This document shows, piece by piece, positions 1 to 64,000 of a DNA stretch of 64,000 nt; positions within the stretch are counted from its first letter, which is position 1; each line of letters begins with the position of its first letter. Made by a program: the position numbers and the translations under genes. The DNA is taken from the NCBI GenBank assembly GCA_958295945.1, contig OY282386.1:3466204-3530203 (forward strand), written 5' to 3'. This DNA is from Candidatus Poribacteria bacterium. Its GTDB lineage: Bacteria; Poribacteria; WGA-4E; WGA-3G. The notes below the pieces were generated by a model, which ran no database searches, was not told the origin of the DNA, and saw only the letters and a program-made list of their open reading frames with translations.

Positions 1-171
1 AGTATCACTCTTTTGACGTTCATCGGTTTCAAGGATTTGTACTTCTGCATCTTTTAGTGGTTTTCCGGTTGTTTGATTATAGACTGTGCCTTCAATTGTG
101 CCTGTCTGTGCAAAAACTGTTAATGGTGTAATAGTTAACAGTAATAGATAAATTAAAATGTGTTTTTTCAT
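1..171 (-). CDS. secreted protein with carboxypeptidase-regulatory-like domain, 5' part only
   Basis: The window edge cuts this gene, leaving 57 codons. They begin with a signal peptide (MKKHILIYLLLLTITPLTVF, cleavage likely after the following Ala). The mature part starts QTGTIEGTVYNQTTGKPLKD, typical of the beta-sandwich (carboxypeptidase-regulatory-like or CNA-B type) domain found at the N-terminus of exported proteins and TonB-linked receptors. The ATG is at 169-171 and a TAGGAG ribosome site lies at 185-190. The IS630 element ends directly upstream of that site at 191, so the native promoter has probably been displaced. The overall function cannot be told from this piece. Confidence 0.7.
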   Translation of the reverse strand, partial: MKKHILIYLLLLTITPLTVFAQTGTIEGTVYNQTTGKPLKDAEVQILETDERQKSDT

Positions 172-203
172 TTAAGAGCAATAACTCCTATTTATAGTAA
201 ACT

Positions 204-782
204 TTATATTTTATGATACATGTTTATAACTTCATCAATGGTTCCATCTGCCTTGTCCTCTCTAAGCCGTTTGATATTGGCAAAGTCATGTTCAATCGGA
301 TTGTCCTCAGGTGAATAAAGTGGCAAAAACAATACCTCTGCTCCCGATGCTTCTATCAACTCACGGGTGCGATGCGTCTTGTGTATCTTGGCATTATCAA
401 GAACCATCACGTCTGAGACAGACAACCTTGGACATAAATAGGTTTCAAGCCAAGCATTGAAACACGCAGCATCGCAGCTACCATCAAACAAACATGGTGC
501 CGTAAAAGTGGAATCGATACGCGCAGCGACCAGTGTTGTTGTTCGTGTTCTAGTGCCTGAGATCAAATCTAAAACAGTTTCACCTTTCGGAGCATACCCA
601 TGCCGTCTATAACTCTCAGCACGAAAACTGCATTCATCAACATAAACTATCTTTTTCCCAGCGTCGTGTTTCTCGGCGAGTGCCTGAAGGTAGACTTGTC
701 GTTTCTCGTCGCACCGCTCCTTGTATCCGAGTGTCTTTTTTTTCGCGTGATACCGAGTTTTCGGAGTCCATAACCGATACAA
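204..782 (-). CDS. IS630 transposase, DDE catalytic frame (orfB)
   Basis: This is the RNase-H-fold catalytic part of the transposase. The three acidic residues are visible in order: Asp in IVYVDECSF, Asp in VMVLDNAKIHK, and Glu in SPEDNPIEHDF. The ATG at 782 is probably not used. The natural route in is a -1 frameshift from orfA at the A8 run, after which the sequence reads KKKTLGYKERCDEKRQ, as in fused family members. The frame is intact to its stop at 204, just inside the left inverted repeat. No further damage is seen, so the element may still be active. Confidence 0.85.
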   Translation of the reverse strand: MYRLWTPKTRYHAKKKTLGYKERCDEKRQVYLQALAEKHDAGKKIVYVDECSFRAESYRRHGYAPKGETVLDLISGTRTRTTTLVAARIDSTFTAPCLFDGSCDAACFNAWLETYLCPRLSVSDVMVLDNAKIHKTHRTRELIEASGAEVLFLPLYSPEDNPIEHDFANIKRLREDKADGTIDEVINMYHKI

Positions 783-1042
783 AACTCTGAAACACCGAAG
801 TGTGCAGCACGCTCTTTTTGTGTCAAGTCTGGGAAATCAGCGACATGTTTTCTGAGTGCCTCCTCATCAATCACTCTCATTTTTTTGGGTCCCGTTTTTC
901 TAATGGCAAACGGGTCGTCAGCTGCTAACCATCTATCAATAGTTGAGCGGGCAACGGAAAACAGACGGGAAGCTTCAGATTTTTTCCCGCCAGCTTCAAC
1001 AAAATCTAAAATGCGTTTTCGCAAATCTGGTGAATGTGCCAT
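647..1042 (-). CDS. IS630 transposase, N-terminal helix-turn-helix frame (orfA)
   Basis: It begins MAHSPDLRKRILDFVEAGGK, a typical IS630 start, and holds two helix-turn-helix segments (about residues 5-45 and 65-105) that bind the element's ends. The start at 1042 is preferred over an ATG nine bases upstream because family members begin with MAHS. After residues GITRKK the frame runs off the family sequence and stops at 647. A -1 slip on the A8 run at 736-743 would join it to the catalytic frame and give one protein of about 279 residues, the usual family length. Without the slip this product is a DNA-binding fragment. Confidence 0.8.
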   Translation of the reverse strand: MAHSPDLRKRILDFVEAGGKKSEASRLFSVARSTIDRWLAADDPFAIRKTGPKKMRVIDEEALRKHVADFPDLTQKERAAHFGVSEFCIGYGLRKLGITRKKRHSDTRSGATRNDKSTFRHSPRNTTLGKR

Positions 1043-1125
1043 GGGAAACATATTCTAACAAAAAACAAAAAAATGTATCAATAATTCTAAATGTCACTAT
1101 AAATAACCCTGATATGACAACGATA

Positions 1126-2043
1126 TTACTCATTCGGTTTATTTTCTTTAGATGAGACAAGGACGTTGAGACCATTCTTGATGATCTCGATTGTCGCAGG
1201 GGTTTCACACATCGGTTCGCCATCGGCATAAAGCATCACGGGTGGATTGGTTTCAATTTTTAAGCTGCGTGTTTGATGTATTTCAACAGCAGGATGAAAT
1301 GTATGTCCACCCCAAAACAGCGTAACCATCAACCCGAGCACCGTAAAGGATGAGACTGAACGAATGATACAGACATCAAATAGTCCATCGTCAAAACGAG
1401 CATTTGGAACAATCTTAAATCCACCGCCGTAACTACTTGTATTTCCAGTTGCGGTGAGTAGAATTGGACTTTCATATATCCCGAAGTCTCCTTCAATACG
1501 AACAGATGGACATTCATAGTCTTTGAGTGTTACTATTGCGGCGTAAATATATGATGCAGTTCCTGCAAATGGTGTGGAGCGAGATGCCGCAAGACGGCTT
1601 ACTTCAGTATCGTAACCACACGTGGCAATCGTGGTAAAATAGTGTTCACTTCCTTTTTCTGAACGGACATGTCCTAAATCCATACTTTTTATTGTGCCAG
1701 TTAACAAAGTTTGAATGGCTTGCTGAGGCTTTCGTGAAATGTTCATAGCAGTTGCTAAGTCATTACCACGTCCACACGGGAGAACTCCTAAAGTAATATC
1801 TGTATTGCCTGCAATCGTATTGACGACTTCGTGGAGCGTTCCGTCACCTCCACAAGTATATATCCGTTTGATACCGTTTGAGATAGCTTCCTGAGTAAAA
1901 CGTTTGGCATCTCCCATCCCGGTAGTTAGTTTCAACTCTCCTTCACGCCCAGCAGATGTCAGTGTCTTGTGCGCTTGTTCGGCAACAGGTTTGCCTTTAC
2001 CTTTACCAGAAATTGGGTTTGCGATGAGTATGTATTCGTCCAT
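1126..2043 (-). CDS. diacylglycerol kinase family lipid kinase (YegS/DgkB type)
   Basis: A 305-residue cytoplasmic or membrane-associated lipid kinase. The N-terminal alpha/beta domain has the start IANPISGKGKGK and the nucleotide-binding GGDGT at residues 65-69, followed by LGVLPCGRGNDLA, the signature of the DAGK catalytic domain. The C-terminal beta-sandwich half contains ATGNTSSYGGGFKIVPNA. Family members phosphorylate diacylglycerol, sphingoid bases or related lipids; the substrate cannot be told here. Length is normal and an AGGA site precedes the ATG. The IS630 element lies 20 bp beyond its stop. Confidence 0.88.
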   Translation of the reverse strand: MDEYILIANPISGKGKGKPVAEQAHKTLTSAGREGELKLTTGMGDAKRFTQEAISNGIKRIYTCGGDGTLHEVVNTIAGNTDITLGVLPCGRGNDLATAMNISRKPQQAIQTLLTGTIKSMDLGHVRSEKGSEHYFTTIATCGYDTEVSRLAASRSTPFAGTASYIYAAIVTLKDYECPSVRIEGDFGIYESPILLTATGNTSSYGGGFKIVPNARFDDGLFDVCIIRSVSSFTVLGLMVTLFWGGHTFHPAVEIHQTRSLKIETNPPVMLYADGEPMCETPATIEIIKNGLNVLVSSKENKPNE

Positions 2044-2091
2044 AATACAATCCTGTGCTGATGATGCTAAGAAAGTTTTGATAATAAGATA

Positions 2092-5000
2092 TTACTTTAT
2101 TACAGCAATTTTGCCAACCTTCTTTTGTTCCTCAAATTCAAGTATATAGACATAGATTCCAGTTGCCACATCACCGATTTTACTATTTGTCAGCCACCAT
2201 TCTTTGCTGTTGCCATCGCTTTCTGTAACGTTCAAATTCTCAAGAAGTTCACCCTTGGGCGTAAATAGTTGGATCAGGGTACCTATAGGTATTCTGTCAA
2301 AGGTGATCGCAGCTTTGTCTGATATATTCGGATGGACAGGATTCGGATAGACCCTTAGTTTGGTGAAATCTTTTACTTCAGAAGTATCTTGATTCTGTTG
2401 GAATTTAATGGGACTTGTTGCTACACGAATCGGGTTTTCATCAATATCAGTTAGATTGTTAATTGCAATCTCATATTGGTTTGTTGTATTATTCGTGAGT
2501 GTTCGTAATTCCTCTGGATTGAAGGTTAAGAGTGCACGTGTTCCCATTCTATCTCGGATAGCGGACATTGGCAGAAGTCCTGCCAGTTGGTTCTTTATCC
2601 TCAAAAGATACCGTCGTTCATCGCTTATGGTTGAACTCATCTGCCTGTCAAAGGTAACAATTATCCAATTGGGAACCTGATAGTTAGCATTGACAATATT
2701 GGGAGCAGTGCGTGGTGTAACAGAAACTGCTTCACTACGATTTGTTTCAGTGCCGTTTTCTCCCTTTGCAGTGACAGCGTACCAATAGGTCTGATCTCTC
2801 TTTACTGTTCTATCCAAATATCTGGTGTTAGAATGGTTCTGTACAATTACTTCAAACTTGGAGTCATCGGGTTCTTTTCCTTTTTCTCCAATTGCACGAT
2901 ACAAAGTGAAACCAATTGGAACATCTGTCGCTTCTATTGCCTTCCATTTAATCTGAACAACCTTTTCTGATATTGGTGTAGCATCAATGTCCCATGGTAT
3001 TAGGGCATCAACTGCGTTAATATCTGTGGCAATAGCGGATTCAATGACATTTAATCTCTCATCAACGTTGATATAGAGTTCGTTGAAACCATTCTGATTC
3101 AAGTCAGCTGAGAGAAGATAAGGTGTTTCAGTAACTTTTTTGTGAAATGTCGGCACAAACGTCGTTCCATCCCATTCCAGAATGTATAGATTCGGAAAGG
3201 TGTGCAATATAAGCTCATTATATCCATCCCCATTGACTTCTGCAATTGCAATGCTGTTACCATTCATCCGATATGGTGCAATCGTTTGCTCCCATAACAA
3301 TCTATATTTACCAGAAATGTTTGTATAAACAAGGAACTTCCAGAAAGGTGATGCGGAAGTAATATTTGGTGGTGAATATGTGCCACCCACAACTAATTCT
3401 GGTATGTCATCCCTTGTTAAATCTCCGGTAGTTAATAACTTAACATCATCTATATTGAGTTTCGTTTGCCACTGTAGATTGAAACTGTCATTTGCCAATC
3501 CAGAGTATACGAATATATCCCCATCATTATCCCCAAACACTATATCTGTATTTCCATCTGCATTGAAGTCATCAATTGCAATCTGTTGTGCAAAGATGTT
3601 ATTTCCTTCTGTTTCATCAGTTAATTCAGCAGTTATGTCAAACTGGTTATTTCCTCTATTCTCAAAGATAAGAATTCGGTTATTATTGTTATCTACCCCA
3701 ATGATCTCAACTTTTCCATCACCATCAAGGTCAGCACTCTTTCCACCTGAGATGAAAGGTGTCTCCCAGACAATTTGGGTCGGATATCCCTTTGGTGTTT
3801 TGCTTTCTAATAAGAAAGTACGTTCAGTATCACTGGCAAGGACTTCCAGTAATCCATCTGAGTCCGTATCTCCAACAGACCACGGTTTAAATGTCGCTAA
3901 ATCAATCTCTGTATTCTGACTAACAACAGATTCAGCAACACTCACATTTTGAGTAAGTGTGTGTACCAGGTTTAATTTTCCTGCTGGTGAGCGTTCGTAT
4001 ATGACAAGACTTTTAGGTACTATAAGACTTTTTGGAGATGGATCAGATAATGGTGTTGCAACAAGTTCTTGCAATCCATCTTTATCAAAATCTGCAACTG
4101 TATTTGCAATTTGTAGTGCTGAAATACCGAGACTTGTATCTACAAAACCGTTTGGAGAAATTGCACTACCGATAACATCAATTGTATAATACTTCCCATT
4201 GTTATTATCAATCGTTTCTAATCCGACAGTATTCAGCGCGGTAATGTAGAATTGATATTTTCCTGATGTAAAATCAAGAGAAAATAGATGTTCTTTGCCT
4301 AGTTGTCTCTCCTCAATAGGAACAAAGGATGAGATCCTATCGCTTTTTCTATAATAAAATGTGCAACGGGTTATATCGTCTGTTGCCCAAGAAAAAACAC
4401 TTGTAGTACTGTTACCATATAACGTTTCAGTGGCGTTGATGGATAAGATATTCGGTGGTGATCGGTCTACCGTTACAACAACCTGATCGTGGGTTTGTGT
4501 TCCGTCTCTTCCAGTAACGACAAGACGTACTGTGTAGATGTCTTCGGGTATAGTTGTAGTATCCCAAGTAGCTAAGTGTTCACCTGCTTTCGGCGTTGTT
4601 ACGGGTTCGGTGAAAGGTGCAAATGAAGTTGGAACAGAAGAACTGCCATATAGGAGCTGCCACTGCTCAAATTTATAGCCGCCTGCTGTCCCAATAAATG
4701 TGATTGAATTTGAACCACCACTATTCGTTTGAGGCAGATGAATTCGGGCATGCATAACTCCACTTGATAGTAAAGCACGTTCTGCATTAAGTGTTCCTGC
4801 ACCTACGAGTTTTGGATCAGGTTCATCACTATCTTCTTGGTGGATAACATCAGAGGACTGGATGAGGATTTGTCTAACCTCTTCGTGTGTGAGTGCAGGA
4901 CGTTTTGAAAGCATCAATGCAGCAACACCTGCAACATGGGGTGCTGCCATAGAAGTACCCGTTAAGGTGCGATAATTGTTGTTGATTTGTGTACTTAGAA

Positions 5001-6123
5001 TACCATTACCGGGAGCACCGATATCTACTGAAGCACCGAAATTGGTTCTATGGAAACGTTGTTTGTCTTGAGTTGTGGAGGCAACAGAGAGGACTTTTTG
5101 ATATGCGGCAGGAAAGAAACTGTCTGATTCCTTTGAATTTCCGGCAGCTCCGATTAATAACACACCTTGTGCATGAGCATAATTGATAGCATCCTGAATG
5201 ACAAAGGAGTGTTGATTACTTCCCCAACTCATATTGATGATGCGTGCACCGTTATCTGTAGCGTAGACTATGGCAGCTGCAGAATCATCATCCTGCATGC
5301 GTGAACTGCCTCCAAGTGACAGACCTGCGCGAACTGCCATTAATGGACAGTTCCATGCGATGCCAGCGATACCGATACCGTTGTCTGGCATTGCACCTGC
5401 AATCCCAGCAACATGCGTTCCGTGTCCAGATTCATCAATCGGTTCATTGTCTCCATCAATGAAATCTCCTTCTGCCTGCACATTAGGGGCATCGGTGAAA
5501 TCCCAACCGTGTATGTCATCAATGTATCCGTTCCCATCATCGTCCAACCCATTCTCAGGTATCTCACCAGGATTCACCCAGATTTTTTGTTTCAGGTCTT
5601 CGTGTCTATAATCTATCCCAGAATCAATTATAGCAATGATTACATCCTTATTTCCTTTTTCAACTGCCCAAGTTTCTGGTAATTTTATCAACGGCAAACT
5701 CCACTGTTCAGGATATTGTGGATCGTTAGGAACAATTGAATCTGCTAATGTTGGACGCAAGTAATTATAGGTAACCTTTTCAATAAGATTGCTCTCCTCA
5801 AACGTTGTCTTGAGTTTTTGCACGTCTGTAGTAATTGAAAACCTAAGAAGATATGTCCTCTGTAATTTTGATGAACTTGTAGAAATTGGAAAAATAGGTT
5901 TCTGCGATTCAACATTGTGCCTTGCTAATAGGACTGAAATGGATGATCTGGATTGCAGAAGTTGCAATTCTGTTGCGGCTTCTGGAGTTAGTCGAATTAA
6001 TAACTCTCCTGGGGTGATTTCAGGTGTGGCGGCATTCCCGTTGTTAGTAGTATAACAACTGATTATTCCGATTATCAGGAAGATCGATAAGTGTAGAATG
6101 ACTTTTGGGTGCTGCTGATTCAT
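2092..6123 (-). CDS. secreted S8 subtilisin-like protease with FG-GAP repeats and type-IX-like C-terminus
   Basis: A 1343-residue exported protease. The N-terminus is hydrophobic and ends in IGIISC, which could be a lipobox. An I9-type propeptide region follows (about 35-120). The catalytic triad is Asp167 (IAIIDSGIDY), His234 (GHGTHVAGIAG) and Ser391 (GTSMAAPHVAG), with Asn329 for the oxyanion hole. Residues about 680-1040 carry repeated D-x-D-x-D-G calcium-type motifs of FG-GAP/VCBS propeller blades. A fibronectin-III-like segment follows. The last 90 residues start RVYPNPVHP and end in a beta-rich tail, like the sorting domain of the type IX secretion system. An AGGAA site precedes the start. 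It lies 6 bp downstream of the next gene, so the two are probably co-transcribed. Substrates are unknown. Confidence 0.88.
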   Translation of the reverse strand: MNQQHPKVILHLSIFLIIGIISCYTTNNGNAATPEITPGELLIRLTPEAATELQLLQSRSSISVLLARHNVESQKPIFPISTSSSKLQRTYLLRFSITTDVQKLKTTFEESNLIEKVTYNYLRPTLADSIVPNDPQYPEQWSLPLIKLPETWAVEKGNKDVIIAIIDSGIDYRHEDLKQKIWVNPGEIPENGLDDDGNGYIDDIHGWDFTDAPNVQAEGDFIDGDNEPIDESGHGTHVAGIAGAMPDNGIGIAGIAWNCPLMAVRAGLSLGGSSRMQDDDSAAAIVYATDNGARIINMSWGSNQHSFVIQDAINYAHAQGVLLIGAAGNSKESDSFFPAAYQKVLSVASTTQDKQRFHRTNFGASVDIGAPGNGILSTQINNNYRTLTGTSMAAPHVAGVAALMLSKRPALTHEEVRQILIQSSDVIHQEDSDEPDPKLVGAGTLNAERALLSSGVMHARIHLPQTNSGGSNSITFIGTAGGYKFEQWQLLYGSSSVPTSFAPFTEPVTTPKAGEHLATWDTTTIPEDIYTVRLVVTGRDGTQTHDQVVVTVDRSPPNILSINATETLYGNSTTSVFSWATDDITRCTFYYRKSDRISSFVPIEERQLGKEHLFSLDFTSGKYQFYITALNTVGLETIDNNNGKYYTIDVIGSAISPNGFVDTSLGISALQIANTVADFDKDGLQELVATPLSDPSPKSLIVPKSLVIYERSPAGKLNLVHTLTQNVSVAESVVSQNTEIDLATFKPWSVGDTDSDGLLEVLASDTERTFLLESKTPKGYPTQIVWETPFISGGKSADLDGDGKVEIIGVDNNNNRILIFENRGNNQFDITAELTDETEGNNIFAQQIAIDDFNADGNTDIVFGDNDGDIFVYSGLANDSFNLQWQTKLNIDDVKLLTTGDLTRDDIPELVVGGTYSPPNITSASPFWKFLVYTNISGKYRLLWEQTIAPYRMNGNSIAIAEVNGDGYNELILHTFPNLYILEWDGTTFVPTFHKKVTETPYLLSADLNQNGFNELYINVDERLNVIESAIATDINAVDALIPWDIDATPISEKVVQIKWKAIEATDVPIGFTLYRAIGEKGKEPDDSKFEVIVQNHSNTRYLDRTVKRDQTYWYAVTAKGENGTETNRSEAVSVTPRTAPNIVNANYQVPNWIIVTFDRQMSSTISDERRYLLRIKNQLAGLLPMSAIRDRMGTRALLTFNPEELRTLTNNTTNQYEIAINNLTDIDENPIRVATSPIKFQQNQDTSEVKDFTKLRVYPNPVHPNISDKAAITFDRIPIGTLIQLFTPKGELLENLNVTESDGNSKEWWLTNSKIGDVATGIYVYILEFEEQKKVGKIAVIK

Positions 6124-6129
6124 ACGATA

Positions 6130-7056
6130 CTATTCCTGTTGTTCATCTTCTAAAATGTCAGTTATTTTCCCAGTCTTGTCGTCAATAACTGCAATTGCGA
6201 GATTACCCCAACCGTGGTTATAGAAACTGACTGTCCATGCAAAACCTTGAAACCATGCATATTCACGAACACCTTTATGGTCTGATATTAAGCTCTTTAT
6301 ACGTAGATTGGTTTTAGCAATGTTAAGTATTGTTTCTTTTGTTTTCTGTGTTACATTTTGTTTGATCGGTTTCTGTAGTTGTCCGTTCTTACCTATTTTT
6401 ATCTCTGTTGGTAATTTCCTGAGTGTTGGTTTCGCAAGTGTTCTGAGTAAAGTTGCGTGTCGTAGATATGCATCGCGTTTTTCAACATATTCTTTCAATC
6501 CATAGGCAATTGGTATTTTATCGTATTGCATAGCACACATCTCAGCGGCATCTGCTTCAAGTTTTAGGACTCTTTTATAATCCTTTCTCAGTTCAGCGCG
6601 TTCCTGCTGTTCTTTAAAAAAGGTGGCATATACACCAAAATTGTAGAACCTATCTGGATAGTGTGGTAACCACGTATTCATGAATTTAGCGATCTTTTCA
6701 CGTTCTGTCTTTAGGACATTCTCAGACGTTTTTGACTTTTTCCATGCGTCTTTAGCCTGCTCAAGGTGAAATTGTCTCTGTTCCTGAATTTCAAGTGCTT
6801 CCTTTTCTGTTCGTTCCATCCATTTTTCATATCCACTGTTTTTGTAGTAATTGTGTGCAATATTGTTCATTGGAATTGAAATAAGATTGAGACATTCTGC
6901 GGCTGTTTCGTGCCATAGAGCCAGTCTACCGAAATCTCCGCGTTGTTTGTATATTCTGATAAAGATGTTTGCATTGGCGGTACCTTCAAGAATGGCATCA
7001 CACGGTCTCGGGAGTATGAGTAGAATCGAGATGAATAGTAATACAACTTTCCTCAT
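6130..7056 (-). CDS. secreted protein of unknown function with PepSY-like C-terminus
   Basis: I do not recognise this 308-residue protein. It has a signal peptide (MRKVVLLFISILLILPRPCDA). The middle (about 75-225) is charged and helical, rich in Lys, Glu and Gln. The last 55 residues (WTVSFYNHGWGNLAIAVIDD, then KTGKITDILE) read like a PepSY-type beta hairpin, a fold often found in protease-associated proteins. It lies 6 bp upstream of the subtilase start and 8 bp downstream of the epimerase gene. Its position next to a secreted protease makes a role as protease partner possible, but that is inference. Confidence 0.65.
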   Translation of the reverse strand: MRKVVLLFISILLILPRPCDAILEGTANANIFIRIYKQRGDFGRLALWHETAAECLNLISIPMNNIAHNYYKNSGYEKWMERTEKEALEIQEQRQFHLEQAKDAWKKSKTSENVLKTEREKIAKFMNTWLPHYPDRFYNFGVYATFFKEQQERAELRKDYKRVLKLEADAAEMCAMQYDKIPIAYGLKEYVEKRDAYLRHATLLRTLAKPTLRKLPTEIKIGKNGQLQKPIKQNVTQKTKETILNIAKTNLRIKSLISDHKGVREYAWFQGFAWTVSFYNHGWGNLAIAVIDDKTGKITDILEDEQQE

Positions 7057-7064
7057 AGTTTAGC

Positions 7065-8180
7065 TCATTTGGATTGATCTATTAGAAATATCCGCACGGT
7101 TGCTGAAAACACCTCATCAGGTGCAAGTACAATCACACCTGCTGGAATTCCTTTTGCTTCTAAATTAATAGCATCTGTAGGGCAAGTGTAAGGTTCAAAA
7201 CAGATAGCATCTCTATCTGGTGGCGTATAAACCACTAATTCTCTAAATTGTCCATCTGATTCCATCACCATACCGTGTCCTGTCCCTTTATTTTCAATGC
7301 TACACCGACTTACACCGTCAACAAAATTGACATCTGTGAAGACATGATCAAGTTTGAGTTTTTCAAACGGTTGTCCATAACGTAAATCAAGCGTTCCATC
7401 AACATCAAGCTGCCTACCTGTTGGAACAAGCACATCATCTAATTCCCAATATTTGTTAGCAGGAACCGTTATTACAGCTTTTGACGCATCCGCGTTAGCG
7501 GAAATGTCTACACTAAAATATGGATGTATACCAAACCCCATCGGCATATTACTCTCTCCCGTATTCTTAATGACAATACCCATTGTCAATACGCCATCTG
7601 TAATTGTATAGGTAATCTCAATTGTGAATGGAAATGGATATTGTCTGATGATATCTGGGAAATCTTGTGAGTTCAATGAACATACCAATGTTGCTCCGTT
7701 TTCATCGGCAGTATGTTTTTCAACTTTATAGGATCGATTCAAAAGTAGACCGTGTATTGTCGTATGAGATTCAGATTCTTTGTCAAACTGATATGTGTTT
7801 CCTTCAAATTCCCATTTTCCATTTCGTATTCGGTTTGGAAAAGGGAATAATATAGGATTGCCGTAAGCAGTTGGACGTTGTTCCAATGTTTTCAAATCAG
7901 GTGGTGGATCTATCAAGTGATACCAATAATTTCCATCACTTACCCTGAACGCGTAGCAATTATTTCCGAGTGCAGGAACAATTTCTGCAATAGCTACTCC
8001 TTCTTGTTCTATGGAGTAGATATCATAACCGTCTGACTGTAATGATTTACCTGCTATATAAGTTATTTGTGGCATTGTTTTACCTTTATCAGCGTTAACA
8101 AGTGTTTTTGAAAGCAATAGAATAGCACAAATTGTTCCAAGACAGAGGAGAAAGAGAATAGAGAAGGTATTAGACTTCAT
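7065..8180 (-). CDS. aldose 1-epimerase family protein, membrane-anchored or secreted
   Basis: A galactose-mutarotase-like beta-sandwich protein of 371 residues. Motifs include GNPILFPFPNRIRNGKW (substrate-pocket Asn-Arg), TIHGLLLNRSY (catalytic-type His) and GFGIHPYF (second His). Family members interconvert the alpha and beta anomers of sugars. I place the start at MKSNTFSILF (8180), because this gives a clean N-terminal hydrophobic segment and avoids overlap with the ThuA gene; a longer frame opens at 8312. The N-terminal helix suggests export or an inner-membrane anchor, which is unusual for cytoplasmic mutarotases. It is 10 bp downstream of the ThuA gene, suggesting joint use in sugar handling. 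Confidence 0.82.
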   Translation of the reverse strand: MKSNTFSILFLLCLGTICAILLLSKTLVNADKGKTMPQITYIAGKSLQSDGYDIYSIEQEGVAIAEIVPALGNNCYAFRVSDGNYWYHLIDPPPDLKTLEQRPTAYGNPILFPFPNRIRNGKWEFEGNTYQFDKESESHTTIHGLLLNRSYKVEKHTADENGATLVCSLNSQDFPDIIRQYPFPFTIEITYTITDGVLTMGIVIKNTGESNMPMGFGIHPYFSVDISANADASKAVITVPANKYWELDDVLVPTGRQLDVDGTLDLRYGQPFEKLKLDHVFTDVNFVDGVSRCSIENKGTGHGMVMESDGQFRELVVYTPPDRDAICFEPYTCPTDAINLEAKGIPAGVIVLAPDEVFSATVRIFLIDQSK

Positions 8181-8190
8181 TGCTTTTATC

Positions 8191-8808
8191 TCAACTCTTT
8201 TTACCGCACCACTGAATACTGCGCTGCAATACCTCACGGAAGTTCGGATTTGAATAGGTAACGTTGTCATGTCCACTCTGGAGACAGAAAATACGTGAAT
8301 TCGCATATTCACGTGTCCAACCTAACACGTCCATACTGTCTGGATGATTGGTTGTTAGCAGGATAGTGCTATCTTCACCTGCTGATGTCATCGTATAGGT
8401 TTCGTCACCCAATTCCCAATCGGATAGTCCTTCGGTGATAGGGTGAGACTTATCTGCGATTTGCACTTGAAATGTCTGTTTTGGAAAGTAGTCAAACTCA
8501 GCCCGTTCATCAATTCCGCACATATCAGAGAAAGCATCCCATTCTGGAAATGCGAGAATAGCATGGTGTAGGATGACAATACCTTGTCCTTTTTCAGTCA
8601 ATCCCAAAATAGATTTTGCTTGTGTCTCTGTTGGATATGGTCGGTGAAAGTTATAAAAAACAACGGTGTCATATTCATTCTGCATTGGATTATCCACAAA
8701 GTCATCTAAATCTTCTCTGACAAACGTTATGCTTTCCATACCTTGAAAAACTGCGTCAAAATCTTTTTCGCGAAATCCGTGTTCTCCTGTTACGACTGCT
8801 ATATCCAT
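8191..8808 (-). CDS. ThuA-like domain protein
   Basis: A 205-residue protein with the class I glutamine-amidotransferase-like fold of the ThuA (trehalose utilisation) family. It starts MDIAVVTGEHGFREKDFDAV and contains GQGIVILHHAILAF followed by a Ser-His-Pro-Ile-Thr segment (KSHPITEGLSDW) and LGWTREYANSRIFCLQSGHD, all typical. The biochemical role of the family is poorly defined; members often sit beside sugar oxidoreductases and epimerases, as here. No signal peptide is seen. A second, diverged ThuA protein lies at 30420-31223. Confidence 0.85.
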   Translation of the reverse strand: MDIAVVTGEHGFREKDFDAVFQGMESITFVREDLDDFVDNPMQNEYDTVVFYNFHRPYPTETQAKSILGLTEKGQGIVILHHAILAFPEWDAFSDMCGIDERAEFDYFPKQTFQVQIADKSHPITEGLSDWELGDETYTMTSAGEDSTILLTTNHPDSMDVLGWTREYANSRIFCLQSGHDNVTYSNPNFREVLQRSIQWCGKKS

Positions 8809-8841
8809 AAACGTCTATCTCCTATTGCAAACAATTTTGCA

Positions 8842-10581
8842 TTATTCAGTATATATAGTTTCCTCACCAAGCATGTCAATAATCTTCACAGCGACGCGGG
8901 CTTCTGGACGCGGCAGTGAAACCGTGTACTCTCCTTCAACAAAATCATCCTTTTTCTCAGGAACATCGCTTATATCAATTTTGAAATACTCTAACGTATG
9001 GTCCGTATCAATCAACACACAATCAATCTGTGCACGGAAATCGTCAATTTGCTCGTCAAAAATGGTGCGGTCTATATCCATGCGTGCTAAAATGGTCGGA
9101 CTGATGTACTCTGCGATGGTAATTTTGACACTATCTCCCTCTCTCTCAAAATTAACCTCTGCGGAGGCAGGCTCAAACGTAGTGATTCCTTCGCTACCGA
9201 TGTCACGCACAAAGATTTTGTTTACTGCGCGCCGCCTGTTCTCCTCCTTGAGATCCGACTGAATGTTACTATTGGTCCCGTAGCAAAATACCGTGATGTT
9301 GCGAGACTCTTCTGGACGATTCTCAAGTTCGTCTTTAATTGTCTGAATATCTAATGGTGTAAGCGGTTTTGTAAGGTCAATGATTTTAACGAGTGTTCCG
9401 TCCAAAGTGCCATCAAAAAATGCCTCTTGTCTATCGGTTTGCACACCGTATTTCTTAATCACAATTTCCCTTCGTTCCAAGTCGGTACTTGCATCGTAGT
9501 TATTGACGCGATAGTGCACAACGCCGAGCTGCATATCTGGTAACTTCTGCAGTCTTTTTATTGTCGTTTGGATTGCACCTTTGTTAATATCTGCAGCGAT
9601 CCAACGTCTACCGAGTCTTTCTGCAACGGCAGCAGTGGTGCCACTTCCTACAAAACAGTCAAGCACAATATCACCCTCATTAGAAGATGCTTTGATGATA
9701 CGTTCTATGAGTGCTTCAGGTTTTTGGGTTGGATATCCTATACGTTCATCATCGTCACCTTGTATAGTTAGTTCCTTTTCTATCCATAGATTTCCAATAG
9801 CGACTCCAGGATTAGTATCAAGGTAGACTCTCTTAACAGTGCCTTGTAGATATTTGCGCCCACGTGGTATTGCATAACGTCGTCCGTTTTCGTCAGTGTG
9901 TCTATATTCAGATTGAATAGTTTGTTCTGATAATGGACGGAATATGGCATTGAAAGTATATACATCGGTGAGAGAATAAAACAGTAAAGTGTCGTTCTCA
10001 GTTGTAAATTTTAGCTTCGCTGTATTTTTATGTCCACCATATTTTCTCCACACAATTTCATTTCTAAAGTTAAATTCTCCAAAAATCTCGTCCAACACTA
10101 ACCTCAAGTAACTGTTCATTCGCCAGTCACAATGCACATAGATAGACCCATTATCTGATAACAATTCCCGCATCAAAGTCAACCGTTCATACATAAACTG
10201 AAGATAAGTGTCGTTTGCCCATATATCACTGTATTGTATCTGTTCAGCAATAGTGTGTCCTTCAGCCTCCAGTTTCTCTTTTTTACCGCGTAATGCCACT
10301 TCCCGCACATAATCTGCCCCACTGGCAAACGGTGGATCAATGTAAATAAGATCTATTTTACCGCGAAAACCTTGCACCAGCAGTGTGGAGAGAATCTCTT
10401 TATTGTCACCTTGAAAAAGGAGATTAGGACCGTCTTTAAATTTGTCATAGGTCGGTTCTTTCTCTGGGTTCTCAACGTTATAGCTATCTATCAATTGGGT
10501 AGGATAGTTGCTTATTGTGTCAATCGGGCGTTTGCCTACCCAATGCAGCATCGGTCTGCCTTTAACTGGCTTGATTTTCAT
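8842..10581 (-). CDS. type III restriction-modification methyltransferase subunit (Mod)
   Basis: A 579-residue amino-methyltransferase, probably N6-adenine. Motif IV is DPPF at 82-85 (IDLIYIDPPFASG) and motif I is DCFVGSGTTA at about 320, so the order is that of the beta class. The 160 residues after motif I are unconserved to my eye. Mod subunits bind DNA, methylate one strand and direct the Res subunit. It is the last gene of a minus-strand run that begins with res at 14921. Mod here lies downstream of res and is separated from it by five small genes, an inverted arrangement compared with the common mod-res order. Confidence 0.88.
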   Translation of the reverse strand: MKIKPVKGRPMLHWVGKRPIDTISNYPTQLIDSYNVENPEKEPTYDKFKDGPNLLFQGDNKEILSTLLVQGFRGKIDLIYIDPPFASGADYVREVALRGKKEKLEAEGHTIAEQIQYSDIWANDTYLQFMYERLTLMRELLSDNGSIYVHCDWRMNSYLRLVLDEIFGEFNFRNEIVWRKYGGHKNTAKLKFTTENDTLLFYSLTDVYTFNAIFRPLSEQTIQSEYRHTDENGRRYAIPRGRKYLQGTVKRVYLDTNPGVAIGNLWIEKELTIQGDDDERIGYPTQKPEALIERIIKASSNEGDIVLDCFVGSGTTAAVAERLGRRWIAADINKGAIQTTIKRLQKLPDMQLGVVHYRVNNYDASTDLERREIVIKKYGVQTDRQEAFFDGTLDGTLVKIIDLTKPLTPLDIQTIKDELENRPEESRNITVFCYGTNSNIQSDLKEENRRRAVNKIFVRDIGSEGITTFEPASAEVNFEREGDSVKITIAEYISPTILARMDIDRTIFDEQIDDFRAQIDCVLIDTDHTLEYFKIDISDVPEKKDDFVEGEYTVSLPRPEARVAVKIIDMLGEETIYTE

Positions 10582-10634
10582 TGTGTTTCTTCTTGTCCTT
10601 TAAAATTCACATAAGATGTTAGAGGGTTAGGCTA

Positions 10635-10982
10635 TCAAGGGTTCACAATACGTTGTTGCTTCAATGTTTCTATTTCATCTACGAGTGATTCAATTTGTTT
10701 CTCTTGCGCGCGTTCCTTTTTGGTGCGCCATGCAATGATAACTTGTGGAATACCTACGGCGACAACGATGATTGCCATTAAAAAGATCATTTGCTTTTCA
10801 AGGCCTCCCACACGGCCGTTTAGGGATGCAACATTCTCTTTTACAGAACCAATTTCAGTTTTTATCGGCTCGATTTCCTCTTTGACAATCAAGCGAATCT
10901 GGTTAAGGTTTTCAGGTGTTAAGTCCGCAAGAGTCGCTAATGCTATTGTGCAGAAGATTATTGATAATAAAACAGTTTTCAT
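10635..10982 (-). CDS. small membrane coiled-coil protein, paralogue of 11761-12195
   Basis: A 115-residue protein with a signal-like first helix (MKTVLLSIIFCTIALATLAD), the segment DLTPENLNQIRLIVKEEIEP, a short heptad-rich coil, one membrane helix (MIFLMAIIVVAVGIPQVIIA) and a charged C-terminal coil ending LKQQRIVNP. The gene at 11761 has the same plan and the same tail (LKLQRIVKP), so the two are duplicates. The ATG overlaps the stop of the truncated PIN gene as ATGA, and a GGAGG site precedes it, so translation is coupled. Function is unknown; its place inside the restriction locus may be incidental. Confidence 0.7.
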   Translation of the reverse strand: MKTVLLSIIFCTIALATLADLTPENLNQIRLIVKEEIEPIKTEIGSVKENVASLNGRVGGLEKQMIFLMAIIVVAVGIPQVIIAWRTKKERAQEKQIESLVDEIETLKQQRIVNP

Positions 10983-11143
10983 TGTGTTTCCCTCCAAATT
11001 GAGTTCCTATGTTTGCCTACTATGTAGAGATTGGTGTTTTCCTGACACTGAGACACTAAATCTGCTGTCAATCCTTCGGTAAGAAAAGCACTCACGGCCA
11101 CAACACTATCAAGGACGACGTGCAGTTTTCTTCTGTTTGTCAT
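10979..11143 (-). pseudogene. truncated PIN-domain (VapC-like) toxin fragment
   Basis: A 54-residue frame overlapping the end of the AbrB antitoxin gene by 35 bp, with a good AGGAAG site before its ATG. It reads KLHVVLDSVVAVSAFLTEGL, matching the first strand and helix of a PIN nuclease (Asp, then a Ser-Ala-Leu/Phe-Leu turn), followed by one more helix. It then stops, so only about 40% of a PIN domain remains and the other acidic residues are missing. It cannot be an active nuclease. It is probably the wreck of the toxin that belonged to the upstream antitoxin. Confidence 0.55.
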
Positions 11144-11411
11144 ATTCTTCCTGTCGAAGCTCAGCAACTGCGCGTTCAACATCTTGATAGACTTCTTCTT
11201 CGCTGATCCCTCTATTTTGTTCGTGGACACTTTTCATGACTTGAAGAAGTTTCGCCCAATTTTCAGGTGTCGTTGATTTCTTAGGCATGATCACTACACA
11301 ATCGCCCTCAATCCGTGCATCCACGATATCACCCTTCTTGAGCCCTAAACTATCACGTATCTGTTTAGGAATAGTTTTCTGTTCCCGTTCGCGAATCTTA
11401 GCAATTGCCAT
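11109..11411 (-). CDS. AbrB/MazE-type antitoxin
   Basis: A 100-residue DNA-binding protein. The first 45 residues form a SpoVT/AbrB swapped-hairpin domain (QKTIPKQIRDSLGLKKGDIV, then DARIEGDCVVIMPKK). The remaining helical tail (about 50-100) is the usual toxin-binding arm. It would repress its own promoter and neutralise a PIN toxin. The matching toxin frame just downstream is truncated, so this is an orphan antitoxin. It sits inside the type III restriction locus, where small toxin-antitoxin genes are common passengers. Confidence 0.82.
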   Translation of the reverse strand: MAIAKIREREQKTIPKQIRDSLGLKKGDIVDARIEGDCVVIMPKKSTTPENWAKLLQVMKSVHEQNRGISEEEVYQDVERAVAELRQEEYDKQKKTARRP

Positions 11412-11459
11412 ATTCTTACTCCTTTTTGTGCTGTTGTCCTAATCGCCACCATTGTTCTG

Positions 11460-11681
11460 TTATGTGCTGGCTTCGGCAACTTGTTCTACCGATTCGCTCG
11501 GATGTATGGATAGATACTCTCGGACTTCCAGGTTCATTCGATCAATTTCGGAGAGAAAACCGCCGATAGAGAGTCGATAATTCTGCGGATTAGTTTCAAC
11601 CTCTCGAATTTTTTCTATCTGTTTTTGAAAATACCTGATCCGTGTTAATGTTGCTTCAAGTTCTTGATTATTCTGAGTCAT
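11460..11681 (-). CDS. small helical protein of unknown function
   Basis: I do not recognise this 73-residue protein. It is helical and charged: residues 5-30 have heptad-like spacing (LEATLTRIRYFQKQIEKIRE) and 40-60 form a second helix (FLSEIDRMNLEVREYLSIHP). No membrane segment or metal motif is seen. Short proteins of this shape often act as antitoxins or as accessory genes beside them, and it lies 48 bp upstream of the AbrB antitoxin in the same direction. That role is inference. Confidence 0.5.
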   Translation of the reverse strand: MTQNNQELEATLTRIRYFQKQIEKIREVETNPQNYRLSIGGFLSEIDRMNLEVREYLSIHPSESVEQVAEAST

Positions 11682-11760
11682 ATAGCGTGGTTTTGAACGT
11701 GTGTTCTTAATGCATGTAGAATCCTGATAGGTAACGGGTTGACTTGAGGAGAGAATGGTT

Positions 11761-12195
11761 CTATGGCTTCACAATACGTTGTAGTTTCAATTTTTCGATT
11801 TCCTCTGACAGTTCCTCAAATCTTCTATCTTGTGTACGGTCTATTCTGCTGCGCCAAGCCATAAGTATCTGTGGAATGCCTACGGCTAAGACAATAAGAG
11901 CTATTAACCCATAAGTAACATTTGTCGCATGTGAGATTTGTTTGTCAACGGTATCAAATCGTTTGTCAATACCTTCTGATCTGCCTCGCAGCCATGCTAC
12001 GTCAATTTTTAAGGACGTGATTTCAGTTTTTATGGACGTGATTTCAGTTTTTATGGATGCGATATCAACTTTTATCGGCGCGTTCTCCTCGTGAACTATC
12101 GATCGGATTTTATCCAAGTCTTGAGGTGTTAAATCAGCGAAAGTTGGCAAAACAATTGCACAAAAAACTAATAAAAAAAGCAAAACAATTTTCAT
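11761..12195 (-). CDS. membrane coiled-coil protein, paralogue of 10635-10982
   Basis: A 144-residue protein with a signal-like helix (MKIVLLFLLVFCAIVLPTFA), then DLTPQDLDKIRSIVHEENAP, a coiled coil with a repeated SIKTEIT unit (about 48-70), one membrane helix (YGLIALIVLAVGIPQILMAW) and a charged coil ending LKLQRIVKP. It shares order, boundaries and tail with the gene at 10635 and is longer by about one coil. The repeated unit is visible in the DNA at 12017-12058 as a tandem copy, so the coil can lengthen by slippage. Function unknown. It is the first gene after res. Confidence 0.7.
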   Translation of the reverse strand: MKIVLLFLLVFCAIVLPTFADLTPQDLDKIRSIVHEENAPIKVDIASIKTEITSIKTEITSLKIDVAWLRGRSEGIDKRFDTVDKQISHATNVTYGLIALIVLAVGIPQILMAWRSRIDRTQDRRFEELSEEIEKLKLQRIVKP

Positions 12196-12266
12196 GTAAC
12201 TCCTTCCTTTCCTGTAAAATCAATATGTAGGACCTTAGATTATTATAGCACTCCTCTAAGTGAATA

Positions 12267-14921
12267 TCAAGTAGTGAAAGCACTCGTTTCATCGTTCCTA
12301 TAAATCCATTCGCGAATTTTCTGCATTTCGTCTATATTCTCTTGTAGAAAAGCGTCCTGTGTGTAAATGACATGATATTCAAAGTGAGCATCCGGTTGCA
12401 ACTGTGCCAAACGTTTCACTGACTTCTTTTTTGCTATAACGTCCGGGTCGTGGCGTTCGCTTTCTGATTTAATCTCAACGATGTAAAATTCCCCTGTGTT
12501 CTTGACGATAACAAAATCAGGAAAATAGCGATGATAATTGTTATCAGTCCCTTTGTATTCAAAATGGAAATCGGTTTTCTTCGTATTCGTTAAACTTCCG
12601 GTAAATAGAAATGCTTTGACATCTGCAACGGAGTGATTCAATGTTAACAGAATCGTTTTAAAGAAATCCTGTTCTGGTCCACTATCAAAGTCATAGGATG
12701 TATAATGAAAGCTCACATCGTGGTTGTCATCTAAGTCCTCATCACCGAGCAGCAGGTCCGCTTTACTTTTGCGTAGACGCACCTTATGAACGTAGCAATC
12801 CTCAGCCTCATCTTTTTCAAAAAGTAGGTTGCCATCGTCATCGTGTATACGGATAAGCGCGAGGTATTCCGTGATCGTTTCCTCAATCACTTCGTAATTT
12901 TGCTGCTGGTCTTCCACCTGTTTGCATAGCGAATTGAAATGATTATACGGGACTTGTCCCTCTGGATAAAGACTTTTGAGATTTTTGAGCGTCTCTATAA
13001 CAGATAGGTGATAGTTTGTTGCGAGTCGTCTTGCCAGTGTGTAGCAATCCGTTGTTCTATTTGCAATCTCCACCTCGTCCTGCGCGCCTAACGCTGTTAG
13101 CGGTGAAGCACTCCGCTGCGTGAAATCGGGAGTCAGAATGCTGCGAAATGCAGGCGGAGTCTCTCCGACATCTGTAGGCATACACAATTGAACCGCTTTC
13201 GGGGCATTTTCCAACGGAACAACTTTGCGTACCAATTGCATAATTTTTAATTTCGGTAAATCAGGCTTACGAATGCGGAGTGCAATCTCTTCCGTTTCTG
13301 CATCTTGTTTACGCAGTTCACCGAGCGTTGTTCCGAAGTTTGCCTGCAATTCTTTATCTAAAATCGTACTGTTTTTCGTATCCAAAAAGATTTTTGCAGT
13401 CCGTGTGTTGCCTTTCACTTGACGTAGGCATCGCGTTGAGGCTTGCAAAATAAAGTTACTACTTGTTGTCTGCTCCTTGATAAGTGCACAAGCGAATAGA
13501 CTTGGACAATTCCATCCCTCTGTCCCTTTACCAATAAGTAAAATGATACGTTTCTGATTGTCAGGATTGTTAAGTTGGTTGAATTCATTAATTTCCTGTG
13601 GACTTGATTTCTGCGTATTAACGAGTATCTGCGTGGTACTCTCTCCGATTTCTGTGAGTGCGTTTTGAATAAACTGATGGGAGGCATCCAAATGTTCTTG
13701 CGTCCTGAAGTAAAAGGCGATTTTCGCTTTCGCACCATCGGGCAATGCTACATCACCGTAGTTTTCAAAAAAATCGTTGATAACACTACGAATAACGTCT
13801 TCGTCAGGAATAGTGCCGATAGGGTACTGAACAATGCCGTTGTGAAGACTTTTAAGAATGTTGTCCCTAATTCCTTCACCCAGGCTATACCATGCCACAA
13901 CTTCCCGGAGCATCTGCCGTTTCGCGTAAGGGGTACCAGTGGTATTGATAACAGCAACGAGAGGGGTAATCCCATGGATGTAGTTAACCGTTTCGCGCAC
14001 TCGTTTAAGTTCTGTGTCTATTTTGTTTCCATAAGTATGGTGTGCTTCATCTGAGAAAATACCTAAACTTGGCAGACTCGTTATTTTTTGAAGTCTTAGG
14101 TTTGCCTCTAATTCTGCCTTTTCCTTCTTTTCCTCAAAATCAAGCAATGATTGGTTTGCCCGTTGTTTTAAGTTTGCTCTCAGACTTATTTTCTCCGTGT
14201 TTGTGACGATAACGTTAAAAGCACTCCCCGCTTGTACCTGAATCTCTTTAGCACCAGTCTGTGGATAGGTGATCTTGAGATTAGCGAGAAAGTCGCTGTG
14301 TAGACCGGACGGTAGAATCTGATCGAAAGGAATATCACTAATCTCACGTAGACTCTCAATGATAGTTGTACCAGGGGCAAAGACAAGGGCGTTTTTCATA
14401 AAATTACCCTCTGGGTAGCGAAGTGCCATCGCGAATTCGGTTGCAATAATGGTCCCAATCAGAACCGTCTTACCTGTACCCATCGCAAGCGCAAAGATAT
14501 AACTTGCATAAGGCAAGCTTATCGCTTCGTAAATAGGATCGATTCCCTTTTGTTTAAAGAATTCAGGTTTGTCTTTCATTAAGTCAATAAGACCATCAAC
14601 GTTTTTAATCAACATCGCTTCGTTTTCAGTGATTTGAATGCCGAACGCTTCACAGAAATTGCGGACATCACCATCGGTTTCATAATAGTGTCTGTAGAGA
14701 TCAACAACATGTGGCGTTTCCAGTACTAATCTGATATACCAATAGAGTTCCAGGGATTGGAATTGCGGTTCCCGGAGGTATTTGAGTTGGACGCGATTAC
14801 CTGCTTCCCCTTCAAACTGGTAACGTAGCACCTCCCCAATAAGCGGGTAATCTTCGCAAGAGTACCCATCTTTTCGCCATTTTAATGTGTCGTCTCGTAG
14901 TTTCTCAAAAAGGTGTTGCAT
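12267..14921 (-). CDS. type III restriction enzyme, Res (helicase-nuclease) subunit
   Basis: An 884-residue superfamily 2 translocase with a C-terminal nuclease. The Walker A motif is MGTGKT at 147-152 and the Walker B/DEAH box lies in IFSDEAHHTYG near 290. Later motor motifs include LLIGKGTEGWNCPSL and QASTRCLRQVKGN. The C-terminus holds a PD-(D/E)XK site (YFPDFVIV followed by FYIVEIKSESE). Such subunits move along DNA from an unmethylated site and cut after meeting another complex. It is intact. Its partner is the Mod gene at 8842, and res is transcribed first. A second, decayed res-like gene lies at 48060-48447. Confidence 0.87.
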   Translation of the reverse strand: MQHLFEKLRDDTLKWRKDGYSCEDYPLIGEVLRYQFEGEAGNRVQLKYLREPQFQSLELYWYIRLVLETPHVVDLYRHYYETDGDVRNFCEAFGIQITENEAMLIKNVDGLIDLMKDKPEFFKQKGIDPIYEAISLPYASYIFALAMGTGKTVLIGTIIATEFAMALRYPEGNFMKNALVFAPGTTIIESLREISDIPFDQILPSGLHSDFLANLKITYPQTGAKEIQVQAGSAFNVIVTNTEKISLRANLKQRANQSLLDFEEKKEKAELEANLRLQKITSLPSLGIFSDEAHHTYGNKIDTELKRVRETVNYIHGITPLVAVINTTGTPYAKRQMLREVVAWYSLGEGIRDNILKSLHNGIVQYPIGTIPDEDVIRSVINDFFENYGDVALPDGAKAKIAFYFRTQEHLDASHQFIQNALTEIGESTTQILVNTQKSSPQEINEFNQLNNPDNQKRIILLIGKGTEGWNCPSLFACALIKEQTTSSNFILQASTRCLRQVKGNTRTAKIFLDTKNSTILDKELQANFGTTLGELRKQDAETEEIALRIRKPDLPKLKIMQLVRKVVPLENAPKAVQLCMPTDVGETPPAFRSILTPDFTQRSASPLTALGAQDEVEIANRTTDCYTLARRLATNYHLSVIETLKNLKSLYPEGQVPYNHFNSLCKQVEDQQQNYEVIEETITEYLALIRIHDDDGNLLFEKDEAEDCYVHKVRLRKSKADLLLGDEDLDDNHDVSFHYTSYDFDSGPEQDFFKTILLTLNHSVADVKAFLFTGSLTNTKKTDFHFEYKGTDNNYHRYFPDFVIVKNTGEFYIVEIKSESERHDPDVIAKKKSVKRLAQLQPDAHFEYHVIYTQDAFLQENIDEMQKIREWIYRNDETSAFTT

Positions 14922-14988
14922 TTTATATCTACTCTATACTCCGCACTTGTTTTAGGACATTTCCTTTATAGTCAGTGTGTTCAATCTT

Positions 14989-15005
14989 TCGCTCCAGCGG
15001 AGCGA
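14989..15005. repeat. short hairpin with AGC loop
   Basis: A perfect 7-bp stem, TCGCTCC and GGAGCGA, closes the loop AGC. The same loop and inner stem recur at 63344-63360 and 63546-63562 with different but still paired outer bases. It lies in the 170-bp gap between res and the serine hydrolase genes. Weak TATAGT and ACTATA edges (about 14968 and 15053) suggest a degenerate small mobile element around it. Confidence 0.6.
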
Positions 15006-15091
15006 TATGTGCCAGAATTCTGAACATGTTGTGCCGGGACTTTACTATATTCTGTCTATGCTGAAATATAAAAACAACTCACCTCCCAGAT

Positions 15092-16264
15092 TCAATCAAC
15101 TATTGCCTGATAAGCCAACACTCTAAATTGTGCATGAAACGGAGAATCCCCAATTAATTGTGTCATAAAAATAGCGACCAAATCTTCCACTGGATCAATC
15201 CAAAATGTAGTGCTTGCAAGACCACCCCAACTATAGGTACCTACCGAACCAAGACTGTGCGTATCAGCGACGTTGGTTATAACTGCAAATCCTAAACCGA
15301 AACCGCTTCCCGTTCTCCATAGTGGTTGCCAATCTTCCGCTATATGATTCATCCGTATCAGTTCAACGGTTTTTCTGCCAAGCAGACGGTTCCCGTTCAA
15401 TTCTCCTTCGTTCAACATCATCTGACAAAAGCGGAGATAATCTGCTGCAGTAGACTGCAGTCCAGCGCCACCTGCATGGAAAAAACTAAGCGGTCCTGTT
15501 GAGACAGGTGGGTTCTCAAGCACTTGGATACCACCATCTTCAGTCGGTTCATATAGAGTCGCATAACGGTCTGCTTTTTCTTTAGGAACTGAGAAGTCTG
15601 TGTCAACCATACCTAATGGTTCTAAGATCTTCGTTTTCAAAAACTCTGCAAACGGCATTCCTGAAACGACTTCCACAAGATATCCGAGCACATCAGTAGA
15701 CATGCCGTAATTCCAGGCGTCCCCCGGCTGGTGTAGGAGCGGAATTTTACCGAGTTCATTTACCATATGTTCAAGATCGCCTTCAAAAAAAGTTGCTTCT
15801 CTATATCGATCATTTATTGGGTGCACCCAATCGCCACCATAGATGAGTCCAGATGTATGTGTAAGGAGATGTTTGATGGTCATCTCCCGTTCTGCATCAA
15901 CGATTGCATCACCGTGATTAGCGTAGACCTTCATGTCCTTGAATGCTGGAATAAAGTCCGACACTGGTGAATTGAGTTGAAAATGTCCCTCTTCATATAA
16001 CATCATAACGGCAACGCTGGTTATCGGTTTTGTCATTGAATAGATGCGGAAGATAGTATCAAATTCTATCGGTGTTGCAGTTGCGATATCCTGCAGTCCG
16101 ACTTTTTCAAGATGGACGAGTTTACCTTCTCGTGCTATCATCGTCAATGCACCAGGGATTTTTCCATCGTCTACCCAACGTTGCATAACGGGTGTAATTC
16201 TTTCCAACCGCGCGGCTGACATACCGACTTCTTCTGGGACAGCGCGCGGGATTCCATAGTCCAT
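15092..16264 (-). CDS. serine hydrolase, beta-lactamase/esterase class C fold, cytoplasmic copy
   Basis: A 390-residue member of the beta-lactamase-related (EstB/PBP-like) family. Numbered from the GTG two codons upstream, the Ser-Met-Thr-Lys catalytic motif is at 78-81 (IYSMTKPITS) and the Tyr of the second motif is about 188 (DAWNYGMSTDVLG). The third region reads WGGLASTTFWIDP. Members hydrolyse ester or amide bonds; the substrate is not predictable. No signal peptide is present, unlike the next two copies. The ATG at 16264 is preferred over the GTG at 16270 because of the spacing from the AAGGAG site. It is the last of three tandem paralogues. Confidence 0.85.
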   Translation of the reverse strand: MDYGIPRAVPEEVGMSAARLERITPVMQRWVDDGKIPGALTMIAREGKLVHLEKVGLQDIATATPIEFDTIFRIYSMTKPITSVAVMMLYEEGHFQLNSPVSDFIPAFKDMKVYANHGDAIVDAEREMTIKHLLTHTSGLIYGGDWVHPINDRYREATFFEGDLEHMVNELGKIPLLHQPGDAWNYGMSTDVLGYLVEVVSGMPFAEFLKTKILEPLGMVDTDFSVPKEKADRYATLYEPTEDGGIQVLENPPVSTGPLSFFHAGGAGLQSTAADYLRFCQMMLNEGELNGNRLLGRKTVELIRMNHIAEDWQPLWRTGSGFGLGFAVITNVADTHSLGSVGTYSWGGLASTTFWIDPVEDLVAIFMTQLIGDSPFHAQFRVLAYQAIVD

Positions 16265-16297
16265 AAACACATTTCTCCTTTAGAATTTTCGATTATT

Positions 16298-17551
16298 TTA
16301 GTTTGCAGATTGTCCAGAACTATCCATTGCTTGATAAGTTAACCTTTCAAAGTCTCCTGCGAAACCGTGACGATTATTGAGCAACTGTGTCATTAGGATG
16401 CCGACAAGTTCGTTTTCTGGGTCTATCCAAAAGGTCGTTGCAGCTGCGCCACCCCAACTATATGATCCTGTAGATCTTTTGTCTTTCTCGGTATCTTTAC
16501 GCGTGACAACATGGAAACCGAGTCCGAAAGCACCATCTTTGCCATATTGTAGATGTGGATAGCGAATGAGTTCAACGGTATCGGATTTTAAGATACGCGC
16601 GCCACTTAATTCACCACCGTTGAGGAGCATTTGGCAGAAACGAAGGTAATCCGCTGCAGTTGATACGAGTCCACCACCACCGGAAGGAAAGAAAGTAAGA
16701 TCATCGGTGGCAAGCGGTACGTTTCTCGCACGTCTGAGTCCTCCCTCTTCGGTAGGTCTATACAGTGCTGCAAAACGTTCCACTTTTGCTTTTGGCACCG
16801 AAAACGCTGTATCATTCATTCCGAGTGGTTGGAAGATTCTGGTTTGTAAGAATTGTTCAAAGGGCATTTCCGAAACGACTTCTACAAGATAACCGAGCAC
16901 ATCCGTGGAAACACCGTAGTTCCACCGTTCACCGGGTTCAAAAACAAGCGGGATTTTAGCCAGTTTCTCTACCATATCGGCTAACCCTGAACCCTTTTGA
17001 AATATTTTCAGTTCACCATAAAGCTTATCAACAGGTTTGTTCCCCCAACCGTAAGTCAATCCTGAAGAATGTGTGAGGAGATGCTGGACTGTCATCTTCT
17101 TCTGTGCATCATGCATTTCTGTCTGCTCTTTGTTAAAGACCTTAAGGTCCATAAACGCAGGAATATATTTTTCCACAGGATCGTCAAGTTTGATTTTCCC
17201 TTCATCATACAGGATCATTACAGCAACACTTGTAATCGGTTTGGACATAGAGTAGATTCGGAATATTGTGTCCGCTTCTACCGGTTTTTGTGCATCAACA
17301 TCACGCATGCCCTGTGGATGAAAATGAACGATCTTTCCATTTTTCGCTACAACAGTCAAGAATCCCGGGAGCTGTCCATTATCAATATATTCCTGCAACT
17401 TTGGTGCGATTTTAGCAAGACCTTCACTGGAAAAACCGGATTTCTCAGGTTCTGCCAATGGTAGACCGTGTTCTGGTGAGTATGTAGCAGCTCCACATGC
17501 AAGTATAGCAATGCAGAATAACGACAATAATGTATATCGAAATATTCTCAA
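16298..17551 (-). CDS. serine hydrolase, beta-lactamase class C fold, predicted lipoprotein copy
   Basis: A 417-residue paralogue of its two neighbours. The N-terminus is a lipoprotein signal with lipobox ILAC (Cys19). The catalytic Ser-Met-Ser-Lys is at 101-104 and the Tyr motif reads RWNYGVSTDVLG. The third region is WGGAAATTFWIDP. It would act in the periplasm or at the outer membrane. The only suitable start is a TTG at 17551, preceded by AAAGGAG. It lies 33 bp upstream of the cytoplasmic copy, so the two may form an operon. Confidence 0.85.
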   Translation of the reverse strand: MRIFRYTLLSLFCIAILACGAATYSPEHGLPLAEPEKSGFSSEGLAKIAPKLQEYIDNGQLPGFLTVVAKNGKIVHFHPQGMRDVDAQKPVEADTIFRIYSMSKPITSVAVMILYDEGKIKLDDPVEKYIPAFMDLKVFNKEQTEMHDAQKKMTVQHLLTHSSGLTYGWGNKPVDKLYGELKIFQKGSGLADMVEKLAKIPLVFEPGERWNYGVSTDVLGYLVEVVSEMPFEQFLQTRIFQPLGMNDTAFSVPKAKVERFAALYRPTEEGGLRRARNVPLATDDLTFFPSGGGGLVSTAADYLRFCQMLLNGGELSGARILKSDTVELIRYPHLQYGKDGAFGLGFHVVTRKDTEKDKRSTGSYSWGGAAATTFWIDPENELVGILMTQLLNNRHGFAGDFERLTYQAMDSSGQSAN

Positions 17552-17659
17552 GTTGTTCTCCTTTGATATCTATGGTGTAACATAAAACACATTAACATCT
17601 GTTGATTATAAGATCAATGATAGGTGCAAATAGGTCTGTATTATATGTCACTGGTTACG

Positions 17660-18907
17660 CTATTCCTCTGAGTCTATCAGAGCCTGATAGACGGATTTCC
17701 TGAATTCGCCTTGAAATGGATATTGGTTATTGAGAATCTGTGTCATCAGAATCCCTATGAGTTCTTTTTCTGGGTCAATCCAAAAGTTAGTCCCAGCCAA
17801 ACCACCACCACTGAATGTTCCAGTCGACCGTTGATTTTTTGAGATATTCTCACGCGTAACAACATGGAATCCAAATCCGTAAGACCATCCATCTCTATGA
17901 TATTTTTGATGAGGATAATGCATTAATTCAACGGTCTCGGTATTTAAAATACGCACACTATCCAATTCACCACCATTGAGTAACATCTGACAGAAACGGA
18001 GGTAATCCGTACCAGTTGAAACAAGTCCACCTCCACCAGAGGGAAAGAATGTCATATTATCAGTTGCAAGAGGAGGTCTACCCACAAGATTTAATCCGCC
18101 TGCTTCAGTAGCTCTATAAATCCCTGCAAATCGTCCAACTTTTGATGGTGGCACCGAAAACCCGGTATCATCCATGCCAAGCGGTTTGAAAATCTTCTTT
18201 TGTAGAAAATTTTCAAATGGCATTTCAGATACAACTTCCACAATATAACCGAGAACATCCGTAGAAACACCGTATTTCCAACGTTTACCGGGTTCAAATA
18301 CAAGCGGGATCTTGCTAAGCTTCTCTATCTTTTCTGCTAATGTTGAATGGCTGTCAAATATTTTTAATTTGATATAGAGTTTATCAACAGGTCTATCACC
18401 CCACCCGTAAGTCAATCCGGATGTATGTGTGAGTAAATGCTTGATCGTCATCTTATTCTTGGCAGCATGGGTTTGTGTCTGTTGGTTATTAAAAACCTTT
18501 ATGTCTTTGAATGCTGGAATATATTTCTCAACTGGGTCATCGAGTCTAATGTGTCCCTCGTCATACAGTATCATCACAGCAACACTGGTAATCGGTTTTG
18601 ACATGGAGTAGATTCGAAATATTGTGTCCGATTTAATCGGTTTTTTATTCTCAACATTTTGCATACCGACAGGTTCAAAATGGACAACTTTCCCTTTCCG
18701 TGCAATGACAGTCAAGAAACCCGGCAGTTGTCCTTTGTCAACATAACCTTGCAGTGTAGGTGTGATTACACCAAGTCTTTCACTTGAAACACCAACGTCC
18801 TCTGGTACTGCCTTCGGAAGGCCGTATTCATGGACATCTGTACCAGATCCATAAGCAAGTAGACAAATAAAGAACAGTGGTAATAGCGTAAACTTGAATT
18901 CCCTCAA
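17660..18907 (-). CDS. serine hydrolase, beta-lactamase class C fold, secreted copy
   Basis: A 415-residue paralogue, closest to the middle copy. The hydrophobic N-terminus matches the lipoprotein signal of that copy, but the lipobox Cys is Tyr19 (LLAYGS), so it should be cleaved or anchored differently. The catalytic Ser-Met-Ser-Lys is at 101-104, the Tyr motif reads RWKYGVSTDVLG, and the third region is SGGGLAGTNFWIDP. A TTG start at 18907 follows an AGGAG site. The LamG gene ends 18 bp upstream, so the four genes may be one transcript. Confidence 0.85.
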   Translation of the reverse strand: MREFKFTLLPLFFICLLAYGSGTDVHEYGLPKAVPEDVGVSSERLGVITPTLQGYVDKGQLPGFLTVIARKGKVVHFEPVGMQNVENKKPIKSDTIFRIYSMSKPITSVAVMILYDEGHIRLDDPVEKYIPAFKDIKVFNNQQTQTHAAKNKMTIKHLLTHTSGLTYGWGDRPVDKLYIKLKIFDSHSTLAEKIEKLSKIPLVFEPGKRWKYGVSTDVLGYIVEVVSEMPFENFLQKKIFKPLGMDDTGFSVPPSKVGRFAGIYRATEAGGLNLVGRPPLATDNMTFFPSGGGGLVSTGTDYLRFCQMLLNGGELDSVRILNTETVELMHYPHQKYHRDGWSYGFGFHVVTRENISKNQRSTGTFSGGGLAGTNFWIDPEKELIGILMTQILNNQYPFQGEFRKSVYQALIDSEE

Positions 18908-18925
18908 ATGAGTCTCCTGATTAAT

Positions 18926-19723
18926 TTACGGAACCTGTTTGATATAACCCCATCGTGTAGTTAATTTTGATCGTGGGTCAACACTAAGAATTTGGGCTAA
19001 ACCTACATTCATTGCTTCGTTTATTTCCGCTTCAGATCGGGCTACGTTAGAGATACGTATCTCCTCAATAATTCCCAGAAGTCCATTAGGATTATCTTTC
19101 TGTGGTACACCTATAGTAATCGCATCGTTACTTTGAAATGTAACCTCATTTGGCTTTTGACCTTCTAATTTACCATCTACATAAAGCCGACCTATTTTCC
19201 CATCAAACGTAAATGCAAGATGTCGCCACGTGTTGTCTGTAATCACAGTGGTCGCATTCATATTAAATGCACATCCTCCATTTGCTCCTATCTGTGCATG
19301 TAAGACATTTGCAACATTATGTACCCAAATCCCATAGTTTCGGTTTGTACATCCTGCTTGCTGTTTGCAGACAATACCTTGCCATTTCCCGGTTGCAGAT
19401 GCAACTTTAACCCACGCTTCAATACTAAGCGTTTCTAATTCCAGTTTGTTAGTCGAATTAACGACGATATAACCACTCGCATCGCCAGGGAATTCCAAGC
19501 CTGTTCCTAACTTTGCTTCGACCCAATTGAGTTTGCCAGTTATTTTTCCATCGTGTCCATTACCAGAAGCATCTCGGACTGTATTCCCACCTCCTTCTTC
19601 AAACAGCCACACTGCAACGGTATTTCTATCTACTCGTGAGTATGATGATAGGATACAAACGAACATCATAATAGTGATGATTGTGAGACTTATTTGCTTT
19701 TTATTCAATGGCTTTAAATCCAT
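18926..19723 (-). CDS. secreted LamG/concanavalin-A-like protein
   Basis: A 265-residue exported protein. After an N-terminal membrane helix (ISLTIITIMMFVCILSSY) comes one LamG-type jelly-roll domain, from VAVWLFEEGGGNTVRDASGN to IGIIEEIRISNVARS-like text near residue 230. The motifs DNTWRHLAFTFDG and GRLYVDGKLEGQ are typical. Such domains bind sugars or proteins at the cell surface. A strong AGGAGGG site precedes the ATG. It is the first gene ahead of the three serine hydrolases; a cell-surface partnership is inferred from position only. Confidence 0.82.
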   Translation of the reverse strand: MDLKPLNKKQISLTIITIMMFVCILSSYSRVDRNTVAVWLFEEGGGNTVRDASGNGHDGKITGKLNWVEAKLGTGLEFPGDASGYIVVNSTNKLELETLSIEAWVKVASATGKWQGIVCKQQAGCTNRNYGIWVHNVANVLHAQIGANGGCAFNMNATTVITDNTWRHLAFTFDGKIGRLYVDGKLEGQKPNEVTFQSNDAITIGVPQKDNPNGLLGIIEEIRISNVARSEAEINEAMNVGLAQILSVDPRSKLTTRWGYIKQVP

Positions 19724-19826
19724 GTTTCTTCCCTCCTATGTTGAAGGTATATGTTCTGTTGAACAAATATCTCGAAGAGTTATGTAACTGCAGAGTCAGT
19801 TGTTTGGGTTACATATTGGTTTAGGG

Positions 19827-19921
19827 TTGTTTTGAGACTGTGCTTATGTTATCAGTTCAACAGTGCTAAATATGCGGGGTCTATGATTTTAGTTGTTTTG
19901 AAACTGTGCTTATGTTATCAG
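19827..19921. repeat. 30-bp direct repeat, two copies
   Basis: The segment GTTGTTTTGAAACTGTGCTT plus TATGTTATCAG occurs at 19827-19856 (one base different) and 19892-19921, 65 bp apart. It lies in the 600-bp gene-poor stretch upstream of the LamG gene, next to a transposase remnant, and may mark old insertion ends. Nothing else is recognised in 19724-19926. Confidence 0.6.
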
Positions 19922-19959
19922 ATAGTAGATTTTCTGTCAAGATTGAGAAGCGTTGTTTT

Positions 19960-20043
19960 TCATTCATGCAGAATGCCAAACGCGCATTCTGCCAACCCAT
20001 TTTTGACGATGAGTATAGATTGACATCTTGGACAATGCTTCAT
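19960..20043 (-). pseudogene. remnant of a transposase zinc-finger N-terminus (IS1/InsA-like)
   Basis: A 27-codon frame reads MKHCPRCQSILIVKNGLAEC, the zinc-knuckle start typical of InsA-type transposase subunits. A 25-bp hairpin (19968-19992) then interrupts it. Beyond the hairpin, in another frame, NEKQRF appears near 19933-19955, matching the expected next motif. No catalytic part follows. I read this as an eroded insertion sequence hit by a hairpin element. Confidence 0.45.
19968..19992. repeat. hairpin with CAAACGC loop, copy 1
   Basis: A 9-bp perfect stem (GCAGAATGC and GCATTCTGC) closes the 7-nt loop CAAACGC. The same loop with a different stem is at 40573-40593. It interrupts the transposase remnant at this site. 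Confidence 0.7.
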
Positions 20044-20097
20044 GGTATCCTCCGGTAAGAGTCTGTTTGTTTTCATGAGGATATAGGTTTTAGCCAG

Positions 20098-20236
20098 ATA
20101 AGTCAATGAAAGAATTAGTCTATTTTTTCATTGACAACTTCTGTCATAAATGTTAACATTGTTTCAGTTGAGATGAGGCAGCGAGATTCAGAAGGTATCT
20201 TGCTAATTTTTGCATCATTATTTGGTTAACACCCTC
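20098..20236. repeat. 139-bp direct repeat, left copy
   Basis: It is nearly identical to 20985-21123 and exactly the same length. It opens with a hairpin (GTCAATGAAA and TTTCATTGAC) and ends GGTTAACACCCTC. The two copies flank 748 bp holding two small genes and a truncated DNA methylase. They resemble either the scars of an insertion or two copies of a small mobile element. Confidence 0.85.
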
Positions 20237-20321
20237 ATAAATTATAACACTTATGATGTCTAATTAAAAGCGATATTTCAGTTGACTTAATTGAAATCTT
20301 AAGTTTTAATGCAGATAAATC

Positions 20322-20531
20322 ATGAACTGGCACGAATTTTTTAAACGATTCACAATCGTTACTTCTATCCTGACAATTCCAATCGTAGGCATTATTGGAG
20401 GCATTGTGTACGAGGTAAGCAGTCCTTACCTTTTTCTTGCTCCTGCGGGTGTTATCGGGCTGCCACTTGCAATTGGGCAGTGGATCGTCTTTTTCCTAAT
20501 CCGTTGGATTGTCCGCGGACTAAAAAAGTAA
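20322..20531 (+). CDS. small two-helix membrane protein
   Basis: A 69-residue protein beginning MNWHEFFKRF. It has two membrane helices, about 12-34 (IVTSILTIPIVGIIGGIVYE) and 38-62 (LFLAPAGVIGLPLAIGQWIV), and a basic end RGLKK. No family is recognised. It is followed 10 bp later by a 39-codon frame and then by the truncated methylase, all in the same direction and all between the two 139-bp repeats. Confidence 0.6.
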   Translation: MNWHEFFKRFTIVTSILTIPIVGIIGGIVYEVSSPYLFLAPAGVIGLPLAIGQWIVFFLIRWIVRGLKK

Positions 20532-20541
20532 AGGAAACATT

Positions 20542-20661
20542 ATGTTATTTCAGAAACGATTTGAAACGACAGAAAAAGAAACAAAACAAAGGATAATATC
20601 CGAAATGGGGATACGTCTCTACTCAAATGGTTGTCCAATGGACTACGAAACTCGTGTGTGA
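20542..20661 (+). CDS. 39-residue hypothetical protein
   Basis: A short frame starting MLFQKRFETTEKETKQRIIS and ending in YETRV. It has an AAGGAAA site seven bases before its ATG and follows the small membrane protein closely. The charged, helical sequence has no recognised motif. It could be a small regulatory protein or the remains of a longer one. Confidence 0.4.
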   Translation: MLFQKRFETTEKETKQRIISEMGIRLYSNGCPMDYETRV

Positions 20662-20693
20662 GTTAGTTAGCAAATTTAAAAAATGATTAACCC

Positions 20694-20996
20694 ATGAAAA
20701 TAACTCCCCACTTCAACACCCTCTACTACGGCGACTGCCTGGACATCATGGCAGAATTTGACGACAACTACGTTGACTTAATCTGCTTGGATCCGCCATT
20801 CAACTCCAACCGCAGATACAACACCATCTTCAAAGGCAGCGGACTCCGCGACATAGACCCACAACTCAAAGCATTTGACGACACATGGGACTGGAACTCC
20901 GACTCCGCAGACAGAGTCAAACGCGTCAAATCTGCCATCGCCAACCCAGCCTCCAAAGTCATAGAGGCATTTGAAATATGCATAATAAGTCAATGA
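20694..20996 (+). pseudogene. site-specific DNA methyltransferase, truncated by the 139-bp repeat
   Basis: The first 97 residues are those of a beta-class amino-methyltransferase: FNTLYYGDCLDIMAEFDDNY, then motif IV DPPFNSNRRY (LICLDPPF). At 20985 the 139-bp repeat begins and the frame ends four codons later. The SAM-binding DPF/FxGxG region and target-recognition part are gone, so it cannot work. The codon use here is richer in C and G than in the flanking genes, hinting at separate origin. Confidence 0.8.
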
Positions 20997-21123
20997 AAGA
21001 ATTAGTCTATTTTTTCATTGACAACTTCTGTCATAAATGTTAGAGTTGTTTCAGTTGAGATGAGGCAGCGAGATTCAGAGGGTATCTTGCTTATTTTTGC
21101 ATCATTATTTGGTTAACACCCTC
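20985..21123. repeat. 139-bp direct repeat, right copy
   Basis: Second copy of the repeat at 20098-20236, differing at only a few bases (for example GTTAGAGTTG here versus GTTAACATTG). Its first bases supply the stop codon of the truncated methylase, so this copy or the deletion it caused destroyed that gene. Confidence 0.85.
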
Positions 21124-21210
21124 CAATAATGATCGCGTGACACGTTGGACAAATAGTAATTACAATCCGCTGAGAGTCAGATGGATACTTACACGGAAAT
21201 AAAAACACAC

Positions 21211-21252
21211 AAAAACCCCGTGCCATTCCAAATTTAGAAGCACGGGGTTTTT
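21211..21252. terminator. bidirectional rho-independent terminator
   Basis: AAAAACCCCGTGC pairs with GCACGGGGTTTTT around a 16-nt loop, giving a strong GC stem with A and T runs on both sides. It lies 40 bp beyond the stop of the ferredoxin-NADP reductase gene and would end that minus-strand transcript. Read the other way it would stop anything coming from the damaged methylase cassette. Confidence 0.85.
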
Positions 21253-21291
21253 ACTATTTAAGCTGATATATAAATGTTGTGCTTAATTACT

Positions 21292-22062
21292 CTACTCCTT
21301 AATAACAAAAAACTTCTCCTCTTTAATCCGTTCTTCAGGAAAACGCGCACGCGCCCAAATCGCCTTAGAATTCTCAATCATCTGCGGATGACCGCAAGCA
21401 TACACAACCGAATTCGTATGGTCAAACCCTAGTTGATCACCATATTTCCGAATAACATCCTCAGCACGACCACTTTCACCTTCCCATTCCGGGTCTTCCC
21501 ACGGACGACTCACAGTCGGAACAAAAGTGAACCACTCCTCTTGAGCAGCCAATTCATTCATTTCATCCATATAATAACCGAGTTCCCAAGAACGACTTGC
21601 ACCCACAATAGCAATAATCTCATGTGGACTGGATTTGCCCTGTTCCTGTTCAATCTTCAGTGTGCGGGCAATACTGATATAAGGTGCAGCACCTGTGACA
21701 GTCCCCGCCATAACATGACGAGTCATCCCACTCTCAGTATCCATCACGAATTTTCCAACAAGGCGATCCCGGATGAAAACAGTATCACCCAGTTTCAACT
21801 CCCAGAAGAGTGGGGTTGTAACACCCTCAGGCACCAACTCAACAAAAACTTCCATAAAAGGTTCATGCGGAGATGAGACTATAGAATAGGGACGTTGGAC
21901 AATCTTCTCGTCAACTTCAAATCCGATAGTCGCATATTGTCCGGGAATAAAAGGGAGTTGCTGATCCGTTTTGAATTTAAAAGCCGCTAAATCTTCAGAA
22001 AAATCTTCACGTTCAATGAGTTCACCAATACAGTATCGCGATCTGGAACTTTTTCTTTGCAT
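21292..22062 (-). CDS. ferredoxin-NADP reductase-like flavoprotein
   Basis: A 256-residue oxidoreductase of the FNR/Fpr fold. The FAD site is QRPYSIVSSP with the preceding PGQYATIGF. The NADP-binding half starts with VMAGTVTGAAPYISIARTL and later reads VYACGHPQMIE. The C-terminus ends EEKFFVIKE, as in bacterial Fpr enzymes. Such enzymes move electrons between NADPH and ferredoxin or flavodoxin. The ATG at 22062 follows AAGGAT at the right distance; a TTG 15 bases upstream is less likely. The gene stands alone, with its own terminator. Confidence 0.87.
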   Translation of the reverse strand: MQRKSSRSRYCIGELIEREDFSEDLAAFKFKTDQQLPFIPGQYATIGFEVDEKIVQRPYSIVSSPHEPFMEVFVELVPEGVTTPLFWELKLGDTVFIRDRLVGKFVMDTESGMTRHVMAGTVTGAAPYISIARTLKIEQEQGKSSPHEIIAIVGASRSWELGYYMDEMNELAAQEEWFTFVPTVSRPWEDPEWEGESGRAEDVIRKYGDQLGFDHTNSVVYACGHPQMIENSKAIWARARFPEERIKEEKFFVIKE

Positions 22063-22232
22063 TTTCTTATCCTTCAAATTATTATTTCGGTTCTGTTAAA
22101 CTACCATATATTATACTAAATCCCAAAGTCTATATCAATTATTTTTTCTTAGTTATGAATCTATGACAAACATCAAATGAATTCTTGAAGCTATGAAATA
22201 CTGCTTGTTTTTAGAAGGTTCACGTGTTAAAC

Positions 22233-22335
22233 TATGGTGAAGTATAAAAATATATCTACACTTTCTATCTACGGTAGGCGAGGTTTCCTAACCTCGCCTA
22301 AGGAATGTGTCCAAGGACTTCAATAATTTACCATA
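22233..22335. repeat. 103-bp small inverted-repeat element
   Basis: Bounded by TATGGT and ACCATA ends in inverse orientation, with a strong central hairpin at 22275-22300. The stem is TAGGCGAGGTT with AACCTCGCCTA and the loop is TCCT. Its left 45 bp match the sequence at 62090-62134. It occupies most of the 329-bp gap between the reductase and WD40 genes. Confidence 0.7.
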
Positions 22336-22391
22336 ATCACAAAAATGAGAAAGACATCTCAGGAATGAATCTTGTGAAAAGGAGTCTGTAA

Positions 22392-24449
22392 ATGAAAAGA
22401 TGTTACTTTATCTATGCAGTCCCCTTGTTGATTGTAAACTTGTTTACATTAGATGCAAGCCTGGCGCAAGATTACACAACCCAGTGGCACTTGCCTGAGG
22501 GAGTGATCGCGCGTCTCGGTAGAGGATTAGTTTACGACATCAAATATTCGCCAGATGGATCTCAGTTTGCTGTCGCGACTTCTATAGGAATTTGGATATA
22601 TGATGCACTCGCAGGCAAAGATATCAAGTTTCTAAACACACCAGACAATAGAATCAACATAGTGGCATTTTCGCCTGATGGTAACATGATCGCCAGCGCA
22701 TCAGGGAGTGAAGTGCTACTGTGGGATATAGATGCAGAAAAACCCTTTATGACTTTAACCGCCCCCGCTGAAATCAAAATCTTATCTTTCTCGACGGATG
22801 GAACAAAACTCACTTGTGTTGGAAATGAGGGACAGATTCGCGTATGGAATTTCGGCACCAAAAAAACGCAAATGGAATTTGAGGATATAAAGTTTGGTTC
22901 AGAGTATCTGATAGGTTCATGGTTCAAGTCGGTTGCGGTCTCTCCAGATGGCCAGTTATTGGCTGCAGTATTTTTTGCCCAGCGAGCATATCAATTTCGA
23001 GTGTGGAACATTAAAACTGGGAAGTACCTGATATCTGTAACCAGTAACGATAAACATAGGACAGGACTTGTGTTTTCACCTGATAGTGAAATCCTTGCAA
23101 GCGGCGGTCACATCGGAGCTATTCGATTTGCAAATTTGGAATTTGCTAAACGTCAGGAAACTTCTATTCGACCTACTAATAGTAGATTTATTACATTAAC
23201 TTTTTCACCAAAAGGCAGGTTCCTTGCTACTGCCCATGGGGATGGTGTGAGGTTGTGGAAAAAAGCAGTTGAACGAAAGCCACCATGGACACCAGTTATA
23301 GGCGAAGATAATCACCAGCTAATACTCAATAAAGGTAAAAACGATATTAATAAGTTGGCGTTTTCACCAGACGAAACCACGCTGCTTGCTGTCAGTAGTC
23401 ATGGTACAATCAGGGCGTGGAACACTATTACATGGAACCAAGGGTTCTGTTTGACAAAACATCTGCGTTCCATAAAGAGGCTTAAGTTTTCCAAGGTAGA
23501 TGGTGCGCTTACCCATGTACTCACCAGCTATTCAGGTTCGGGAAACATCCGAATACAACAATGGGATATGAATCTGGCGGAACAACTTTTTACTGAATAC
23601 TTAGATATCAAGGGCAGTGGTACAATTTCACTTGCCGGTAAAACTGTCGTTTGCAATAATTGGGATGGTTCTTTAGATGTGTGGGATGTTCAAACCAAAC
23701 AGCAGTTCACTATTTTAAAAGGACAACCGACAAGGGATCCACATAACCAATTGACAATTTCATCTGATGGTAAGATCGTTGCAAGTGGTGGTAGAGATAC
23801 AGTTATTCGAGTTTGGGATACCACCAATTCCGATATGAACATGCCTCAATACACTCTTAAAGGGCATACTGCACCAATTTGGAGATTAGCATTTTCACCG
23901 AATGGAAAAACTTTGGTTTCCAGCAGTTGGAACGCTACAAATTGGGAGTCTAAAATTCGCATCTGGAACATGACTGATGGAACACCATCACACACTATAA
24001 CAAAACATAGAAATAGAGTTGAGACATTAGCGTTCTCACCTGATGGAAAAATTCTCGTGTCTGCAAGTAATGACTCTACAATTCGTTTATGGAACACGGT
24101 CAACGCCACTCAAATTTCTGTTATCAGAAACCAAAACGGAGTAAGAACTTTACAGTTTGCTCCGGATGACAAAACATTATTAATTGGCAAGTGGAATGGA
24201 ACGATTCATCTTGCGAACATAGACATTAATTACAATTTGCCACTTGTAAATTTGTTATCGTCAATGCTCAACGGATTGAAGAATTCCATCTCAAAGGAAG
24301 ACCCTATTCCATTTTTTAGGGGGCATATAGGGGCGGTGTCGGAATTGAAATTCTCTCCTAACGGCAAAATTCTTGCCAGTGGAAGCAGGGATGGCACAAT
24401 TCTTCTCTGGGATTGGGAAAAAGTTCAGCAACGGTTGAGTGACAATTAG
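22392..24449 (+). CDS. exported WD40 beta-propeller protein
   Basis: A 685-residue protein with a signal peptide (CYFIYAVPLLIVNLFTLDAS, cleaved near AQD). The rest is WD40 repeats, about a dozen, each with the pattern LAFSPDGKxLxSxSxDxTIRxWD. Clear units are near residues 46, 88, 130, 175, 225, 275, 320, 455, 490, 545, 585 and 640. That is enough for two propellers. They would form a protein-binding platform in the periplasm. An AAGGAG site precedes the ATG. It stands alone on the plus strand and converges with the sulfatase-like gene. No catalytic domain is attached. Confidence 0.87.
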   Translation: MKRCYFIYAVPLLIVNLFTLDASLAQDYTTQWHLPEGVIARLGRGLVYDIKYSPDGSQFAVATSIGIWIYDALAGKDIKFLNTPDNRINIVAFSPDGNMIASASGSEVLLWDIDAEKPFMTLTAPAEIKILSFSTDGTKLTCVGNEGQIRVWNFGTKKTQMEFEDIKFGSEYLIGSWFKSVAVSPDGQLLAAVFFAQRAYQFRVWNIKTGKYLISVTSNDKHRTGLVFSPDSEILASGGHIGAIRFANLEFAKRQETSIRPTNSRFITLTFSPKGRFLATAHGDGVRLWKKAVERKPPWTPVIGEDNHQLILNKGKNDINKLAFSPDETTLLAVSSHGTIRAWNTITWNQGFCLTKHLRSIKRLKFSKVDGALTHVLTSYSGSGNIRIQQWDMNLAEQLFTEYLDIKGSGTISLAGKTVVCNNWDGSLDVWDVQTKQQFTILKGQPTRDPHNQLTISSDGKIVASGGRDTVIRVWDTTNSDMNMPQYTLKGHTAPIWRLAFSPNGKTLVSSSWNATNWESKIRIWNMTDGTPSHTITKHRNRVETLAFSPDGKILVSASNDSTIRLWNTVNATQISVIRNQNGVRTLQFAPDDKTLLIGKWNGTIHLANIDINYNLPLVNLLSSMLNGLKNSISKEDPIPFFRGHIGAVSELKFSPNGKILASGSRDGTILLWDWEKVQQRLSDN

Positions 24450-24522
24450 ATTGATCAATCGGTTGCTACGATTTCCTAACCGCACCGATTCAATATAATT
24501 GAATTGTCAATCTCACGTTAGA

Positions 24523-25959
24523 TTACATCTCAGCCAACTTCTTCTGCAGCCACACCCGCATCGGGGCATGTCCAGGATCACACACCTCTATGAAATGTCC
24601 AGGCAGTGGTTGTCCTATCAATGCTTCTATATCTCTACGACGTTCAGATACAACTTCAGGGTGATCACTCGCAACGTTATTCCTTTCATCAGGATCGGTT
24701 CGTATGTCAAATAGTTCATCCCCTTTGTTATCTCTATACCCAACAGAAGTGCAGAAATTCCAATGGTCATCGCGTACACTCACACGTCCGACTGCATTAC
24801 CCGTTGCAAAACCTGCCCAACCATTGATGATACGTTCACGTAGGAATGCCTTCTTTTGCGTAACGAGTTGCCACATATCTTCACCATCAGTCCATCCGCA
24901 CGGAATGTCAACAAGATTGAGCAGTGTCGGCATCAGATCGTGGTTTTGCACAAAAGCAAATATCTCCTTGTTATGCGGTCCTGAAGGATGACGAATCATC
25001 AGGTTTAGTTGTGTATTGAAAGGGTGGAGTTTGTTTGCACCTTTACCAAAACTCCCATGGTCGCGCATTTGCGTCCCATGGTCAGACATAACTACGATAA
25101 TCGTCTCATCACGCATATTAAGTGCTTCAATCTTATCCAACAACACACCAACCCATTTGTCTACAAAGGTCACTTCACCGAAATAGAGTGCTTCAATCCT
25201 GTCGCGTTCCTCCTCAGAAGGTCCACCACCTTCATTCACACTACCGGGAGTGATAAAGTCTTTGCCTGTATAGTCCGGCATATAAATATCTGCATAGGAT
25301 TTCGGTGGATCCCAAGGTTCATGCGGGTCGAAACTATCCACCCATAGAAAGAAAGGACCGACTGAGTGATTATCTTCAAGCCAATCAGCAGCAGCACGGA
25401 AAACACGAGCACAACTATAATCATCTTCCGATTGACGATGACGTTGCGACAGAAGATAGTTTACAATTCCCACATGTCGTTGCCAGTTGATAGGTTCACG
25501 AACATGCTTTTTGAGAGTGTCCTCAATCAATCTTGGATCTCCACTGTGCCAATTATCTGATTCCTGTCCACGAATGAAATCAAAATGTGCAAAACCGCGA
25601 GAGAAGTTCATTGTCGGTTTGAACATGTGATATGTATCTGCAATCAAAGCAGTCAGATACCCGCGATCCAATAGCACCTCAGCGATGGTATCCTGTTCTG
25701 GTGGTATTTTGTGCCAACCGGGTGCGTGATGCCAATGTCCACGCCGATCAAAGTTATATTTCCACGGAAAACTCCGCATGCCAGTGAAGTTACCCCGTCG
25801 TATCTGTAACGTCGGTTGACCTTCACCAAAAGCGCGTGTAAAACGGACACTGTCCTCGGCAAACGCATCAAGGTTCGGTGTCTGCACATGACTGAACTTC
25901 TTACCTTTTCCAATGATGTCTGCTCTAAAAGTGTCTAAACAGATACAAACAATATTCAT
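24523..25959 (-). CDS. sulfatase-like hydrolase lacking the formylglycine cysteine
   Basis: A 478-residue alkaline-phosphatase-superfamily protein. Metal ligands are present at the start (VCICLDTFRAD), in SDHGTQMRDHGSFGKG and around residue 310. The usual sulfatase Cys-x-Pro-x-Arg is here Thr50-Leu-Gln-Ile-Arg54 (GQPTLQIRRGNFTG), so no formylglycine can form. Related superfamily members with Thr or Ser act on phosphate or phosphonate esters. The C-terminus has the LFDIRTDPDERNNVASDHPE segment typical of bacterial sulfatases. No signal peptide is present, so it is probably cytoplasmic. It lies 4 bp after pyrF in the same run. Confidence 0.82.
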   Translation of the reverse strand: MNIVCICLDTFRADIIGKGKKFSHVQTPNLDAFAEDSVRFTRAFGEGQPTLQIRRGNFTGMRSFPWKYNFDRRGHWHHAPGWHKIPPEQDTIAEVLLDRGYLTALIADTYHMFKPTMNFSRGFAHFDFIRGQESDNWHSGDPRLIEDTLKKHVREPINWQRHVGIVNYLLSQRHRQSEDDYSCARVFRAAADWLEDNHSVGPFFLWVDSFDPHEPWDPPKSYADIYMPDYTGKDFITPGSVNEGGGPSEEERDRIEALYFGEVTFVDKWVGVLLDKIEALNMRDETIIVVMSDHGTQMRDHGSFGKGANKLHPFNTQLNLMIRHPSGPHNKEIFAFVQNHDLMPTLLNLVDIPCGWTDGEDMWQLVTQKKAFLRERIINGWAGFATGNAVGRVSVRDDHWNFCTSVGYRDNKGDELFDIRTDPDERNNVASDHPEVVSERRRDIEALIGQPLPGHFIEVCDPGHAPMRVWLQKKLAEM

Positions 25960-25963
25960 GCAG

Positions 25964-26683
25964 TTATGCTCCTTTCATTTCTTCTAAAATTCTTTCAGCT
26001 GCCTCAGATGGATTATCATCTTCAATAATCGGTCTTCCAACAACAAGAAAGTCTGCCCCACGATTTATGGCTTCAGCAGGTGTTGTCCTACGACGTTGAT
26101 CTCCTATCTCTGCCCATTTAGGTCGTATCCCTGGTGTGACTATTAAAAATTTGTCCCCGCATGCTTTTCGTATCGGTTCAATCTCCAACGGTGATGCCAC
26201 AACGCCATCTAATCCAGCCTCTTTTGCTTGTTCTGCCAAATAGATGACTTGATCCGTGATCTCTCGTTCTGAACCGAAGTCCGACTGAAATCCTTGTTCA
26301 TCTATACTTGTCAGAATGGTTACACCGAGTAGTTTAGGTCTTGTTATTCCAGCTTCCTTTGCAGCTTCATCCGCACTGATACGAGCTGCTTGCATCATGT
26401 CAACCCCACCCGATGCATGCATATTGATCATGTTCGCACCGTGTCTTGTCATTGTACCGACATCGCGTGCCACTGTATTTGGAATATCATGGAACTTCAA
26501 ATCCAGAAATGTCTTAAACTTCCTTTCACGCATCCATGCAAATATACCATTTCCAACCGTTGTATATGCCTGAAATCCAATCTTTACCCAGGAAACTTCA
26601 TTCCAAAGCATTTCTGTTATCCAATCAATTTCTTCTCCATCATCCGTATCCAGTGCAACTATCAATTTGTTCTTCAATTTCAT
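25964..26683 (-). CDS. pyrF: orotidine 5'-phosphate decarboxylase
   Basis: A 239-residue TIM-barrel enzyme that makes UMP from OMP, the last step of pyrimidine synthesis. The first Asp is in VALDTDD, and the catalytic signature DLKFHDIPNTV has Lys63 and Asp66. The phosphate-binding end reads VTPGIRPKW and GADFLVVGRPI. Length and motifs match the short bacterial PyrF group. It lies between argH (17 bp upstream) and the sulfatase-like gene (4 bp downstream), so the three are likely one transcript. Confidence 0.95.
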   Translation of the reverse strand: MKLKNKLIVALDTDDGEEIDWITEMLWNEVSWVKIGFQAYTTVGNGIFAWMRERKFKTFLDLKFHDIPNTVARDVGTMTRHGANMINMHASGGVDMMQAARISADEAAKEAGITRPKLLGVTILTSIDEQGFQSDFGSEREITDQVIYLAEQAKEAGLDGVVASPLEIEPIRKACGDKFLIVTPGIRPKWAEIGDQRRRTTPAEAINRGADFLVVGRPIIEDDNPSEAAERILEEMKGA

Positions 26684-26700
26684 TTCTCCATATTTAAAGT

Positions 26701-28191
26701 CTATTTTGCTAATGTCTCTTCTATGATTCGTTGTGTTTCGTTTATCGCATTTTCAATTTGCGTCTGACATGTATAGATATGCTTTGCAATCTCGTTCAAT
26801 TGTTCTTCAAAACTATTTATTATCCGAGACACTTCCGCGGGTGAAGTGCCACCGAGACTCTGGTTATTCTGAATTGCTAATTTTGCGTCCAAAATCTGCT
26901 GCAGTTCAGATATAGGTAAATCTATATCTTTCTGTTTCAGAAGGTTTTGGGTTAATTCCCAATCCAAAAACGTCTTCTCTTGTGCCACCAACTCCCCAAC
27001 AAGCCACCCTACAATCTCGTGAGACTCACGGAAACTAATCTGATGCTCTTTCACCAGATAATTTGCTAACTCAGTAGCAGTAGCAAAGTTTGCATTTACT
27101 AAATCGGTCATACGTTCAGTCTTAAATTCAGTTGTATTGAGCAGATTCGGTAGAATACCGAGACATGCCTTCACAATGTCAAATGCTTCCCATAAGGGGG
27201 GTTTATCTTCTTGGAAATCTCGGTTGTATCCTAAAGGCAAACCCTTAAGGTTCGTCAGCAAATCCATCAATGCACCATAAACACGTCCTGTGCGTCCGCG
27301 CGTCAGTTCGGCAATGTCCGCATTCTTTTTTTGCGGCATTATGGAACTTCCCGAACTATATGCATCGTCAAGTTCTGCAATACCAAATTCGTAAGTTGTC
27401 CAATAGACTAATTCTTCGCTAATACGCGATAGATTTGCCATTGCAAGAGACAAAGCAAAGAGTGTTTCTGCAATGAAATCCCGACTGCTGATAACATCAA
27501 GGGCATGTTCATGCGTGGAATCAAAACCGAGTAGATCTGTGGTAATGTTTCGGTCAATAGGGAAGGTTGTACCCGCAAGCGCGCAAGCACCAAGAGGATT
27601 TGTGTTAACAAGTTCGTAAGCTGCCTGTAAACGCTTTTGGTCTCTGAAAAACATACTCACATAAGCAGTTGCCCAGAAACCGAGACTAATCGGTTGTGCA
27701 TGTTGCGTATGCGTATACCCCGGCATGACCGTATCAACATGTTCTTTTGCAATACTTAGAAATCCCTCACACAGTGTAGAAATACCACGTTTGACATTCA
27801 GTATCTCATCCCGAATATAGAGTCGCGCATCTACAAGTACCTGATCATTGCGAGACCGCGCAGTGTGCAACTTTCCACCGAATTCAATCCCCGCATTCTC
27901 TATCAGATAAGACTCCACATTCATGTGCACATCTTCTTTATTTGGATCAAGAGTTAAGGTGCCGTTCTGAAAGTCCTCCTCTGCTTTACGAAGCCAATAG
28001 AGAATCTCTTTTAGATCAGCATCGGATATAATATTTTGCCGTGCAAGCATAATCGCATGGGCTTGACTTCCCCAAATATCGTATCCGATAAGACGTGTAT
28101 CGGCTTCAATGGAGTGTGTGAAGGCGATTGTTTCTGTAGTGAGGTCTGAGCTAAATCGTCCACTCCAAAGTGTTTTATGCGGGGTTGGCAT
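26701..28191 (-). CDS. argH: argininosuccinate lyase
   Basis: A 496-residue homotetrameric enzyme of the fumarase/aspartase fold that splits argininosuccinate into arginine and fumarate. Family signatures are HTARSRNDQ at 109-117, the GYTHTQHAQP region near 158-167, and GSSIMPQKKNAD at 281-292 with the catalytic Ser. Slightly longer than the usual 455-470 residues, with the extra at the C-terminus. It follows a 69-residue gene by 3 bp. A partial duplicate of its first 75-80 codons lies upstream at 28457-28723. Confidence 0.95.
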   Translation of the reverse strand: MPTPHKTLWSGRFSSDLTTETIAFTHSIEADTRLIGYDIWGSQAHAIMLARQNIISDADLKEILYWLRKAEEDFQNGTLTLDPNKEDVHMNVESYLIENAGIEFGGKLHTARSRNDQVLVDARLYIRDEILNVKRGISTLCEGFLSIAKEHVDTVMPGYTHTQHAQPISLGFWATAYVSMFFRDQKRLQAAYELVNTNPLGACALAGTTFPIDRNITTDLLGFDSTHEHALDVISSRDFIAETLFALSLAMANLSRISEELVYWTTYEFGIAELDDAYSSGSSIMPQKKNADIAELTRGRTGRVYGALMDLLTNLKGLPLGYNRDFQEDKPPLWEAFDIVKACLGILPNLLNTTEFKTERMTDLVNANFATATELANYLVKEHQISFRESHEIVGWLVGELVAQEKTFLDWELTQNLLKQKDIDLPISELQQILDAKLAIQNNQSLGGTSPAEVSRIINSFEEQLNEIAKHIYTCQTQIENAINETQRIIEETLAK

Positions 28192-28194
28192 CTT

Positions 28195-28404
28195 TTACAA
28201 TTCCTCTTCTTTATCCAGTAATCTAAAAACTTCAGCAGCAGCAGAATTCTGATCTTGTTCTGTCCAAGTCCCGTAGTCATCATCATAGATAATATGTGAT
28301 TCTCGTTTCCGATATAATATATGTATAACTTCTTCTAAGTGCTGCAGTTCATCGCTACTAAGGTTAGGCAATGCTGCGGTAATTTCTTGAAATGTAGATA
28401 CCAT
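28195..28404 (-). CDS. small acidic protein, possible antitoxin
   Basis: A 69-residue protein starting MVSTFQEITAALPNLSSDEL and containing IIYDDDYGTWTEQDQNSAAA. The first half is helical; the second is acidic. Short proteins of this look occur beside PIN toxins, but I cannot name a family. It has an AAAGGAG site, sits 3 bp upstream of argH, and lies between argH and the argH fragment, so it was probably carried in or trapped by the duplication. Confidence 0.55.
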   Translation of the reverse strand: MVSTFQEITAALPNLSSDELQHLEEVIHILYRKRESHIIYDDDYGTWTEQDQNSAAAEVFRLLDKEEEL

Positions 28405-28456
28405 AGTAACACTCCTTTTTCTATGTGTAAATATAATACACAGTATCTGAATTATA

Positions 28457-28723
28457 TTATAAGTGTTTCAGGTCATTATCAAAAGTTAAGGTGCCGTTTT
28501 GATAATCCTCCTCAGCTTTACGAAGCCAGCGTAGAATCTCTCTGAGATCGGCATCGGTTATTATACCTTGCCGTGCAAGCATAATCGCATGGGCTTGACT
28601 TCCCCAAATATCGTATCCGATAAGACGTGTATCGGCTTCAATGGAGTGTGTGAAGGCGATTGTTTCTGAAGTAAGGTTTGAACTAAATCGTCCACTCCAA
28701 AGTGTTTTTTGTGGGGTTTTCAT
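28457..28723 (-). pseudogene. partial duplicate of argH (5' end)
   Basis: The 88-residue frame matches residues 1 to about 81 of ArgH (KTLWSGRFSSNLTSETIAFT and onwards), then ends in DNDLKHL. Long stretches of DNA are identical to 28011-28140 in argH. Without the active-site helices it cannot be an enzyme. Identity is strongest over codons 20-65, which suggests a recent duplication or gene conversion. Confidence 0.85.
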
Positions 28724-28748
28724 ATTTCTTCAGTAATCCAAGAAAAGC

Positions 28749-29186
28749 CTAATCTGGAATGGATGATCTATCTAACCAAGAGTTAATAAGTTCAACTCCA
28801 ACCCCTTCAAAATCAGTCATGTTTCGAGTAGCGACAGCAGCTCCATGAGAACGCGCGATTGCAGCGATTTGACAATCAGATTGACTAATTGGTCTACCCA
28901 GTGCCTGCCGCTGAGCAAAGATTTCTGCGTAAGTGGATACCGCATTGTTATCAAATACTAAAACGGGTTCAATGAATAAAGACGTAAAGATATTATCTGC
29001 GAATTCTAAGAGATTATTTTTACGTCTTCCATCAGGTAACAGGGCAATACCTGTCAAAATCTCCGCTTTAGTAATCGTAGTTATAGATAGACTGCTTATA
29101 GGTTGTGCATCGAACCAATCCACAACCATTTGCTCAGGATTGGCACGCATTAATTCCGATATGACATTTGTATCAAGAACAATCAT
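28749..29186 (-). CDS. PIN-domain ribonuclease toxin (VapC/FitB-like)
   Basis: A 145-residue PIN nuclease. The four acidic positions are Asp5 (MIVLDTNVIS), Glu42 (TKAEILTG), Asp104 (SQSDCQIAA) and Asp125 (NMTDFEGVG), so the active site is complete. The pattern NVISELMR and the ARSHGAAVATRN strand are typical of FitB-type toxins, which cut RNA. It is 9 bp downstream of a small gene that should encode the antitoxin. Confidence 0.88.
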   Translation of the reverse strand: MIVLDTNVISELMRANPEQMVVDWFDAQPISSLSITTITKAEILTGIALLPDGRRKNNLLEFADNIFTSLFIEPVLVFDNNAVSTYAEIFAQRQALGRPISQSDCQIAAIARSHGAAVATRNMTDFEGVGVELINSWLDRSSIPD

Positions 29187-29195
29187 GGTTAGTAT

Positions 29196-29453
29196 TTAGT
29201 CAAAGCAAGGCGGTTCTCGCATCGGTTCTCGAGGGGGTATCTCGAGTTCTACCCCACCGCACTGTTTGAAAAGCTCGTGAATTGCTGTTCCAAGTCCCTT
29301 CTGTGGAATCTCTCCCTCAGGGGATACGGGTGATGTGTTTGGGACATCTTTATCCCGAAGATCAGAAAGATAATCAACCGCCTTTTTGAGTTTTTCAGTC
29401 GAGAGTTGTTCTATTAACACTGTCGCCTGTTTTTGTAAATCCATTCTTTGCAT
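29196..29453 (-). CDS. putative antitoxin of the PIN toxin
   Basis: An 85-residue protein, MQRMDLQKQATVLIEQLSTE, then KLKKAVDYLSDLRDKD and a proline-rich acidic tail. The helix LIEQLSxEKLKxxxDYLxxL is common in small antitoxins paired with PIN or RelE toxins. The ATG at 29453 is chosen because AAGGAGG lies at the right distance; a longer frame opens at 29483. Position directly before the toxin supports the pairing. Confidence 0.7.
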   Translation of the reverse strand: MQRMDLQKQATVLIEQLSTEKLKKAVDYLSDLRDKDVPNTSPVSPEGEIPQKGLGTAIHELFKQCGGVELEIPPREPMREPPCFD

Positions 29454-29491
29454 TATAAGCCTCCTTATTTGATAATAATTCAATTTATAGT

Positions 29492-30346
29492 CTATGCCAC
29501 TTGCGGGGGCCTCCGCGGTGCATTCGGTTGGATAATCTTACGTCGATCTGGAGTCAATCGTCCTAACAACTCATGTGAATGCGGATAGTCAAAACGTTCA
29601 CGGACATACCTCGGAGAATAACGATAGACGATTGATCTACGATACCCAGGATTTGTCCGTTCCGCTGATCCGTGTGTAATTGCATCTGTGAACATGACAA
29701 CATCTCCAGCTTTCAAATGCACCTCTTGTGTTGCAAATGCTGTACCAGCAGGTTTTCCACTGATGCCATCGTAGACTATACCTTTTCCATCATGTTTCAA
29801 ACGCGGGTGAATCTCAGCAGATTTATGACTACCGGGAATTAGAACAGGTGCCCCATCTCCAGGTCCAATATCGTTAATTGCCATCAGAACATTTATCTGT
29901 CCAACAAGCCATTCACCTGTATTGATTTGACGGAAGGTCAGATAACTCAACGGCACATGTCCCCCACAGTGAATATGAATAAAACCACCCGGACCACGCA
30001 CATTCAGAAAATTCTCGTGTATGGATAAACCATTTACTTCCTGAACGTATCTCCTTATCATATTTGTCCACGCGGGATGGTCAATTAACTTTTCAAATAC
30101 CTCGCCACCCTCAATGATATTCTGAAAATTGACACCATTCTCAATGTTATAGGTATGCGTTTCAATATTGCCAATCCACTTTGGAATTCTTCTATCTCCA
30201 GAGTTCGGTTCCCACGGTTCTTCAACATAGTCCCAATGTGCATCAATCCATTCGTTTATCTTATCAAGGTCCTCTTGGGAAATTGCACTTTCTAAAACAA
30301 GATAACCTTGTAGATCAAATAGATAATCAAGTTGTTCTTGATCCAT
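29492..30346 (-). CDS. phytanoyl-CoA dioxygenase family protein
   Basis: A 284-residue member of the PhyH Fe(II)/2-oxoglutarate oxygenase family. The start at MDQEQLDYLF (30346) follows AGGAG. The iron-site region is GGFIHIHCGGHVPLSYLTFR and the distal His-Gly and 2-oxoglutarate Arg are in AITHGSAERTNPGYRRSIVY. The usual His-x-Asp pair is not obvious: the sequence has HIHCGGH instead, so iron coordination may differ. Substrate unknown. It is followed upstream by a ThuA protein, a pairing seen in gene sets for small-molecule breakdown. Confidence 0.82.
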   Translation of the reverse strand: MDQEQLDYLFDLQGYLVLESAISQEDLDKINEWIDAHWDYVEEPWEPNSGDRRIPKWIGNIETHTYNIENGVNFQNIIEGGEVFEKLIDHPAWTNMIRRYVQEVNGLSIHENFLNVRGPGGFIHIHCGGHVPLSYLTFRQINTGEWLVGQINVLMAINDIGPGDGAPVLIPGSHKSAEIHPRLKHDGKGIVYDGISGKPAGTAFATQEVHLKAGDVVMFTDAITHGSAERTNPGYRRSIVYRYSPRYVRERFDYPHSHELLGRLTPDRRKIIQPNAPRRPPQVA

Positions 30347-30419
30347 ATATAACTCCTGAGTTTCCAAGCATTGGTTTGCCCCTATCCTTTCCCCAGATAG
30401 CACTACAAATAAACAACTA

Positions 30420-31223
30420 TTACAGATATGAATTCAATTCTTCTTCTGTCGGAGTAGATGTTGAGATACCACCGTCTGGAATATCCACTTTTGCAGTCCA
30501 AGCAATTGCATTGAGGATAAACTTACGAATGCTATCATCACCCCAATTTTTATGATAATGACCACCCGTGAAACCGAATCCGCGTCCACCATCCGGACGT
30601 TCTACGCACCACCCAAGATGTTGTGGTTCCTTGTTCGCAACGGAGGCACGAACATGGGGGTTACCGCTATGAGGCCCATCAGGTCTTGTCATTGTTGACT
30701 CTGGAGCAATCGCACTCAGAACAGGTGTTACACCGTTCATGTTCTCACGAAACCGCATGTGATAATACCATTCATCGTCCGAAGAAAACGGCTTCAATCC
30801 TTGTGTTATTGGATGTTCAGGAAATGATGTGAATTCTGCTGTCCAATGTGGATTTACAGACAGATGTGTCTCAAAATAACCACCGATCCAATCGAGGAAA
30901 CAATTCCCCGGATCACCCTTCGGCACTTCAACGGCGTAGTGAAGCATTGCAAGCCCTATGCCCTGAGAGGTTAATTTAGAAATTTGCTCAAGATGAGGAA
31001 TGCATAGGTGTCCGCCGCCACCATCCGAGTAGACAATTATTGCGTCTGTCCTGTCAAAAATTGCTGGATCTGAGGGCCATCCTTGATGAACAACTGCATC
31101 CATACCGTCAATCGCTTCGTTCAATTTATCTGCTAAAAATTCACATCCACCCGGATGCTCATGTGAACCACTTCCATGACTTGCACCACCAGCAACGAAC
31201 ACTATTCTTGTTTTTGATGACAT
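30420..31223 (-). CDS. ThuA-like domain protein
   Basis: A 267-residue protein with an amidotransferase-like fold. It starts SKTRIVFVAGGASHGSGSHE, and contains GIGLAMLHYAVEVPKGDPGN, then HPITQGLKPF and HLGWCVERPDGGRGFGFTGG with the following HYHKNW. The His-rich centre suggests metal binding. AAGGAG precedes the ATG. It is only distantly similar to the ThuA protein at 8191 and is longer. It lies in a run with the PhyH gene (73 bp downstream). Confidence 0.85.
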   Translation of the reverse strand: MSSKTRIVFVAGGASHGSGSHEHPGGCEFLADKLNEAIDGMDAVVHQGWPSDPAIFDRTDAIIVYSDGGGGHLCIPHLEQISKLTSQGIGLAMLHYAVEVPKGDPGNCFLDWIGGYFETHLSVNPHWTAEFTSFPEHPITQGLKPFSSDDEWYYHMRFRENMNGVTPVLSAIAPESTMTRPDGPHSGNPHVRASVANKEPQHLGWCVERPDGGRGFGFTGGHYHKNWGDDSIRKFILNAIAWTAKVDIPDGGISTSTPTEEELNSYL

Positions 31224-31424
31224 ATACGCTCCTTGATTCTTATTGTGTATAATCCTATAAACGACAATATATTTTCTTAATTTTACATCTTATGAGTGTC
31301 TTTGTCAATCAATAATATAACACTTGAAAATGGATATTGGTATGTAAACCTAAAAGAACAAACTACGTTTACATTCATAATGTGTTAACTTTCAGAATAT
31401 ACTATCGTTGTAGGAGAATCTAAG

Positions 31425-31904
31425 ATGAAGTCTTACTATATTACATTTAGTGCAATACTGCTGGTTGCATTTGCCTTTGTATTGACAGGTTGTGAAGAAA
31501 CAACATCCGGTGGAAGCGGGGTTATTGATGTCGCAAGAGGCGAACCCAAAATAATAGACTCTGTTTTGGCTGTTGAAGTTACAAATGATCGACCACAAGA
31601 TATCACTGATTCATTTGATCCGGAATTAGATGATAAGGTGTTTTTGTGGATATTATGGGGTAATATTGATAGAACACACCAGGTGGAGGTATCGTGGATC
31701 TCCCCTGCTGATGAATTGGACGATCCCCCATATCATACAGAAAAAAGGACTTTTTCCTCTACTACAGGAGAGAAGATCACATGGTTTTATATTGATGCCC
31801 CGACAGGCGGATTGAGTGGTGAACGGTTTGCGTCAGGCTACTGGATTGTAGAGGTGAAACTTGATGGTGTTTTTGAACGCAGTCATCTTTTTTATATGGA
31901 ATAA
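31425..31904 (+). CDS. small lipoprotein of unknown function
   Basis: A 159-residue lipoprotein: signal helix ITFSAILLVAFAFVLTGC with lipobox LTGC, then a Gly/Ser linker and a beta-rich domain (VFLWILWGNIDRTHQVEVSW and ASGYWIVEVKLDGVFE). The fold looks like a small beta sandwich. No family is recognised. TAGGAG precedes the ATG. It stands alone on the plus strand and converges with the sacsin-like gene 25 bp away. Confidence 0.75.
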   Translation: MKSYYITFSAILLVAFAFVLTGCEETTSGGSGVIDVARGEPKIIDSVLAVEVTNDRPQDITDSFDPELDDKVFLWILWGNIDRTHQVEVSWISPADELDDPPYHTEKRTFSSTTGEKITWFYIDAPTGGLSGERFASGYWIVEVKLDGVFERSHLFYME

Positions 31905-31929
31905 AACAAAAGGAAGTTGTCTAAAAATA

Positions 31930-34900
31930 TTAGTCGGTATCATCGTTTGATCTGTATTGATTCTCATAGTAGTTTAAAATTACCTTAAGATCATTCCAAT
32001 GTTTTTCATTAAACCAAATATTTAATGTTTCTTCATTTACCTCTAATTTAATCTCAGGTGCATCTGATTCATTCAAATGTTTATACAGATTTTTTTGTGC
32101 ATCATTGTCGCGTTTAATAAATTCTTTATACTTCGCAGCACATTCTGGACATAAGGCAAGATGTTGTGCTTCATGTTCTTTGGGAAAATAGTTTTTTCCC
32201 AATGCTTCTACAGCCTCAAAATAATCTTTCTCACTATTTCGCTTTTTGAAAGGCATCGAATTTTGACACATCTGACATTCCATTTTCTTGTCATCTGTCG
32301 TATACCGGCCTCTAAGGTGCGTTCTACGGTCGATTGTCCCAGTTGTACTCTTGATACTTCTTAAACGATGCTCGTATTTTTTCTCCGGAGCATCCTCAAT
32401 TTCTATAAGTATTCGTTCCTTTCGGCGTTTTCCAGCAACAAGTTTATCACGCAATTCATCTGGTGATTTTCCCTGCGCATTCAATACATTTGCAATTTCT
32501 GCCATTGTGCCTGCTTCAGCAGCGGAATTGAATCCCATCTCTGTGGCGCGTTGATTCTGTACCCTTTTCTCATTCTCCACCTGAGCTATTTCTAACCGCC
32601 GCTTTTCTTCAATCTCAGCATTTTGCAACTCTCGCTGTTTTACAACTTTTCCAAATTCAATTGCTTCAAGCCATTTTTGATCTGTTTCGTATGGAAAACC
32701 TCCAGGAAGACAATCAATTGATGCCCCACGGGGACATACAAAGGAAATAGAGTCACCGTCTTTTTGCGGGACCCATTCTGCTTGTCTCAAATCCCATACA
32801 AGACTGGAAGCACTAGTTTTCATGTAATGCTGTTGATTGAGTAGAAACTGTGCTTTCAGGTAATCGTAAGGCAGTGAGCACATCGTTTGCCAAATCAATT
32901 TTGACTTATCAATTGTAGGTTGATTGAGCAGGATTTTGAATTCAGGGATGAAATAGTCTGAATTAATAGAAGTTTTATAATCTCTCCACCGACTATTAGT
33001 TTTGATTTCAGGATGACTAGGCGGTATATCTTGCGGAATAGCTTCTAATTTTGTTCTTGCTCCCAACTTCTTTGCAAATTCACCCAGTTTTCTCGGATCT
33101 ATTCCTGAATCTTCGTACATCAAAGAAAAATAAGGTGATATTCCATAAGACCCATCGTTGAGCATCTCCCAGTACATATCATCCTCATAGCATAAGATTA
33201 AACCTGTTTCAAGATATGGTGAGCCAAGATAAACATAATCCGCTGAAACACATCCACCAGTGGTCTGAAAAATATGGTAATCTTTGAACAAACCTTTTTT
33301 ATCAGTTTCCTTATCTAAAAATGCAATGAATTTCTGCATATCTTCAATGTGCTGCTTTGTGTCTACATGATTCGGAATATCTTCTGTGTATCGGTTGTTC
33401 AATATCCTCTTAATTCGCTCTGCTTCGTCAACCGGACGAACACCAATATCCACAAGCAATGCGCTGGATTTCTTTTGTTGATTCTTATTGTGTCCAGATG
33501 AATAAACACCTTCGACAACGTAGTAGAACCCTTCCTCGGGCTTTTCGTTATCTTCAGAGAAATGGCACTCACTGCCAATTCTATACTTACCATCGTTACA
33601 ACGAACTATCTGGAGTTTAGATAACCTATCTTTACGCTCATCTACAAAATAACGTGAGGATGATGGTGCACTTGATAGGAAATCATTAAGTAAGGCATAA
33701 AGTTGTTGATGCCACTCGTCGGATTTCTGCTTTAACCACTTCATTACTGTATCAGACTGAGTTTCTAGTGCCTTTATCAGGTCCTCAACTTTCCATTCAG
33801 ATATATCTAACAGGGACAGGAAATTGTCTTCTCGTTGATTAATTTGCGGCGGATTAGCAATCCACAAAGGCGAAGAACAATCTTTTTCAAGAAGTGTTTC
33901 CAAATCTTCATCTCCAATTAGATCGGATAAAACTCTTTCGCCTCTTGCTGTCCTGTACGCTGCTGATGCCGTGGCATGTCCACCCTGTTTCATTGGGACC
34001 AGTTTTTCCCGATTAAACTCCTGAATCAACTGTTCTTGGATAGAAAGATAAAAAGTGGTTAGATTATCTCTGTTATTAGGTAGAGTTGCAAGAAATTCCA
34101 CGTCTAACAACCCCCGGTCACGGATGGCATGCATTGATTCAGCAATCAAAACCGCGAGATGATTTCGTAATTCGTCATTAGCCGTACAATCTCGAACACT
34201 ATCACGTGCAACAGTTGAGGCGAAAGGAGCGTGCATGTGGAACCGCAATTTGGATGTCTCCTTTGCAGCAGGAAAATAGATACAGACCTGACCAGGATTT
34301 AATGTTTTTATTTTCCATTTCTCTTTTTCTGGTTTATCCATACTAAAAACAATTGCAATTCGGCAAGACTTAAGCCGGCCGTCTTCGTCTTGAATATCAA
34401 CGTCCTTAGTAAACCGTAGATAATGCATGGAATCAGGTGCGATATTTCCTGGACACATTACAGAAATCTCAATTCGGTTTTTATCATTTGTGCTTTCTAT
34501 TCGCTCAAGGAAACCGCTCGTTGAATCAGGCAGATAGTATTCTATCTTGCGAATGTTACTTAGAAACATCAACGTGTTTTCGTTTAATTTTTGAAGTTTA
34601 TCTTCTATCTCAGTACACGCTTGTTTAGGAGGCTTGTCAGGATTATCAAAAGGGAAGAGAAAACGGGTCCTCATTTCACCTATTGTTCCAGGAGGCAGAT
34701 TCTCAGTATCAGGAACAAACATGTCGTGGATGCGAAAATGATAGGGGCCAGATTCAATCTCTGGAGTGGATGTGTAGGCGAATACTGCCTTAAAACCGAT
34801 ACCAAACTTACCAATGCTAGTAGCATCATCTGCCTTGGTAGTGGATCCGATATTAGTAATTGAATCTACGTCCTCTATCGTAAACAAGCGGTGACCATTA

Positions 34901-35106
34901 TGTTCAAACTCAAGTCTGTCAGTATTGAGAAAGAACTTAACCTCTGAAGCCTTGGCATCTTCAGCGTTCTGAAGCAATTCATAAATGAAATGCACTTTGT
35001 CCGAGTAAAGCAATGTCAACAGTCCCTTGAAACCCTCCATTGCTCCATTCTCAATGAGTTGTTGACGTAATTCTTTACGTTTTTCAGACAACTGTTCAAT
35101 CGTCAT
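31930..35106 (-). CDS. sacsin/Hsp90-like (GHKL) ATPase, large candidate defence protein
   Basis: A 1058-residue protein. The N-terminal 250 residues form a sacsin-type GHKL ATPase: ELLQNAEDA at 43-51 (Mg/ATP site), the IEDVDSITNIGSTTK region and IGKFGIGFKAVF at 98-109. The middle (300-850) is helical and unrecognised, with a coiled coil near 860-890 (EEKRRLEIAQVENEKRVQNQ). A zinc site, Cys944-x2-Cys947 and Cys986-x2-Cys989, lies near the end; it looks like a treble clef but lacks an HNH pair. Its start overlaps the stop of the SNF2 gene as TAATG, so the two are translationally coupled and probably form one complex. The pairing suggests phage or DNA defence, which is inference. Confidence 0.85.
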   Translation of the reverse strand: MTIEQLSEKRKELRQQLIENGAMEGFKGLLTLLYSDKVHFIYELLQNAEDAKASEVKFFLNTDRLEFEHNGHRLFTIEDVDSITNIGSTTKADDATSIGKFGIGFKAVFAYTSTPEIESGPYHFRIHDMFVPDTENLPPGTIGEMRTRFLFPFDNPDKPPKQACTEIEDKLQKLNENTLMFLSNIRKIEYYLPDSTSGFLERIESTNDKNRIEISVMCPGNIAPDSMHYLRFTKDVDIQDEDGRLKSCRIAIVFSMDKPEKEKWKIKTLNPGQVCIYFPAAKETSKLRFHMHAPFASTVARDSVRDCTANDELRNHLAVLIAESMHAIRDRGLLDVEFLATLPNNRDNLTTFYLSIQEQLIQEFNREKLVPMKQGGHATASAAYRTARGERVLSDLIGDEDLETLLEKDCSSPLWIANPPQINQREDNFLSLLDISEWKVEDLIKALETQSDTVMKWLKQKSDEWHQQLYALLNDFLSSAPSSSRYFVDERKDRLSKLQIVRCNDGKYRIGSECHFSEDNEKPEEGFYYVVEGVYSSGHNKNQQKKSSALLVDIGVRPVDEAERIKRILNNRYTEDIPNHVDTKQHIEDMQKFIAFLDKETDKKGLFKDYHIFQTTGGCVSADYVYLGSPYLETGLILCYEDDMYWEMLNDGSYGISPYFSLMYEDSGIDPRKLGEFAKKLGARTKLEAIPQDIPPSHPEIKTNSRWRDYKTSINSDYFIPEFKILLNQPTIDKSKLIWQTMCSLPYDYLKAQFLLNQQHYMKTSASSLVWDLRQAEWVPQKDGDSISFVCPRGASIDCLPGGFPYETDQKWLEAIEFGKVVKQRELQNAEIEEKRRLEIAQVENEKRVQNQRATEMGFNSAAEAGTMAEIANVLNAQGKSPDELRDKLVAGKRRKERILIEIEDAPEKKYEHRLRSIKSTTGTIDRRTHLRGRYTTDDKKMECQMCQNSMPFKKRNSEKDYFEAVEALGKNYFPKEHEAQHLALCPECAAKYKEFIKRDNDAQKNLYKHLNESDAPEIKLEVNEETLNIWFNEKHWNDLKVILNYYENQYRSNDDTD

Positions 35107-38100
35107 TATTTCCCCCTTTTTACAGTTAGTACCCCATAAGCCACCAGTTCTGCCGTAATATCTGCATTTTCCGCGCTCTTTCCCAATTCCTCAATACGCC
35201 TATTGTAATCAGCCTCAGCATTAACAATCTGTTGTCGCCGCATTCGTTGAATGTTTGGTTCAGGCACTTCTTCAATCTTTTTCTTAAGAAGGGCAATCCG
35301 TTTCTGATGACTTGCAGACAAGTTCTCTTTCCTGTATTCCGATATCTCCTGAATATGTTCTTTATGCTCTGCAAGTGCTTTACTCCATAAAGTATGATGC
35401 AGACTTTCCAATTCTTCTCTCTTGGTTAGACTGATATTTGCAGTCGCATCGTTATCCTCAGCTTTTTCAAGTAACTTCGTAAGGTGTGGCATCAATGCAT
35501 CGGATGTAGTAATAGGTTTTAGAATCAAATTTTCCTTCTCTCCCATTAGTCTCCATTCATAAATTACAAATTCATATTGTCCAACGGGAACTTTGTTAGA
35601 TCGAACCTTCAAATATGTGACAACATCTTGTGGTATATTCAATACAAGCTCTGCTTGTTTTACCAAAGGATGTATCGGCATAATGAAAGTTGCATCAGGA
35701 TGCTTTGTAGCACCGTCTGCATCAAAGGTAATATGCAAATGCTGTTCAGTTCCTTTCAACCAATTTTCCCAATCACGAAATATCTGAGTTCTTTCCCGTG
35801 GCAATTGCTGAAAATCAGGCAATAGATTGTTACGTGCATCTTGCGAAAGCCGAAGTGTTTTGTGAGACTTTTCACCAAGAATAAACTCTTGGTCCGTGCC
35901 TATCTTCTGCTGAAGGTAGTGTTTCACGAGTCGTTGTATAGATGTTGGAGATAACCAGTAACTCGTGGCTTCATTTACCTCTTTTTCAATTCCTTGCTCC
36001 GAAAGTGGAATTCTAAACAAATTTAATTGCTCTACTTCTAATTTTTCTTGTTCTTGAAACCATCTGATCTGATTATCTGCCAATTGTTCAAACCTTGTTC
36101 TTTTCTCTTCATCTGTCAACTCATAATTTTCAGCAATATGCCGCAACTCACTCGTAATTTCACCAAGAATTTCTTCATTGCCACCTAATGCATTCTTAAA
36201 AATCCCAATGCGAAGCAAACACCGTTCATAGATGTCTGCATCCACAGTGCCTGGTGTAATCATATTAATAATCGTAACACTCTCACTCATCTGTCCTTTC
36301 CTGTCAATCCGTCCTATACGTTGTTCAATTTTCATTGGGTTCCATGGTAGATCGTAGTTGACGATGCAATCACAGAATTGGTAATCCAACCCTTCACACC
36401 CGACTTCTGAGAACAGCATTAGATCGAGCGTGTCTATCTCCTCGCCAGATTTCTCAAATCGATTACGTAGTTTTAAGCGTTCTTCGTCTGGTACGCCGCC
36501 GTGAATCATGCCAACGCGCACCCCATCCGCTTTGAGATGTTTGTAAAGATACGCAAGCGTATGTCGAAAACTACTAAAAATCATGATTTTGTTATTGGGG
36601 AGGTTTTGTCTATCACGGACAATTTCTCGGAGTTTCTCCAACTTTGAATCCGCTGCATCAAGTGTTCTCACTTTTTCAAGAAGTGTTTGGATGTGTTCCC
36701 TGATTTGTGTAACAATCTCAGGTGGTGGGATCGCATCCGCAGCGTCCGCTTCTGTCCACTCAAGCTCATCAAGGTTACGATTCAGAATATCTTCAAGGAA
36801 GGGTTCAAGTCCATATAAGCAACTGGCTAACTGTCTACGAAGTGTGGTCATCATAAAGTTAACACTCTTATCCCCATGTAGACCGCGAAATATCTCCGCT
36901 TTTGTTTCAAGCAGCACTTCATGAATTTCTTCCTGTTCTGGTGTTAATGGAACCTGCACGGTTTGAGACTTACGAATAGTAAACTCTCCGATATCGCGGC
37001 GGCGAGTTCTATTGATTATCCGTGAAAATGTGTGGAGTGCTTCCATATCGGTGATAAGTTGGACACGTTCTTCTTGCGTGATTTGTTGGCTACTTAGCTG
37101 CTTTCTTATCCGTTTGAAGTCAGGATTCTTTCTGAAAATTGCTTGTCCCCATGCAGTTGCGGCTGCTTGATCAAGGTTTTCCTTTGCATGCTGTGTCCAA
37201 TCTATCTGCTGTGCTCGAGCCGCTTCCACTGCCCGATTGATGAACGGGTTCGGTTCTGACATGTGCTCAAAACTCTCATAGTCCAGAACCAGATCAGGAC
37301 GCAGAACATTTAGCAGCACGTACAGATCATGATTACCGAGTTGAATAGGCGTAGCAGTCAAGAATACAGCAGCTTCCGCATTTTCACAGAAAAACCGCAC
37401 GGCATCGTGATTAGCAGTCATCTGATTTCGGATATGGTGTGCTTCATCTACAATAACAAGATCGAAGTGAGGTGGTGGGTCAAGGTCTAAAAGTCCTTGT
37501 CTAGTCTTTCCCTTGCGACTGCCACCTGGGCCGAAAAGGAGTGTCTTATCTAACAACGAATAGGGCAGAATTACTTTCTGGTATTGCTCTGGCCATACAC
37601 CATCCAGATGCATTTCATTGATGCAATATCGTAAGGTTTTTCCATCCAGATGCGTAAAATCTTCGTCGAACCGCTTCATTTCGCGCTGCCATTTTTGCTC
37701 AGTGACCAATGGACGTGGACATATTATAAGAACGGAATTAACCTTACTACGTGCTTGCAACTCGCGCAAAATAAGACCTGCTTCAATCGTTTTTCCCACA
37801 CCGACACTATCTGCAATAAGTAATCTTGGACGTTCTGACTTGATAAACTTCAGAACAGGTCGGTACTGGTACGGAATAAAATCAATCCGTGCAGAATTGA
37901 GTGAATATAACGTTGATACTGCCGGAGATCGTATTTGCAGCGCGGTGAGATAGGCGTGAAATTCATCACATGAAAGGCGCGGAGCTTCATCGTCAGATTC
38001 AACTTCAGGTTGTAACTGAGATGCGTAGAAGGTTTGAACAGTGTTATTAACAAAAACTTTAACACTATCTTCAGGTGTGCCCGAAATTATTTCAACAATT

Positions 38101-38183
38101 GCCCCGCGAGTTGAGGGATTAGATTTTAAGAATACCATTTTCCCAAGAGAAAATTCTGTAGATTGAATAACGTTTGTTTCCAT
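35106..38183 (-). CDS. SNF2-family helicase/translocase, partner of the sacsin-like ATPase
   Basis: A 1025-residue superfamily 2 ATPase (residues below counted from the ATG six bases upstream). The Walker A is DSVGVGKT at 127-134, and DEAH is 248-251 (LVIVDEAHHIRN). TATPIQLGNHDLY is motif III. The second motor half includes KIMIFSSFRHTLAYLYKHLK, EVGCEGLDYQFCD and QRIGRIDRKGQ with the arginine finger. The order is that of RapA/SNF2-like enzymes, with a 350-residue C-terminal part that I do not recognise. It would translocate on DNA or remodel protein-DNA complexes. The start at 38183 is chosen because AAGGA lies at normal distance. No methylase is attached, which argues against DISARM. Confidence 0.87.
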   Translation of the reverse strand: METNVIQSTEFSLGKMVFLKSNPSTRGAIVEIISGTPEDSVKVFVNNTVQTFYASQLQPEVESDDEAPRLSCDEFHAYLTALQIRSPAVSTLYSLNSARIDFIPYQYRPVLKFIKSERPRLLIADSVGVGKTIEAGLILRELQARSKVNSVLIICPRPLVTEQKWQREMKRFDEDFTHLDGKTLRYCINEMHLDGVWPEQYQKVILPYSLLDKTLLFGPGGSRKGKTRQGLLDLDPPPHFDLVIVDEAHHIRNQMTANHDAVRFFCENAEAAVFLTATPIQLGNHDLYVLLNVLRPDLVLDYESFEHMSEPNPFINRAVEAARAQQIDWTQHAKENLDQAAATAWGQAIFRKNPDFKRIRKQLSSQQITQEERVQLITDMEALHTFSRIINRTRRRDIGEFTIRKSQTVQVPLTPEQEEIHEVLLETKAEIFRGLHGDKSVNFMMTTLRRQLASCLYGLEPFLEDILNRNLDELEWTEADAADAIPPPEIVTQIREHIQTLLEKVRTLDAADSKLEKLREIVRDRQNLPNNKIMIFSSFRHTLAYLYKHLKADGVRVGMIHGGVPDEERLKLRNRFEKSGEEIDTLDLMLFSEVGCEGLDYQFCDCIVNYDLPWNPMKIEQRIGRIDRKGQMSESVTIINMITPGTVDADIYERCLLRIGIFKNALGGNEEILGEITSELRHIAENYELTDEEKRTRFEQLADNQIRWFQEQEKLEVEQLNLFRIPLSEQGIEKEVNEATSYWLSPTSIQRLVKHYLQQKIGTDQEFILGEKSHKTLRLSQDARNNLLPDFQQLPRERTQIFRDWENWLKGTEQHLHITFDADGATKHPDATFIMPIHPLVKQAELVLNIPQDVVTYLKVRSNKVPVGQYEFVIYEWRLMGEKENLILKPITTSDALMPHLTKLLEKAEDNDATANISLTKREELESLHHTLWSKALAEHKEHIQEISEYRKENLSASHQKRIALLKKKIEEVPEPNIQRMRRQQIVNAEADYNRRIEELGKSAENADITAELVAYGVLTVKRGK

Positions 38184-38228
38184 ACGCATTCCTTTTATTT
38201 TAAATTAACTTGATTATATAACGTTGCT

Positions 38229-39682
38229 TTACCCCTTCACAACCCCAATAGGACGCAGGCGCGCAACACGACGCGATAATCCCGCCTCATCAACAACACG
38301 CACCACCTCATCAACGTCCTTATACGCCTCAGAAACCTCTTCCTGCAAGGTACGTTTACCTTCCGCTCGCACATAGATCCCTTTTTTCTCAAGATCATCC
38401 TTGATGGATTTTCCTTTAGTCAACTCTATTGCTTTCCTCCGTGAGAGGACCCTACCCGCACCGTGACAGGTTGTGCCAAATGTTTCAGCCATAGCACCCG
38501 GATTACCCACCAAAACATAAGATGCAGTTCCCATATCACCAGGTATCAATACAGGTTGTCCAACCTTCTGATATTTTGAAGGTATTTCAGGATGTCCAGC
38601 AGGAAACGCCCGTGTCGCACCTTTGCGGTGGATAACAACTCGCGTTCCTTACCATCAACTTTATGCTTTTCAAACTTACCGATGTTGTGTGCGACATCAT
38701 AGACAAGTTCCAACCCAAGTTCATCTTCAGTTGTGTCAAAATACTTCATAAAGGTCTGGCGAACAAGGTGCATAATACATTGCCGATTGTTCCACGCATA
38801 ATTCGCACTACATGCCATAGCAGTGATATAATCTTGTCCCTCTGGTGAGTTGATTGGAGCAGAAGCAAGTTGACGGTCAGGTAGGTTTATCCCGTACCTT
38901 TCAGCGACTTGCACCCAACTCTTTACATGCTCATCACAAATCTGATAACCGAACCCACGCGAACCGGTATGAATCATGACACAAACGTTGCCTTCACTTA
39001 ATCCCATAGCATCTGCAGCTTCACGGTAAAAAATACGGTCAACCACTTGTACCTCAAGGAAATGATTACCTGAACCGAGAGTACCCAGTTGATTCTTACC
39101 ACGTTCTAAAGCGCGTTGACTCGCGGCATCCGCATTGGCGTGATCAAGAAAACCAGATGCTTCAGTATATTGCAGATCATGCGGATGTCCGTATTCTCGC
39201 TCAATTGCCCAGCTTGCACCTTTTTCTAACATATACCGTTCTTCATTGAGTGAGAGTTGAATCTTACCTTTAGAACCCACACCGCAAGGGACATTATCAA
39301 AGAGTTCACCGATAAGTCCTTTCGTTTTACCTTCTAATTGTTTCGCATTAAGGTTGCTTCGGACTAATCGTACACCGCAATTAATGTCATAACCGATACC
39401 ACCTGGAGAAACGACACCGTCGGCTTTTGGATCCGTTGCTGCCACCCCACCAATTACAAACCCGTATCCCCAATGTAGATCAGGCATGGCAAGTGAGTGT
39501 TTGACGATACCGGGAAGATGTGCGACGTTTGCGACTTGCTGCAATGCTTCATTACTCTTTGCCTGATTGAGCAGTTTCTCATTGGCATAAATAATTCCGT
39601 CGACACGCATGCCTTTCATATAACTTTTAGGAATACGCCATCTGTAATCATCTATTTTTTGAAGTGTTATGTTTTGTGCCAT
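38229..39682 (-). pseudogene. rtcB: RtcB RNA ligase, split by a one-base frameshift
   Basis: RtcB joins 2',3'-cyclic phosphate RNA ends to 5'-OH ends using Mn and GTP. The first frame (ATG at 39682, after GGAAGGA) runs MAQNITLQKIDDYRWRIPKS, with metal-site motifs SPGGIGYDINCGVR, GTLGSGNHFLEVQ and MIHTGSRGFG. It leaves the family sequence after KVDGKEREL near 38634-38641. The rest, PGDMGTASYVLVGNPGAMAE and the guanylate-binding TCHGAGRVLSRRKA, is in the -1 frame and ends at 38229. A slip of -1, or one restored G, gives RELVIHRKGATRAF exactly. No slippery heptamer is seen, so a mutation or a sequencing error is more likely than programmed shifting. Confidence 0.85.
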
Positions 39683-39713
39683 AATAGTCCTTCCGATGTG
39701 TTCTTTATTCTTT

Positions 39714-40319
39714 TTATGCTTTTTGTGCCACCATACTTGCAAGAATCCCAAGGATCGTATCGCACTGTGAGATTTGATAAGCATTCATGTCAATGTAGAG
39801 TTTCTTTCCCTCCAATTTGAGGAAAAGCCAATCTATCCCGGATGTGATGGTTCCATAAATGCAAGCGATGTCATTCCCTTCTTCTGCGTTAAAACGTTGT
39901 GCAGCTACCATTTCCGCAACGCACTGACCAAGGCCTGATGTCAGATCATCCTTTTTTGCCTCAACGAGGATTAGGGCAGGAGCTTCCAAATAAAACTGCT
40001 CTGGAGATAAACTCACCAAAAAATCGCAAACGCCTGTGAGCCCTTCTTCGGCATCCACGTTAAAGTCAATGCCAGAAAAAAAACTGATGCGTCGCTCAAA
40101 GTGTTCCCGGAGTTCAACCAGTACAGCGGCGACAATCAGTTCTGATTTTGCCTTCTCAGTGCCTATAGCAAACGCTAATGGAACGTTTCGCTCCAACACC
40201 GTGGTGAGAAGTGTGCTTGGAGAGACAGGTGCTACATTCGCAAAGATACCAGCAGCTTCGTCTGTTTTGAGGTGAAATATCTTGCACGCTTCCTCTAAGG
40301 TAAAATTGCTATACGCCAT
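39714..40319 (-). CDS. unknown protein with PD-(D/E)XK-nuclease-like core
   Basis: A 201-residue protein not recognised by name. Residues about 95-135 read GVCDFLVSLSPEQF, then PALILVEAKKDDL and GLGQCVAEMVAAQRFN. This Asp, then Glu-Ala-Lys, followed by a Gln helix is the layout of the PD-(D/E)XK fold. No helicase is attached. It could be a stand-alone nuclease or a non-catalytic relative. GGAGAG precedes the ATG. It lies 31 bp upstream of rtcB, so an RNA or DNA repair link is possible but unproved. Confidence 0.55.
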   Translation of the reverse strand: MAYSNFTLEEACKIFHLKTDEAAGIFANVAPVSPSTLLTTVLERNVPLAFAIGTEKAKSELIVAAVLVELREHFERRISFFSGIDFNVDAEEGLTGVCDFLVSLSPEQFYLEAPALILVEAKKDDLTSGLGQCVAEMVAAQRFNAEEGNDIACIYGTITSGIDWLFLKLEGKKLYIDMNAYQISQCDTILGILASMVAQKA

Positions 40320-40507
40320 GTAAGAGACTCTCCATGGAAAAATCTTGCCAGTGTGAAAGATGTTGGAACCAGATGCACATCCCGCCTATATTGGAATGTT
40401 AACTTAGATTTCTATTATAAGGTATCTCTCTGGAGAACGCAACATTTTGTTTGAATCGGGGTATCTAAAGTTTTTTAGCAAAATATCCCAGTACCCGTTG
40501 TAGTACG

Positions 40508-40560
40508 GGGTCTCCGTGCCCCGCCATTCCTCCTCCCAACAATTGCGGGCACGGAGACCC
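40508..40560. repeat. inverted repeat with 14-bp perfect stem
   Basis: GGGTCTCCGTGCCC (40508-40521) pairs with GGGCACGGAGACCC (40547-40560) across 25 nt. It is much richer in GC than its surroundings. No T run follows, so it is not a simple terminator. It lies in the 438-bp gap between the 39714 gene and the oxidoreductase gene; the rest of the gap holds one further hairpin (40573-40593) and a segment shared with 62150-62195. Confidence 0.75.
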
Positions 40561-40572
40561 GGGGAATCATGG

Positions 40573-40593
40573 CGAATACCAAACGCGTATTCG
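40573..40593. repeat. hairpin with CAAACGC loop, copy 2
   Basis: CGAATAC and GTATTCG form a perfect 7-bp stem around the loop CAAACGC. The loop equals that at 19968-19992, while the stem differs at most positions and still pairs. Confidence 0.7.
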
Positions 40594-40757
40594 TCTAAGC
40601 GCATTCATACCGTTGATTTGGCACTCAATGGATGGTCCGAATTTAGTGCCAAGAACTTTATACCCTCTGAATCGCAGTGGAAACAGAGGACATGGATTTT
40701 TGTAAATCGAAGTGTGAAAGCTGAGAAAGATGGAACGAAACCTCTCACTACCTGCAT

Positions 40758-41927
40758 TTATAGTGCTGAGAGTTCAGGTAATTCTATCCACTTTCGAGCC
40801 TGCCAAGATTCCATGCCTTTATCTGCTAACTGGACACCTTTTGCCCCTTCAAGTAGTGTCCACGGAAACGGTTCATCAGCAACAACATGACGTAGAAACA
40901 ACTCCCACTGTGCTCTGAAGGCATTTTCGTAGGTTTCCTGTTCTGGCACTTTTAACCATCCATCAAAGAATTTGATAGGTTGTTCAATATCAGGATTCCA
41001 GACAGGACGTGGCGTTCCAGAGATAGGTTGAATCCAACAATCTCTCAATCCAGCAACAGCAGATCCATTTATGCCATCCACATGTATAGTTAAGAGATCA
41101 TCTCGTCTTACCCGCACTGCCCACGAAGAGTTAAAATGTGCAATTATACCATTTTCTATCTCAAAAGTAGCATACGCAGCATCTTCCGCAGTACATTCAT
41201 ACATCTTATCGGACTCATCCCATCGTTGCGGCAGATGTGTCGTAGCAATACAAGAAACACCTTTTACTGCCCCAAATAGATTGTCTAATACATATCGCCA
41301 GTGACTGAACATGTCAAGGATTATACCGCCCCCATCTTCGGACCTGTAATTCCACGATGGACGTTGTGTCGGGATTGCATCACCACGAAAAACCCAATAT
41401 CCGAATTCACCACGAACAGCGATGATTCTTCCAAAAAACTCAGCATCAATCAGACGTTTCAATTTCTGAATCCCCGGCAGCCAGAGTTTGTCCTGAACGA
41501 CCCCGTTTTTCAGTCCTGCTTTTGCAGCCTGCTCATATAATGAATATGCATCATCTGTGTTGGTAGCCGTTGGTTTTTCACAATAGATATGTTTTCCAGC
41601 TGAAATTGCTGCTTGCACTGCCTTAACTCGTAGCGATGTAACTTGTGCGTCAAAATAGACAGAATAGTTATCATCAGCGAGGGCAACATCAAGATCTGTG
41701 CTCCACTTTTCCACACCTGTGGATTCAGATAGTTTCTCAAGTTTCGCTGGATTTCTCCCAACGAGATATGGGGCAGGCATAATCACATCGCCATTACCAA
41801 TTGGAATACCGCCATCTTCAGCAATGGATAAAATAGAACGGATGAGGTGTTGATTTGTTCCCATCCTACCGGTGACACCGTTCATTATGATTCCCACACG
41901 ATGGGTATTAGAAGTATAGTTGGTCAT
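40758..41927 (-). CDS. Gfo/Idh/MocA family NAD(P)-dependent oxidoreductase
   Basis: A 389-residue sugar or inositol dehydrogenase-like protein. The Rossmann start is RVGIIMNGVTGRMGTNQHLI, the cofactor-contacting KHIYCEKPTATN holds the conserved Glu-Lys-Pro, and the C-terminal half has GGGIILDMFSHWRYVLDNLF with the usual Asp/His pair. No signal peptide is present. It probably oxidises or epimerises a sugar derivative; the substrate is unknown. It lies upstream of nothing close, with the cupin gene 74 bp further upstream in the same direction. Confidence 0.87.
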   Translation of the reverse strand: MTNYTSNTHRVGIIMNGVTGRMGTNQHLIRSILSIAEDGGIPIGNGDVIMPAPYLVGRNPAKLEKLSESTGVEKWSTDLDVALADDNYSVYFDAQVTSLRVKAVQAAISAGKHIYCEKPTATNTDDAYSLYEQAAKAGLKNGVVQDKLWLPGIQKLKRLIDAEFFGRIIAVRGEFGYWVFRGDAIPTQRPSWNYRSEDGGGIILDMFSHWRYVLDNLFGAVKGVSCIATTHLPQRWDESDKMYECTAEDAAYATFEIENGIIAHFNSSWAVRVRRDDLLTIHVDGINGSAVAGLRDCWIQPISGTPRPVWNPDIEQPIKFFDGWLKVPEQETYENAFRAQWELFLRHVVADEPFPWTLLEGAKGVQLADKGMESWQARKWIELPELSAL

Positions 41928-42001
41928 TTATAATCCTTATCTAATTAGAGGTATGAAGTAGGACATGCATCTGTGTGAAATGATGCATAAATTGCTATAA
42001 A

Positions 42002-42451
42002 CTAACCCTTGGGTTTGTCCGTACATTGTGGTGCTGCACCTTCAGGGAGCGCAGGAACATCTATTCCCGCTTTCGGTAGTGTGCCAGCAAGTTCCTGTTT
42101 CCAATGGTCAACATCTCCTGCGGGTCCATAGCAGTAGACCATGTACATTGGTGTATCACTGGTATTTGTCAACTGGTGGAAAACCCACGATGGAATAAAA
42201 ACGGTCTGTCCAGTAGAAACCGTTTGGCGTTCTTCACCCAGACACATTTCCCCTTCACCTTCAACAATAAAGTAAATCTCTTCCTGTTCGTGATTGTGCC
42301 ACGGGACTTGTCCACCGTTCGGTTCTAAAACGACGAACCCCATACTGAATTCCTTTATCTGAATAGGGGACGCACCACCAACAAGATTTCTGGTGCGTCT
42401 ACGGGCAGGATATGTCCGCCCCTCAATTTCATTTACATCTGCAATTAACAT
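42002..42451 (-). CDS. single-domain cupin
   Basis: A 149-residue small beta-barrel protein. The metal motif is PWHNHEQEEIYFIVEGEGEM, with two His and one Glu, followed by the second motif VFHQLTNTSD. It could be an isomerase, a dioxygenase or a sugar-binding protein. It lies in line with the oxidoreductase gene, where cupins often supply an isomerase step; that link is inference. Confidence 0.82.
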   Translation of the reverse strand: MLIADVNEIEGRTYPARRRTRNLVGGASPIQIKEFSMGFVVLEPNGGQVPWHNHEQEEIYFIVEGEGEMCLGEERQTVSTGQTVFIPSWVFHQLTNTSDTPMYMVYCYGPAGDVDHWKQELAGTLPKAGIDVPALPEGAAPQCTDKPKG

Positions 42452-42490
42452 TAATGTTTTCCTTTCTCATAGAACAGTATTTTATGTTTA

Positions 42491-43060
42491 TTATTCAAAA
42501 AGTTCTGCAACCTGACAAGTGAATCCTTCAACTACCTCTTCACCACTAAGTGTGTCATTCCGTGTGAGGAGTGTGATGTCTGTTTCAGAACGATAAACAG
42601 TTACCGTTTTGGATCGGGGTTCAAGTAGCCATACCAACTGTGTACCAGCTTCAAGATAAGCAAACACCTTTTCTTGAATTCGATTCAATGTATCTGAAGG
42701 AGAAACGACTTCAACAGCAAGGTCTGGTGGTACTGGAGACGCTTTGCTACTGTCAGCTGGGATACGATCAGTTGAAATAAATGCAATATCTGGTATAAGC
42801 GCGCGTTCGCCAACCTTGAATCCTGTACCAGAAACTGCAATACATCCTAACCGATTTTCATGAACATGTGAACCTAAATAAATAGTTAACTTAGCACTAA
42901 TCTTACCATGCTCCACTGACGCTGGTGCCATCGGAATTAATTCTCCCTTTATATATTCATATCCCTCTAAATCACTCTCAAGGAATTCCTCCAATGTCAT
43001 CTGTGGAATATCAGGTGGAAGACTGTTAGGTGTGATGTATTGAACTTCTTGAGCATTCAT
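42491..43060 (-). CDS. Uma2 family protein (PD-(D/E)XK fold), array copy 1
   Basis: A 189-residue Uma2 (DUF820) protein. It starts MNAQEVQYITPNSLPPDIPQ. The nuclease-like core has Pro90-Asp91 (LIPDIAFIS) and Glu117 (PPDLAVEVVSPSD), with a Lys near 131. Biological roles of this family are unsettled; many copies per genome are common. Residues 118-189 are almost identical to array copy 3, and the middle (50-105) is distinct. AAGGAG precedes the ATG, and the 116-bp gap to the next copy is repeated at each junction. Confidence 0.85.
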   Translation of the reverse strand: MNAQEVQYITPNSLPPDIPQMTLEEFLESDLEGYEYIKGELIPMAPASVEHGKISAKLTIYLGSHVHENRLGCIAVSGTGFKVGERALIPDIAFISTDRIPADSSKASPVPPDLAVEVVSPSDTLNRIQEKVFAYLEAGTQLVWLLEPRSKTVTVYRSETDITLLTRNDTLSGEEVVEGFTCQVAELFE

Positions 43061-43176
43061 TTTTTATTCTCCTTGATGTGTTGCTGTGCTTTTTTCTAAA
43101 TTCTTTTACAATTCAATTTACCATAACACCGTTTCCAATTGCTATCGTTGGATAATTTCTATCTGTTCATAGAGTT

Positions 43177-43746
43177 CTATTCAAAAAGTGCTGCAACCTG
43201 ACAAGTGAATCCTTCAACTACCTCTTCACCACTAAGTGTGTCATTCCGTGTGAGAGTCGTGATGTCTGTTTCAGAACGATAAACAGTTACCGTTTTGGCT
43301 CCCGGACTAATCACCCATACTAACTGCGTCCCAGCCTCAAGGTATGCAAATACCTTATCTTCAACCCGACGTAATATATCTGTGGGAGATACCACTTCAA
43401 TAGCGAGGTCTGGTGGAACAGGAGATGCTTTGCTCGAGTCATCAGGAAGTCGGTCAGTTGAAACAAAGGCTACATCTGGTATCAGCAGACGTTCACCAAC
43501 ACAGAATCCTGTATCCGATATGAGAACACGTCCCAGTTGATTTTCACGAACATACAAGTGTAACAGAGTACTTAGGTTCGCACTAATATAGCCGTGTTCT
43601 AATGAGGTAGGTGCCATCGGAATTAATTCTCCTTTTATATATTCATATCCCTCAAAATCACTCTCAAGGAATTCCTCCAATGTCATCTTTGGAATATCAG
43701 GTGGAAGACTGTTAGGTGTGATGTATTGAACTTCTTGAGCATTCAT
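43177..43746 (-). CDS. Uma2 family protein, array copy 2
   Basis: A 189-residue Uma2 protein, identical to copy 1 over most of residues 1-45 (one Gln to Lys and one Leu to Phe change). The middle carries its own sequence, LHLYVRENQLGRVLISDTGF. The core acids are kept (LLIPDVAFVS and PPDLAIEVVSPTD). The segment EDKVFAYLEAGTQLVWVISP differs from copies 1 and 3, and is closer to copy 4. It retains the repeated 5' leader with AAGGAG. Confidence 0.85.
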   Translation of the reverse strand: MNAQEVQYITPNSLPPDIPKMTLEEFLESDFEGYEYIKGELIPMAPTSLEHGYISANLSTLLHLYVRENQLGRVLISDTGFCVGERLLIPDVAFVSTDRLPDDSSKASPVPPDLAIEVVSPTDILRRVEDKVFAYLEAGTQLVWVISPGAKTVTVYRSETDITTLTRNDTLSGEEVVEGFTCQVAALFE

Positions 43747-43857
43747 TTTTTATTCTCCTTGATGTGTTGCTGTGCTTTTTTCTACATTCTTTTATAATTT
43801 ACCATAACACCGTTTCCAATTGCTATCGTTGGATAATTTCTATCTGTTCATAAAGTT

Positions 43858-44427
43858 CTATTCAAAAAGTTCTGCAACTTGACAAGTGAATCCTTCAACT
43901 ACCTCTTCACCACTAAGTGTGTCATTCCGTGTGAGTAGTGTGATGTCTGTTTCAGAACGATAAACAGTTACCGTTTTGGATCGGGGTTCAAGTAGCCATA
44001 CCAACTGTGTACCTGCTTCAAGATAAGCAAACACCTTTTCTTGAATTCGATTCAATGTATCTGAAGGAGAAACTACTTCAACAGCGAGGTCTGGTGGGAC
44101 TTTAAACGCTTTGCTACGGTCCGTAGGACGATTATCTGTTGATATGAATGCGATATCAGGTATTAGGAACCTATCTCCGACCTGAAAACCTGTATCCGGG
44201 GCATACACACGGCCTAATTGATTTGCACGAACATGTCCGTTTAATGGTGTAATTAAGTTCATACTAATGTCACCGTGTTCAACAGATGTTGGTGCCATCG
44301 GAATTAATTCTCCTTTTATATATTCATATCCCTCTAAATCACTCTCAAGGAATTCCTCCAATGTCATCTGTGGAATATCAGGTGGAAGACTGTTAGGTGT
44401 GATGTATTGAACTTCTTGAGCATTCAT
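43858..44427 (-). CDS. Uma2 family protein, array copy 3
   Basis: A 189-residue Uma2 protein. Residues 1-48 and 118-189 match copy 1 almost exactly, while the middle (GDISMNLITPLNGHVRANQL and onward) is its own, with a KAFKVPPD variant before the core Glu. This patchwork shows exchange between copies. The catalytic-like acids are present (FLIPDIAFIS and LAVEVVSPSD). Confidence 0.85.
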   Translation of the reverse strand: MNAQEVQYITPNSLPPDIPQMTLEEFLESDLEGYEYIKGELIPMAPTSVEHGDISMNLITPLNGHVRANQLGRVYAPDTGFQVGDRFLIPDIAFISTDNRPTDRSKAFKVPPDLAVEVVSPSDTLNRIQEKVFAYLEAGTQLVWLLEPRSKTVTVYRSETDITLLTRNDTLSGEEVVEGFTCQVAELFE

Positions 44428-44543
44428 TTTTTATTCTCCTTGATGTGTTGCTGTGCTTTTTTCTACATTCTTTTACAATTCAATTTACCATACCACCGTT
44501 TCCAATTGCTATCGTTGGATAATTTCTATCTGTTCATAGAGTT

Positions 44544-45110
44544 CTATTCAAAAAGTTCTGCAACCTGACAAGTGAATCCTTCAACTACCTCTTCACCACT
44601 AAGTGTGTCATTCCGTGTGAGTAGTGTGATGTCTGTTTCAGAACGATATACATTTACGGTTTTGGAAGTCGGCTTAATCACCCATACTAACTGCGTCCCA
44701 GCCTCAAGGTATGCAAATGCCTTTTCTTCAACCCGGCGTAGTGTATCTGATGGAGAGACAACTTCAACAGCAAGATCTGGAGGAACTGGTGATGCTGTAC
44801 TAATGTCATCAGGAAATCGGTCTGTTGTTAAGTAGGCAATATCTGGGATTAGCAAACGTTCTCCAACCTTAAACCCTGTATCCATGAAGATATCTCCCAA
44901 TTGCTTTTCACGGACGTACATTCCTAAAGGTAAAAATAGATTTGTATTTATCTTGCCATGTTGTATTGATGCAGGCACAATAGGTATTAATTCTCCTTTT
45001 ATATATTCATAGCCCTCTAAATCACTCTCAAGGAATTCCGCCAATGTCATTTTTGGTATATCAGGTAGAAGTCTGTCGTGTGAGATGTGTTGTACTTCCT
45101 GAGCATTCAT
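44544..45110 (-). CDS. Uma2 family protein, array copy 4 (most diverged)
   Basis: A 188-residue Uma2 protein, first in transcription order. It starts MNAQEVQHISHDRLLPDIPK and differs most from the rest, but keeps LLIPDIAYLT and PPDLAVEVVSPSD and ends in the same tail FTCQVAELFE. The likely promoter of the array is in the 159 bp between this gene and the end of ppdK. Confidence 0.85.
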   Translation of the reverse strand: MNAQEVQHISHDRLLPDIPKMTLAEFLESDLEGYEYIKGELIPIVPASIQHGKINTNLFLPLGMYVREKQLGDIFMDTGFKVGERLLIPDIAYLTTDRFPDDISTASPVPPDLAVEVVSPSDTLRRVEEKAFAYLEAGTQLVWVIKPTSKTVNVYRSETDITLLTRNDTLSGEEVVEGFTCQVAELFE

Positions 45111-45200
45111 CTTTTGTTCTCCTATAATTTCTTTTTCTCATGTCAATTTACCACAATTTGATAATGAATTTCAACTGATTTTGTTTCATGGCAAATAAAC

Positions 45201-45242
45201 ATAAAAGTAAAGGTGTGTATGCAATTTATTACACACACACCT
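45201..45242 (-). terminator. probable terminator of ppdK
   Basis: On the minus strand AGGTGTGTGTG and CATACACACCT form a near-perfect stem around a 10-nt loop. It is followed by the T-rich TTTACTTTTAT. It lies 28 bp past the ppdK stop and before the Uma2 array. Confidence 0.65.
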
Positions 45243-45269
45243 ATATAGAATTGAGATAAGTTGCATCTA

Positions 45270-47903
45270 CTATGCTTTTGCTTCAATAACAGCCTGTGCT
45301 GCAGAAAGTCGAGCAATCGGTACACGGAACGGAGAACAAGATACATAATTGAAGTCCAATCCGTAACAGAATTTCACAGAATTCGGTTCACCACCGTGCT
45401 CTCCACAGATACCTACCTTCAGTTCAGGTCGTACAGACCGTCCTTTTTCACAACCGATTTGCAGTAAGCTGCCGACACCTTCTTGGTCTAATATTTGGAA
45501 GGGATCATATTCAAGTACGCCATTTTTAACATAATCGTCAAGGAATTTCACAGCGTCATCACGACTCATGCCAAATGTTGTTTGCGTTAGGTCGTTTGTG
45601 CCATAAGAGAAGAATTCGGCTTCAGCAGCGATCTTGTCTGCAGTGAGTGCAGCACGCGGCAGTTCAATCATCGTCCCAACAAGATATTCAACACGGGAAC
45701 CTGTTTCTTTGAACACCTCTTCCGCTGTGTCAACAACGACTTTGCGTTGCAATGAGAACTCATTGATATGTCCAACAAGTGGAATCATAATTTCTGGTAA
45801 AATCTTTATACCACGTTTGGAAACATCAACAGCAGCTTCAAAGATTGCTCGTGCTTGCATTTCTGTTATCTCTGGATAGACGATACCGAGTCGGCATCCA
45901 CGATGTCCCAGCATTGGATTGAACTCATGCAATTCTTCAACGCGTTCACGAAGTTTTTGTGCATCTACATTAATTCTTTCAGCAAGTTCTTTGATTTCTG
46001 ATTCGTTTTTTGGTAGAAACTCGTGCAATGGTGGGTCAAGTGTACGAATAGTTACAGGATACCCGACCATCGCTTCAAAGATACCGATGAAATCTTTGCG
46101 TTGATGTGCTAACAGTTTTGCCAATGCCTGTTTACGTTCTATCGTATCATCGGCAAGGATCATCTCTCTAACAGCATCAATACCTGTTCCGAAGAACATA
46201 TGTTCAGTACGACAGAGTCCTATACCTTCTGCTCCAAATTCTCTGGCAGTCTTTGCATCATCGGGTGTATCGGCATTTGTCCGAACATCCAATGTCCGCA
46301 CATCATCTGCCCACTCCATTAGAGTACCGAATTGTCCACTCAATTCAGGTTGAATGAGAGAAACTTGTCCCTTAAGCACATCTCCAGTGGATCCGTTGAG
46401 TGTGATAAAATCACCTTCAGCGTATCGATTTCCACCCGCAATAAATTCCAAAGATTCTTCATTGATAAATAGGTCAGAACATCCAGCAACACAACATTTT
46501 CCCATACCACGGGCAACCACAGCTGCGTGACTTGTCATACCACCACGTGCAGTAAGAATACCTTCTGCTGCATCCATGCCTCCGATATCTTCTGGTGATG
46601 TTTCGGTGCGGACGAGGATTACTTTTTCACCTTTTGCAGCCATTTCTTCTGCGCGAAGTGCTGTAAAGACGACTTTTCCTACTGCTGCACCCGGTGATGC
46701 TGGCAATCCCTGAGCAATCACCTCAACAGATGCGTCAGGGTCAACACTTGGGTGTAATAATTGATCCAGATCATTGGCAGGAACACGCGTCAATGCGGTT
46801 TCTTTATCTATCAAACCTTCCTCAACCATCTCTACTGCAATACGAACAGCAGCTTGACCTGTGCGTTTACCATTCCGTGTTTGAAGCATATAGAGGGTGC
46901 CGTCTTGAATTGTGAACTCTACATCCTGCATATCCTTGTAGTGCTTCTCTAATTTCAAACCGATGCCTACCAATTCATCATACGCTTCAGAATTTATATT
47001 TCTCAACTCAGAGATTGGCAATGGAGTTCGGATACCTGCAACAACATCTTCGCCTTGTGCGTTCATCAAGAATTCGCCATAGAACTGATTCGCACCCGTT
47101 GATGGATTCCGTGAAAAAGCAACTCCTGTTCCAGAACTGCCACCCATGTTACCGAATACCATCGCCTGAACATTAACGGCAGTGCGTCCAAGCTCTTCAG
47201 ATATGTCGTTGATTCGGCGGTACGTAATTGCCCGTGGATTACCTGAAGATTCAAACACAGCATCACGCGCCATGTCTAACTGACGACGGGGCTCATCGGG
47301 GAAATCATTACCCGTTTTCTGTTTGATGATAGTCTTGAATTCTTTGACAAGGTCTGACAGATCGGATGCATCTAATTCAGTATCTAATGTCACACCTTTA
47401 TCTTCTTTCTTTTCTTCAAGCAGGTGTTCAAACGCGGCGTGGTCAACATCTAACACTACGTTACCGAACATCTGAACAAATCTACGATACGCATCGTAAG
47501 AAAACCGCTCGTTACCAGACTTAGCAATGAGTCCTTTCACGGCATCATCATTCAATCCGAGATTTAGGATTGTGTCCATCATACCGGGCATTGAGACTGC
47601 AGCACCTGAACGAACTGACAAAAGCATCGGATTCTCAGTATCTCCGAACTGCACATCAAGTACATCTTCCAATTTCTGAATGTTCTCGGTTATCTGTTGG
47701 TCAAGACCACTTGGATACTTCATATTGTTATCATAATAGAATTTGCATACTTCAGTGGAGATGGTGAATCCTGGTGGCACTGGAATGCCGAGAGTAGACA
47801 TTTCAGCAAGGTTTGCGCCTTTCCCACCGAGTAGGAGACGCATCGTTGCATTTCCTTCGGATTCATCGCCTCCAAAGAAGTAAACATACTTTGGTTGTGA
47901 CAT
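45270..47903 (-). CDS. ppdK: pyruvate, phosphate dikinase
   Basis: An 877-residue enzyme that interconverts pyruvate, ATP and phosphate with PEP, AMP and pyrophosphate. The N-terminal ATP-grasp domain starts KYVYFFGGDESEGNATMRLL and has SVRSGAAVSMPGMMDT. The phosphotransfer His is His459 (GGMTSHAAVVARGMGK). The C-terminal PEP/pyruvate barrel contains YPVTIRTLDPPLHEFLP and ends near KVGICGEHGGEP with the catalytic Cys. Length matches the family. AGGAGG precedes the ATG. It is monocistronic here, with its own terminator. It would support gluconeogenesis or pyrophosphate-based glycolysis. Confidence 0.96.
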   Translation of the reverse strand: MSQPKYVYFFGGDESEGNATMRLLLGGKGANLAEMSTLGIPVPPGFTISTEVCKFYYDNNMKYPSGLDQQITENIQKLEDVLDVQFGDTENPMLLSVRSGAAVSMPGMMDTILNLGLNDDAVKGLIAKSGNERFSYDAYRRFVQMFGNVVLDVDHAAFEHLLEEKKEDKGVTLDTELDASDLSDLVKEFKTIIKQKTGNDFPDEPRRQLDMARDAVFESSGNPRAITYRRINDISEELGRTAVNVQAMVFGNMGGSSGTGVAFSRNPSTGANQFYGEFLMNAQGEDVVAGIRTPLPISELRNINSEAYDELVGIGLKLEKHYKDMQDVEFTIQDGTLYMLQTRNGKRTGQAAVRIAVEMVEEGLIDKETALTRVPANDLDQLLHPSVDPDASVEVIAQGLPASPGAAVGKVVFTALRAEEMAAKGEKVILVRTETSPEDIGGMDAAEGILTARGGMTSHAAVVARGMGKCCVAGCSDLFINEESLEFIAGGNRYAEGDFITLNGSTGDVLKGQVSLIQPELSGQFGTLMEWADDVRTLDVRTNADTPDDAKTAREFGAEGIGLCRTEHMFFGTGIDAVREMILADDTIERKQALAKLLAHQRKDFIGIFEAMVGYPVTIRTLDPPLHEFLPKNESEIKELAERINVDAQKLRERVEELHEFNPMLGHRGCRLGIVYPEITEMQARAIFEAAVDVSKRGIKILPEIMIPLVGHINEFSLQRKVVVDTAEEVFKETGSRVEYLVGTMIELPRAALTADKIAAEAEFFSYGTNDLTQTTFGMSRDDAVKFLDDYVKNGVLEYDPFQILDQEGVGSLLQIGCEKGRSVRPELKVGICGEHGGEPNSVKFCYGLDFNYVSCSPFRVPIARLSAAQAVIEAKA

Positions 47904-48059
47904 TAAATTCCTCCTAATTTAACCTCTTCATACTGTAAATTCTGTTGTTATCTATTAGCACTATATCATTCAAAAAAGTCCAATCTATAACTCAAATTAT
48001 AAAGCACTATGACGAAAAAGTCAATGAAAATCGGAGGGAACGTGTGTATTGTTCTATCT

Positions 48060-48447
48060 GTGTCTTGTTAGGAAACGGCATTGAGCGCATTATCAAGATC
48101 TTCTTTGAATTGGTTTTCATAATCTGTGTCTTTTATATGATGTTGGTGGAGTTAACGAAAAATAGGAAGTTGTGGTAACCATGTTCATACAGGCAGAGAA
48201 TTAAGTCCTCTATGATGAGTGTTTTACCGCTGCTTGTTGCCATGTTGAATAGTAGATGTACGGGGTTTCCTTATTGGGATAGTCGTTATTTAAGCAGTAA
48301 ATGAATCTTGCGAAAGCATCTGTTTGTTATTCATGAAGTTCAAAGATTGGGTTTAGGTTTTGTGAAATGGAATCGGTGATTTCAGGTTTAGGAACCCCAT
48401 AATGAGATGCTATAGAAAGTTGTTCGTGTAGGAATGGTTGCTGCATT
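48060..48447 (-). pseudogene. decayed N-terminal part of a type III Res/helicase gene
   Basis: Starting at 48447 the reading is MQQPFLHEQLSIASHYGVPK, then a stop where the family has Tyr. The same frame continues QTDAFARFIYCLNNDYPNKE. It then shifts by one base, and the new frame reads LLFNMATSSGKTLIIEDLIL with a Walker A, then NFLFFVNSTNII. Homology ends near 48070. The pattern is that of the N-terminus of Res subunits. One stop, one shift and loss of about 90% of the gene show it is dead. It fills most of the 570-bp gap after ppdK; a plus-strand frame there is not convincing. Confidence 0.7.
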
Positions 48448-48473
48448 TTTTGTTTGTTATTTGTTGATTATAT

Positions 48474-48965
48474 TTAAATAATCCATTTTTCTCTCTTTAT
48501 TAATTCCACTAAATTTATCCATTCTATATTGAAATGCAAACAAACATCGGGGATGTGTGGTCTCTTTATATTATCTGTAGGTTTTTCTTCTGTTACAACA
48601 ATACCCTGATCATAAATGAGTGCTAATGCGATACACCAAGGATCTCCTCCAGATTTCTGTCTCCGAGTGTCTATGAGTCTCGGATATTCAGTTAGTATCT
48701 CACGGACTCTTTCTTGGATAGATTCATCAATTGGGACATGCAAAAATCGTTTTAATTGATTCTGATTGAACCATTTCTTTACTTCTGAATTCTTGACTGT
48801 TTCTTCATAAATGACTTGTGTCATTTTTAGTCTATGACTTTGTATCAGTATCTTTACCTTAGCCCACAATGTCGGAAAATAATCAATAGGATATCGTTCA
48901 TGAAACGCAGCAAAAAATGCGCTGGTATCAAAACTGTAGATTTCATGTTCAAATAGTGTATTCAT
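48474..48965 (-). CDS. PIN-like protein of the DUF4411 type, probable toxin
   Basis: A 163-residue protein. The N-terminal acid is in IYSFDTSAFFAAFHERYPID, the central Glu in IYEETVKN, and late acids in SGGDPWCIALALIYDQGIVV and TEEKPTDN. This is the DUF4411 layout, a PIN-related fold. Its start overlaps the stop of the upstream ImmA/XRE gene as ATGA. Pairs of this kind are considered toxin-antitoxin units, with this protein as the nuclease. Confidence 0.8.
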   Translation of the reverse strand: MNTLFEHEIYSFDTSAFFAAFHERYPIDYFPTLWAKVKILIQSHRLKMTQVIYEETVKNSEVKKWFNQNQLKRFLHVPIDESIQERVREILTEYPRLIDTRRQKSGGDPWCIALALIYDQGIVVTEEKPTDNIKRPHIPDVCLHFNIEWINLVELIKREKWII

Positions 48966-50134
48966 GCGAAAATGGCACTTTCAATTTTAGCAAGATGTTT
49001 TGTGTTACAATTGGAAAAAACAGAGGTTAAACCAGCGAGCGTGATTTTTTCCTCATAATAAGCAGTGAAAGCGGTACGTGCAAAAAACTCACCAAAAGCA
49101 TTAAGTAACCGAGTATGATAATGTGGAAATCCTTTAGATTTTTGATTGGTATCGTTATACTCTTTTTCTTGTTCTAATCTAAACTTTTGGTACTTTTGAT
49201 TTGTAATCTTTTTGAGTGTTAACAACCTCCGCATAATGACTTCAGTGCTCACACGGAAGTAATGACTTGCTTCGGTTAACAATTTCGAATTGAAGGGGTG
49301 ATCTACTACTTTTAATAACTCTTTTTTAGGAACTAACACTTCTGCTGCAACTTGATTGCAGAATACCTCCACAGGGTCCACATTTTGAAAACTGACATCC
49401 TCGTAGTTCATATTCTGAATGATACTTTCTCCAAGTGCTATATGTACTAACTCGTGAATAATCGTAAAAATCCGTCCGTTAGGACTGTCTTGAGAATTTA
49501 AAACGATAACAGGAAATGGTTTCTGTGCAATGCAAAACCCTCGAAAAGTATTCAGTTGAACAGAAAGGTGTGCGTTAGCAGAAGTTTGACACACCAGAAT
49601 ACCTTTTGACTCGACAGTCCTTTTCCAAAACTTTAATATTTTATAACGATCCTTGGTTCGTGGGAGTTTTTCAGTATTGATATTTAGAAATTTCCTTATT
49701 TTCTCGGCAGCGCGCATGGGTGCTTCATTGCGATTGACCTTTAATGTCACTTCAGGAAAAGGCATTTCTAACAATTCATAAAATTCAATCAATGTCTCAC
49801 GTCTATCAAAAACTTCAAGGACATTCGCTTTCAATCTATAGTTCTGCTCATTATCGGGAGCAGCTGCCTGCGGTAATACTCGATAATCAGTAAGAGGACT
49901 AAAATCCTTGGGTGGTTTTGGTAAGTAGAAAATAGAAATATGAGTCCTATAGATATTTGCAATCTTTTTTAACTGCGCGAAGGTCGGCCGATCTTTACCG
50001 TTTTCCCAATCTTCAAGACGTTCTGGATTTATATTTAACTTTTCCGCTGCATCTTCAAGGTCCAATTTGATGCGTCTTTCCCGCGCCCACTTAAGGACAT
50101 CAGGCGTAATGAGTGCTTTGACAGATTTAGCCAT
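48962..50134 (-). CDS. XRE-type regulator fused to ImmA/IrrE metallopeptidase
   Basis: A 390-residue protein. The first 70 residues contain a Cro/C1-type helix-turn-helix (EDAAEKLNINPERLEDWENG). The central part has the zinc protease motif HELVH in FTIIHELVHIALGES, with a downstream FCNQVAAEVLVPK segment giving the third ligand. Such proteins act as protease-regulators of mobile elements or as the antitoxin of the following gene. ATG at 50134 is preferred; a TTG lies 21 bases upstream. It is translationally coupled to the DUF4411 gene. Confidence 0.87.
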   Translation of the reverse strand: MAKSVKALITPDVLKWARERRIKLDLEDAAEKLNINPERLEDWENGKDRPTFAQLKKIANIYRTHISIFYLPKPPKDFSPLTDYRVLPQAAAPDNEQNYRLKANVLEVFDRRETLIEFYELLEMPFPEVTLKVNRNEAPMRAAEKIRKFLNINTEKLPRTKDRYKILKFWKRTVESKGILVCQTSANAHLSVQLNTFRGFCIAQKPFPVIVLNSQDSPNGRIFTIIHELVHIALGESIIQNMNYEDVSFQNVDPVEVFCNQVAAEVLVPKKELLKVVDHPFNSKLLTEASHYFRVSTEVIMRRLLTLKKITNQKYQKFRLEQEKEYNDTNQKSKGFPHYHTRLLNAFGEFFARTAFTAYYEEKITLAGLTSVFSNCNTKHLAKIESAIFA

Positions 50135-50215
50135 GGTACATATACCTACGCTCAAGTTAAACGATTTTTCGTTAAACTCCGAGAACTTACAGATTAATTA
50201 ACTAATAGAGGCAAC

Positions 50216-50334
50216 TATAGTAAAGTTTAGAATTAAGAAGACATTTCAATGCACTTGCAAGTACCACAAGTCCCGTAGGGGCGAGGTTTCCTCGCCCTCT
50301 GAGACGTGTCCTATTAATTGTCCATTCCACTATA
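50216..50334. repeat. 119-bp TATAGT-ended small mobile element, copy A
   Basis: The element is identical base for base to 51354-51472. Its ends read TATAGT and ACTATA, with imperfect inverted repeats of about 27 bp. The centre holds a hairpin GGGCGAGG-TTT-CCTCGCCC (50279-50297). The ends match those of the IS630 element at 191-1103, so that transposase could move it. Confidence 0.85.
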
Positions 50335-50382
50335 AATTAACACATACTGTTTGGTGTGAATTAAAGTATAACATAAAAGTGG

Positions 50383-50544
50383 TTAGTTGTCAAGATACAA
50401 TTTTCGCAACCGTAAGAGATTGTGGTCAAGTTGCCATGCACTATCTTTGACTGCTGCTGGGAGGAGTTCACCTGATTCGTCTGTAAATTCGGGGTTGGTT
50501 TTAAGGATTGCAATTAGTCTATCGTTGAAGTTTTGTTGTGACAT
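50383..50544 (-). pseudogene. small frame resembling the N-terminus of a type III Mod methylase
   Basis: A 53-residue frame starts MSQQNFNDRLIAILKTNPEF and goes on TDESGELLPAAVKDSAWQLD. This resembles the N-terminal helix bundle of some type III DNA methylases, after which the gene is missing. It has no clear ribosome site. It lies 21 bp after the membrane protein gene, inside the cassette flanked by the two identical 119-bp elements. It could instead be a free-standing small protein. Confidence 0.45.
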
Positions 50545-50565
50545 ACATAATTTCTTTATAGGTTG

Positions 50566-50991
50566 TTATCCGTTAGGTTCTTCATTCTTTTCTGATGTCT
50601 TGGGTAGTGTCTCTGGTTTTTCTGTAATCTGAATATCAGTAATCTGTCCGTTTATTCTACTTCTGATAACTGATACTATTTCCTTAAGTGATGTCCGTGT
50701 TCGCCACCAATTAAGCATAAGGTAACTACCAAATAAAAGACCTACTACGATGATAAATGTAAATATTGTTTTCGCGAGATCCCATTTAAAATCTGCTGTT
50801 GCAATAGCAGCTATACATGTCAATGCTGTAGAAAACAGAAAAATTGCAAAATTGAACTGTAATGTTCCTCCTGCTCCTTTTTCTAATAACTCTAACTCGT
50901 GCTCCTTGACTTCATATATATTCAGAGAATCAACTCTGCCCCGTCTTATAAGAGGCTTTTCATCGCTTTGAGGAGAGTTTAGATCATGCAT
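50566..50991 (-). CDS. two-helix membrane protein of unknown function
   Basis: A 141-residue protein with a polar N-terminal 40 residues (SPQSDEKPLIRRGRVDSLNI), two membrane helices (about 48-66, FAIFLFSTALTCIAAIATA; and 74-95, TIFTFIIVVGLLFGSYLML) and a charged C-terminal tail. No family recognised. It starts 1 bp after the stop of the Cas2-like gene, with AGGAGAAA inside that gene's end, so the two are co-translated. Confidence 0.65.
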   Translation of the reverse strand: MHDLNSPQSDEKPLIRRGRVDSLNIYEVKEHELELLEKGAGGTLQFNFAIFLFSTALTCIAAIATADFKWDLAKTIFTFIIVVGLLFGSYLMLNWWRTRTSLKEIVSVIRSRINGQITDIQITEKPETLPKTSEKNEEPNG

Positions 50992-50992
50992 T

Positions 50993-51262
50993 TTACAATT
51001 TCTCCTTTAGCCATTCACTATTTTTAGTATTATACGGATTTGTCCATGCAGCCTCTATTCCAGACCGAATAACGAATATTCTATCCGATTCAGAAATATC
51101 CTTATTCAAAAAATCTCGAATCTGAACCGCACTTTGGTCAGAAATTACAGCCCAACAATTGTCGTGAATAGGGCAATAACCACTATATTGTTTAAGCTTT
51201 TCTTTAAGCTGATTTTGTTTAGAAGCATCAGACACTTCAAATGTAACAATATAAGTTGTCAT
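50993..51262 (-). CDS. small Cas2-like/SinR-type ferredoxin-fold protein
   Basis: An 89-residue protein, MTTYIVTFEVSDASKQNQLK, with NCWAVISDQSAVQIRDFLNK, then DRIFVIRSGIEAAW. This is a small ferredoxin-like fold close to Cas2 and to the SinR-type proteins that occur outside CRISPR loci. No Cas1 and no repeat array are present, so an adaptation role is unlikely. It heads a two-gene unit with a membrane protein, bounded by identical mobile elements. Confidence 0.65.
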   Translation of the reverse strand: MTTYIVTFEVSDASKQNQLKEKLKQYSGYCPIHDNCWAVISDQSAVQIRDFLNKDISESDRIFVIRSGIEAAWTNPYNTKNSEWLKEKL

Positions 51263-51353
51263 TCTATTTTCCTGAATTGTGAAATGTTAAAGCTCCGACA
51301 GGCCCCAAAGCACATCAAGTTTACCGTAGGTCAGAGAAAAGGTTAAGGATAAA

Positions 51354-51472
51354 TATAGTAAAGTTTAGAATTAAGAAGACATTTCAATGCACTTGCAAGT
51401 ACCACAAGTCCCGTAGGGGCGAGGTTTCCTCGCCCTCTGAGACGTGTCCTATTAATTGTCCATTCCACTATA
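51354..51472. repeat. 119-bp TATAGT-ended small mobile element, copy B
   Basis: Identical to copy A at 50216-50334 in the same orientation, 1138 bp away. It lies directly upstream of the Cas2-like/membrane unit and just past the 3' end of pafA, where its hairpin (51417-51435) could act on the ends of both transcripts. Confidence 0.85.
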
Positions 51473-51529
51473 AAGAGAAAGTCGGCAACGTTATGTCCAT
51501 TGTATACGTCTTATTCGGATGTTTTAGTA

Positions 51530-52891
51530 TTATATTGAATAAATCATTCGACTTGCTTCTTCAAATTCTGGTTCAAGTGGATCTGTAGATAGATATAGTT
51601 TCTGATACGGTTCATATAATTGGATATAACTCCAATTGACACCACATAAGAGTTTACCGTTATTTACGAGTTTGATAAATCTTCCACGAAACTTCGCACG
51701 AGTGCGTTCTGGTGGCACATGCATCGCTTGACGAATCTGGTTATCATCTAAGATCCTTTCCGTTAATCCTCTTTTTTCCGCCTTATAATATACGCTGGAA
51801 TCCTGACGTATATTGTGGTATTCTAAATCTAAACGTCGGACTTCGGCTGAGTTCCAGTCTAATGAACTACGACTGACATAAGCCTCAAGCCACTTTCGTT
51901 TGATGACCCAATCAAGTTCACGGTCCAATTGCATTGGATTGTCCTCAAGACGTGTCATCACATATTCCCATCGAGACATGACTTCATCAGTGGTAGGATC
52001 AGATTCTGCTTGCTCAAGATACCGTTTGGCGCATTCAAAGTATTGCCATTGAAGTTCAATCGCAGATAGACGTTTACCATTTTCAAGTTCTATGAGGCGT
52101 TTACAGGAGATATCCTCAGAAATTTCGTGAATTGCTTGAACAGAGTTTCGTAGGGCAAAACGTTCTGTGATAAAATGATCTTCTATCATTCGCAGGATAA
52201 TACCAGTTGTTCCTACCTTCAAAAACGTTGACAATTCGGACATATTGGAATCGCCAACAATGACGTGCAATCGTCTATATTTCTCTCTGTCTGCATGGGG
52301 TTCATCTCGCGTGTTGATAATACCGCGTGCAGTTGTTGTTGCTATGGATATTTCTTCTCGGATGTGTTGTGCACGCTGAGAAATCTCATAGAAGCCTTGG
52401 TCGCTTCGCTTAACTTTGCCTGCACCTGAATATATTTGTCGGGTGACAAAAAATGGAATGAGTTGCGATGCTAACTGCCGAAAACTAACCTTTTCGCGTT
52501 CCATCAGGTAGTTTTCATGACAGCCGTAAGTATTACCGACTGTATCTAAATTGTTCTTGAAGATGGAGATTTTTCCACGGAATCCATCTGTCTGCATCCT
52601 ACGTTCTGCTGTGGTAGCGAGACGGGTGACAATGCGTTCCCCTGCTTTATCGTGTGCAACAAGTTCAATAACATCATCACATTCTGGAGTCGCATATTCT
52701 GGATGGCATCCTATATCTTGATAAAACCTCGCACCGTTTTCCAAAAACACATCGGGATACATCCTACCCGAAATGATCTCGCGAAACAGATACATGACAA
52801 CATTCTGTACAGTAAGTTTTTTTCCTCTGTTTTTATCTGGGGTACAGATTATGCCGTATTCGGTTTCCAATCCGTATATTCTACGATGCAT
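51530..52891 (-). CDS. pafA: Pup-protein ligase PafA
   Basis: A 453-residue ATP-dependent ligase that joins the C-terminal Glu of Pup to substrate lysines. The nucleotide-site start is RIYGLETEYGIICTP, with the conserved FLENGARFYQDIGCHPEYAT and ECDDV. Other family blocks are FKNNLDTVGNTYGCHENYLM, IINTRDEPHADREKYRRLHV and IVGDSNMSE. It lacks the extra loop near residue 40 that marks Dop. The carboxylate-amine ligase fold is complete. Its start overlaps the prcA stop by 11 bp, so it is the last gene of the proteasome operon. Confidence 0.95.
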   Translation of the reverse strand: MHRRIYGLETEYGIICTPDKNRGKKLTVQNVVMYLFREIISGRMYPDVFLENGARFYQDIGCHPEYATPECDDVIELVAHDKAGERIVTRLATTAERRMQTDGFRGKISIFKNNLDTVGNTYGCHENYLMEREKVSFRQLASQLIPFFVTRQIYSGAGKVKRSDQGFYEISQRAQHIREEISIATTTARGIINTRDEPHADREKYRRLHVIVGDSNMSELSTFLKVGTTGIILRMIEDHFITERFALRNSVQAIHEISEDISCKRLIELENGKRLSAIELQWQYFECAKRYLEQAESDPTTDEVMSRWEYVMTRLEDNPMQLDRELDWVIKRKWLEAYVSRSSLDWNSAEVRRLDLEYHNIRQDSSVYYKAEKRGLTERILDDNQIRQAMHVPPERTRAKFRGRFIKLVNNGKLLCGVNWSYIQLYEPYQKLYLSTDPLEPEFEEASRMIYSI

Positions 52892-53591
52892 GATTAAATA
52901 TCTCTGCTATCTCTTCAGCGGTGAAACGACGAAACTTACGTCGTCCATTAGTTGCATCCAGACACCCAACCTCAATTGATTGTGGTGTTATCTGATACGG
53001 TTCTGATTCTTCTACCTCAATAGCCTCAAAAGTTCTTGATGCAAGTTGCATCGCTTCGGTTAAGTCCAACCCCTCATTATAAGTCTCATTTAACTTCTCG
53101 GTTATGGCCTCTGCTCTTCCTCCTATAACTGCAAACTTCTCCATTTCCTCATAAGTTCCATCAAATGCGATCTTGTAAATTTGGCTTCTCACATCCGGTT
53201 CTCCATCCACTTCACAAACGAGTAGTTCAATCTCAAGCGGTTTTACATCCCACGCTTGCGCAATTGCCATCATTTGTTGCGAATATAGATTTGTCAACCA
53301 TTTACCAGTCACATCTTCACGGTAATAGGTATATCCCTTCACCTCTGCCTCACGAATACCGACTACGCGAAGTGTTTCATATTCAGAGACACGACCTGTG
53401 GATGCAAGGGCAATTTTATCGTATATTTCAGAAACTTTGAAAATAGTTCTTCGCGGGTTCTCTGCTACCATTAGGAGACCGTTGTTATATTCCAATACAA
53501 CGACCTCTTTTGCTTGTCCTATGCCGCGATCAACAAATACCTTTTTATCTTCCCAAATCTGGTCAGGTGACACGTAATAAGGTGTTGACAT
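52881..53591 (-). CDS. prcA: 20S proteasome alpha subunit
   Basis: A 236-residue non-catalytic alpha subunit. It starts MSTPYYVSPDQIWEDKKVFV, the short N-terminal helix that gates the pore, and has YNNGLLMVAENPRRTIFKVS and IYDKIALASTGRVSEY, as in actinobacterial PrcA. Seven copies form each outer ring and receive the Arc tail. AGAGGAA precedes the ATG. A 156-bp inverted-repeat element separates it from prcB, which is unusual for this pair. It overlaps pafA by 11 bp. Confidence 0.93.
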   Translation of the reverse strand: MSTPYYVSPDQIWEDKKVFVDRGIGQAKEVVVLEYNNGLLMVAENPRRTIFKVSEIYDKIALASTGRVSEYETLRVVGIREAEVKGYTYYREDVTGKWLTNLYSQQMMAIAQAWDVKPLEIELLVCEVDGEPDVRSQIYKIAFDGTYEEMEKFAVIGGRAEAITEKLNETYNEGLDLTEAMQLASRTFEAIEVEESEPYQITPQSIEVGCLDATNGRRKFRRFTAEEIAEIFNHAS

Positions 53592-53605
53592 TTATTCCTC
53601 TAATC

Positions 53606-53761
53606 TAATTTAACCTAAGTTGCTACCTACTGAATATTAATCATCAAAGGACTTTATCAAACGAAGAAACACAGAAATTCTGCATATTTTAGTGCCACTT
53701 CTTATAAATCGGGGTTAGAAACCCCTCCAACAAATGATAGGTGGTAACTTAGGTTAATTTA
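53606..53761. repeat. 156-bp inverted-repeat element between prcB and prcA
   Basis: Ends at 53606-53629 and 53738-53761 are inverted repeats agreeing at 21 of 24 positions, both containing TTAACCTAAGTT. The centre has the hairpin GGGGTT-AGA-AACCCC (53711-53725). Its ends differ from the TATAGT family, so it is a second type of small element. It fills the 185-bp gap within the proteasome operon, ending just short of the prcA ribosome site. Confidence 0.8.
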
Positions 53762-53776
53762 ATAAGAATTTGGGAG

Positions 53777-54568
53777 TTACAATTGTCCCAATCGTGAAAC
53801 TAACTCTTCAAACAATTGCTCAACGGTCTCATCAGAAATATCGGAAACGCCTTGTTCTGTTATGGAAATCAGCGTTGGAAATATCTTCCTAATCAGATCA
53901 GGACCACCCGTTGCAATGTCCTCATCTGCAGCATCCCACAATGCCTCCGCAATTGCTGTTAATGCATCTTGTTCAGACATATCTGGACGATACATCTTTT
54001 TTAGGGTAGAACGTGCATCTTTACCACCAGAGCCGATGGAATAATAGGTATCTTCCTCATAACGGCCACCGAGAGCATCATATTTAAAGATTCGCCCCTT
54101 CTTCTGTTTTAAATCGTATCCAGCAAAAATCGGAAGGACAATCAGACCTTGCATGGCTAAACTCAAATTCATTCTAACAAGACTTGAAAGATAGTTTGCT
54201 TGTCCATCCAAACTTAGAGATGTCCCTTCCATCTTTTCGTAAAATTCGACTTGAACTTGGAAGAGTTTCGCTGTTTCAAAACAAGGACCTGCCACACCTG
54301 CAACCGCAATCGCAGAGTGTCTGTCAATCTTAAACACCTTCTGAATTCGGCGTTCACCTACTTGATATCCTTCAGTTGCTTGACGATCTCCTGCAAGAAT
54401 TACGCCATCATTATAGACAAGCGCAAGTACAGTAGTGCCTTCTAAATAATTGTGTGGAAAGCCATCTTGAACATTATTGAGACGGTTCCAGTCTGCAACC
54501 TGATCAGGATATCTACTCTTTAGAATCTGTAAGAAATCGGTCTTTCCATAGTCATCGGGTTTGAGCAA
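53777..54568 (-). CDS. prcB: 20S proteasome beta subunit
   Basis: A 263-residue catalytic subunit. The propeptide is residues 1-44. Processing before Thr45 (LEGTTVLALVYNDG) exposes the nucleophile. Counting from it, Asp17 (ILAGDRQAT) and Lys33 (RRIQKVFKI) are at the canonical places, so the Thr1-Asp17-Lys33 site is complete. SIGSGGKDARSTLKK supplies the Gly-rich and Ser/Asp positions. Seven copies form each inner ring. The gene starts 2 bp after the pup stop. Confidence 0.95.
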   Translation of the reverse strand: MLKPDDYGKTDFLQILKSRYPDQVADWNRLNNVQDGFPHNYLEGTTVLALVYNDGVILAGDRQATEGYQVGERRIQKVFKIDRHSAIAVAGVAGPCFETAKLFQVQVEFYEKMEGTSLSLDGQANYLSSLVRMNLSLAMQGLIVLPIFAGYDLKQKKGRIFKYDALGGRYEEDTYYSIGSGGKDARSTLKKMYRPDMSEQDALTAIAEALWDAADEDIATGGPDLIRKIFPTLISITEQGVSDISDETVEQLFEELVSRLGQL

Positions 54569-54570
54569 TC

Positions 54571-54768
54571 CTATTGACCTCCCCGCTGGATATAGTTTTC
54601 AACAAATTCCTCCGAATCTTCTTCTAAAATTTCATCAATTTCATCAAGAAGTGCATCTAAATCATCCGTTATATCATCAACGTTTTCATTGAGTTCTGGA
54701 TTTGGTTGGATCTCCTCATTTTCATTGGAGGGGTGATCTCGGTATTCTTGCTGTTTTTCGCGTGGCAT
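54571..54768 (-). CDS. pup: prokaryotic ubiquitin-like protein Pup
   Basis: A 65-residue, highly acidic, mostly disordered protein. The middle has the helix-forming, Arc-binding segment DDITDDLDALLDEIDEILEE, and the C-terminus is ENYIQRGGQ. The final Gly-Gly-Gln means it needs deamidation to Glu by Dop before ligation. The N-terminus is rich in charged and polar residues, as needed to thread into the ATPase. It sits between dop (81 bp upstream) and prcB (2 bp downstream), its normal place. Confidence 0.95.
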   Translation of the reverse strand: MPREKQQEYRDHPSNENEEIQPNPELNENVDDITDDLDALLDEIDEILEEDSEEFVENYIQRGGQ

Positions 54769-54849
54769 TTTGTGCTCCTTTACAATTGTGGTTACGGATA
54801 ACCTTTAAATATAAGTAATGAACATAATTCCTATTCAACAAGATTCATT

Positions 54850-56331
54850 TCAGTCATTTCGGATTTTGTCAACAAGTTCATCAACAGTACAAGTATTCAA
54901 CAGTTCACCAATAATCGCTTGAGTGCCGAAGTGTGGACGTTCCATCATTATCTTTTCAAAACCATTTGAACCATTGAAAACAATTGAATTCCAACTTACG
55001 CTGTGAATACTATTTGGGTATTTTCGTAGACATGTGCCACGAAAATAGGCGCGTGTATCTAACGGTGGATGCTGTACCCCATGAACTATTTCTTCATGTG
55101 TTAATATGCGTTCCACATGTCCGTTTTTTTGTAAACGATAATATAGTCCTTTATCTGGACGCAAGTCATGATATTGTAGGTCAAGCATTCTAATTCGCGG
55201 GTCTGTCCACTTAAAACCGTGTCTGGCGATATAGGCATCAATCAGTTTTTTCTTAATTACCCAATCTAAATGGTGTCCTAAACTCATCGGGTCAGATTTC
55301 AGACCCTCTAAAACAAACTCCCATTTTTCCAAAACATCATTGACTATAGGTGCACGTTCTTCAGTGGAAAGGTGTTTATGTGCTAATTCAAGATATGCCT
55401 GCTGAATTTCTACTGCTGTCCATTTTCGGTCATCTTTAAGTTCATATACATTCTTACAAGATAAATTCCGAGATACTGATTTTATCACCGCAACAGGATC
55501 TTGTAAAGCGAATTGCTTACCTATAACCCTTTTTTCAATCAATTGCAGAACGATTGCGGTGATACCAACTTTCAGATATATAGTGAATTCGGACATATTT
55601 GAATCACCCACGATAACATGCAACCGGCGATACAACTTTGAATCTGCATGAGGTTCATCACGGGTGTTAATCAATGGTCGTTCAACCATTGTGCTAAGTC
55701 CAACTTCTTTTTCAAAAAAGTCTGCACGTTGCGAAATTTGGAATTCCGTGTCATCCGCTCCGTTTTCTGCACCTACCTTGCCACTACCGGTCATTATTTG
55801 TCGTGTAACGAGAAACGGTGTTAGACCGTTTACTATGTCCGGAAACGGGATCTTACGTGACATCAGGTAGTTTTCATGCGATCCGTAACTATGTCCTTTG
55901 TAGTCTGTATTATTCTTATATATTATGATTTCTTGGTTATCCAACAACAACTGTTCGGCAGCGAGGCGACTCAAATCTAAAATTAATTCACCTGCTTTTT
56001 CATATTTCACCAAATCGCGCGCATTACTACACTCAGGGGTGCAATATTCAGGATGTGCGTGATCAACATAATATCTGCCACCGTTGATAAGAATATCGTT
56101 GATGACACTATTATTGGCATCCTCACTTGGTGGTTTTTCACTCTCTGCCGTGAACCCGCGTGCGTCTAACATTGGACTCTCTTGTCCATAATCCCACGAA
56201 ATCGATGGAATGTTACGACTTTTGTATGCATTGACAACTAATGTCGATGCCGCTACAGGGTCTTGTTCACGCGCATTCTTGACAGAGATACCGAACTCTG
56301 TTTCGGTGCCGATTATTGTTGGTACTGTCAT
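54850..56331 (-). CDS. dop: Pup deamidase/depupylase Dop
   Basis: A 493-residue homologue of PafA that deamidates the Pup C-terminal Gln and removes Pup from substrates. It starts IIGTETEFGISVKNAREQDP. The inserted Dop loop is in residues about 45-75 (ESPMLDARGFTAESEKPPSE). Family blocks include YYVDHAHPEYCTPECSNARD, YKNNTDYKGHSYGSHENYLM and INTRDEPHADSKLYRRLHVI. The Asp in the DARGF-type segment near 56 is typical of Dop. It lies 50 bp downstream of arc and 81 bp upstream of pup. Confidence 0.95.
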   Translation of the reverse strand: MTVPTIIGTETEFGISVKNAREQDPVAASTLVVNAYKSRNIPSISWDYGQESPMLDARGFTAESEKPPSEDANNSVINDILINGGRYYVDHAHPEYCTPECSNARDLVKYEKAGELILDLSRLAAEQLLLDNQEIIIYKNNTDYKGHSYGSHENYLMSRKIPFPDIVNGLTPFLVTRQIMTGSGKVGAENGADDTEFQISQRADFFEKEVGLSTMVERPLINTRDEPHADSKLYRRLHVIVGDSNMSEFTIYLKVGITAIVLQLIEKRVIGKQFALQDPVAVIKSVSRNLSCKNVYELKDDRKWTAVEIQQAYLELAHKHLSTEERAPIVNDVLEKWEFVLEGLKSDPMSLGHHLDWVIKKKLIDAYIARHGFKWTDPRIRMLDLQYHDLRPDKGLYYRLQKNGHVERILTHEEIVHGVQHPPLDTRAYFRGTCLRKYPNSIHSVSWNSIVFNGSNGFEKIMMERPHFGTQAIIGELLNTCTVDELVDKIRND

Positions 56332-56381
56332 TATTCACTTTCTATATGAAATTGGTCAATAGTCAGGATAGACAACAAATA

Positions 56382-58178
56382 TTAAAGGTATGTTCCACCT
56401 TTGCTTACACGCACCTCTGGATTTCTACGTGTCTCAGGTTCATTGATTAATGCGCGAATGTTGACGATTTTCTCGCCTTTCCTGCCAGATATTTTTGCCC
56501 AATCATCAGGATTAGTGGTGTTCGGAAGGTCTTCGTTTTCGCGATATTCCTCGCGAATTGCAGTTTTCATATCGTTAAGCGAAATACCTTTTTCTTTCCC
56601 TTCAGAACTGATCAATCGTTTGATCGCCATCTTCTTTGCACGGGAGACTATATTCTCAATCATTGCACCACTAACGAAATCTTTGAAATAAAGGGTCTCT
56701 CGTTCTCCACGAGTGTAAGTGACTTCAATAAACTTGTTGTCATCAGTAGTCGCATACATCTCATCAATAGCAGCTGAAATGATGTGTTCTGATATACTTT
56801 CTGTATTCCCATCAAATTTATCTACTTCTTCCTTGGCAAACGGTAGGTCAGAAGTTAGATAGATAGAAAATATGTCTCTTGCACCTTCAATACATGGACG
56901 ATCAATCTTGATCTTTATGTCAAGTCTTCCCGGCCTTAATACTGCTGGATCCAACAGGTCTTGACGATTACTTGCCCCAATAACAATTACATCTCGTAAG
57001 TTTTCAACACCATCTATCATGGCAAGGAACTGCGGTACTAACGTAGACTCCATATCAGAAGAAATACCCGTACCACGTGAACGGAACAGCGAATCCATTT
57101 CGTCAAAGAAAATTACGACAGGAAAACCCTCTTTGGATTTCTCTCGTGCTTTAGCAAAGACCTCTCGTATCTTCCGCTCTGTTTCACCAACATATTTGTT
57201 TAATAGTTCTGGACCCTTAATATTTATAAAGTATCCTTTAACATCTTCTCTATCAGTCTCTTGGCGAATACGTTCAGCAAGACAATTCGCGACCGCACGG
57301 GCAATTAGAGTTTTTCCACATCCTGGTGGTCCGTATAATAGCACTCCTTTTGGCGGTGTAAGACTGAATTCCTTATACTCATTTGGGTATAGATACGGCA
57401 TCTCAATGGCATCTCGGATGGCTTCTATCTGCGAATCTAAACCGCCGATGTCTTGATAACTAATATCAGGAACTTCTTCAAGCAGAAGGTCTTCAAGTTC
57501 GCGTTTTGGAAGTTTTTCAAGGAGCATTCCACTGGTATGATTCAGCAAAACGTTATCACCCAATTTCAATGTCTCGTCTTTCAAGGATTCAGAAATACGG
57601 ACTACTTGTTCTTCATCTGTTCTGACATTGATAACTGCCCTATCAGAATCAAGCATCTCTTTGATTTTTACAACATCCCCATGTTTTTCAGGGGGTTGAA
57701 TTGCTACGACATTTAAGCCACTGTTGACGATGACTTCTTGTCCAACTTGCAACTGTTTGAGGTTTAGGGAGGGATCATGGTTGACACGCCATTTCTTGCC
57801 GCTTATATCAACATCTATCGTACCATCATCATTTGCACCCAAGAATATACCGTAGTTGTTCGGAGGGGCACTGAGCTGCTTGACCTTTTCTTTTAGAAGT
57901 TCAAGCTTTTCTTTAGCTTCTTGCAGGGTGTTTCTTAATTTTCGGTTTTGACGGTGTGCCTGCATCAGTTCGCGCGTCATATCATATAGACGCGCATCAA
58001 CATCATCGCCTGGCGTAGTGCTGAGTTGTCTCCGCAGATCACTGATTTCGTTCTCAAGCATCTCTATCTGCCAATTCAACTCACGAATACGTTGTGGATA
58101 GTTAACCTGCTCCGATGAGGTGTCTTCAATTTCTGAACCTATTAATATCTCTGATGTTGTCTCTCTTTTACTTGACAT
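56382..58178 (-). CDS. arc: proteasome-associated AAA+ ATPase (ARC/Mpa)
   Basis: A 598-residue ring ATPase that binds Pup, unfolds tagged proteins and feeds the 20S core. Order: a coiled coil (about 25-95, RIRELNWQIEMLENEISDLR), two OB folds (100-230), and the AAA+ module with Walker A GPPGCGKT and Walker B VVIFFDEMDSLF. The last residues, GGTYL, form the Gly-x-Tyr-Leu tail that docks into the alpha ring. The start MSSKRETT at 58178 is likely; a GTG 15 bases upstream is possible. It is the first gene of the proteasome run. Confidence 0.95.
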   Translation of the reverse strand: MSSKRETTSEILIGSEIEDTSSEQVNYPQRIRELNWQIEMLENEISDLRRQLSTTPGDDVDARLYDMTRELMQAHRQNRKLRNTLQEAKEKLELLKEKVKQLSAPPNNYGIFLGANDDGTIDVDISGKKWRVNHDPSLNLKQLQVGQEVIVNSGLNVVAIQPPEKHGDVVKIKEMLDSDRAVINVRTDEEQVVRISESLKDETLKLGDNVLLNHTSGMLLEKLPKRELEDLLLEEVPDISYQDIGGLDSQIEAIRDAIEMPYLYPNEYKEFSLTPPKGVLLYGPPGCGKTLIARAVANCLAERIRQETDREDVKGYFINIKGPELLNKYVGETERKIREVFAKAREKSKEGFPVVIFFDEMDSLFRSRGTGISSDMESTLVPQFLAMIDGVENLRDVIVIGASNRQDLLDPAVLRPGRLDIKIKIDRPCIEGARDIFSIYLTSDLPFAKEEVDKFDGNTESISEHIISAAIDEMYATTDDNKFIEVTYTRGERETLYFKDFVSGAMIENIVSRAKKMAIKRLISSEGKEKGISLNDMKTAIREEYRENEDLPNTTNPDDWAKISGRKGEKIVNIRALINEPETRRNPEVRVSKGGTYL

Positions 58179-58325
58179 AAGAATTATTCTCACAATCTAT
58201 TGAAAAGATTGATAGTATCGTAGAATATTGGTCAGTTTTACTATACCGACGCTAAGTGTATAAAAGTATAGCATGTTGAAACATTTACATCAAGAAAAAA
58301 CGCAATCACCTTACATAAAGGATAA

Positions 58326-58449
58326 TATAGTGAATTATCAAAATAAGTTGACAAATCATCTGTAGGAGCGATCTCCGAATCGCGATAGACCGAGAATCGG
58401 AGTTCCTCCTACAACTCGTAATGTCAAGTTAATTGTAAAATCCACTATA
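58326..58449. repeat. 124-bp TATAGT-ended small mobile element, copy C
   Basis: Ends are TATAGTG and CACTATA with about 28 bp of inverted repeat, both ending in TTGACA inward. The centre has GTAGGAGCGATCTCCGAATC and its return arm. It lies between the arc start and the recA stop, and takes up half of that 287-bp gap. It is of the same family as copies A, B and D but with a different core. Confidence 0.8.
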
Positions 58450-58465
58450 GTGAATACAATTTCTT

Positions 58466-59623
58466 TTACGCATCATCGTCGTCATTACTACCGGATGTGT
58501 CCGAGGTATCCTCAAACCCTGTGTCCACTTCCTCGTCAACAACATCTACACCCGGAATTTCTCCAGCACCAGACGGTGTAATAGCACCAATATTCTCACG
58601 GATTTTTCTATCCAGTTCTGCAGTAACTTCAGGATTCTGTTCTAAAAAAGCCTTTGCATTATTCCTACCTTGACCGATCCGTTCACTGTTGTAAGAGAAC
58701 CAGGAACCCCTTTTCTCAATGAAACCGGCATCAACAGCGATATCTAAGAGCGTTCCTTCTTTGGAGATACCCTTGCCAAAGGTGACATCAAATTCCGCTT
58801 CTCTAAAGGGTGGCGCGACCTTGTTTTTCACAACCTTAATCAGCACACGATTTCCAAGCACATCTGTCCCTTCTTTGATCTGCGTAGAACGTCGGATCTC
58901 CAATCTAATGGATGCATGAAACTTTAGGGCAAGTCCACCAGGGGTTGTATCTGGATTGCCAAACATCACGCCAATCTTTTGACGAATTTGGTTGGTGAAT
59001 ATTACACACGTCTGCGATTTGTTTGTCACACCCGATAGTTTTCTCAATGCTTTTGACATCAAACGAGGTAGCAACCCCACATGTGCATCACCCATCTCAC
59101 CCTCAACCTCTGCTTGAGGTGTTAGTGCTGCAACTGAATCTACTATCACAACATCAATGGCACCACTTCGGATAAGTGTTTCCACAATTTCCAATGCTTG
59201 TTCACCAGAATCCGGTTGTGAAATCAAAACGTTCTCCAAGTTCACACCAATATTCCGTGCATAAGTCGTATCTAACGCATGTTCAACATCAATAAATGCA
59301 GCTATGCCACCCATCTTCTGTGCTTCGGCAACAATATGGAGTGCCAATGTTGTTTTTCCAGTGCCTTCGTGTCCGAAGATTTCAACAATTCTCCCTCGCG
59401 GCACACCACCAACACCTAATGCCAAATCAAGTGAAAGTGCACCTGTAGGGATAGCACTTACAGGCACTACCTCGTCGTCTGTTAGACGCATGATAGCACC
59501 CTTACCGTAGGCTCGTTCTACCTGAGATATGGCATCGTCTACTGCCTTCTTTTTCGCCTCAGCTTTTTTCTTGTCTTCTGCGTTTAATTCTTTTTCCGGA
59601 TTTTTTTTCTCGTCATTCGCCAT
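58466..59623 (-). CDS. recA: recombinase RecA
   Basis: A 385-residue DNA strand-exchange ATPase that also triggers LexA cleavage. The Walker A is GHEGTGKT at 84-91, a variant of the usual GPESSGKT. Other family blocks are [39 protein letters not shown] and [20 protein letters not shown]. The N-terminus carries an extra Lys/Glu-rich 25 residues and the C-terminus is acidic, as usual. The thpR gene ends 3 bp upstream, so recA is co-transcribed with it. Confidence 0.97.
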
Positions 59624-59626
59624 TTT

Positions 59627-60205
59627 TTACTTTCTCCTGCCTAATGGATAGATATGTAACGGGGTGTAAACTGCACCACTGGGACGTAACTCACTTCCGA
59701 CAAGCGTGAGATGGTTAACATCCATTAAAGTCCCCGCAACTGTTTCAAATTTCTTGAATAGTTCAGAATCTGTTGTCATATTAACGCTTTCTTTAATTCT
59801 CGCAAGTGTTAAATGAGGATGAAAACGCTTGTCGTTTGAAAAACCCAACTCACCAAATTCAAGATTAATGGAATTCGCTAAAGTAGTGGTTTCATTCGCA
59901 CCTTGCGTCAACCCCACCCACAACACCCGTGGACGATACAAATTCGGAAATGTCCCTATACCACCAATTTCTATACGAAAAGGTTTGCGGTTTTCTACAA
60001 TTCCTTCTACCGTGGAATTTATCTTAGTGATATTACGCTTCTCAACATCGCCAAGAAACTTCAAGGTTAAATGAAAATTACCAAGCCGCGTCAACGATGC
60101 CTTCTTGATTCTTGGACGAAACTCTGATTGAACTTCAGATAAAATAACCTGAATTCTATCGGGTATTTCAATAGCAACAAAACACCTTTTAGAATCAGGA
60201 CTCAT
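59627..60205 (-). CDS. thpR: RNA 2',3'-cyclic phosphodiesterase (2H family)
   Basis: A 192-residue 2H phosphoesterase. The two catalytic motifs are His45-Leu-Thr47 (NFHLTLKFLG) and His131-Leu-Thr133 (RFHPHLTLARI), on opposite lobes as required. It opens 2',3'-cyclic phosphates on RNA and can join tRNA halves. It lies between pgsA (35 bp upstream) and recA (3 bp downstream), an order seen in several phyla. Confidence 0.92.
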   Translation of the reverse strand: MSPDSKRCFVAIEIPDRIQVILSEVQSEFRPRIKKASLTRLGNFHLTLKFLGDVEKRNITKINSTVEGIVENRKPFRIEIGGIGTFPNLYRPRVLWVGLTQGANETTTLANSINLEFGELGFSNDKRFHPHLTLARIKESVNMTTDSELFKKFETVAGTLMDVNHLTLVGSELRPSGAVYTPLHIYPLGRRK

Positions 60206-60240
60206 TAGAATATACCTCTATAGTGAAAAAACATCCTATT

Positions 60241-60828
60241 CTAAGCTGAGAGAGCCATTAGATTTCGACATAAAATCTCTAATCCTGAGGTAACTGTCAA
60301 TATCAGTGGTAGATACATCAAAACGTAAATCGGCCCGTGACGTTGAACTACATAAGTTGAATCTCCCAGAAAAGTGAGCAAAACCAAGCCTATTAGTATC
60401 ACAACAATTTGGGCAATAGTTTTATATTTCCCCCAACGGTTTGCAGATATCACCTCACCACGTTTGGCCACAAATATAATACGAAATCCCGTTACAACGA
60501 CTTCTCTACCCAGAATCACATACACCATCCATATAGGGATTAGGTGCACACCTTTCTCTAACTCTTCATGTTGAAAAAGATATAAGCAAATTAATGCTGA
60601 ACCGATCAATATCTTATCTACCAACGAATCCAAAAAACTACCAAACTGCGTTATCCCTTGTTTGCGCGCTATTTTTCCATCTAAAAAATCTGTTATTGCT
60701 GCAATACCGAAACATATCGTAGCAGGACCCATCAATTTTTCACGAAAGCAGAGAATGAAAGGGACAGTTAACAACAAACGGGCAAATGTTAACAGATTCG
60801 CCGTGCGTAAATAGTCATTTAATTTCAT
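60241..60828 (-). CDS. pgsA: CDP-diacylglycerol-glycerol-3-phosphate 3-phosphatidyltransferase
   Basis: A 195-residue inner-membrane enzyme that makes phosphatidylglycerophosphate. The CDP-alcohol phosphotransferase motif is DFLDGKIARKQGITQFGSFL followed by DSLVDK, with all four Asp present. About five membrane helices follow the usual pattern. The ATG at 60828 (MKLNDYLRTANLLTFARLLL) is preferred to a TTG at 60852 that would overlap the lolA-like stop. It starts 4 bp after that stop. Confidence 0.92.
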   Translation of the reverse strand: MKLNDYLRTANLLTFARLLLTVPFILCFREKLMGPATICFGIAAITDFLDGKIARKQGITQFGSFLDSLVDKILIGSALICLYLFQHEELEKGVHLIPIWMVYVILGREVVVTGFRIIFVAKRGEVISANRWGKYKTIAQIVVILIGLVLLTFLGDSTYVVQRHGPIYVLMYLPLILTVTSGLEILCRNLMALSA

Positions 60829-60832
60829 ATAC

Positions 60833-61549
60833 TTAATCTGATGAAAGATCAATTACCTCTGCATCTTCAGGAACGACAAATTTAAATTTAGTTGAGGGTA
60901 ACTTCTGATCTCTTTGAATATTAGACAATGATATTATTACGCTGCGACGAGTCCCGTCTTCAAACAGCGTTATATAACCAAATTGTACTGGAAACCAGTC
61001 GGCTTCTTTCACCCAAATCTCAAGCTGCGCCTTAACTTCTTCATGACCTTCTGTTTTATTCAACCTTCTATTTAATAGGTCGGGTTTCGGTGTTAATTGC
61101 ATTAGAAGAACACCTTTTGATTTTGCAGCTTCATCAGGCACTAATTTCATGTTCCAGTTTTTTGAAAGATCTTCAAGTGTCGCCCCGGTTCCAGGCAATA
61201 TCTCACGCTTATCTGGATTGTGAATTTTCTGTTTGTTGACTTCATTTAAAATCGGGACATAAGACCAAATATATTTACCGTCTAATACAACTTTTTTTAC
61301 TATTTTATCTCGGTTTTTTGGCGAGACATATTCCATATTTAGTAGATTTGGAATGCCAAAAGTAAATCTTCCGTAACTAACACTTTTTCTTGTTTTATAT
61401 AATGCAGTTTCCTCAAAGTCCGCACTGAAGTTCTGGCACTTTGCGTACACTGTTCTGAAATTTTTGAAGACCTCATCAACCGTATAGGAATATCCAATGT
61501 TGACAATACATAGAGAAATTACAATTAAAATGCAGTATTTTCTTTTCAT
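60833..61549 (-). CDS. outer-membrane lipoprotein carrier LolA-like protein
   Basis: A 238-residue periplasmic protein with signal peptide (YCILIVISLCIVNIGYSYTV). The LolA fold shows as VDEVFKNFRTVYAKCQNFSA and DFEETALYKTRKS, then GRFTFGIPNLLNMEYVSPKN and VVLDGKYIWSYVPILNEV. LolA carries lipoproteins across the periplasm, so this points to an outer membrane. AGGTGA precedes the ATG. It is first in the run lolA-like, pgsA, thpR, recA. Confidence 0.87.
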   Translation of the reverse strand: MKRKYCILIVISLCIVNIGYSYTVDEVFKNFRTVYAKCQNFSADFEETALYKTRKSVSYGRFTFGIPNLLNMEYVSPKNRDKIVKKVVLDGKYIWSYVPILNEVNKQKIHNPDKREILPGTGATLEDLSKNWNMKLVPDEAAKSKGVLLMQLTPKPDLLNRRLNKTEGHEEVKAQLEIWVKEADWFPVQFGYITLFEDGTRRSVIISLSNIQRDQKLPSTKFKFVVPEDAEVIDLSSD

Positions 61550-61626
61550 GAGGTATCACCTGATTTCTTCACACAACGCGGATTCACTATATGTGCCTTT
61601 AAGTTTACCATAACACATAAAACCTG

Positions 61627-62034
61627 TCAATGGATTTTTTTATCCAATTCTGTCTGCACCGCATTCTGAACATCCTTAGGCAAGGTGTGAACACGTGTCC
61701 AATCCAAAAGTTCCACAACTATTTCATCGGATTCATCCAAGGCACATGCGATAACACGGGCTAAAGTTGATGCTACTTGAGCATCACGAAATAGTGCTTG
61801 AAACCAAATACTGAAGGATTTTAAGGCATCAGATGATTCTGAAAAGACCCAGAAGAGAACTCTACAAAAGTCAAGTCCTTCGTCAACTGATTGTTGTGAT
61901 ATCCGCACATCTTCAGGAAAACCTTGAAATAGCGGTAATAGATCCGCAATTATTATAGGCAATTCATGATTCAGATAAGTAATTTGCGGTGATATATCAA
62001 AATGAATGGCGTACCTATGTGCATATAGAGACAT
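61627..62034 (-). CDS. 135-residue protein of unknown function
   Basis: Not recognised. It starts MSLYAHRYAIHFDISPQITY and is mainly helical, with hydrophobic stretches (LFWVFSESSDALKSFSIWFQ) that look like packed helices rather than membrane spans. The end reads LPKDVQNAVQTELDKKIH. GAGGAA precedes the ATG at 62034. It is followed downstream by the lolA-like gene 77 bp away, and could be first in that operon. Confidence 0.55.
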   Translation of the reverse strand: MSLYAHRYAIHFDISPQITYLNHELPIIIADLLPLFQGFPEDVRISQQSVDEGLDFCRVLFWVFSESSDALKSFSIWFQALFRDAQVASTLARVIACALDESDEIVVELLDWTRVHTLPKDVQNAVQTELDKKIH

Positions 62035-62089
62035 CACTTCCTCACAATTCTTTCATTCATATAATCTGTATTATACCATTTCTAAAATA

Positions 62090-62195
62090 TTGGTGAAGTA
62101 TAAAATTATATCTACACTTCCTATCCACGGTAGGTTCGGTTTCCTAACCGCACTACAATGGATGGAAAGAAGTTAATGCCAAGAACTTTACACAC
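62090..62195. repeat. composite of small-element pieces
   Basis: The left 45 bp (TTGGTGAAGTATAAAATTAT and on) match the element at 22233-22335. A hairpin with loop TCCT follows at 62137-62150. The right part (AATGGATGG to AAGAACTTTA) matches 40628-40662. The piece therefore joins two repeat types. It lies in the 555-bp gap before the outer-membrane gene. Confidence 0.6.
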
Positions 62196-62208
62196 CCCTG
62201 GACAATTT

Positions 62209-62344
62209 TATAGTGAACATTGAAAATAATAATACAGATACCTGTAGGAGCGATCTCCGAATCGCGAGTTAACGCAGTGATAATCAAGAATCGGAGTTCG
62301 CTCCTACATCTCAAAATGTCTCATTAATTCAAAAGTTTACTATA
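62209..62344. repeat. 136-bp TATAGT-ended small mobile element, copy D
   Basis: Ends TATAGTGAAC and its return are inverted repeats of about 26 bp. The right end shares the 13-bp TATAGTAAACTTT with the left end of the IS630 element at 193-205. The core has GTAGGAGCGATCTCCGAATC as in copy C, so C and D are sisters. Confidence 0.8.
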
Positions 62345-62536
62345 ATTTACCAAATCCCGCAGCCGAGTGTTGTTCGTAGGCGCGCAATTCCTTGTGCCTA
62401 TTACATTCGTAGGCGCGTTTTGTATGGACGTTTGCCAGTGATGTTGTATAATATTGGGATCAGACAATTCTTCCGCATTGTAAACCTTCCGCGTCGTAAT
62501 CCGTTTCACATAATGTATAGCGAAACCCAACAAGCA

Positions 62537-62566
62537 TTGACAGAATCTCAAATAATACACTACAAT
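62537..62566 (+). promoter_or_regulatory. candidate sigma-70-type promoter of the outer-membrane gene
   Basis: TTGACA at 62537-62542 and TACAAT at 62561-62566 are spaced by 18 bp, close to the ideal. The ATG follows 23 bp later, after an AAGGAG site. It fits the next gene alone. Confidence 0.55.
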
Positions 62567-62589
62567 CCATTAAAAAAATAAGGAGTAAT

Positions 62590-63219
62590 ATGTACACACA
62601 AACAACATATCAAGAAAGACACACCAACACAACACTCACTATTATTGGCATGACATTAGTTGTCCTATCTTTTCTCTATGTTCCATCCACTATGGCACTT
62701 GAATATGAGGTTGGCACACAAATGGGATCATCCTACATCACGCCTCCCGATCAAGAATCAGATTCCAGAGCAACGCTTTTACAAGCACCATCAGGAGCAG
62801 TAGGTGGTATCCCGGCATCAGCCTACATTTCGTTTTTCCCACATAAGTATTTTGCTGTTAGTCCGGAAATCAATTTTAGACGGGTGACAAACAACTACAC
62901 ATTTTTGGGTGATAGAAACAACAGGAGCAGAAATGAAATAAATTTAGGCTGTCAACTGACATACTTTCCTTTAAGTCATACGGTGTCTACGCCTTACTTA
63001 TTTGCGAGGATGTCATGGCAAAATAGTTTTGGAACTGAGAACTACGATGATTCCAGCCAACGGATCGGATTAGGTGGTGGTTACCAATGGCGTATTGAAG
63101 ACGATTATTACCTTCGTTTTGGACTGCAGTACCACCGTGCGATGTATGCTAATACGCATCACAACGGATATTCAGCAGTAATAGGACTTGGGGTTCGTTT
63201 AGGTAACGGCAAGAATTAA
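62590..63219 (+). CDS. predicted outer-membrane beta-barrel protein
   Basis: A 209-residue protein. After a polar 16 residues there is a signal helix (TLTIIGMTLVVLSFLYVPST) cleaved near MALEYE. The mature part alternates polar and apolar residues in strands with turns rich in Asn, Asp and Gly (RRVTNNYTFLGDRNNRSRNE). It ends YSAVIGLGVRLGNGKN. This is the pattern of small OmpA/OmpW-like barrels of about eight strands. The strand pattern is clear but no family is named. Promoter and AAGGAG site are visible upstream. Confidence 0.75.
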   Translation: MYTQTTYQERHTNTTLTIIGMTLVVLSFLYVPSTMALEYEVGTQMGSSYITPPDQESDSRATLLQAPSGAVGGIPASAYISFFPHKYFAVSPEINFRRVTNNYTFLGDRNNRSRNEINLGCQLTYFPLSHTVSTPYLFARMSWQNSFGTENYDDSSQRIGLGGGYQWRIEDDYYLRFGLQYHRAMYANTHHNGYSAVIGLGVRLGNGKN

Positions 63220-63244
63220 TACTATTTCTAATTAATCGTCTAAA

Positions 63245-63668
63245 TATTACTATACTTTGGACAATTTTCATACGTGAGTTTAGGACAAGAAATTTGTTGG
63301 ACGACATCTGTTACCCAATTCTGACACAATACACAAACGCTCTTTGCTCCAGCGGAGCAATATGTTTATAGCCACAGTATGGAACAACCTCCCCGCTCCA
63401 GATGAAGATTAATTTATTAAACGGGTAATTCTCATTTTCTCAAACCGGGTAGGAGCGGTTTCCTAACCGCTCCGGACTTCACAAGGAAATTACCTGATTT
63501 ATTTCTTAATCCTCATGCGGAGCGGTATGTATGAATTAACACATAGCACTCCGCTGGAGTGCAGCATTTTTCGTGGGGTTCCCCCGATATGGAAAACTCG
63601 CTGAAAATAGTTTCTCCGTTGAAGACTCAACTTCCACTGAACAAAAATTGTCCAAACTACAGTAAATA
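63245..63668. repeat. about 424-bp region bounded by inverted repeats, nested small elements
   Basis: The ends at about 63245-63266 and 63641-63668 are inverted repeats sharing TTTGGACAATTTT. Inside are hairpins with the AGC loop (63344-63360 and, reversed, 63546-63562) and a complete 115-bp element (63402-63516). It has no convincing gene: the long minus-strand frame here runs through these repeats. Confidence 0.55.
63402..63516. repeat. 115-bp inverted-repeat element with TCCT-loop hairpin
   Basis: The ends, ATGAAGATTAATTT and its partner ATGAGGATTAAGAA read from the other side, run inward for about 29 bp to GGTAATT. The middle is the hairpin GGAGCGGTT-TCCT-AACCGCTCC (63452-63473). A half copy of the end lies at 63701-63730. 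Confidence 0.75.
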
Positions 63669-63744
63669 TTAAGAAAAGACACGTTTGTAGTCGCGCATTT
63701 ATGAAGATTAAGAAATAAATGGGGTAATTTGAGTTCAAAGTCCA

Positions 63745-63803
63745 GCGCGCTTGAAAAGCGCGCCTACGCGTGTGTCTGTTTTGCAATCGTGGTTGAAAAC
63801 CAC
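63745..63803. repeat. two adjacent GAA-loop hairpins
   Basis: GCGCGCTT-GAA-AAGCGCGC at 63745-63763 and GTGGTT-GAA-AACCAC at 63789-63803. Both lie just past the stop of the truncated gene at 63824 and could end its transcript, though no T run follows. They belong to the covarying hairpin set. Confidence 0.65.
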
Positions 63804-63823
63804 TCCAACAATGTCTTTTAGTG

Positions 63824-64000
63824 CTACTTTCTGTTGCGTGAGGAACCGATGCCTGCGGGGGCATCTGTTCTGCCGGTTGCATGGAGTACGGCACCTGTTC
63901 CAATGGTGGCGAACTGTTCAAGACTGAGTAATAGATATGCTGTGCTGTCTATACCGTGATGGTCGCCTTTAATGGCTTCGTCGTCCTTGTCGGTGTATGT
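63824..64000 (-). CDS. C-terminal part of an unknown protein
   Basis: The last 58 codons of a gene that begins beyond the window. The reading is TYTDKDDEAIKGDHHGIDST, then AYLLLSLEQFATIGTGAVLH and ATGRTDAPAGIGSSRNRK. The acidic start and Gly/Ala-rich strands suggest a beta-sandwich or propeller end, but no family is named. The frame has no stops to the window edge and codon use fits the neighbours. Confidence 0.5.
   Translation of the reverse strand, partial: TYTDKDDEAIKGDHHGIDSTAYLLLSLEQFATIGTGAVLHATGRTDAPAGIGSSRNRK

Follow-up and report, generated by a model that had tools for sequence, protein, structure and literature searches.

The SNF2 and SAC genes

The window analyzed here, a 64,000-nucleotide stretch of a Candidatus Poribacteria genome, contains on its minus strand two adjoining genes. 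The upstream one encodes an SNF2/SWI2 ATPase of the RapA/DrmD/BrxHII type (SNF2; positions 35106 to 38189, 1,027 aa), and the downstream one encodes a GHKL ATPase of the sacsin/TmtA type (SAC; positions 31930 to 35106, 1,058 aa). The lengths of these open reading frames, which overlap as TAATG, bear out an earlier note on this DNA that described two overlapping proteins of more than 1,000 residues. An in-frame ATG at position 38183, the end coordinate given in that note, lies within the SNF2 reading frame.

The motor motifs of SNF2 are intact in the window copy (Walker A GVGKT, DEAH, TATP, motif V, and QRIGRIDR), and the protein matched the Pfam SNF2-rel_dom profile with an E value of 1e-19, in agreement with the full SNF2 motor noted earlier. 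The motor spans residues ~100 to 660 and is followed by a RapA_C-like tail at ~815 to 993; the Pfam RapA_C profile matched SNF2 weakly, and RapA was the best solved relative (E value of 6e-35). The short N terminus was assigned as Tudor/SH3-like by analogy with BrxHII and RapA (PMC12839542).

SAC matched the Pfam SACS profile (E value of 2e-20) and the NCBIfam P_loop_sacsin model (92.5 bits). Together with the motifs ELLQNAEDA at 43 and IGKFGIGFKAVF at 98, the SACS match agrees with the GHKL ATPase already recognized in the earlier note. The protein comprises the GHKL domain (~15 to 200), a GyrB/Hsp90-like second domain extending to ~440, a long and variable middle, and a pseudo-HNH zinc domain at ~925 to 1000. 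A structure search with residues ~18 to 440 only, covering the GHKL and second domains, returned sacsin SR1 (Z score of 14.8) followed by GyrB, Hsp90, and MutL. The four-Cys zinc site proposed near the end of SAC falls within its conserved terminal part, with the cysteines at ~944 to 989; the CxxC...CxxC domain of the McrA-type HNH fold occupies residues ~929 to 990 (positions 32137 to 32322, minus strand). The suggestion that this region might resemble a nuclease was supported as to homology but not as to catalysis. The domain gave a profile match to residues 197 to 265 of McrA (6ghc; E value of 2.7e-5), and the HHVIP, DN, and CH of McrA align with AVEAL, AQ, and CA in SAC, so that the catalytic H, N, and H are lost. 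By this alignment, the zinc site is an McrA-type HNH domain lacking the catalytic residues, and a role as an active nuclease was therefore rejected.

Distribution and mobility of the pair

The 80 closest SNF2 loci, drawn from ~20 phyla and comprising 13 poribacterial and 67 other loci, were compared. In 76 of them a SAC gene was located downstream of SNF2 on the same strand, and in the remaining four the contig ended 0 to 681 bp after SNF2; the two genes overlapped or were separated by at most 10 bp at 57 loci. Since the arrangement was kept in all but the loci that stop at contig edges, the pairing is not due to chance, and its occurrence in ~20 phyla excludes the idea that the pair is absent from other genomes. 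These loci were collected with SNF2 as the query; a scan of genome contigs with SAC as the query found nothing because SAC is variable.

Comparison within the genus showed that the two genes travel as one cassette. Three genomes of the same genus (G044, G040, and G041) have empty sites with intact synteny, in which a short spacer replaces exactly SNF2 and SAC (77 bp at L210, where it was read exactly, and somewhat longer at L212). In the window, the inserted segment corresponds to positions 31905 to 38228, with no strand assigned, and consists of SNF2 and SAC; the empty sites have only the spacer between the same two flanking genes, both of which lie outside the cassette. The downstream flank is a 159-aa gene on the plus strand (positions 31425 to 31904), with a lipoprotein-like start as judged by eye, which is also present in the empty-site genomes. 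The upstream flank is rtcB on the minus strand (positions 38229 to 39784), the frame of which is broken at ~38546 in this assembly. As the genus has rtcB in single copy and retains it at the empty sites, RtcB was rejected as a repair partner. Joint insertion at one site, together with the 76 conserved loci, supports the earlier proposal that the two genes are coupled, in that they behave as one unit.

Across the phylum, SNF2 had a patchy distribution, being found in 17 of 85 genomes. Relative to L081, a locus of the same genus, the window SNF2 was 79% identical, whereas SAC was only 26% identical; SAC was closer to its counterparts in Chloroflexota and Desulfobacterota (50 to 53% identity), where SNF2 was ~62% identical. 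These data show that, within the cassette, it is the SNF2 motor that stays constant and the sacsin-type ATPase that is swapped.

A 201-aa protein beyond rtcB (positions 39714 to 40319) initially resembled a PD-(D/E)XK nuclease and is homologous to the C termini of two SAC-like proteins. Its structure model was of too low a quality to support a fold assignment (pLDDT of 51). An REase–RtcB–SNF2–SAC operon was considered and rejected, as the protein belongs to a dispersed repeat family, with 11 copies in this genome and up to 37 in others, and also lies next to rtcB in G046, a genome lacking SNF2.

HEPN domains and genomic context

Most relatives of the window SNF2 were shown to carry an N-terminal HEPN domain (HEPN_Swt1, PF18731; E value of 1.4e-18), which was present in ~48 of the 67 nonporibacterial loci and had the RNRWAH-type RNase motif (R-x4-H) intact in nearly all of them. 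At L129 the HEPN domain is encoded by a separate gene upstream of the pair. Unlike most relatives, the window SNF2 has no N-terminal HEPN domain; HEPN_Swt1 with the R-x4-H motif was absent from the window copy and the 13 poribacterial loci, and ~17 nonporibacterial loci likewise keep the pair without HEPN. Elsewhere in the window genome, a search for HEPN_Swt1 genes gave one match, below the cutoff, and none that was convincing. An HEPN(Swt1)-SNF2 fusion, WQE_15321, was noted by Anantharaman et al. in 2013, with HEPN-helicase fusions placed among R-M-type contexts (PMC3710099). This fusion is of the same kind as those in most relatives, but no mention of a sacsin-type partner was found in that paper, and the window copy differs from it in having no HEPN.

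Within 20 kb of the window pair, the genes are mostly housekeeping (ArgH, PPDK, and proteasome/Pup), and the only defense-like ones are a PIN toxin, Uma2 copies, and a DUF4411/HTH-M78 pair. Defense-type genes are thus present at this distance, as had been claimed, but the neighborhood is not a defense island. Among the relatives, some pairs are operonic with type I R-M genes: the pair comes after HsdR and YgjP at L102, L136, and L153, at L102 also after an Mrr endonuclease, and after HsdR at L125. The pair was also found on rhizobial plasmids (L161 to L163), one of them conjugative, where it lies beside Cap4-type nuclease, ABC-three-component, or RecB-like genes. A culturable bacterium carrying an HEPN-SNF2–SAC pair is Desulfofustis glycolicus (L095). 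N6-methylases were near the pair at 5 loci, compared with at most 2.2 expected (P of ~0.07), a weak enrichment that is no more than suggestive. A PADLOC tally of the flanks was not clearly above that of same-contig control regions, the control happening to contain CRISPR genes.

Relation to named systems and proposed function

Sequence comparison places SNF2 in the DrmD/BrxHII/RapA group. The best match over most of its length was to DrmD, the class 1 SNF2 helicase of DISARM (366 bits with PADLOC and 308 bits with NCBIfam, the latter half of the NF038317 equivalog cutoff of 610). DISARM is not known to have a GHKL partner. The inserted segment contains only SNF2 and SAC, with no DrmA, DrmB (DUF1998), DrmC (PLD), or methylase gene, and its flanks are ancestral; these findings and the missed DrmD cutoff uphold the earlier view that the locus is not DISARM. 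The PADLOC BrxH models matched SNF2 at 154 to 201 bits, and the BREX type 3 core genes PglZ, BrxC, and methylase were absent from the inserted segment. SNF2 shares the architecture described for BrxHII of BREX type 3 and for RapA, a Tudor domain, an SNF2 motor, and further alpha+beta domains (PMC12839542), but no sacsin partner is mentioned there, and the RapA equivalog cutoff was missed (203 bits versus 576 for PRK04914). The RapA-like shape of SNF2 would fit work on RNA polymerase equally well.

It might be argued that the pair is a transcription or stress machine, namely, a RapA-like recycler of RNA polymerase with a chaperone-like ATPase, and not a defense system. The kinship of SNF2 to RapA and its weak RapA_C match point in this direction, and so do accessory parts related to RNA or transcription: in Poribacteria, SAC is found fused to Hfq/Sm-like domains, and the SAC-like protein of L048 contains a Sigma70_r2 match. 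However, the failure to reach the RapA cutoff speaks against it, and a housekeeping factor would not be expected to occur so patchily, to have exact empty sites, to have its SAC swapped, or to be carried on plasmids, making this explanation unlikely.

TmtA is listed by PADLOC as the Tiamat defense protein and is represented by models PDLC03964 to PDLC03972, which are 1,302 to 1,782 aa in length. PDLC03972 matched the window SAC over ~780 residues (E value of 7e-59, 198 bits), and the longer paired SACs (1,500 aa) matched TmtA models at up to 490 bits. SAC can therefore no longer be called unrecognized, and SNF2 falls in the DrmD/BrxHII/RapA group; the match to named systems is, however, only partial. 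SAC has in common with TmtA the N-terminal sacsin-type GHKL ATPase and the adjoining region, but at 1,058 aa it is not a full-length TmtA, reaching at best model positions 6 to 796 of 1,302, the first 60%, and differing in the C-terminal region. Tiamat is known as a one-gene system, whereas SAC has an SNF2 partner here and is itself the partner in 76 of the 80 SNF2 loci.

These matches could mean that SAC is a Tiamat protein acting alone and SNF2 an independent, DrmD-like hitchhiker, as might the SAC/TmtA-like genes without SNF2 in the same phylum (L057, L063, and L041) and one viral contig (L219) on which SNF2 is seemingly without SAC. Yet among the bacterial loci that were examined, this type of SNF2 never occurred without SAC where the contig allowed, the genes mostly overlap or nearly so, both were inserted together at one site, and a hitchhiker would not keep in step over ~20 phyla. 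We consider this reading decidedly unlikely. A toxin-antitoxin-like or plasmid stability element, with the HEPN RNase as toxin and the ATPases as its control, is highly improbable even though HEPN domains are common toxins (PMC3710099) and plasmids carry the pair, because the pairs kept without HEPN show that the toxin is not a constant part and because two 1,000-residue ATPases would be costly for a simple system of this type.

The pair fits none of Tiamat, DISARM, BREX type 3, and RapA and is a new, widespread, and mobile variant made from known parts. A literature search found no description of it; subscription papers and preprints were largely outside its scope, and an earlier naming is possible. 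We slightly favor the view that SNF2–SAC is a horizontally mobile two-gene module directed against invaders. The occurrence of the cassette in ~20 phyla, the swapping of its ATPase half, and the usual presence of an RNA-cutting toxin domain on the motor suggest that it is probably an as-yet-unnamed antivirus system, a candidacy based on sequence comparison. Of the earlier proposal of a defense pair, this much survives as the likely and best reading, given the mobile cassette, its carriage on plasmids, the HEPN fusions in relatives, the R-M operons at some loci, and the homology of SAC to TmtA; the support once drawn from the neighborhood does not. The housekeeping surroundings of the window copy and its lack of an HEPN effector speak against a module of this kind, as do the weakness of the methylase enrichment and the PADLOC tally that did not clearly exceed its control.

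In such an anti-invader module, the RapA/DrmD-type motor may load on or track along the invader's duplex DNA or its stalled transcription complexes. SAC, to judge from its homologs Hsp90, MutL, and gyrase B, would close as a clamp on ATP binding and could serve as an exchangeable sensor and switch that touches DNA via its pseudo-HNH end. Clamp closure would then release the effector, which in most lineages would be the HEPN RNase, cutting RNA and stopping the cell (abortive infection). As HEPN is absent in the poribacterial lineage of the window, the copy there might itself block DNA or rely on a trans-acting effector. The more specific proposition, of a widespread unnamed immune system of two ATPases in which a constant RapA-type DNA motor, usually HEPN fused, has as its obligate partner a sensor clamp of the sacsin/Hsp90 type that is exchangeable and bears a pseudo-McrA reader, is put forward tentatively, as a possibility close to evenly balanced but not quite favored. 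If true, some of the proteins labeled Tiamat in databases would represent half of such a machine.

Sacsin-type ATPases are widespread in bacteria, and a testable division of labor would follow from their having SNF2 as an obligate partner, an RNase as the effector, and a sensor that is swapped. The pair also hints that a second gene has been overlooked in some "single-gene" TmtA calls. Human sacsin combines an Hsp90-like ATPase and an HEPN domain in one protein, and the bacterial two-gene version may therefore bear on how this pairing arose.

A conserved pair of SNF2 and sacsin-type ATPases

Both large minus-strand genes are real open reading frames, encoding an SNF2/SWI2 ATPase of the RapA/DrmD/BrxHII type (SNF2; 38189–35106, 1,027 aa) and a sacsin/TmtA-type GHKL ATPase (SAC; 35106–31930, 1,058 aa). 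As claimed in an earlier note, they overlap as TAATG, which ends SNF2 and whose ATG starts SAC; the SNF2 motor is full, with all motifs intact, and SAC has a GHKL ATPase of sacsin type (Pfam SACS, E value of 2e-20; PDB sacsin SR1, E value of 6e-20 by profile search). In an AlphaFold2 prediction for SAC (mean pLDDT of 84), residues of about 15–440, to which the fold comparison was limited, aligned with sacsin SR1 (Z of 14.8) and with GyrB, Hsp90, and MutL (Z of 12.5 to 14.7), suggesting that the GHKL domain leads into the second domain typical of clamps driven by ATP.

Within the window's own phylum, SNF2 was present in 17 of 85 genomes, the relatives being 66–79% identical to the window protein, and SAC was found downstream in the regions of the twelve poribacterial relatives fetched. 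With each species represented by one genome, the scan returned 288 SNF2 relatives, of which the 80 closest to the poribacterial query were fetched; by their record titles, these 80 come from about 20 phyla. The coupling proposed in the earlier note was kept in 76 of these 80 loci, where SAC lay 3' of SNF2 on the same strand, either directly or with one or two genes in between; the four loci without a visible SAC all reach a contig end 0–681 bp past SNF2. Counting the window, 57 of 81 loci had the two genes overlapping or no more than 10 bp apart, although this count used longest ORF starts and so overstates some overlaps. Six loci share an unnamed gene of ~215 aa, which separates SNF2 from SAC or, where the contig ends, directly follows SNF2 (L091, 8901–9509; L133, 13060–13728; L109; L111; L119; L120).

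SNF2-SAC as a mobile unit with an exchanged ATPase

At the syntenic site, neither SNF2 nor SAC was present in three congeneric genomes (G044, G040, and G041), with gene order kept on both sides (genes at 24523 and 25964, ArgH, PhyH, ThuA, the gene at 31425, rtcB, the gene at 40758, and cupin). At the empty site only a short spacer separates the gene at 31425 from rtcB (77 bp in locus L210, somewhat longer in L212); in the window exactly SNF2 and SAC occupy this gap. Since the flanks share 74–83% nucleotide identity, the empty and filled positions are the same site. Related pairs were also found on a few contigs with a viral classification and on three rhizobial plasmids, one of them conjugative, where the annotations read only "helicase-related protein" and "hypothetical protein." On one viral contig (L219), a HEPN-SNF2 gene adjoins phage head genes, with SAC apparently missing downstream.

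Over 63 loci, mean identity was 60% for SNF2 and 31% for SAC. Compared with L081, a locus from the same genus, the window SNF2 was 79% identical but SAC only 26%, yet the window SAC was 50–53% identical to SACs of Chloroflexota and Desulfobacterota, at loci where SNF2 identity was about 62%, indicating that the motor has stayed while the SAC gene next to it was exchanged. This exchange has not scrambled the pairing entirely, since the SNF2 and SAC distance matrices remain correlated (r of 0.42). In SAC itself, the conserved parts are the GHKL box (41–120) and the zinc end (921–1000), and residues 640–880 vary. Three SAC-like proteins encoded without an SNF2 neighbor (L039, L040, and L041) have their first 560–600 residues in common (60–64% identical) and differ in the C-terminal half, a difference that appears to be domain-level shuffling.

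The zinc region and accessory domains

The likeness to a nuclease considered in the earlier note for SAC residues 940–990 was found, but with the active site lost: a profile of 43 SACs matched the HNH domain of Escherichia coli McrA (6ghc, residues 197–265; E value of 2.7e-5), and SAC has other residues at the catalytic H, N, and H positions. Long SACs (about 1,500 aa) retain the CxxC…H form, its His being unconserved. Judged by sequence, the simplest reading of the region is an HNH domain that is dead and has been retained for DNA contact or for structure.

About 48 of 67 nonporibacterial SNF2s carry an N-terminal HEPN_Swt1 domain (PF18731, E value of 1.4e-18), nearly all of the fused domains having the RN-x3-H RNase motif; in L129 it is a separate gene upstream of SNF2. 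This N terminus is absent from the window SNF2 and all other Poribacteria examined. Some poribacterial SACs have an Hfq/Sm-like domain of 150 aa in or beside them (PF17209, E value of 1e-9), which occurs either as its own gene next to SNF2-SAC or fused to the N or C terminus of SAC (L037, 5740–6585; L038, 16206–16751; L051, SAC residues 1084–1238; L046, SAC C terminus). A small gene (176–184 aa) just upstream of the rhizobial SNF2 (L161 to L163) appeared sigma-70-like by eye and had no Pfam match; a Sigma70_r2 match (E value of 3e-9) lies inside a SAC-like protein (L048, 15655–18237). Together these raise a possible link to transcription.

A candidate defense role and the window neighborhood

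BREX and RapA were rejected as identities for the pair. The window SNF2 shares the domain plan described for BrxHII and RapA (PMC12839542), scoring 203 of 576 bits against RapA, below the cutoff. It scored 308 of 610 bits against the DISARM DrmD model, and the cassette contains no further Drm gene, upholding the earlier exclusion of DISARM. SAC is homologous to TmtA, the Tiamat defense protein in PADLOC (198 bits; up to 490 bits for long paired SACs), but Tiamat as defined is a single gene, with models of 1,300 aa or more, which the pair does not fit. None of these named systems fitted the pair. A HEPN–SNF2 fusion has been recorded (PMC3710099), where we found no mention of a sacsin partner, and no description of the SNF2-SAC pair was found in the literature searched.

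The pair forms a unit that moves, swaps its SAC, bears HEPN in relatives, and contains an apparently dead HNH. Because of this mobility, its patchiness, the sensor-like swapping, the HEPN toxin fusion, the SAC–TmtA homology, and its type I restriction-modification (R-M) operons, we lean toward defense of this general kind, with an invader-directed motor, SAC as switch and sensor, and HEPN, where present, as effector. The motor would act on transcription complexes or on the DNA of an invader, the clamp formed by SAC would both switch and sense, and HEPN would kill; the window's lineage, without HEPN, would have to act by blockage or in trans. The R-M operons end with the pair in L102 (HsdR, YgjP, Mrr, SNF2, and SAC, genes touching), L136 and L153 (HsdR, YgjP, SNF2, and SAC), and L125 (HsdR, SNF2, and SAC), one member per family having been scanned with Pfam and the others assigned by clustering. 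Two results are neutral or count against defense: methylases within 20 kb of the pair were not significantly enriched (5 observed versus at most 2.2 expected; P of 0.07), and a separate PADLOC tally of the flanks did not clearly exceed that of same-contig control regions, which included CRISPR genes.

The defense-type genes previously noted nearby were partly recovered, as a PIN-domain toxin-like gene (28749–29186) and a DUF4411/HTH-M78 pair (48474–50155), both probably toxin-antitoxin loci, but the neighbors are mostly housekeeping genes, counting against defense or neutral to it. The adjacent rtcB (38229–39784), intact in 15 same-genus genomes, changes frame near 38546 in this single-contig assembly, through either a recent disruption of the gene or an indel error in the assembly. 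A 201-aa protein (39714–40319) has a D...ExK-like motif (GVCDFLVS...LVEAKKDD) and no Pfam match; its family is dispersed through poribacterial genomes, with 11 copies in this one and as many as 37 in others, and also forms the C terminus of two SAC-like proteins (L048 and L049). Four tandem Uma2-type genes (PF05685; 188–189 aa) lie at 42491–45110, one Pfam scanned and the others read as paralogues by clustering and spacing. Finally, this poribacterium has a Pup-proteasome cluster (51530–58193), made up of a proteasomal ATPase and two genes of the Pup-ligase family.

Follow-up and report, generated by a model that had tools for sequence, protein, structure and literature searches.

A Pup-proteasome locus in Candidatus Poribacteria, one of two complete systems in its genome that are probably kept apart by tag charge and ATPase tails

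The Pup-type locus and its surroundings

The DNA analysed here (the window) is a stretch of 64,000 nucleotides lying inside the 5.34 Mb, single-contig genome of a Candidatus Poribacteria bacterium. Its minus strand carries, between positions 51530 and 58178 and in order of transcription, intact copies of arc, dop, pup, prcB, prcA and pafA, in the single direction and the order that an earlier note had read from the letters of the DNA. Components were assigned using curated Pfam and NCBIfam models and solved relatives (Mtb Mpa, Acidothermus Dop, C. glutamicum PafA, and the Rhodococcus and Mtb 20S particles). Every catalytic residue tested in the Pup-type genes is present, and the disrupted active sites that the earlier note had named as a possible objection were not found in the genes tested.

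The first gene, arc (56382..58178, minus strand), encodes a Pup-type Arc/Mpa proteasomal AAA ATPase (TIGR03689, 710 bits; Mtb Mpa, 2e-176) with a coiled coil, two OB domains, an AAA domain and the C-terminal tail GGTYL (codons 56385-56399), in agreement with the Gly-x-Tyr-Leu ending noted earlier. A GTG at 58193 is an alternative start for this gene. The product of dop (54850..56331, minus strand) is a Pup-type Dop depupylase/deamidase (TIGR03688, 554 bits, over the cut-off; Acidothermus Dop, 9e-137), containing both the Dop-loop WDYGQESPMLDARGF and the catalytic Asp90, the equivalent of D64 in C. glutamicum PafA. The tag itself is encoded by pup (54571..54768, minus strand), a 65-residue Pup (PF05639, 4e-18; TIGR03687, over the cut-off) with an acidic C-terminal half and the end RGGQ, and thus the Gln-ended form already recognized, which needs deamidation.

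The 20S core is represented by prcB (53777..54568, minus strand; TIGR03690, 280 bits, over the cut-off), whose beta subunit has Thr1 (codon 54434-54436), Asp17 and Lys33 all in place, as had been claimed, and by prcA (52881..53591, minus strand; TIGR03691, 232 bits, over the cut-off; Mtb PrcA, 2e-48), whose alpha subunit retains the lysine at Mtb position 52. The listed TTG start of prcB is uncertain. The last gene, pafA (51530..52891, minus strand), overlaps prcA by 11 bases and encodes a PafA Pup ligase (PF03136, 1e-151; C. glutamicum PafA, 2e-99); its score of 521 bits to TIGR03686 is under the cut-off of 551, yet well over its own Dop score (413). The enzyme has no Dop-loop, and its Asp59 aligns with the catalytic D64 of C. 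glutamicum PafA.

The locus thereby combines a GG[EQ] tag, PafA and Dop enzymes that both carry the Asp, a Dop-loop in Dop only, Thr1 beta and alpha 20S subunits, and an ATPase tail with a penultimate Tyr. The presence of both a ligase and a deamidase, and of a complete pathway of six components, stands as first described, with the addition that the genome encodes another complete system besides this one. By homology, Dop would convert Pup-Gln to Pup-Glu by deamidation and PafA would attach Pup-Glu to lysines; the Arc coiled coil would then bind the tag, its GTYL tail would dock on PrcA, and the substrate would be passed by Arc into PrcB.

Upstream of arc by about 0.27 kb and on the same strand lies recA (58466..59623, minus strand; PF00154, 8e-128), with a LigT-type thpR next to it (59627..60205, minus strand; PF02834, 5e-25). 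The lolA-like gene that had been cited as a sign of a diderm cell is real (PF03548, 3e-8), and the genome is indeed that of a diderm, non-actinobacterial organism, a member of Candidatus Poribacteria. The earlier note had also suggested, from the proximity of recA and thpR, that the system may be tied to stress or DNA damage. Membership of the Pup locus in a stress or DNA-damage regulon linked to recA would fit the occurrence of recA-thpR-pgsA-lolA beside it in two poribacterial families (f1 and f2) and in one genus of a third (f4), as well as a Nitrospirota genome (L214) whose pup gene comes after thpR-recA, over 80 kb away from the other genes of its system. The same neighbours are absent from the flanks read for f3 (a short flank), genus g7 of f4, f5 and f6, and the promoter and terminator matches in the recA-arc region were no better than chance. 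With synteny limited to some families and regulatory signals at chance level, the suggestion proved weak; we consider such a regulon very unlikely and set it aside. The proximity to recA is a feature of certain lineages and does not amount to evidence for DNA-damage control.

A second, UBact-type locus in the same genome

The genome encodes four Pup_ligase genes, not two. The additional pair belongs to a second six-gene locus, 0.85 Mb from the first and outside the window (contig 1, about 2,666,000-2,672,800), which repeats the gene order of the first: arc2, dop2, a 65-residue tag, prcB2, prcA2 and pafA2. This tag is a UBact (PF20513, 1e-18; NF033388, 74.7 bits against a cut-off of 35) ending in RTGE, and it is accompanied by an adjacent Pup_ligase pair, prcBA and a proteasomal ATPase, as in a UBact system. 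A second Pup system was ruled out by the tag family and by the Arc2 tail, which is SPVI and not GxYL. Dop2 is Dop-like and has the Dop-loop. PafA2 scores about equally against the profiles for PafA (362 bits) and Dop (359 bits); from its gene position and missing Dop-loop we infer that it is the ligase. Component by component the two systems share 33-48% identity, and the Pup and UBact of this genome align no better than chance.

Both systems recur throughout the phylum. In 84 genomes of Poribacteria, Pup was found in 77 and UBact in 75; comparison of the two genome lists, from which all both-tag counts derive, gave 70 genomes with both tags; UBact stood alone in 5 and Pup alone in 7, and 2 genomes, from other classes, had neither. 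Low completeness accounts for some of the single-system genomes but not all, and because one of the two systems is missing from some good genomes (UBact from G036, Pup from G029), neither appears indispensable. Among 295 Nitrospirota genomes, Pup was present in 137, UBact in 103 and both in 96; ten of these genomes were checked for Pup_ligase genes, with four genes in eight and two in the remaining two, and both-tag genomes mostly had four. Outside Poribacteria, the scan hits yielded 35 UBact genomes. Four were from Nitrospirota, three of which also had Pup, and Pup was found in none of the other 31 (Verrucomicrobia, Armatimonadota, Latescibacterota, Gemmatimonadota and one further bacterium). 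The UBact-type locus is thus common to Poribacteria and five other phyla.

Purifying selection acts on both loci in the genus of this bacterium: median dN/dS was 0.054-0.077 for the genes of the Pup locus and 0.037-0.092 for those of the UBact locus, values that are rough as many pairs had dS above 1. The earlier note had taken the Pup system to be functional; the intact genes, in a non-actinobacterial host and under purifying selection (dN/dS about 0.05-0.08), make it very probable that the system is used. As two complete systems with oppositely charged tags are encoded, two separate protein-disposal pathways probably run side by side in the cell.

A rival history would have Poribacteria acquire a single ordinary Pup-proteasome from Actinobacteria, the second locus being a redundant paralogue. 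Gene order and motifs agree with those of Actinobacteria, and pupylation pathways outside that phylum have been proposed to derive from it by transfer (PMC7947786). In the trees, however, the poribacterial Pup-type genes form a group of their own beside Nitrospirota, so that a recent transfer finds no support there, albeit with thin actinobacterial sampling (one or two sequences per tree); nor does the contig belong to Actinobacteria, the placement that the earlier note had named as refuting its reading. Nor is the second locus a recent duplicate, given the low identity between components, the different tag family, its presence in five other phyla and the purifying selection on it. We regard this history as improbable.

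Tag charge, ATPase tails and a tag-typed stretch in PafA and Dop

The two kinds of tag differ sharply in charge. Over the last 30 residues the mean net charge was -10.2 for Pup (-12 to -6, 17 distinct sequences) and +5.3 for UBact (+2 to +7, 62 distinct sequences), with no overlap between the ranges. The ATPase tails are equally distinct: all 18 Pup-type Arc proteins end in G-x-[YF]-[LF], and all 34 of the UBact type end in [VIA]-[IVL] with the aromatic residue absent, a pattern repeated in six further UBact-type Arc proteins from Nitrospirota. Alpha subunits of both systems retain the lysine of Mtb position 52 (23/23 and 90/90), which we take to bind the ATPase carboxylate. Arc, PrcB and PrcA each gave a tree that splits into Pup-type and UBact-type halves with a support of 100, and in the Arc and PrcB trees Poribacteria make up one group in each half. 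None of the 115 loci carrying at least three components combined Pup and UBact parts.

The catalytic Asp is retained in all 114 PafA and Dop sequences, and a tree of the whole PafA and Dop alignment grouped them by tag (100/100), joining the Dop and PafA of each system. Taken at face value, this would mean that the ligase arose twice, each PafA deriving independently from a Dop-like enzyme, and a Dop can be converted to a ligase by deleting the Dop-loop and exchanging the alpha-loop (PMC7947786). On removal of alignment columns 480-600, however, the sequences grouped by enzyme with a support of 95, and AU tests did not reject a single PafA group (p 0.175 and 0.148). Site likelihoods traced the conflicting signal to one stretch: residues of about 288-399 in the Dop of the window contributed +71 log units in favor of the tag grouping and all other sites summed to -40. 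None of 5000 shuffles reached such a stretch (shuffled 95% point, 39), a significance that is overstated since neighboring sites are not independent; the stretch was also chosen after looking. Two ligase origins are thus highly improbable, and the idea was dropped after the AU tests and the tree without the tag-typed stretch.

This stretch of 110 residues in PafA/Dop follows the tag, not the enzyme. In the Dop of the window it corresponds to residues 290-399 (55135..55464, minus strand), as delimited by per-site likelihoods and charge columns. In both enzymes, eleven alignment columns change charge with the type of tag; they all lie at residues 329-407 of this Dop, and most fall within the stretch; nine of the eleven are more basic in the Pup-type enzymes. 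As UBact-type PafA and Dop are more acidic overall, part of this shift is general. We infer that residues 290-399 touch the tag. The simplest reading is an old, single duplication giving PafA and Dop, after which the stretch changed together with the tag in both enzymes, by selection or gene conversion.

Taken together, these patterns point to a two-part code. Its first part would be the oppositely charged tags, read by the PafA/Dop stretch that changed with them, and its second the ATPase tails, G-x-[YF]-[LF] and [VIA]-[IVL], each for its own 20S core. On the sequence comparisons, the Pup and UBact systems appear insulated, and it is likely that the Pup-proteasome locus of the window, in a diderm host, represents one of two complete systems kept apart by a code of tag charge and tail. 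For the fuller proposal, that two insulated ubiquitin-like proteasome pathways operate in one cell, with tag charge matched by the ligase/deligase stretch and two kinds of tail by two cores, we put the chances at about even.

The competing possibility is that parts are shared, with either ATPase or either core serving both tags in one flexible two-tag pathway. The identical alpha-subunit lysine and core active sites would permit this, as would the fold and catalytic residues common to both enzyme sets. Against it stand the absence of mixed loci, ATPase tails that differ without exception, the opposite tag charges and a tag-typed stretch in PafA and Dop alike, and we find sharing of parts unlikely. 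If the insulated code holds, the UBact tail would signal docking while lacking the HbYX-type penultimate tyrosine.

Comparison with known Pup and UBact systems

That the window locus is a further Pup-proteasome system of an already known type is well supported. The earlier note had presented a Pup-proteasome in a non-actinobacterial genome as the point of interest, which had been anticipated: Pup systems outside Actinobacteria and in Gram-negative bacteria are known (De Mot 2007, as cited in PMC3511204; Iyer 2008, PMC2588565), those of Nitrospirae from work of 2007-2012. The name UBact goes back to Lehmann et al. 2017 (BBRC), as cited in PMC5751360. Nor is the coexistence of two systems in one organism new, since two divergent pupylation systems (L1 and L2) had been noted in Leptospirillum ferrooxidans in 2012 (PMC3511204). 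In the literature searched, the one paper naming both Poribacteria and pupylation was a general review. A search for Bpa/PafE in Poribacteria gave no match, and the control of the same search was likewise without a match.

For specialists the value lies in the Pup/UBact coexistence and in the residue patterns that may separate the systems. A bacterium that has two parallel, conserved systems for tagging and degrading proteins offers a direct test of why both are kept and how they are kept apart; the patterns translate into concrete swaps for purified proteins and hint at a possible tyrosine-free proteasome docking tail.

The window locus resembles the actinobacterial Pup system (Mycobacterium, Corynebacterium, Acidothermus) in its six components, gene order, catalytic residues, GxYL ATPase tail, GGQ tag end and Dop-loop, but its host belongs to a diderm candidate phylum and has a coexisting UBact system. 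The Nitrospirota Pup systems are its nearest Pup-type relatives in the trees and often coexist with UBact as well; several of them, in contrast to the poribacterial locus, have pup away from arc-dop-prcBA-pafA (L209, L210, L212 and L214). The second poribacterial locus is a member of the UBact systems of Gram-negative bacteria (PF20513, and NF033388 over the cut-off), differing in its coexistence with a Pup locus. L. ferrooxidans L1/L2, compared by published description, shares two complete loci per genome, the same gene context, very different sequences and one tag without GGE. Unlike in that species, coexistence is a class-wide trait in Poribacteria, and tags, tails, charge and the PafA/Dop stretch have here been compared over six phyla.

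Genes downstream of pafA

The region 3' of pafA in the window encodes two small proteins (50566-51262, reverse strand), for which a Pfam search returned zero matches. At 48474-50155, on the same strand, an HTH-Peptidase_M78 (ImmA/IrrE-like) gene precedes one encoding a DUF4411 protein; together, the two resemble a module of the toxin-antitoxin or mobile-element type.

Layout and integrity of the compared proteasome loci

In the locus of the UBact-type system (suffix 2) of genome G019, prcA2 and prcB2 lie approximately 3 kb apart (stretch L208, 5730-8790), possibly as the result of an insertion. In several genomes of the poribacterial family f5, the UBact system was found spread over two contigs (L222/L223, L224/L225 and L230/L231), with arc2-dop2 on one and UBact-prcB2-prcA2-pafA2 on the other.

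The pafA2 gene of genome G057 (L221, 12168-13438) is apparently broken across several frames, which is perhaps a sequencing error; nine matches to Pup_ligase, the family including PafA and Dop, were found in this genome. In the assembly of genome G051, a stop divides the dop1 gene of the Pup-type system (L219, 3-1019), which is read as two open segments.

Position and copy number of pup in Nitrospirota

Two Nitrospirota genomes, G187 and G224, encode two Pup genes each, and both fall outside the set of UBact-matching genomes. Several Nitrospirota (L209, L210, L212 and L214) carry arc-dop-prcBA-pafA without an adjoining pup, which is located apart; in L214, the detached pup sits after thpR and recA, the genes that neighbour the Pup locus of the window.
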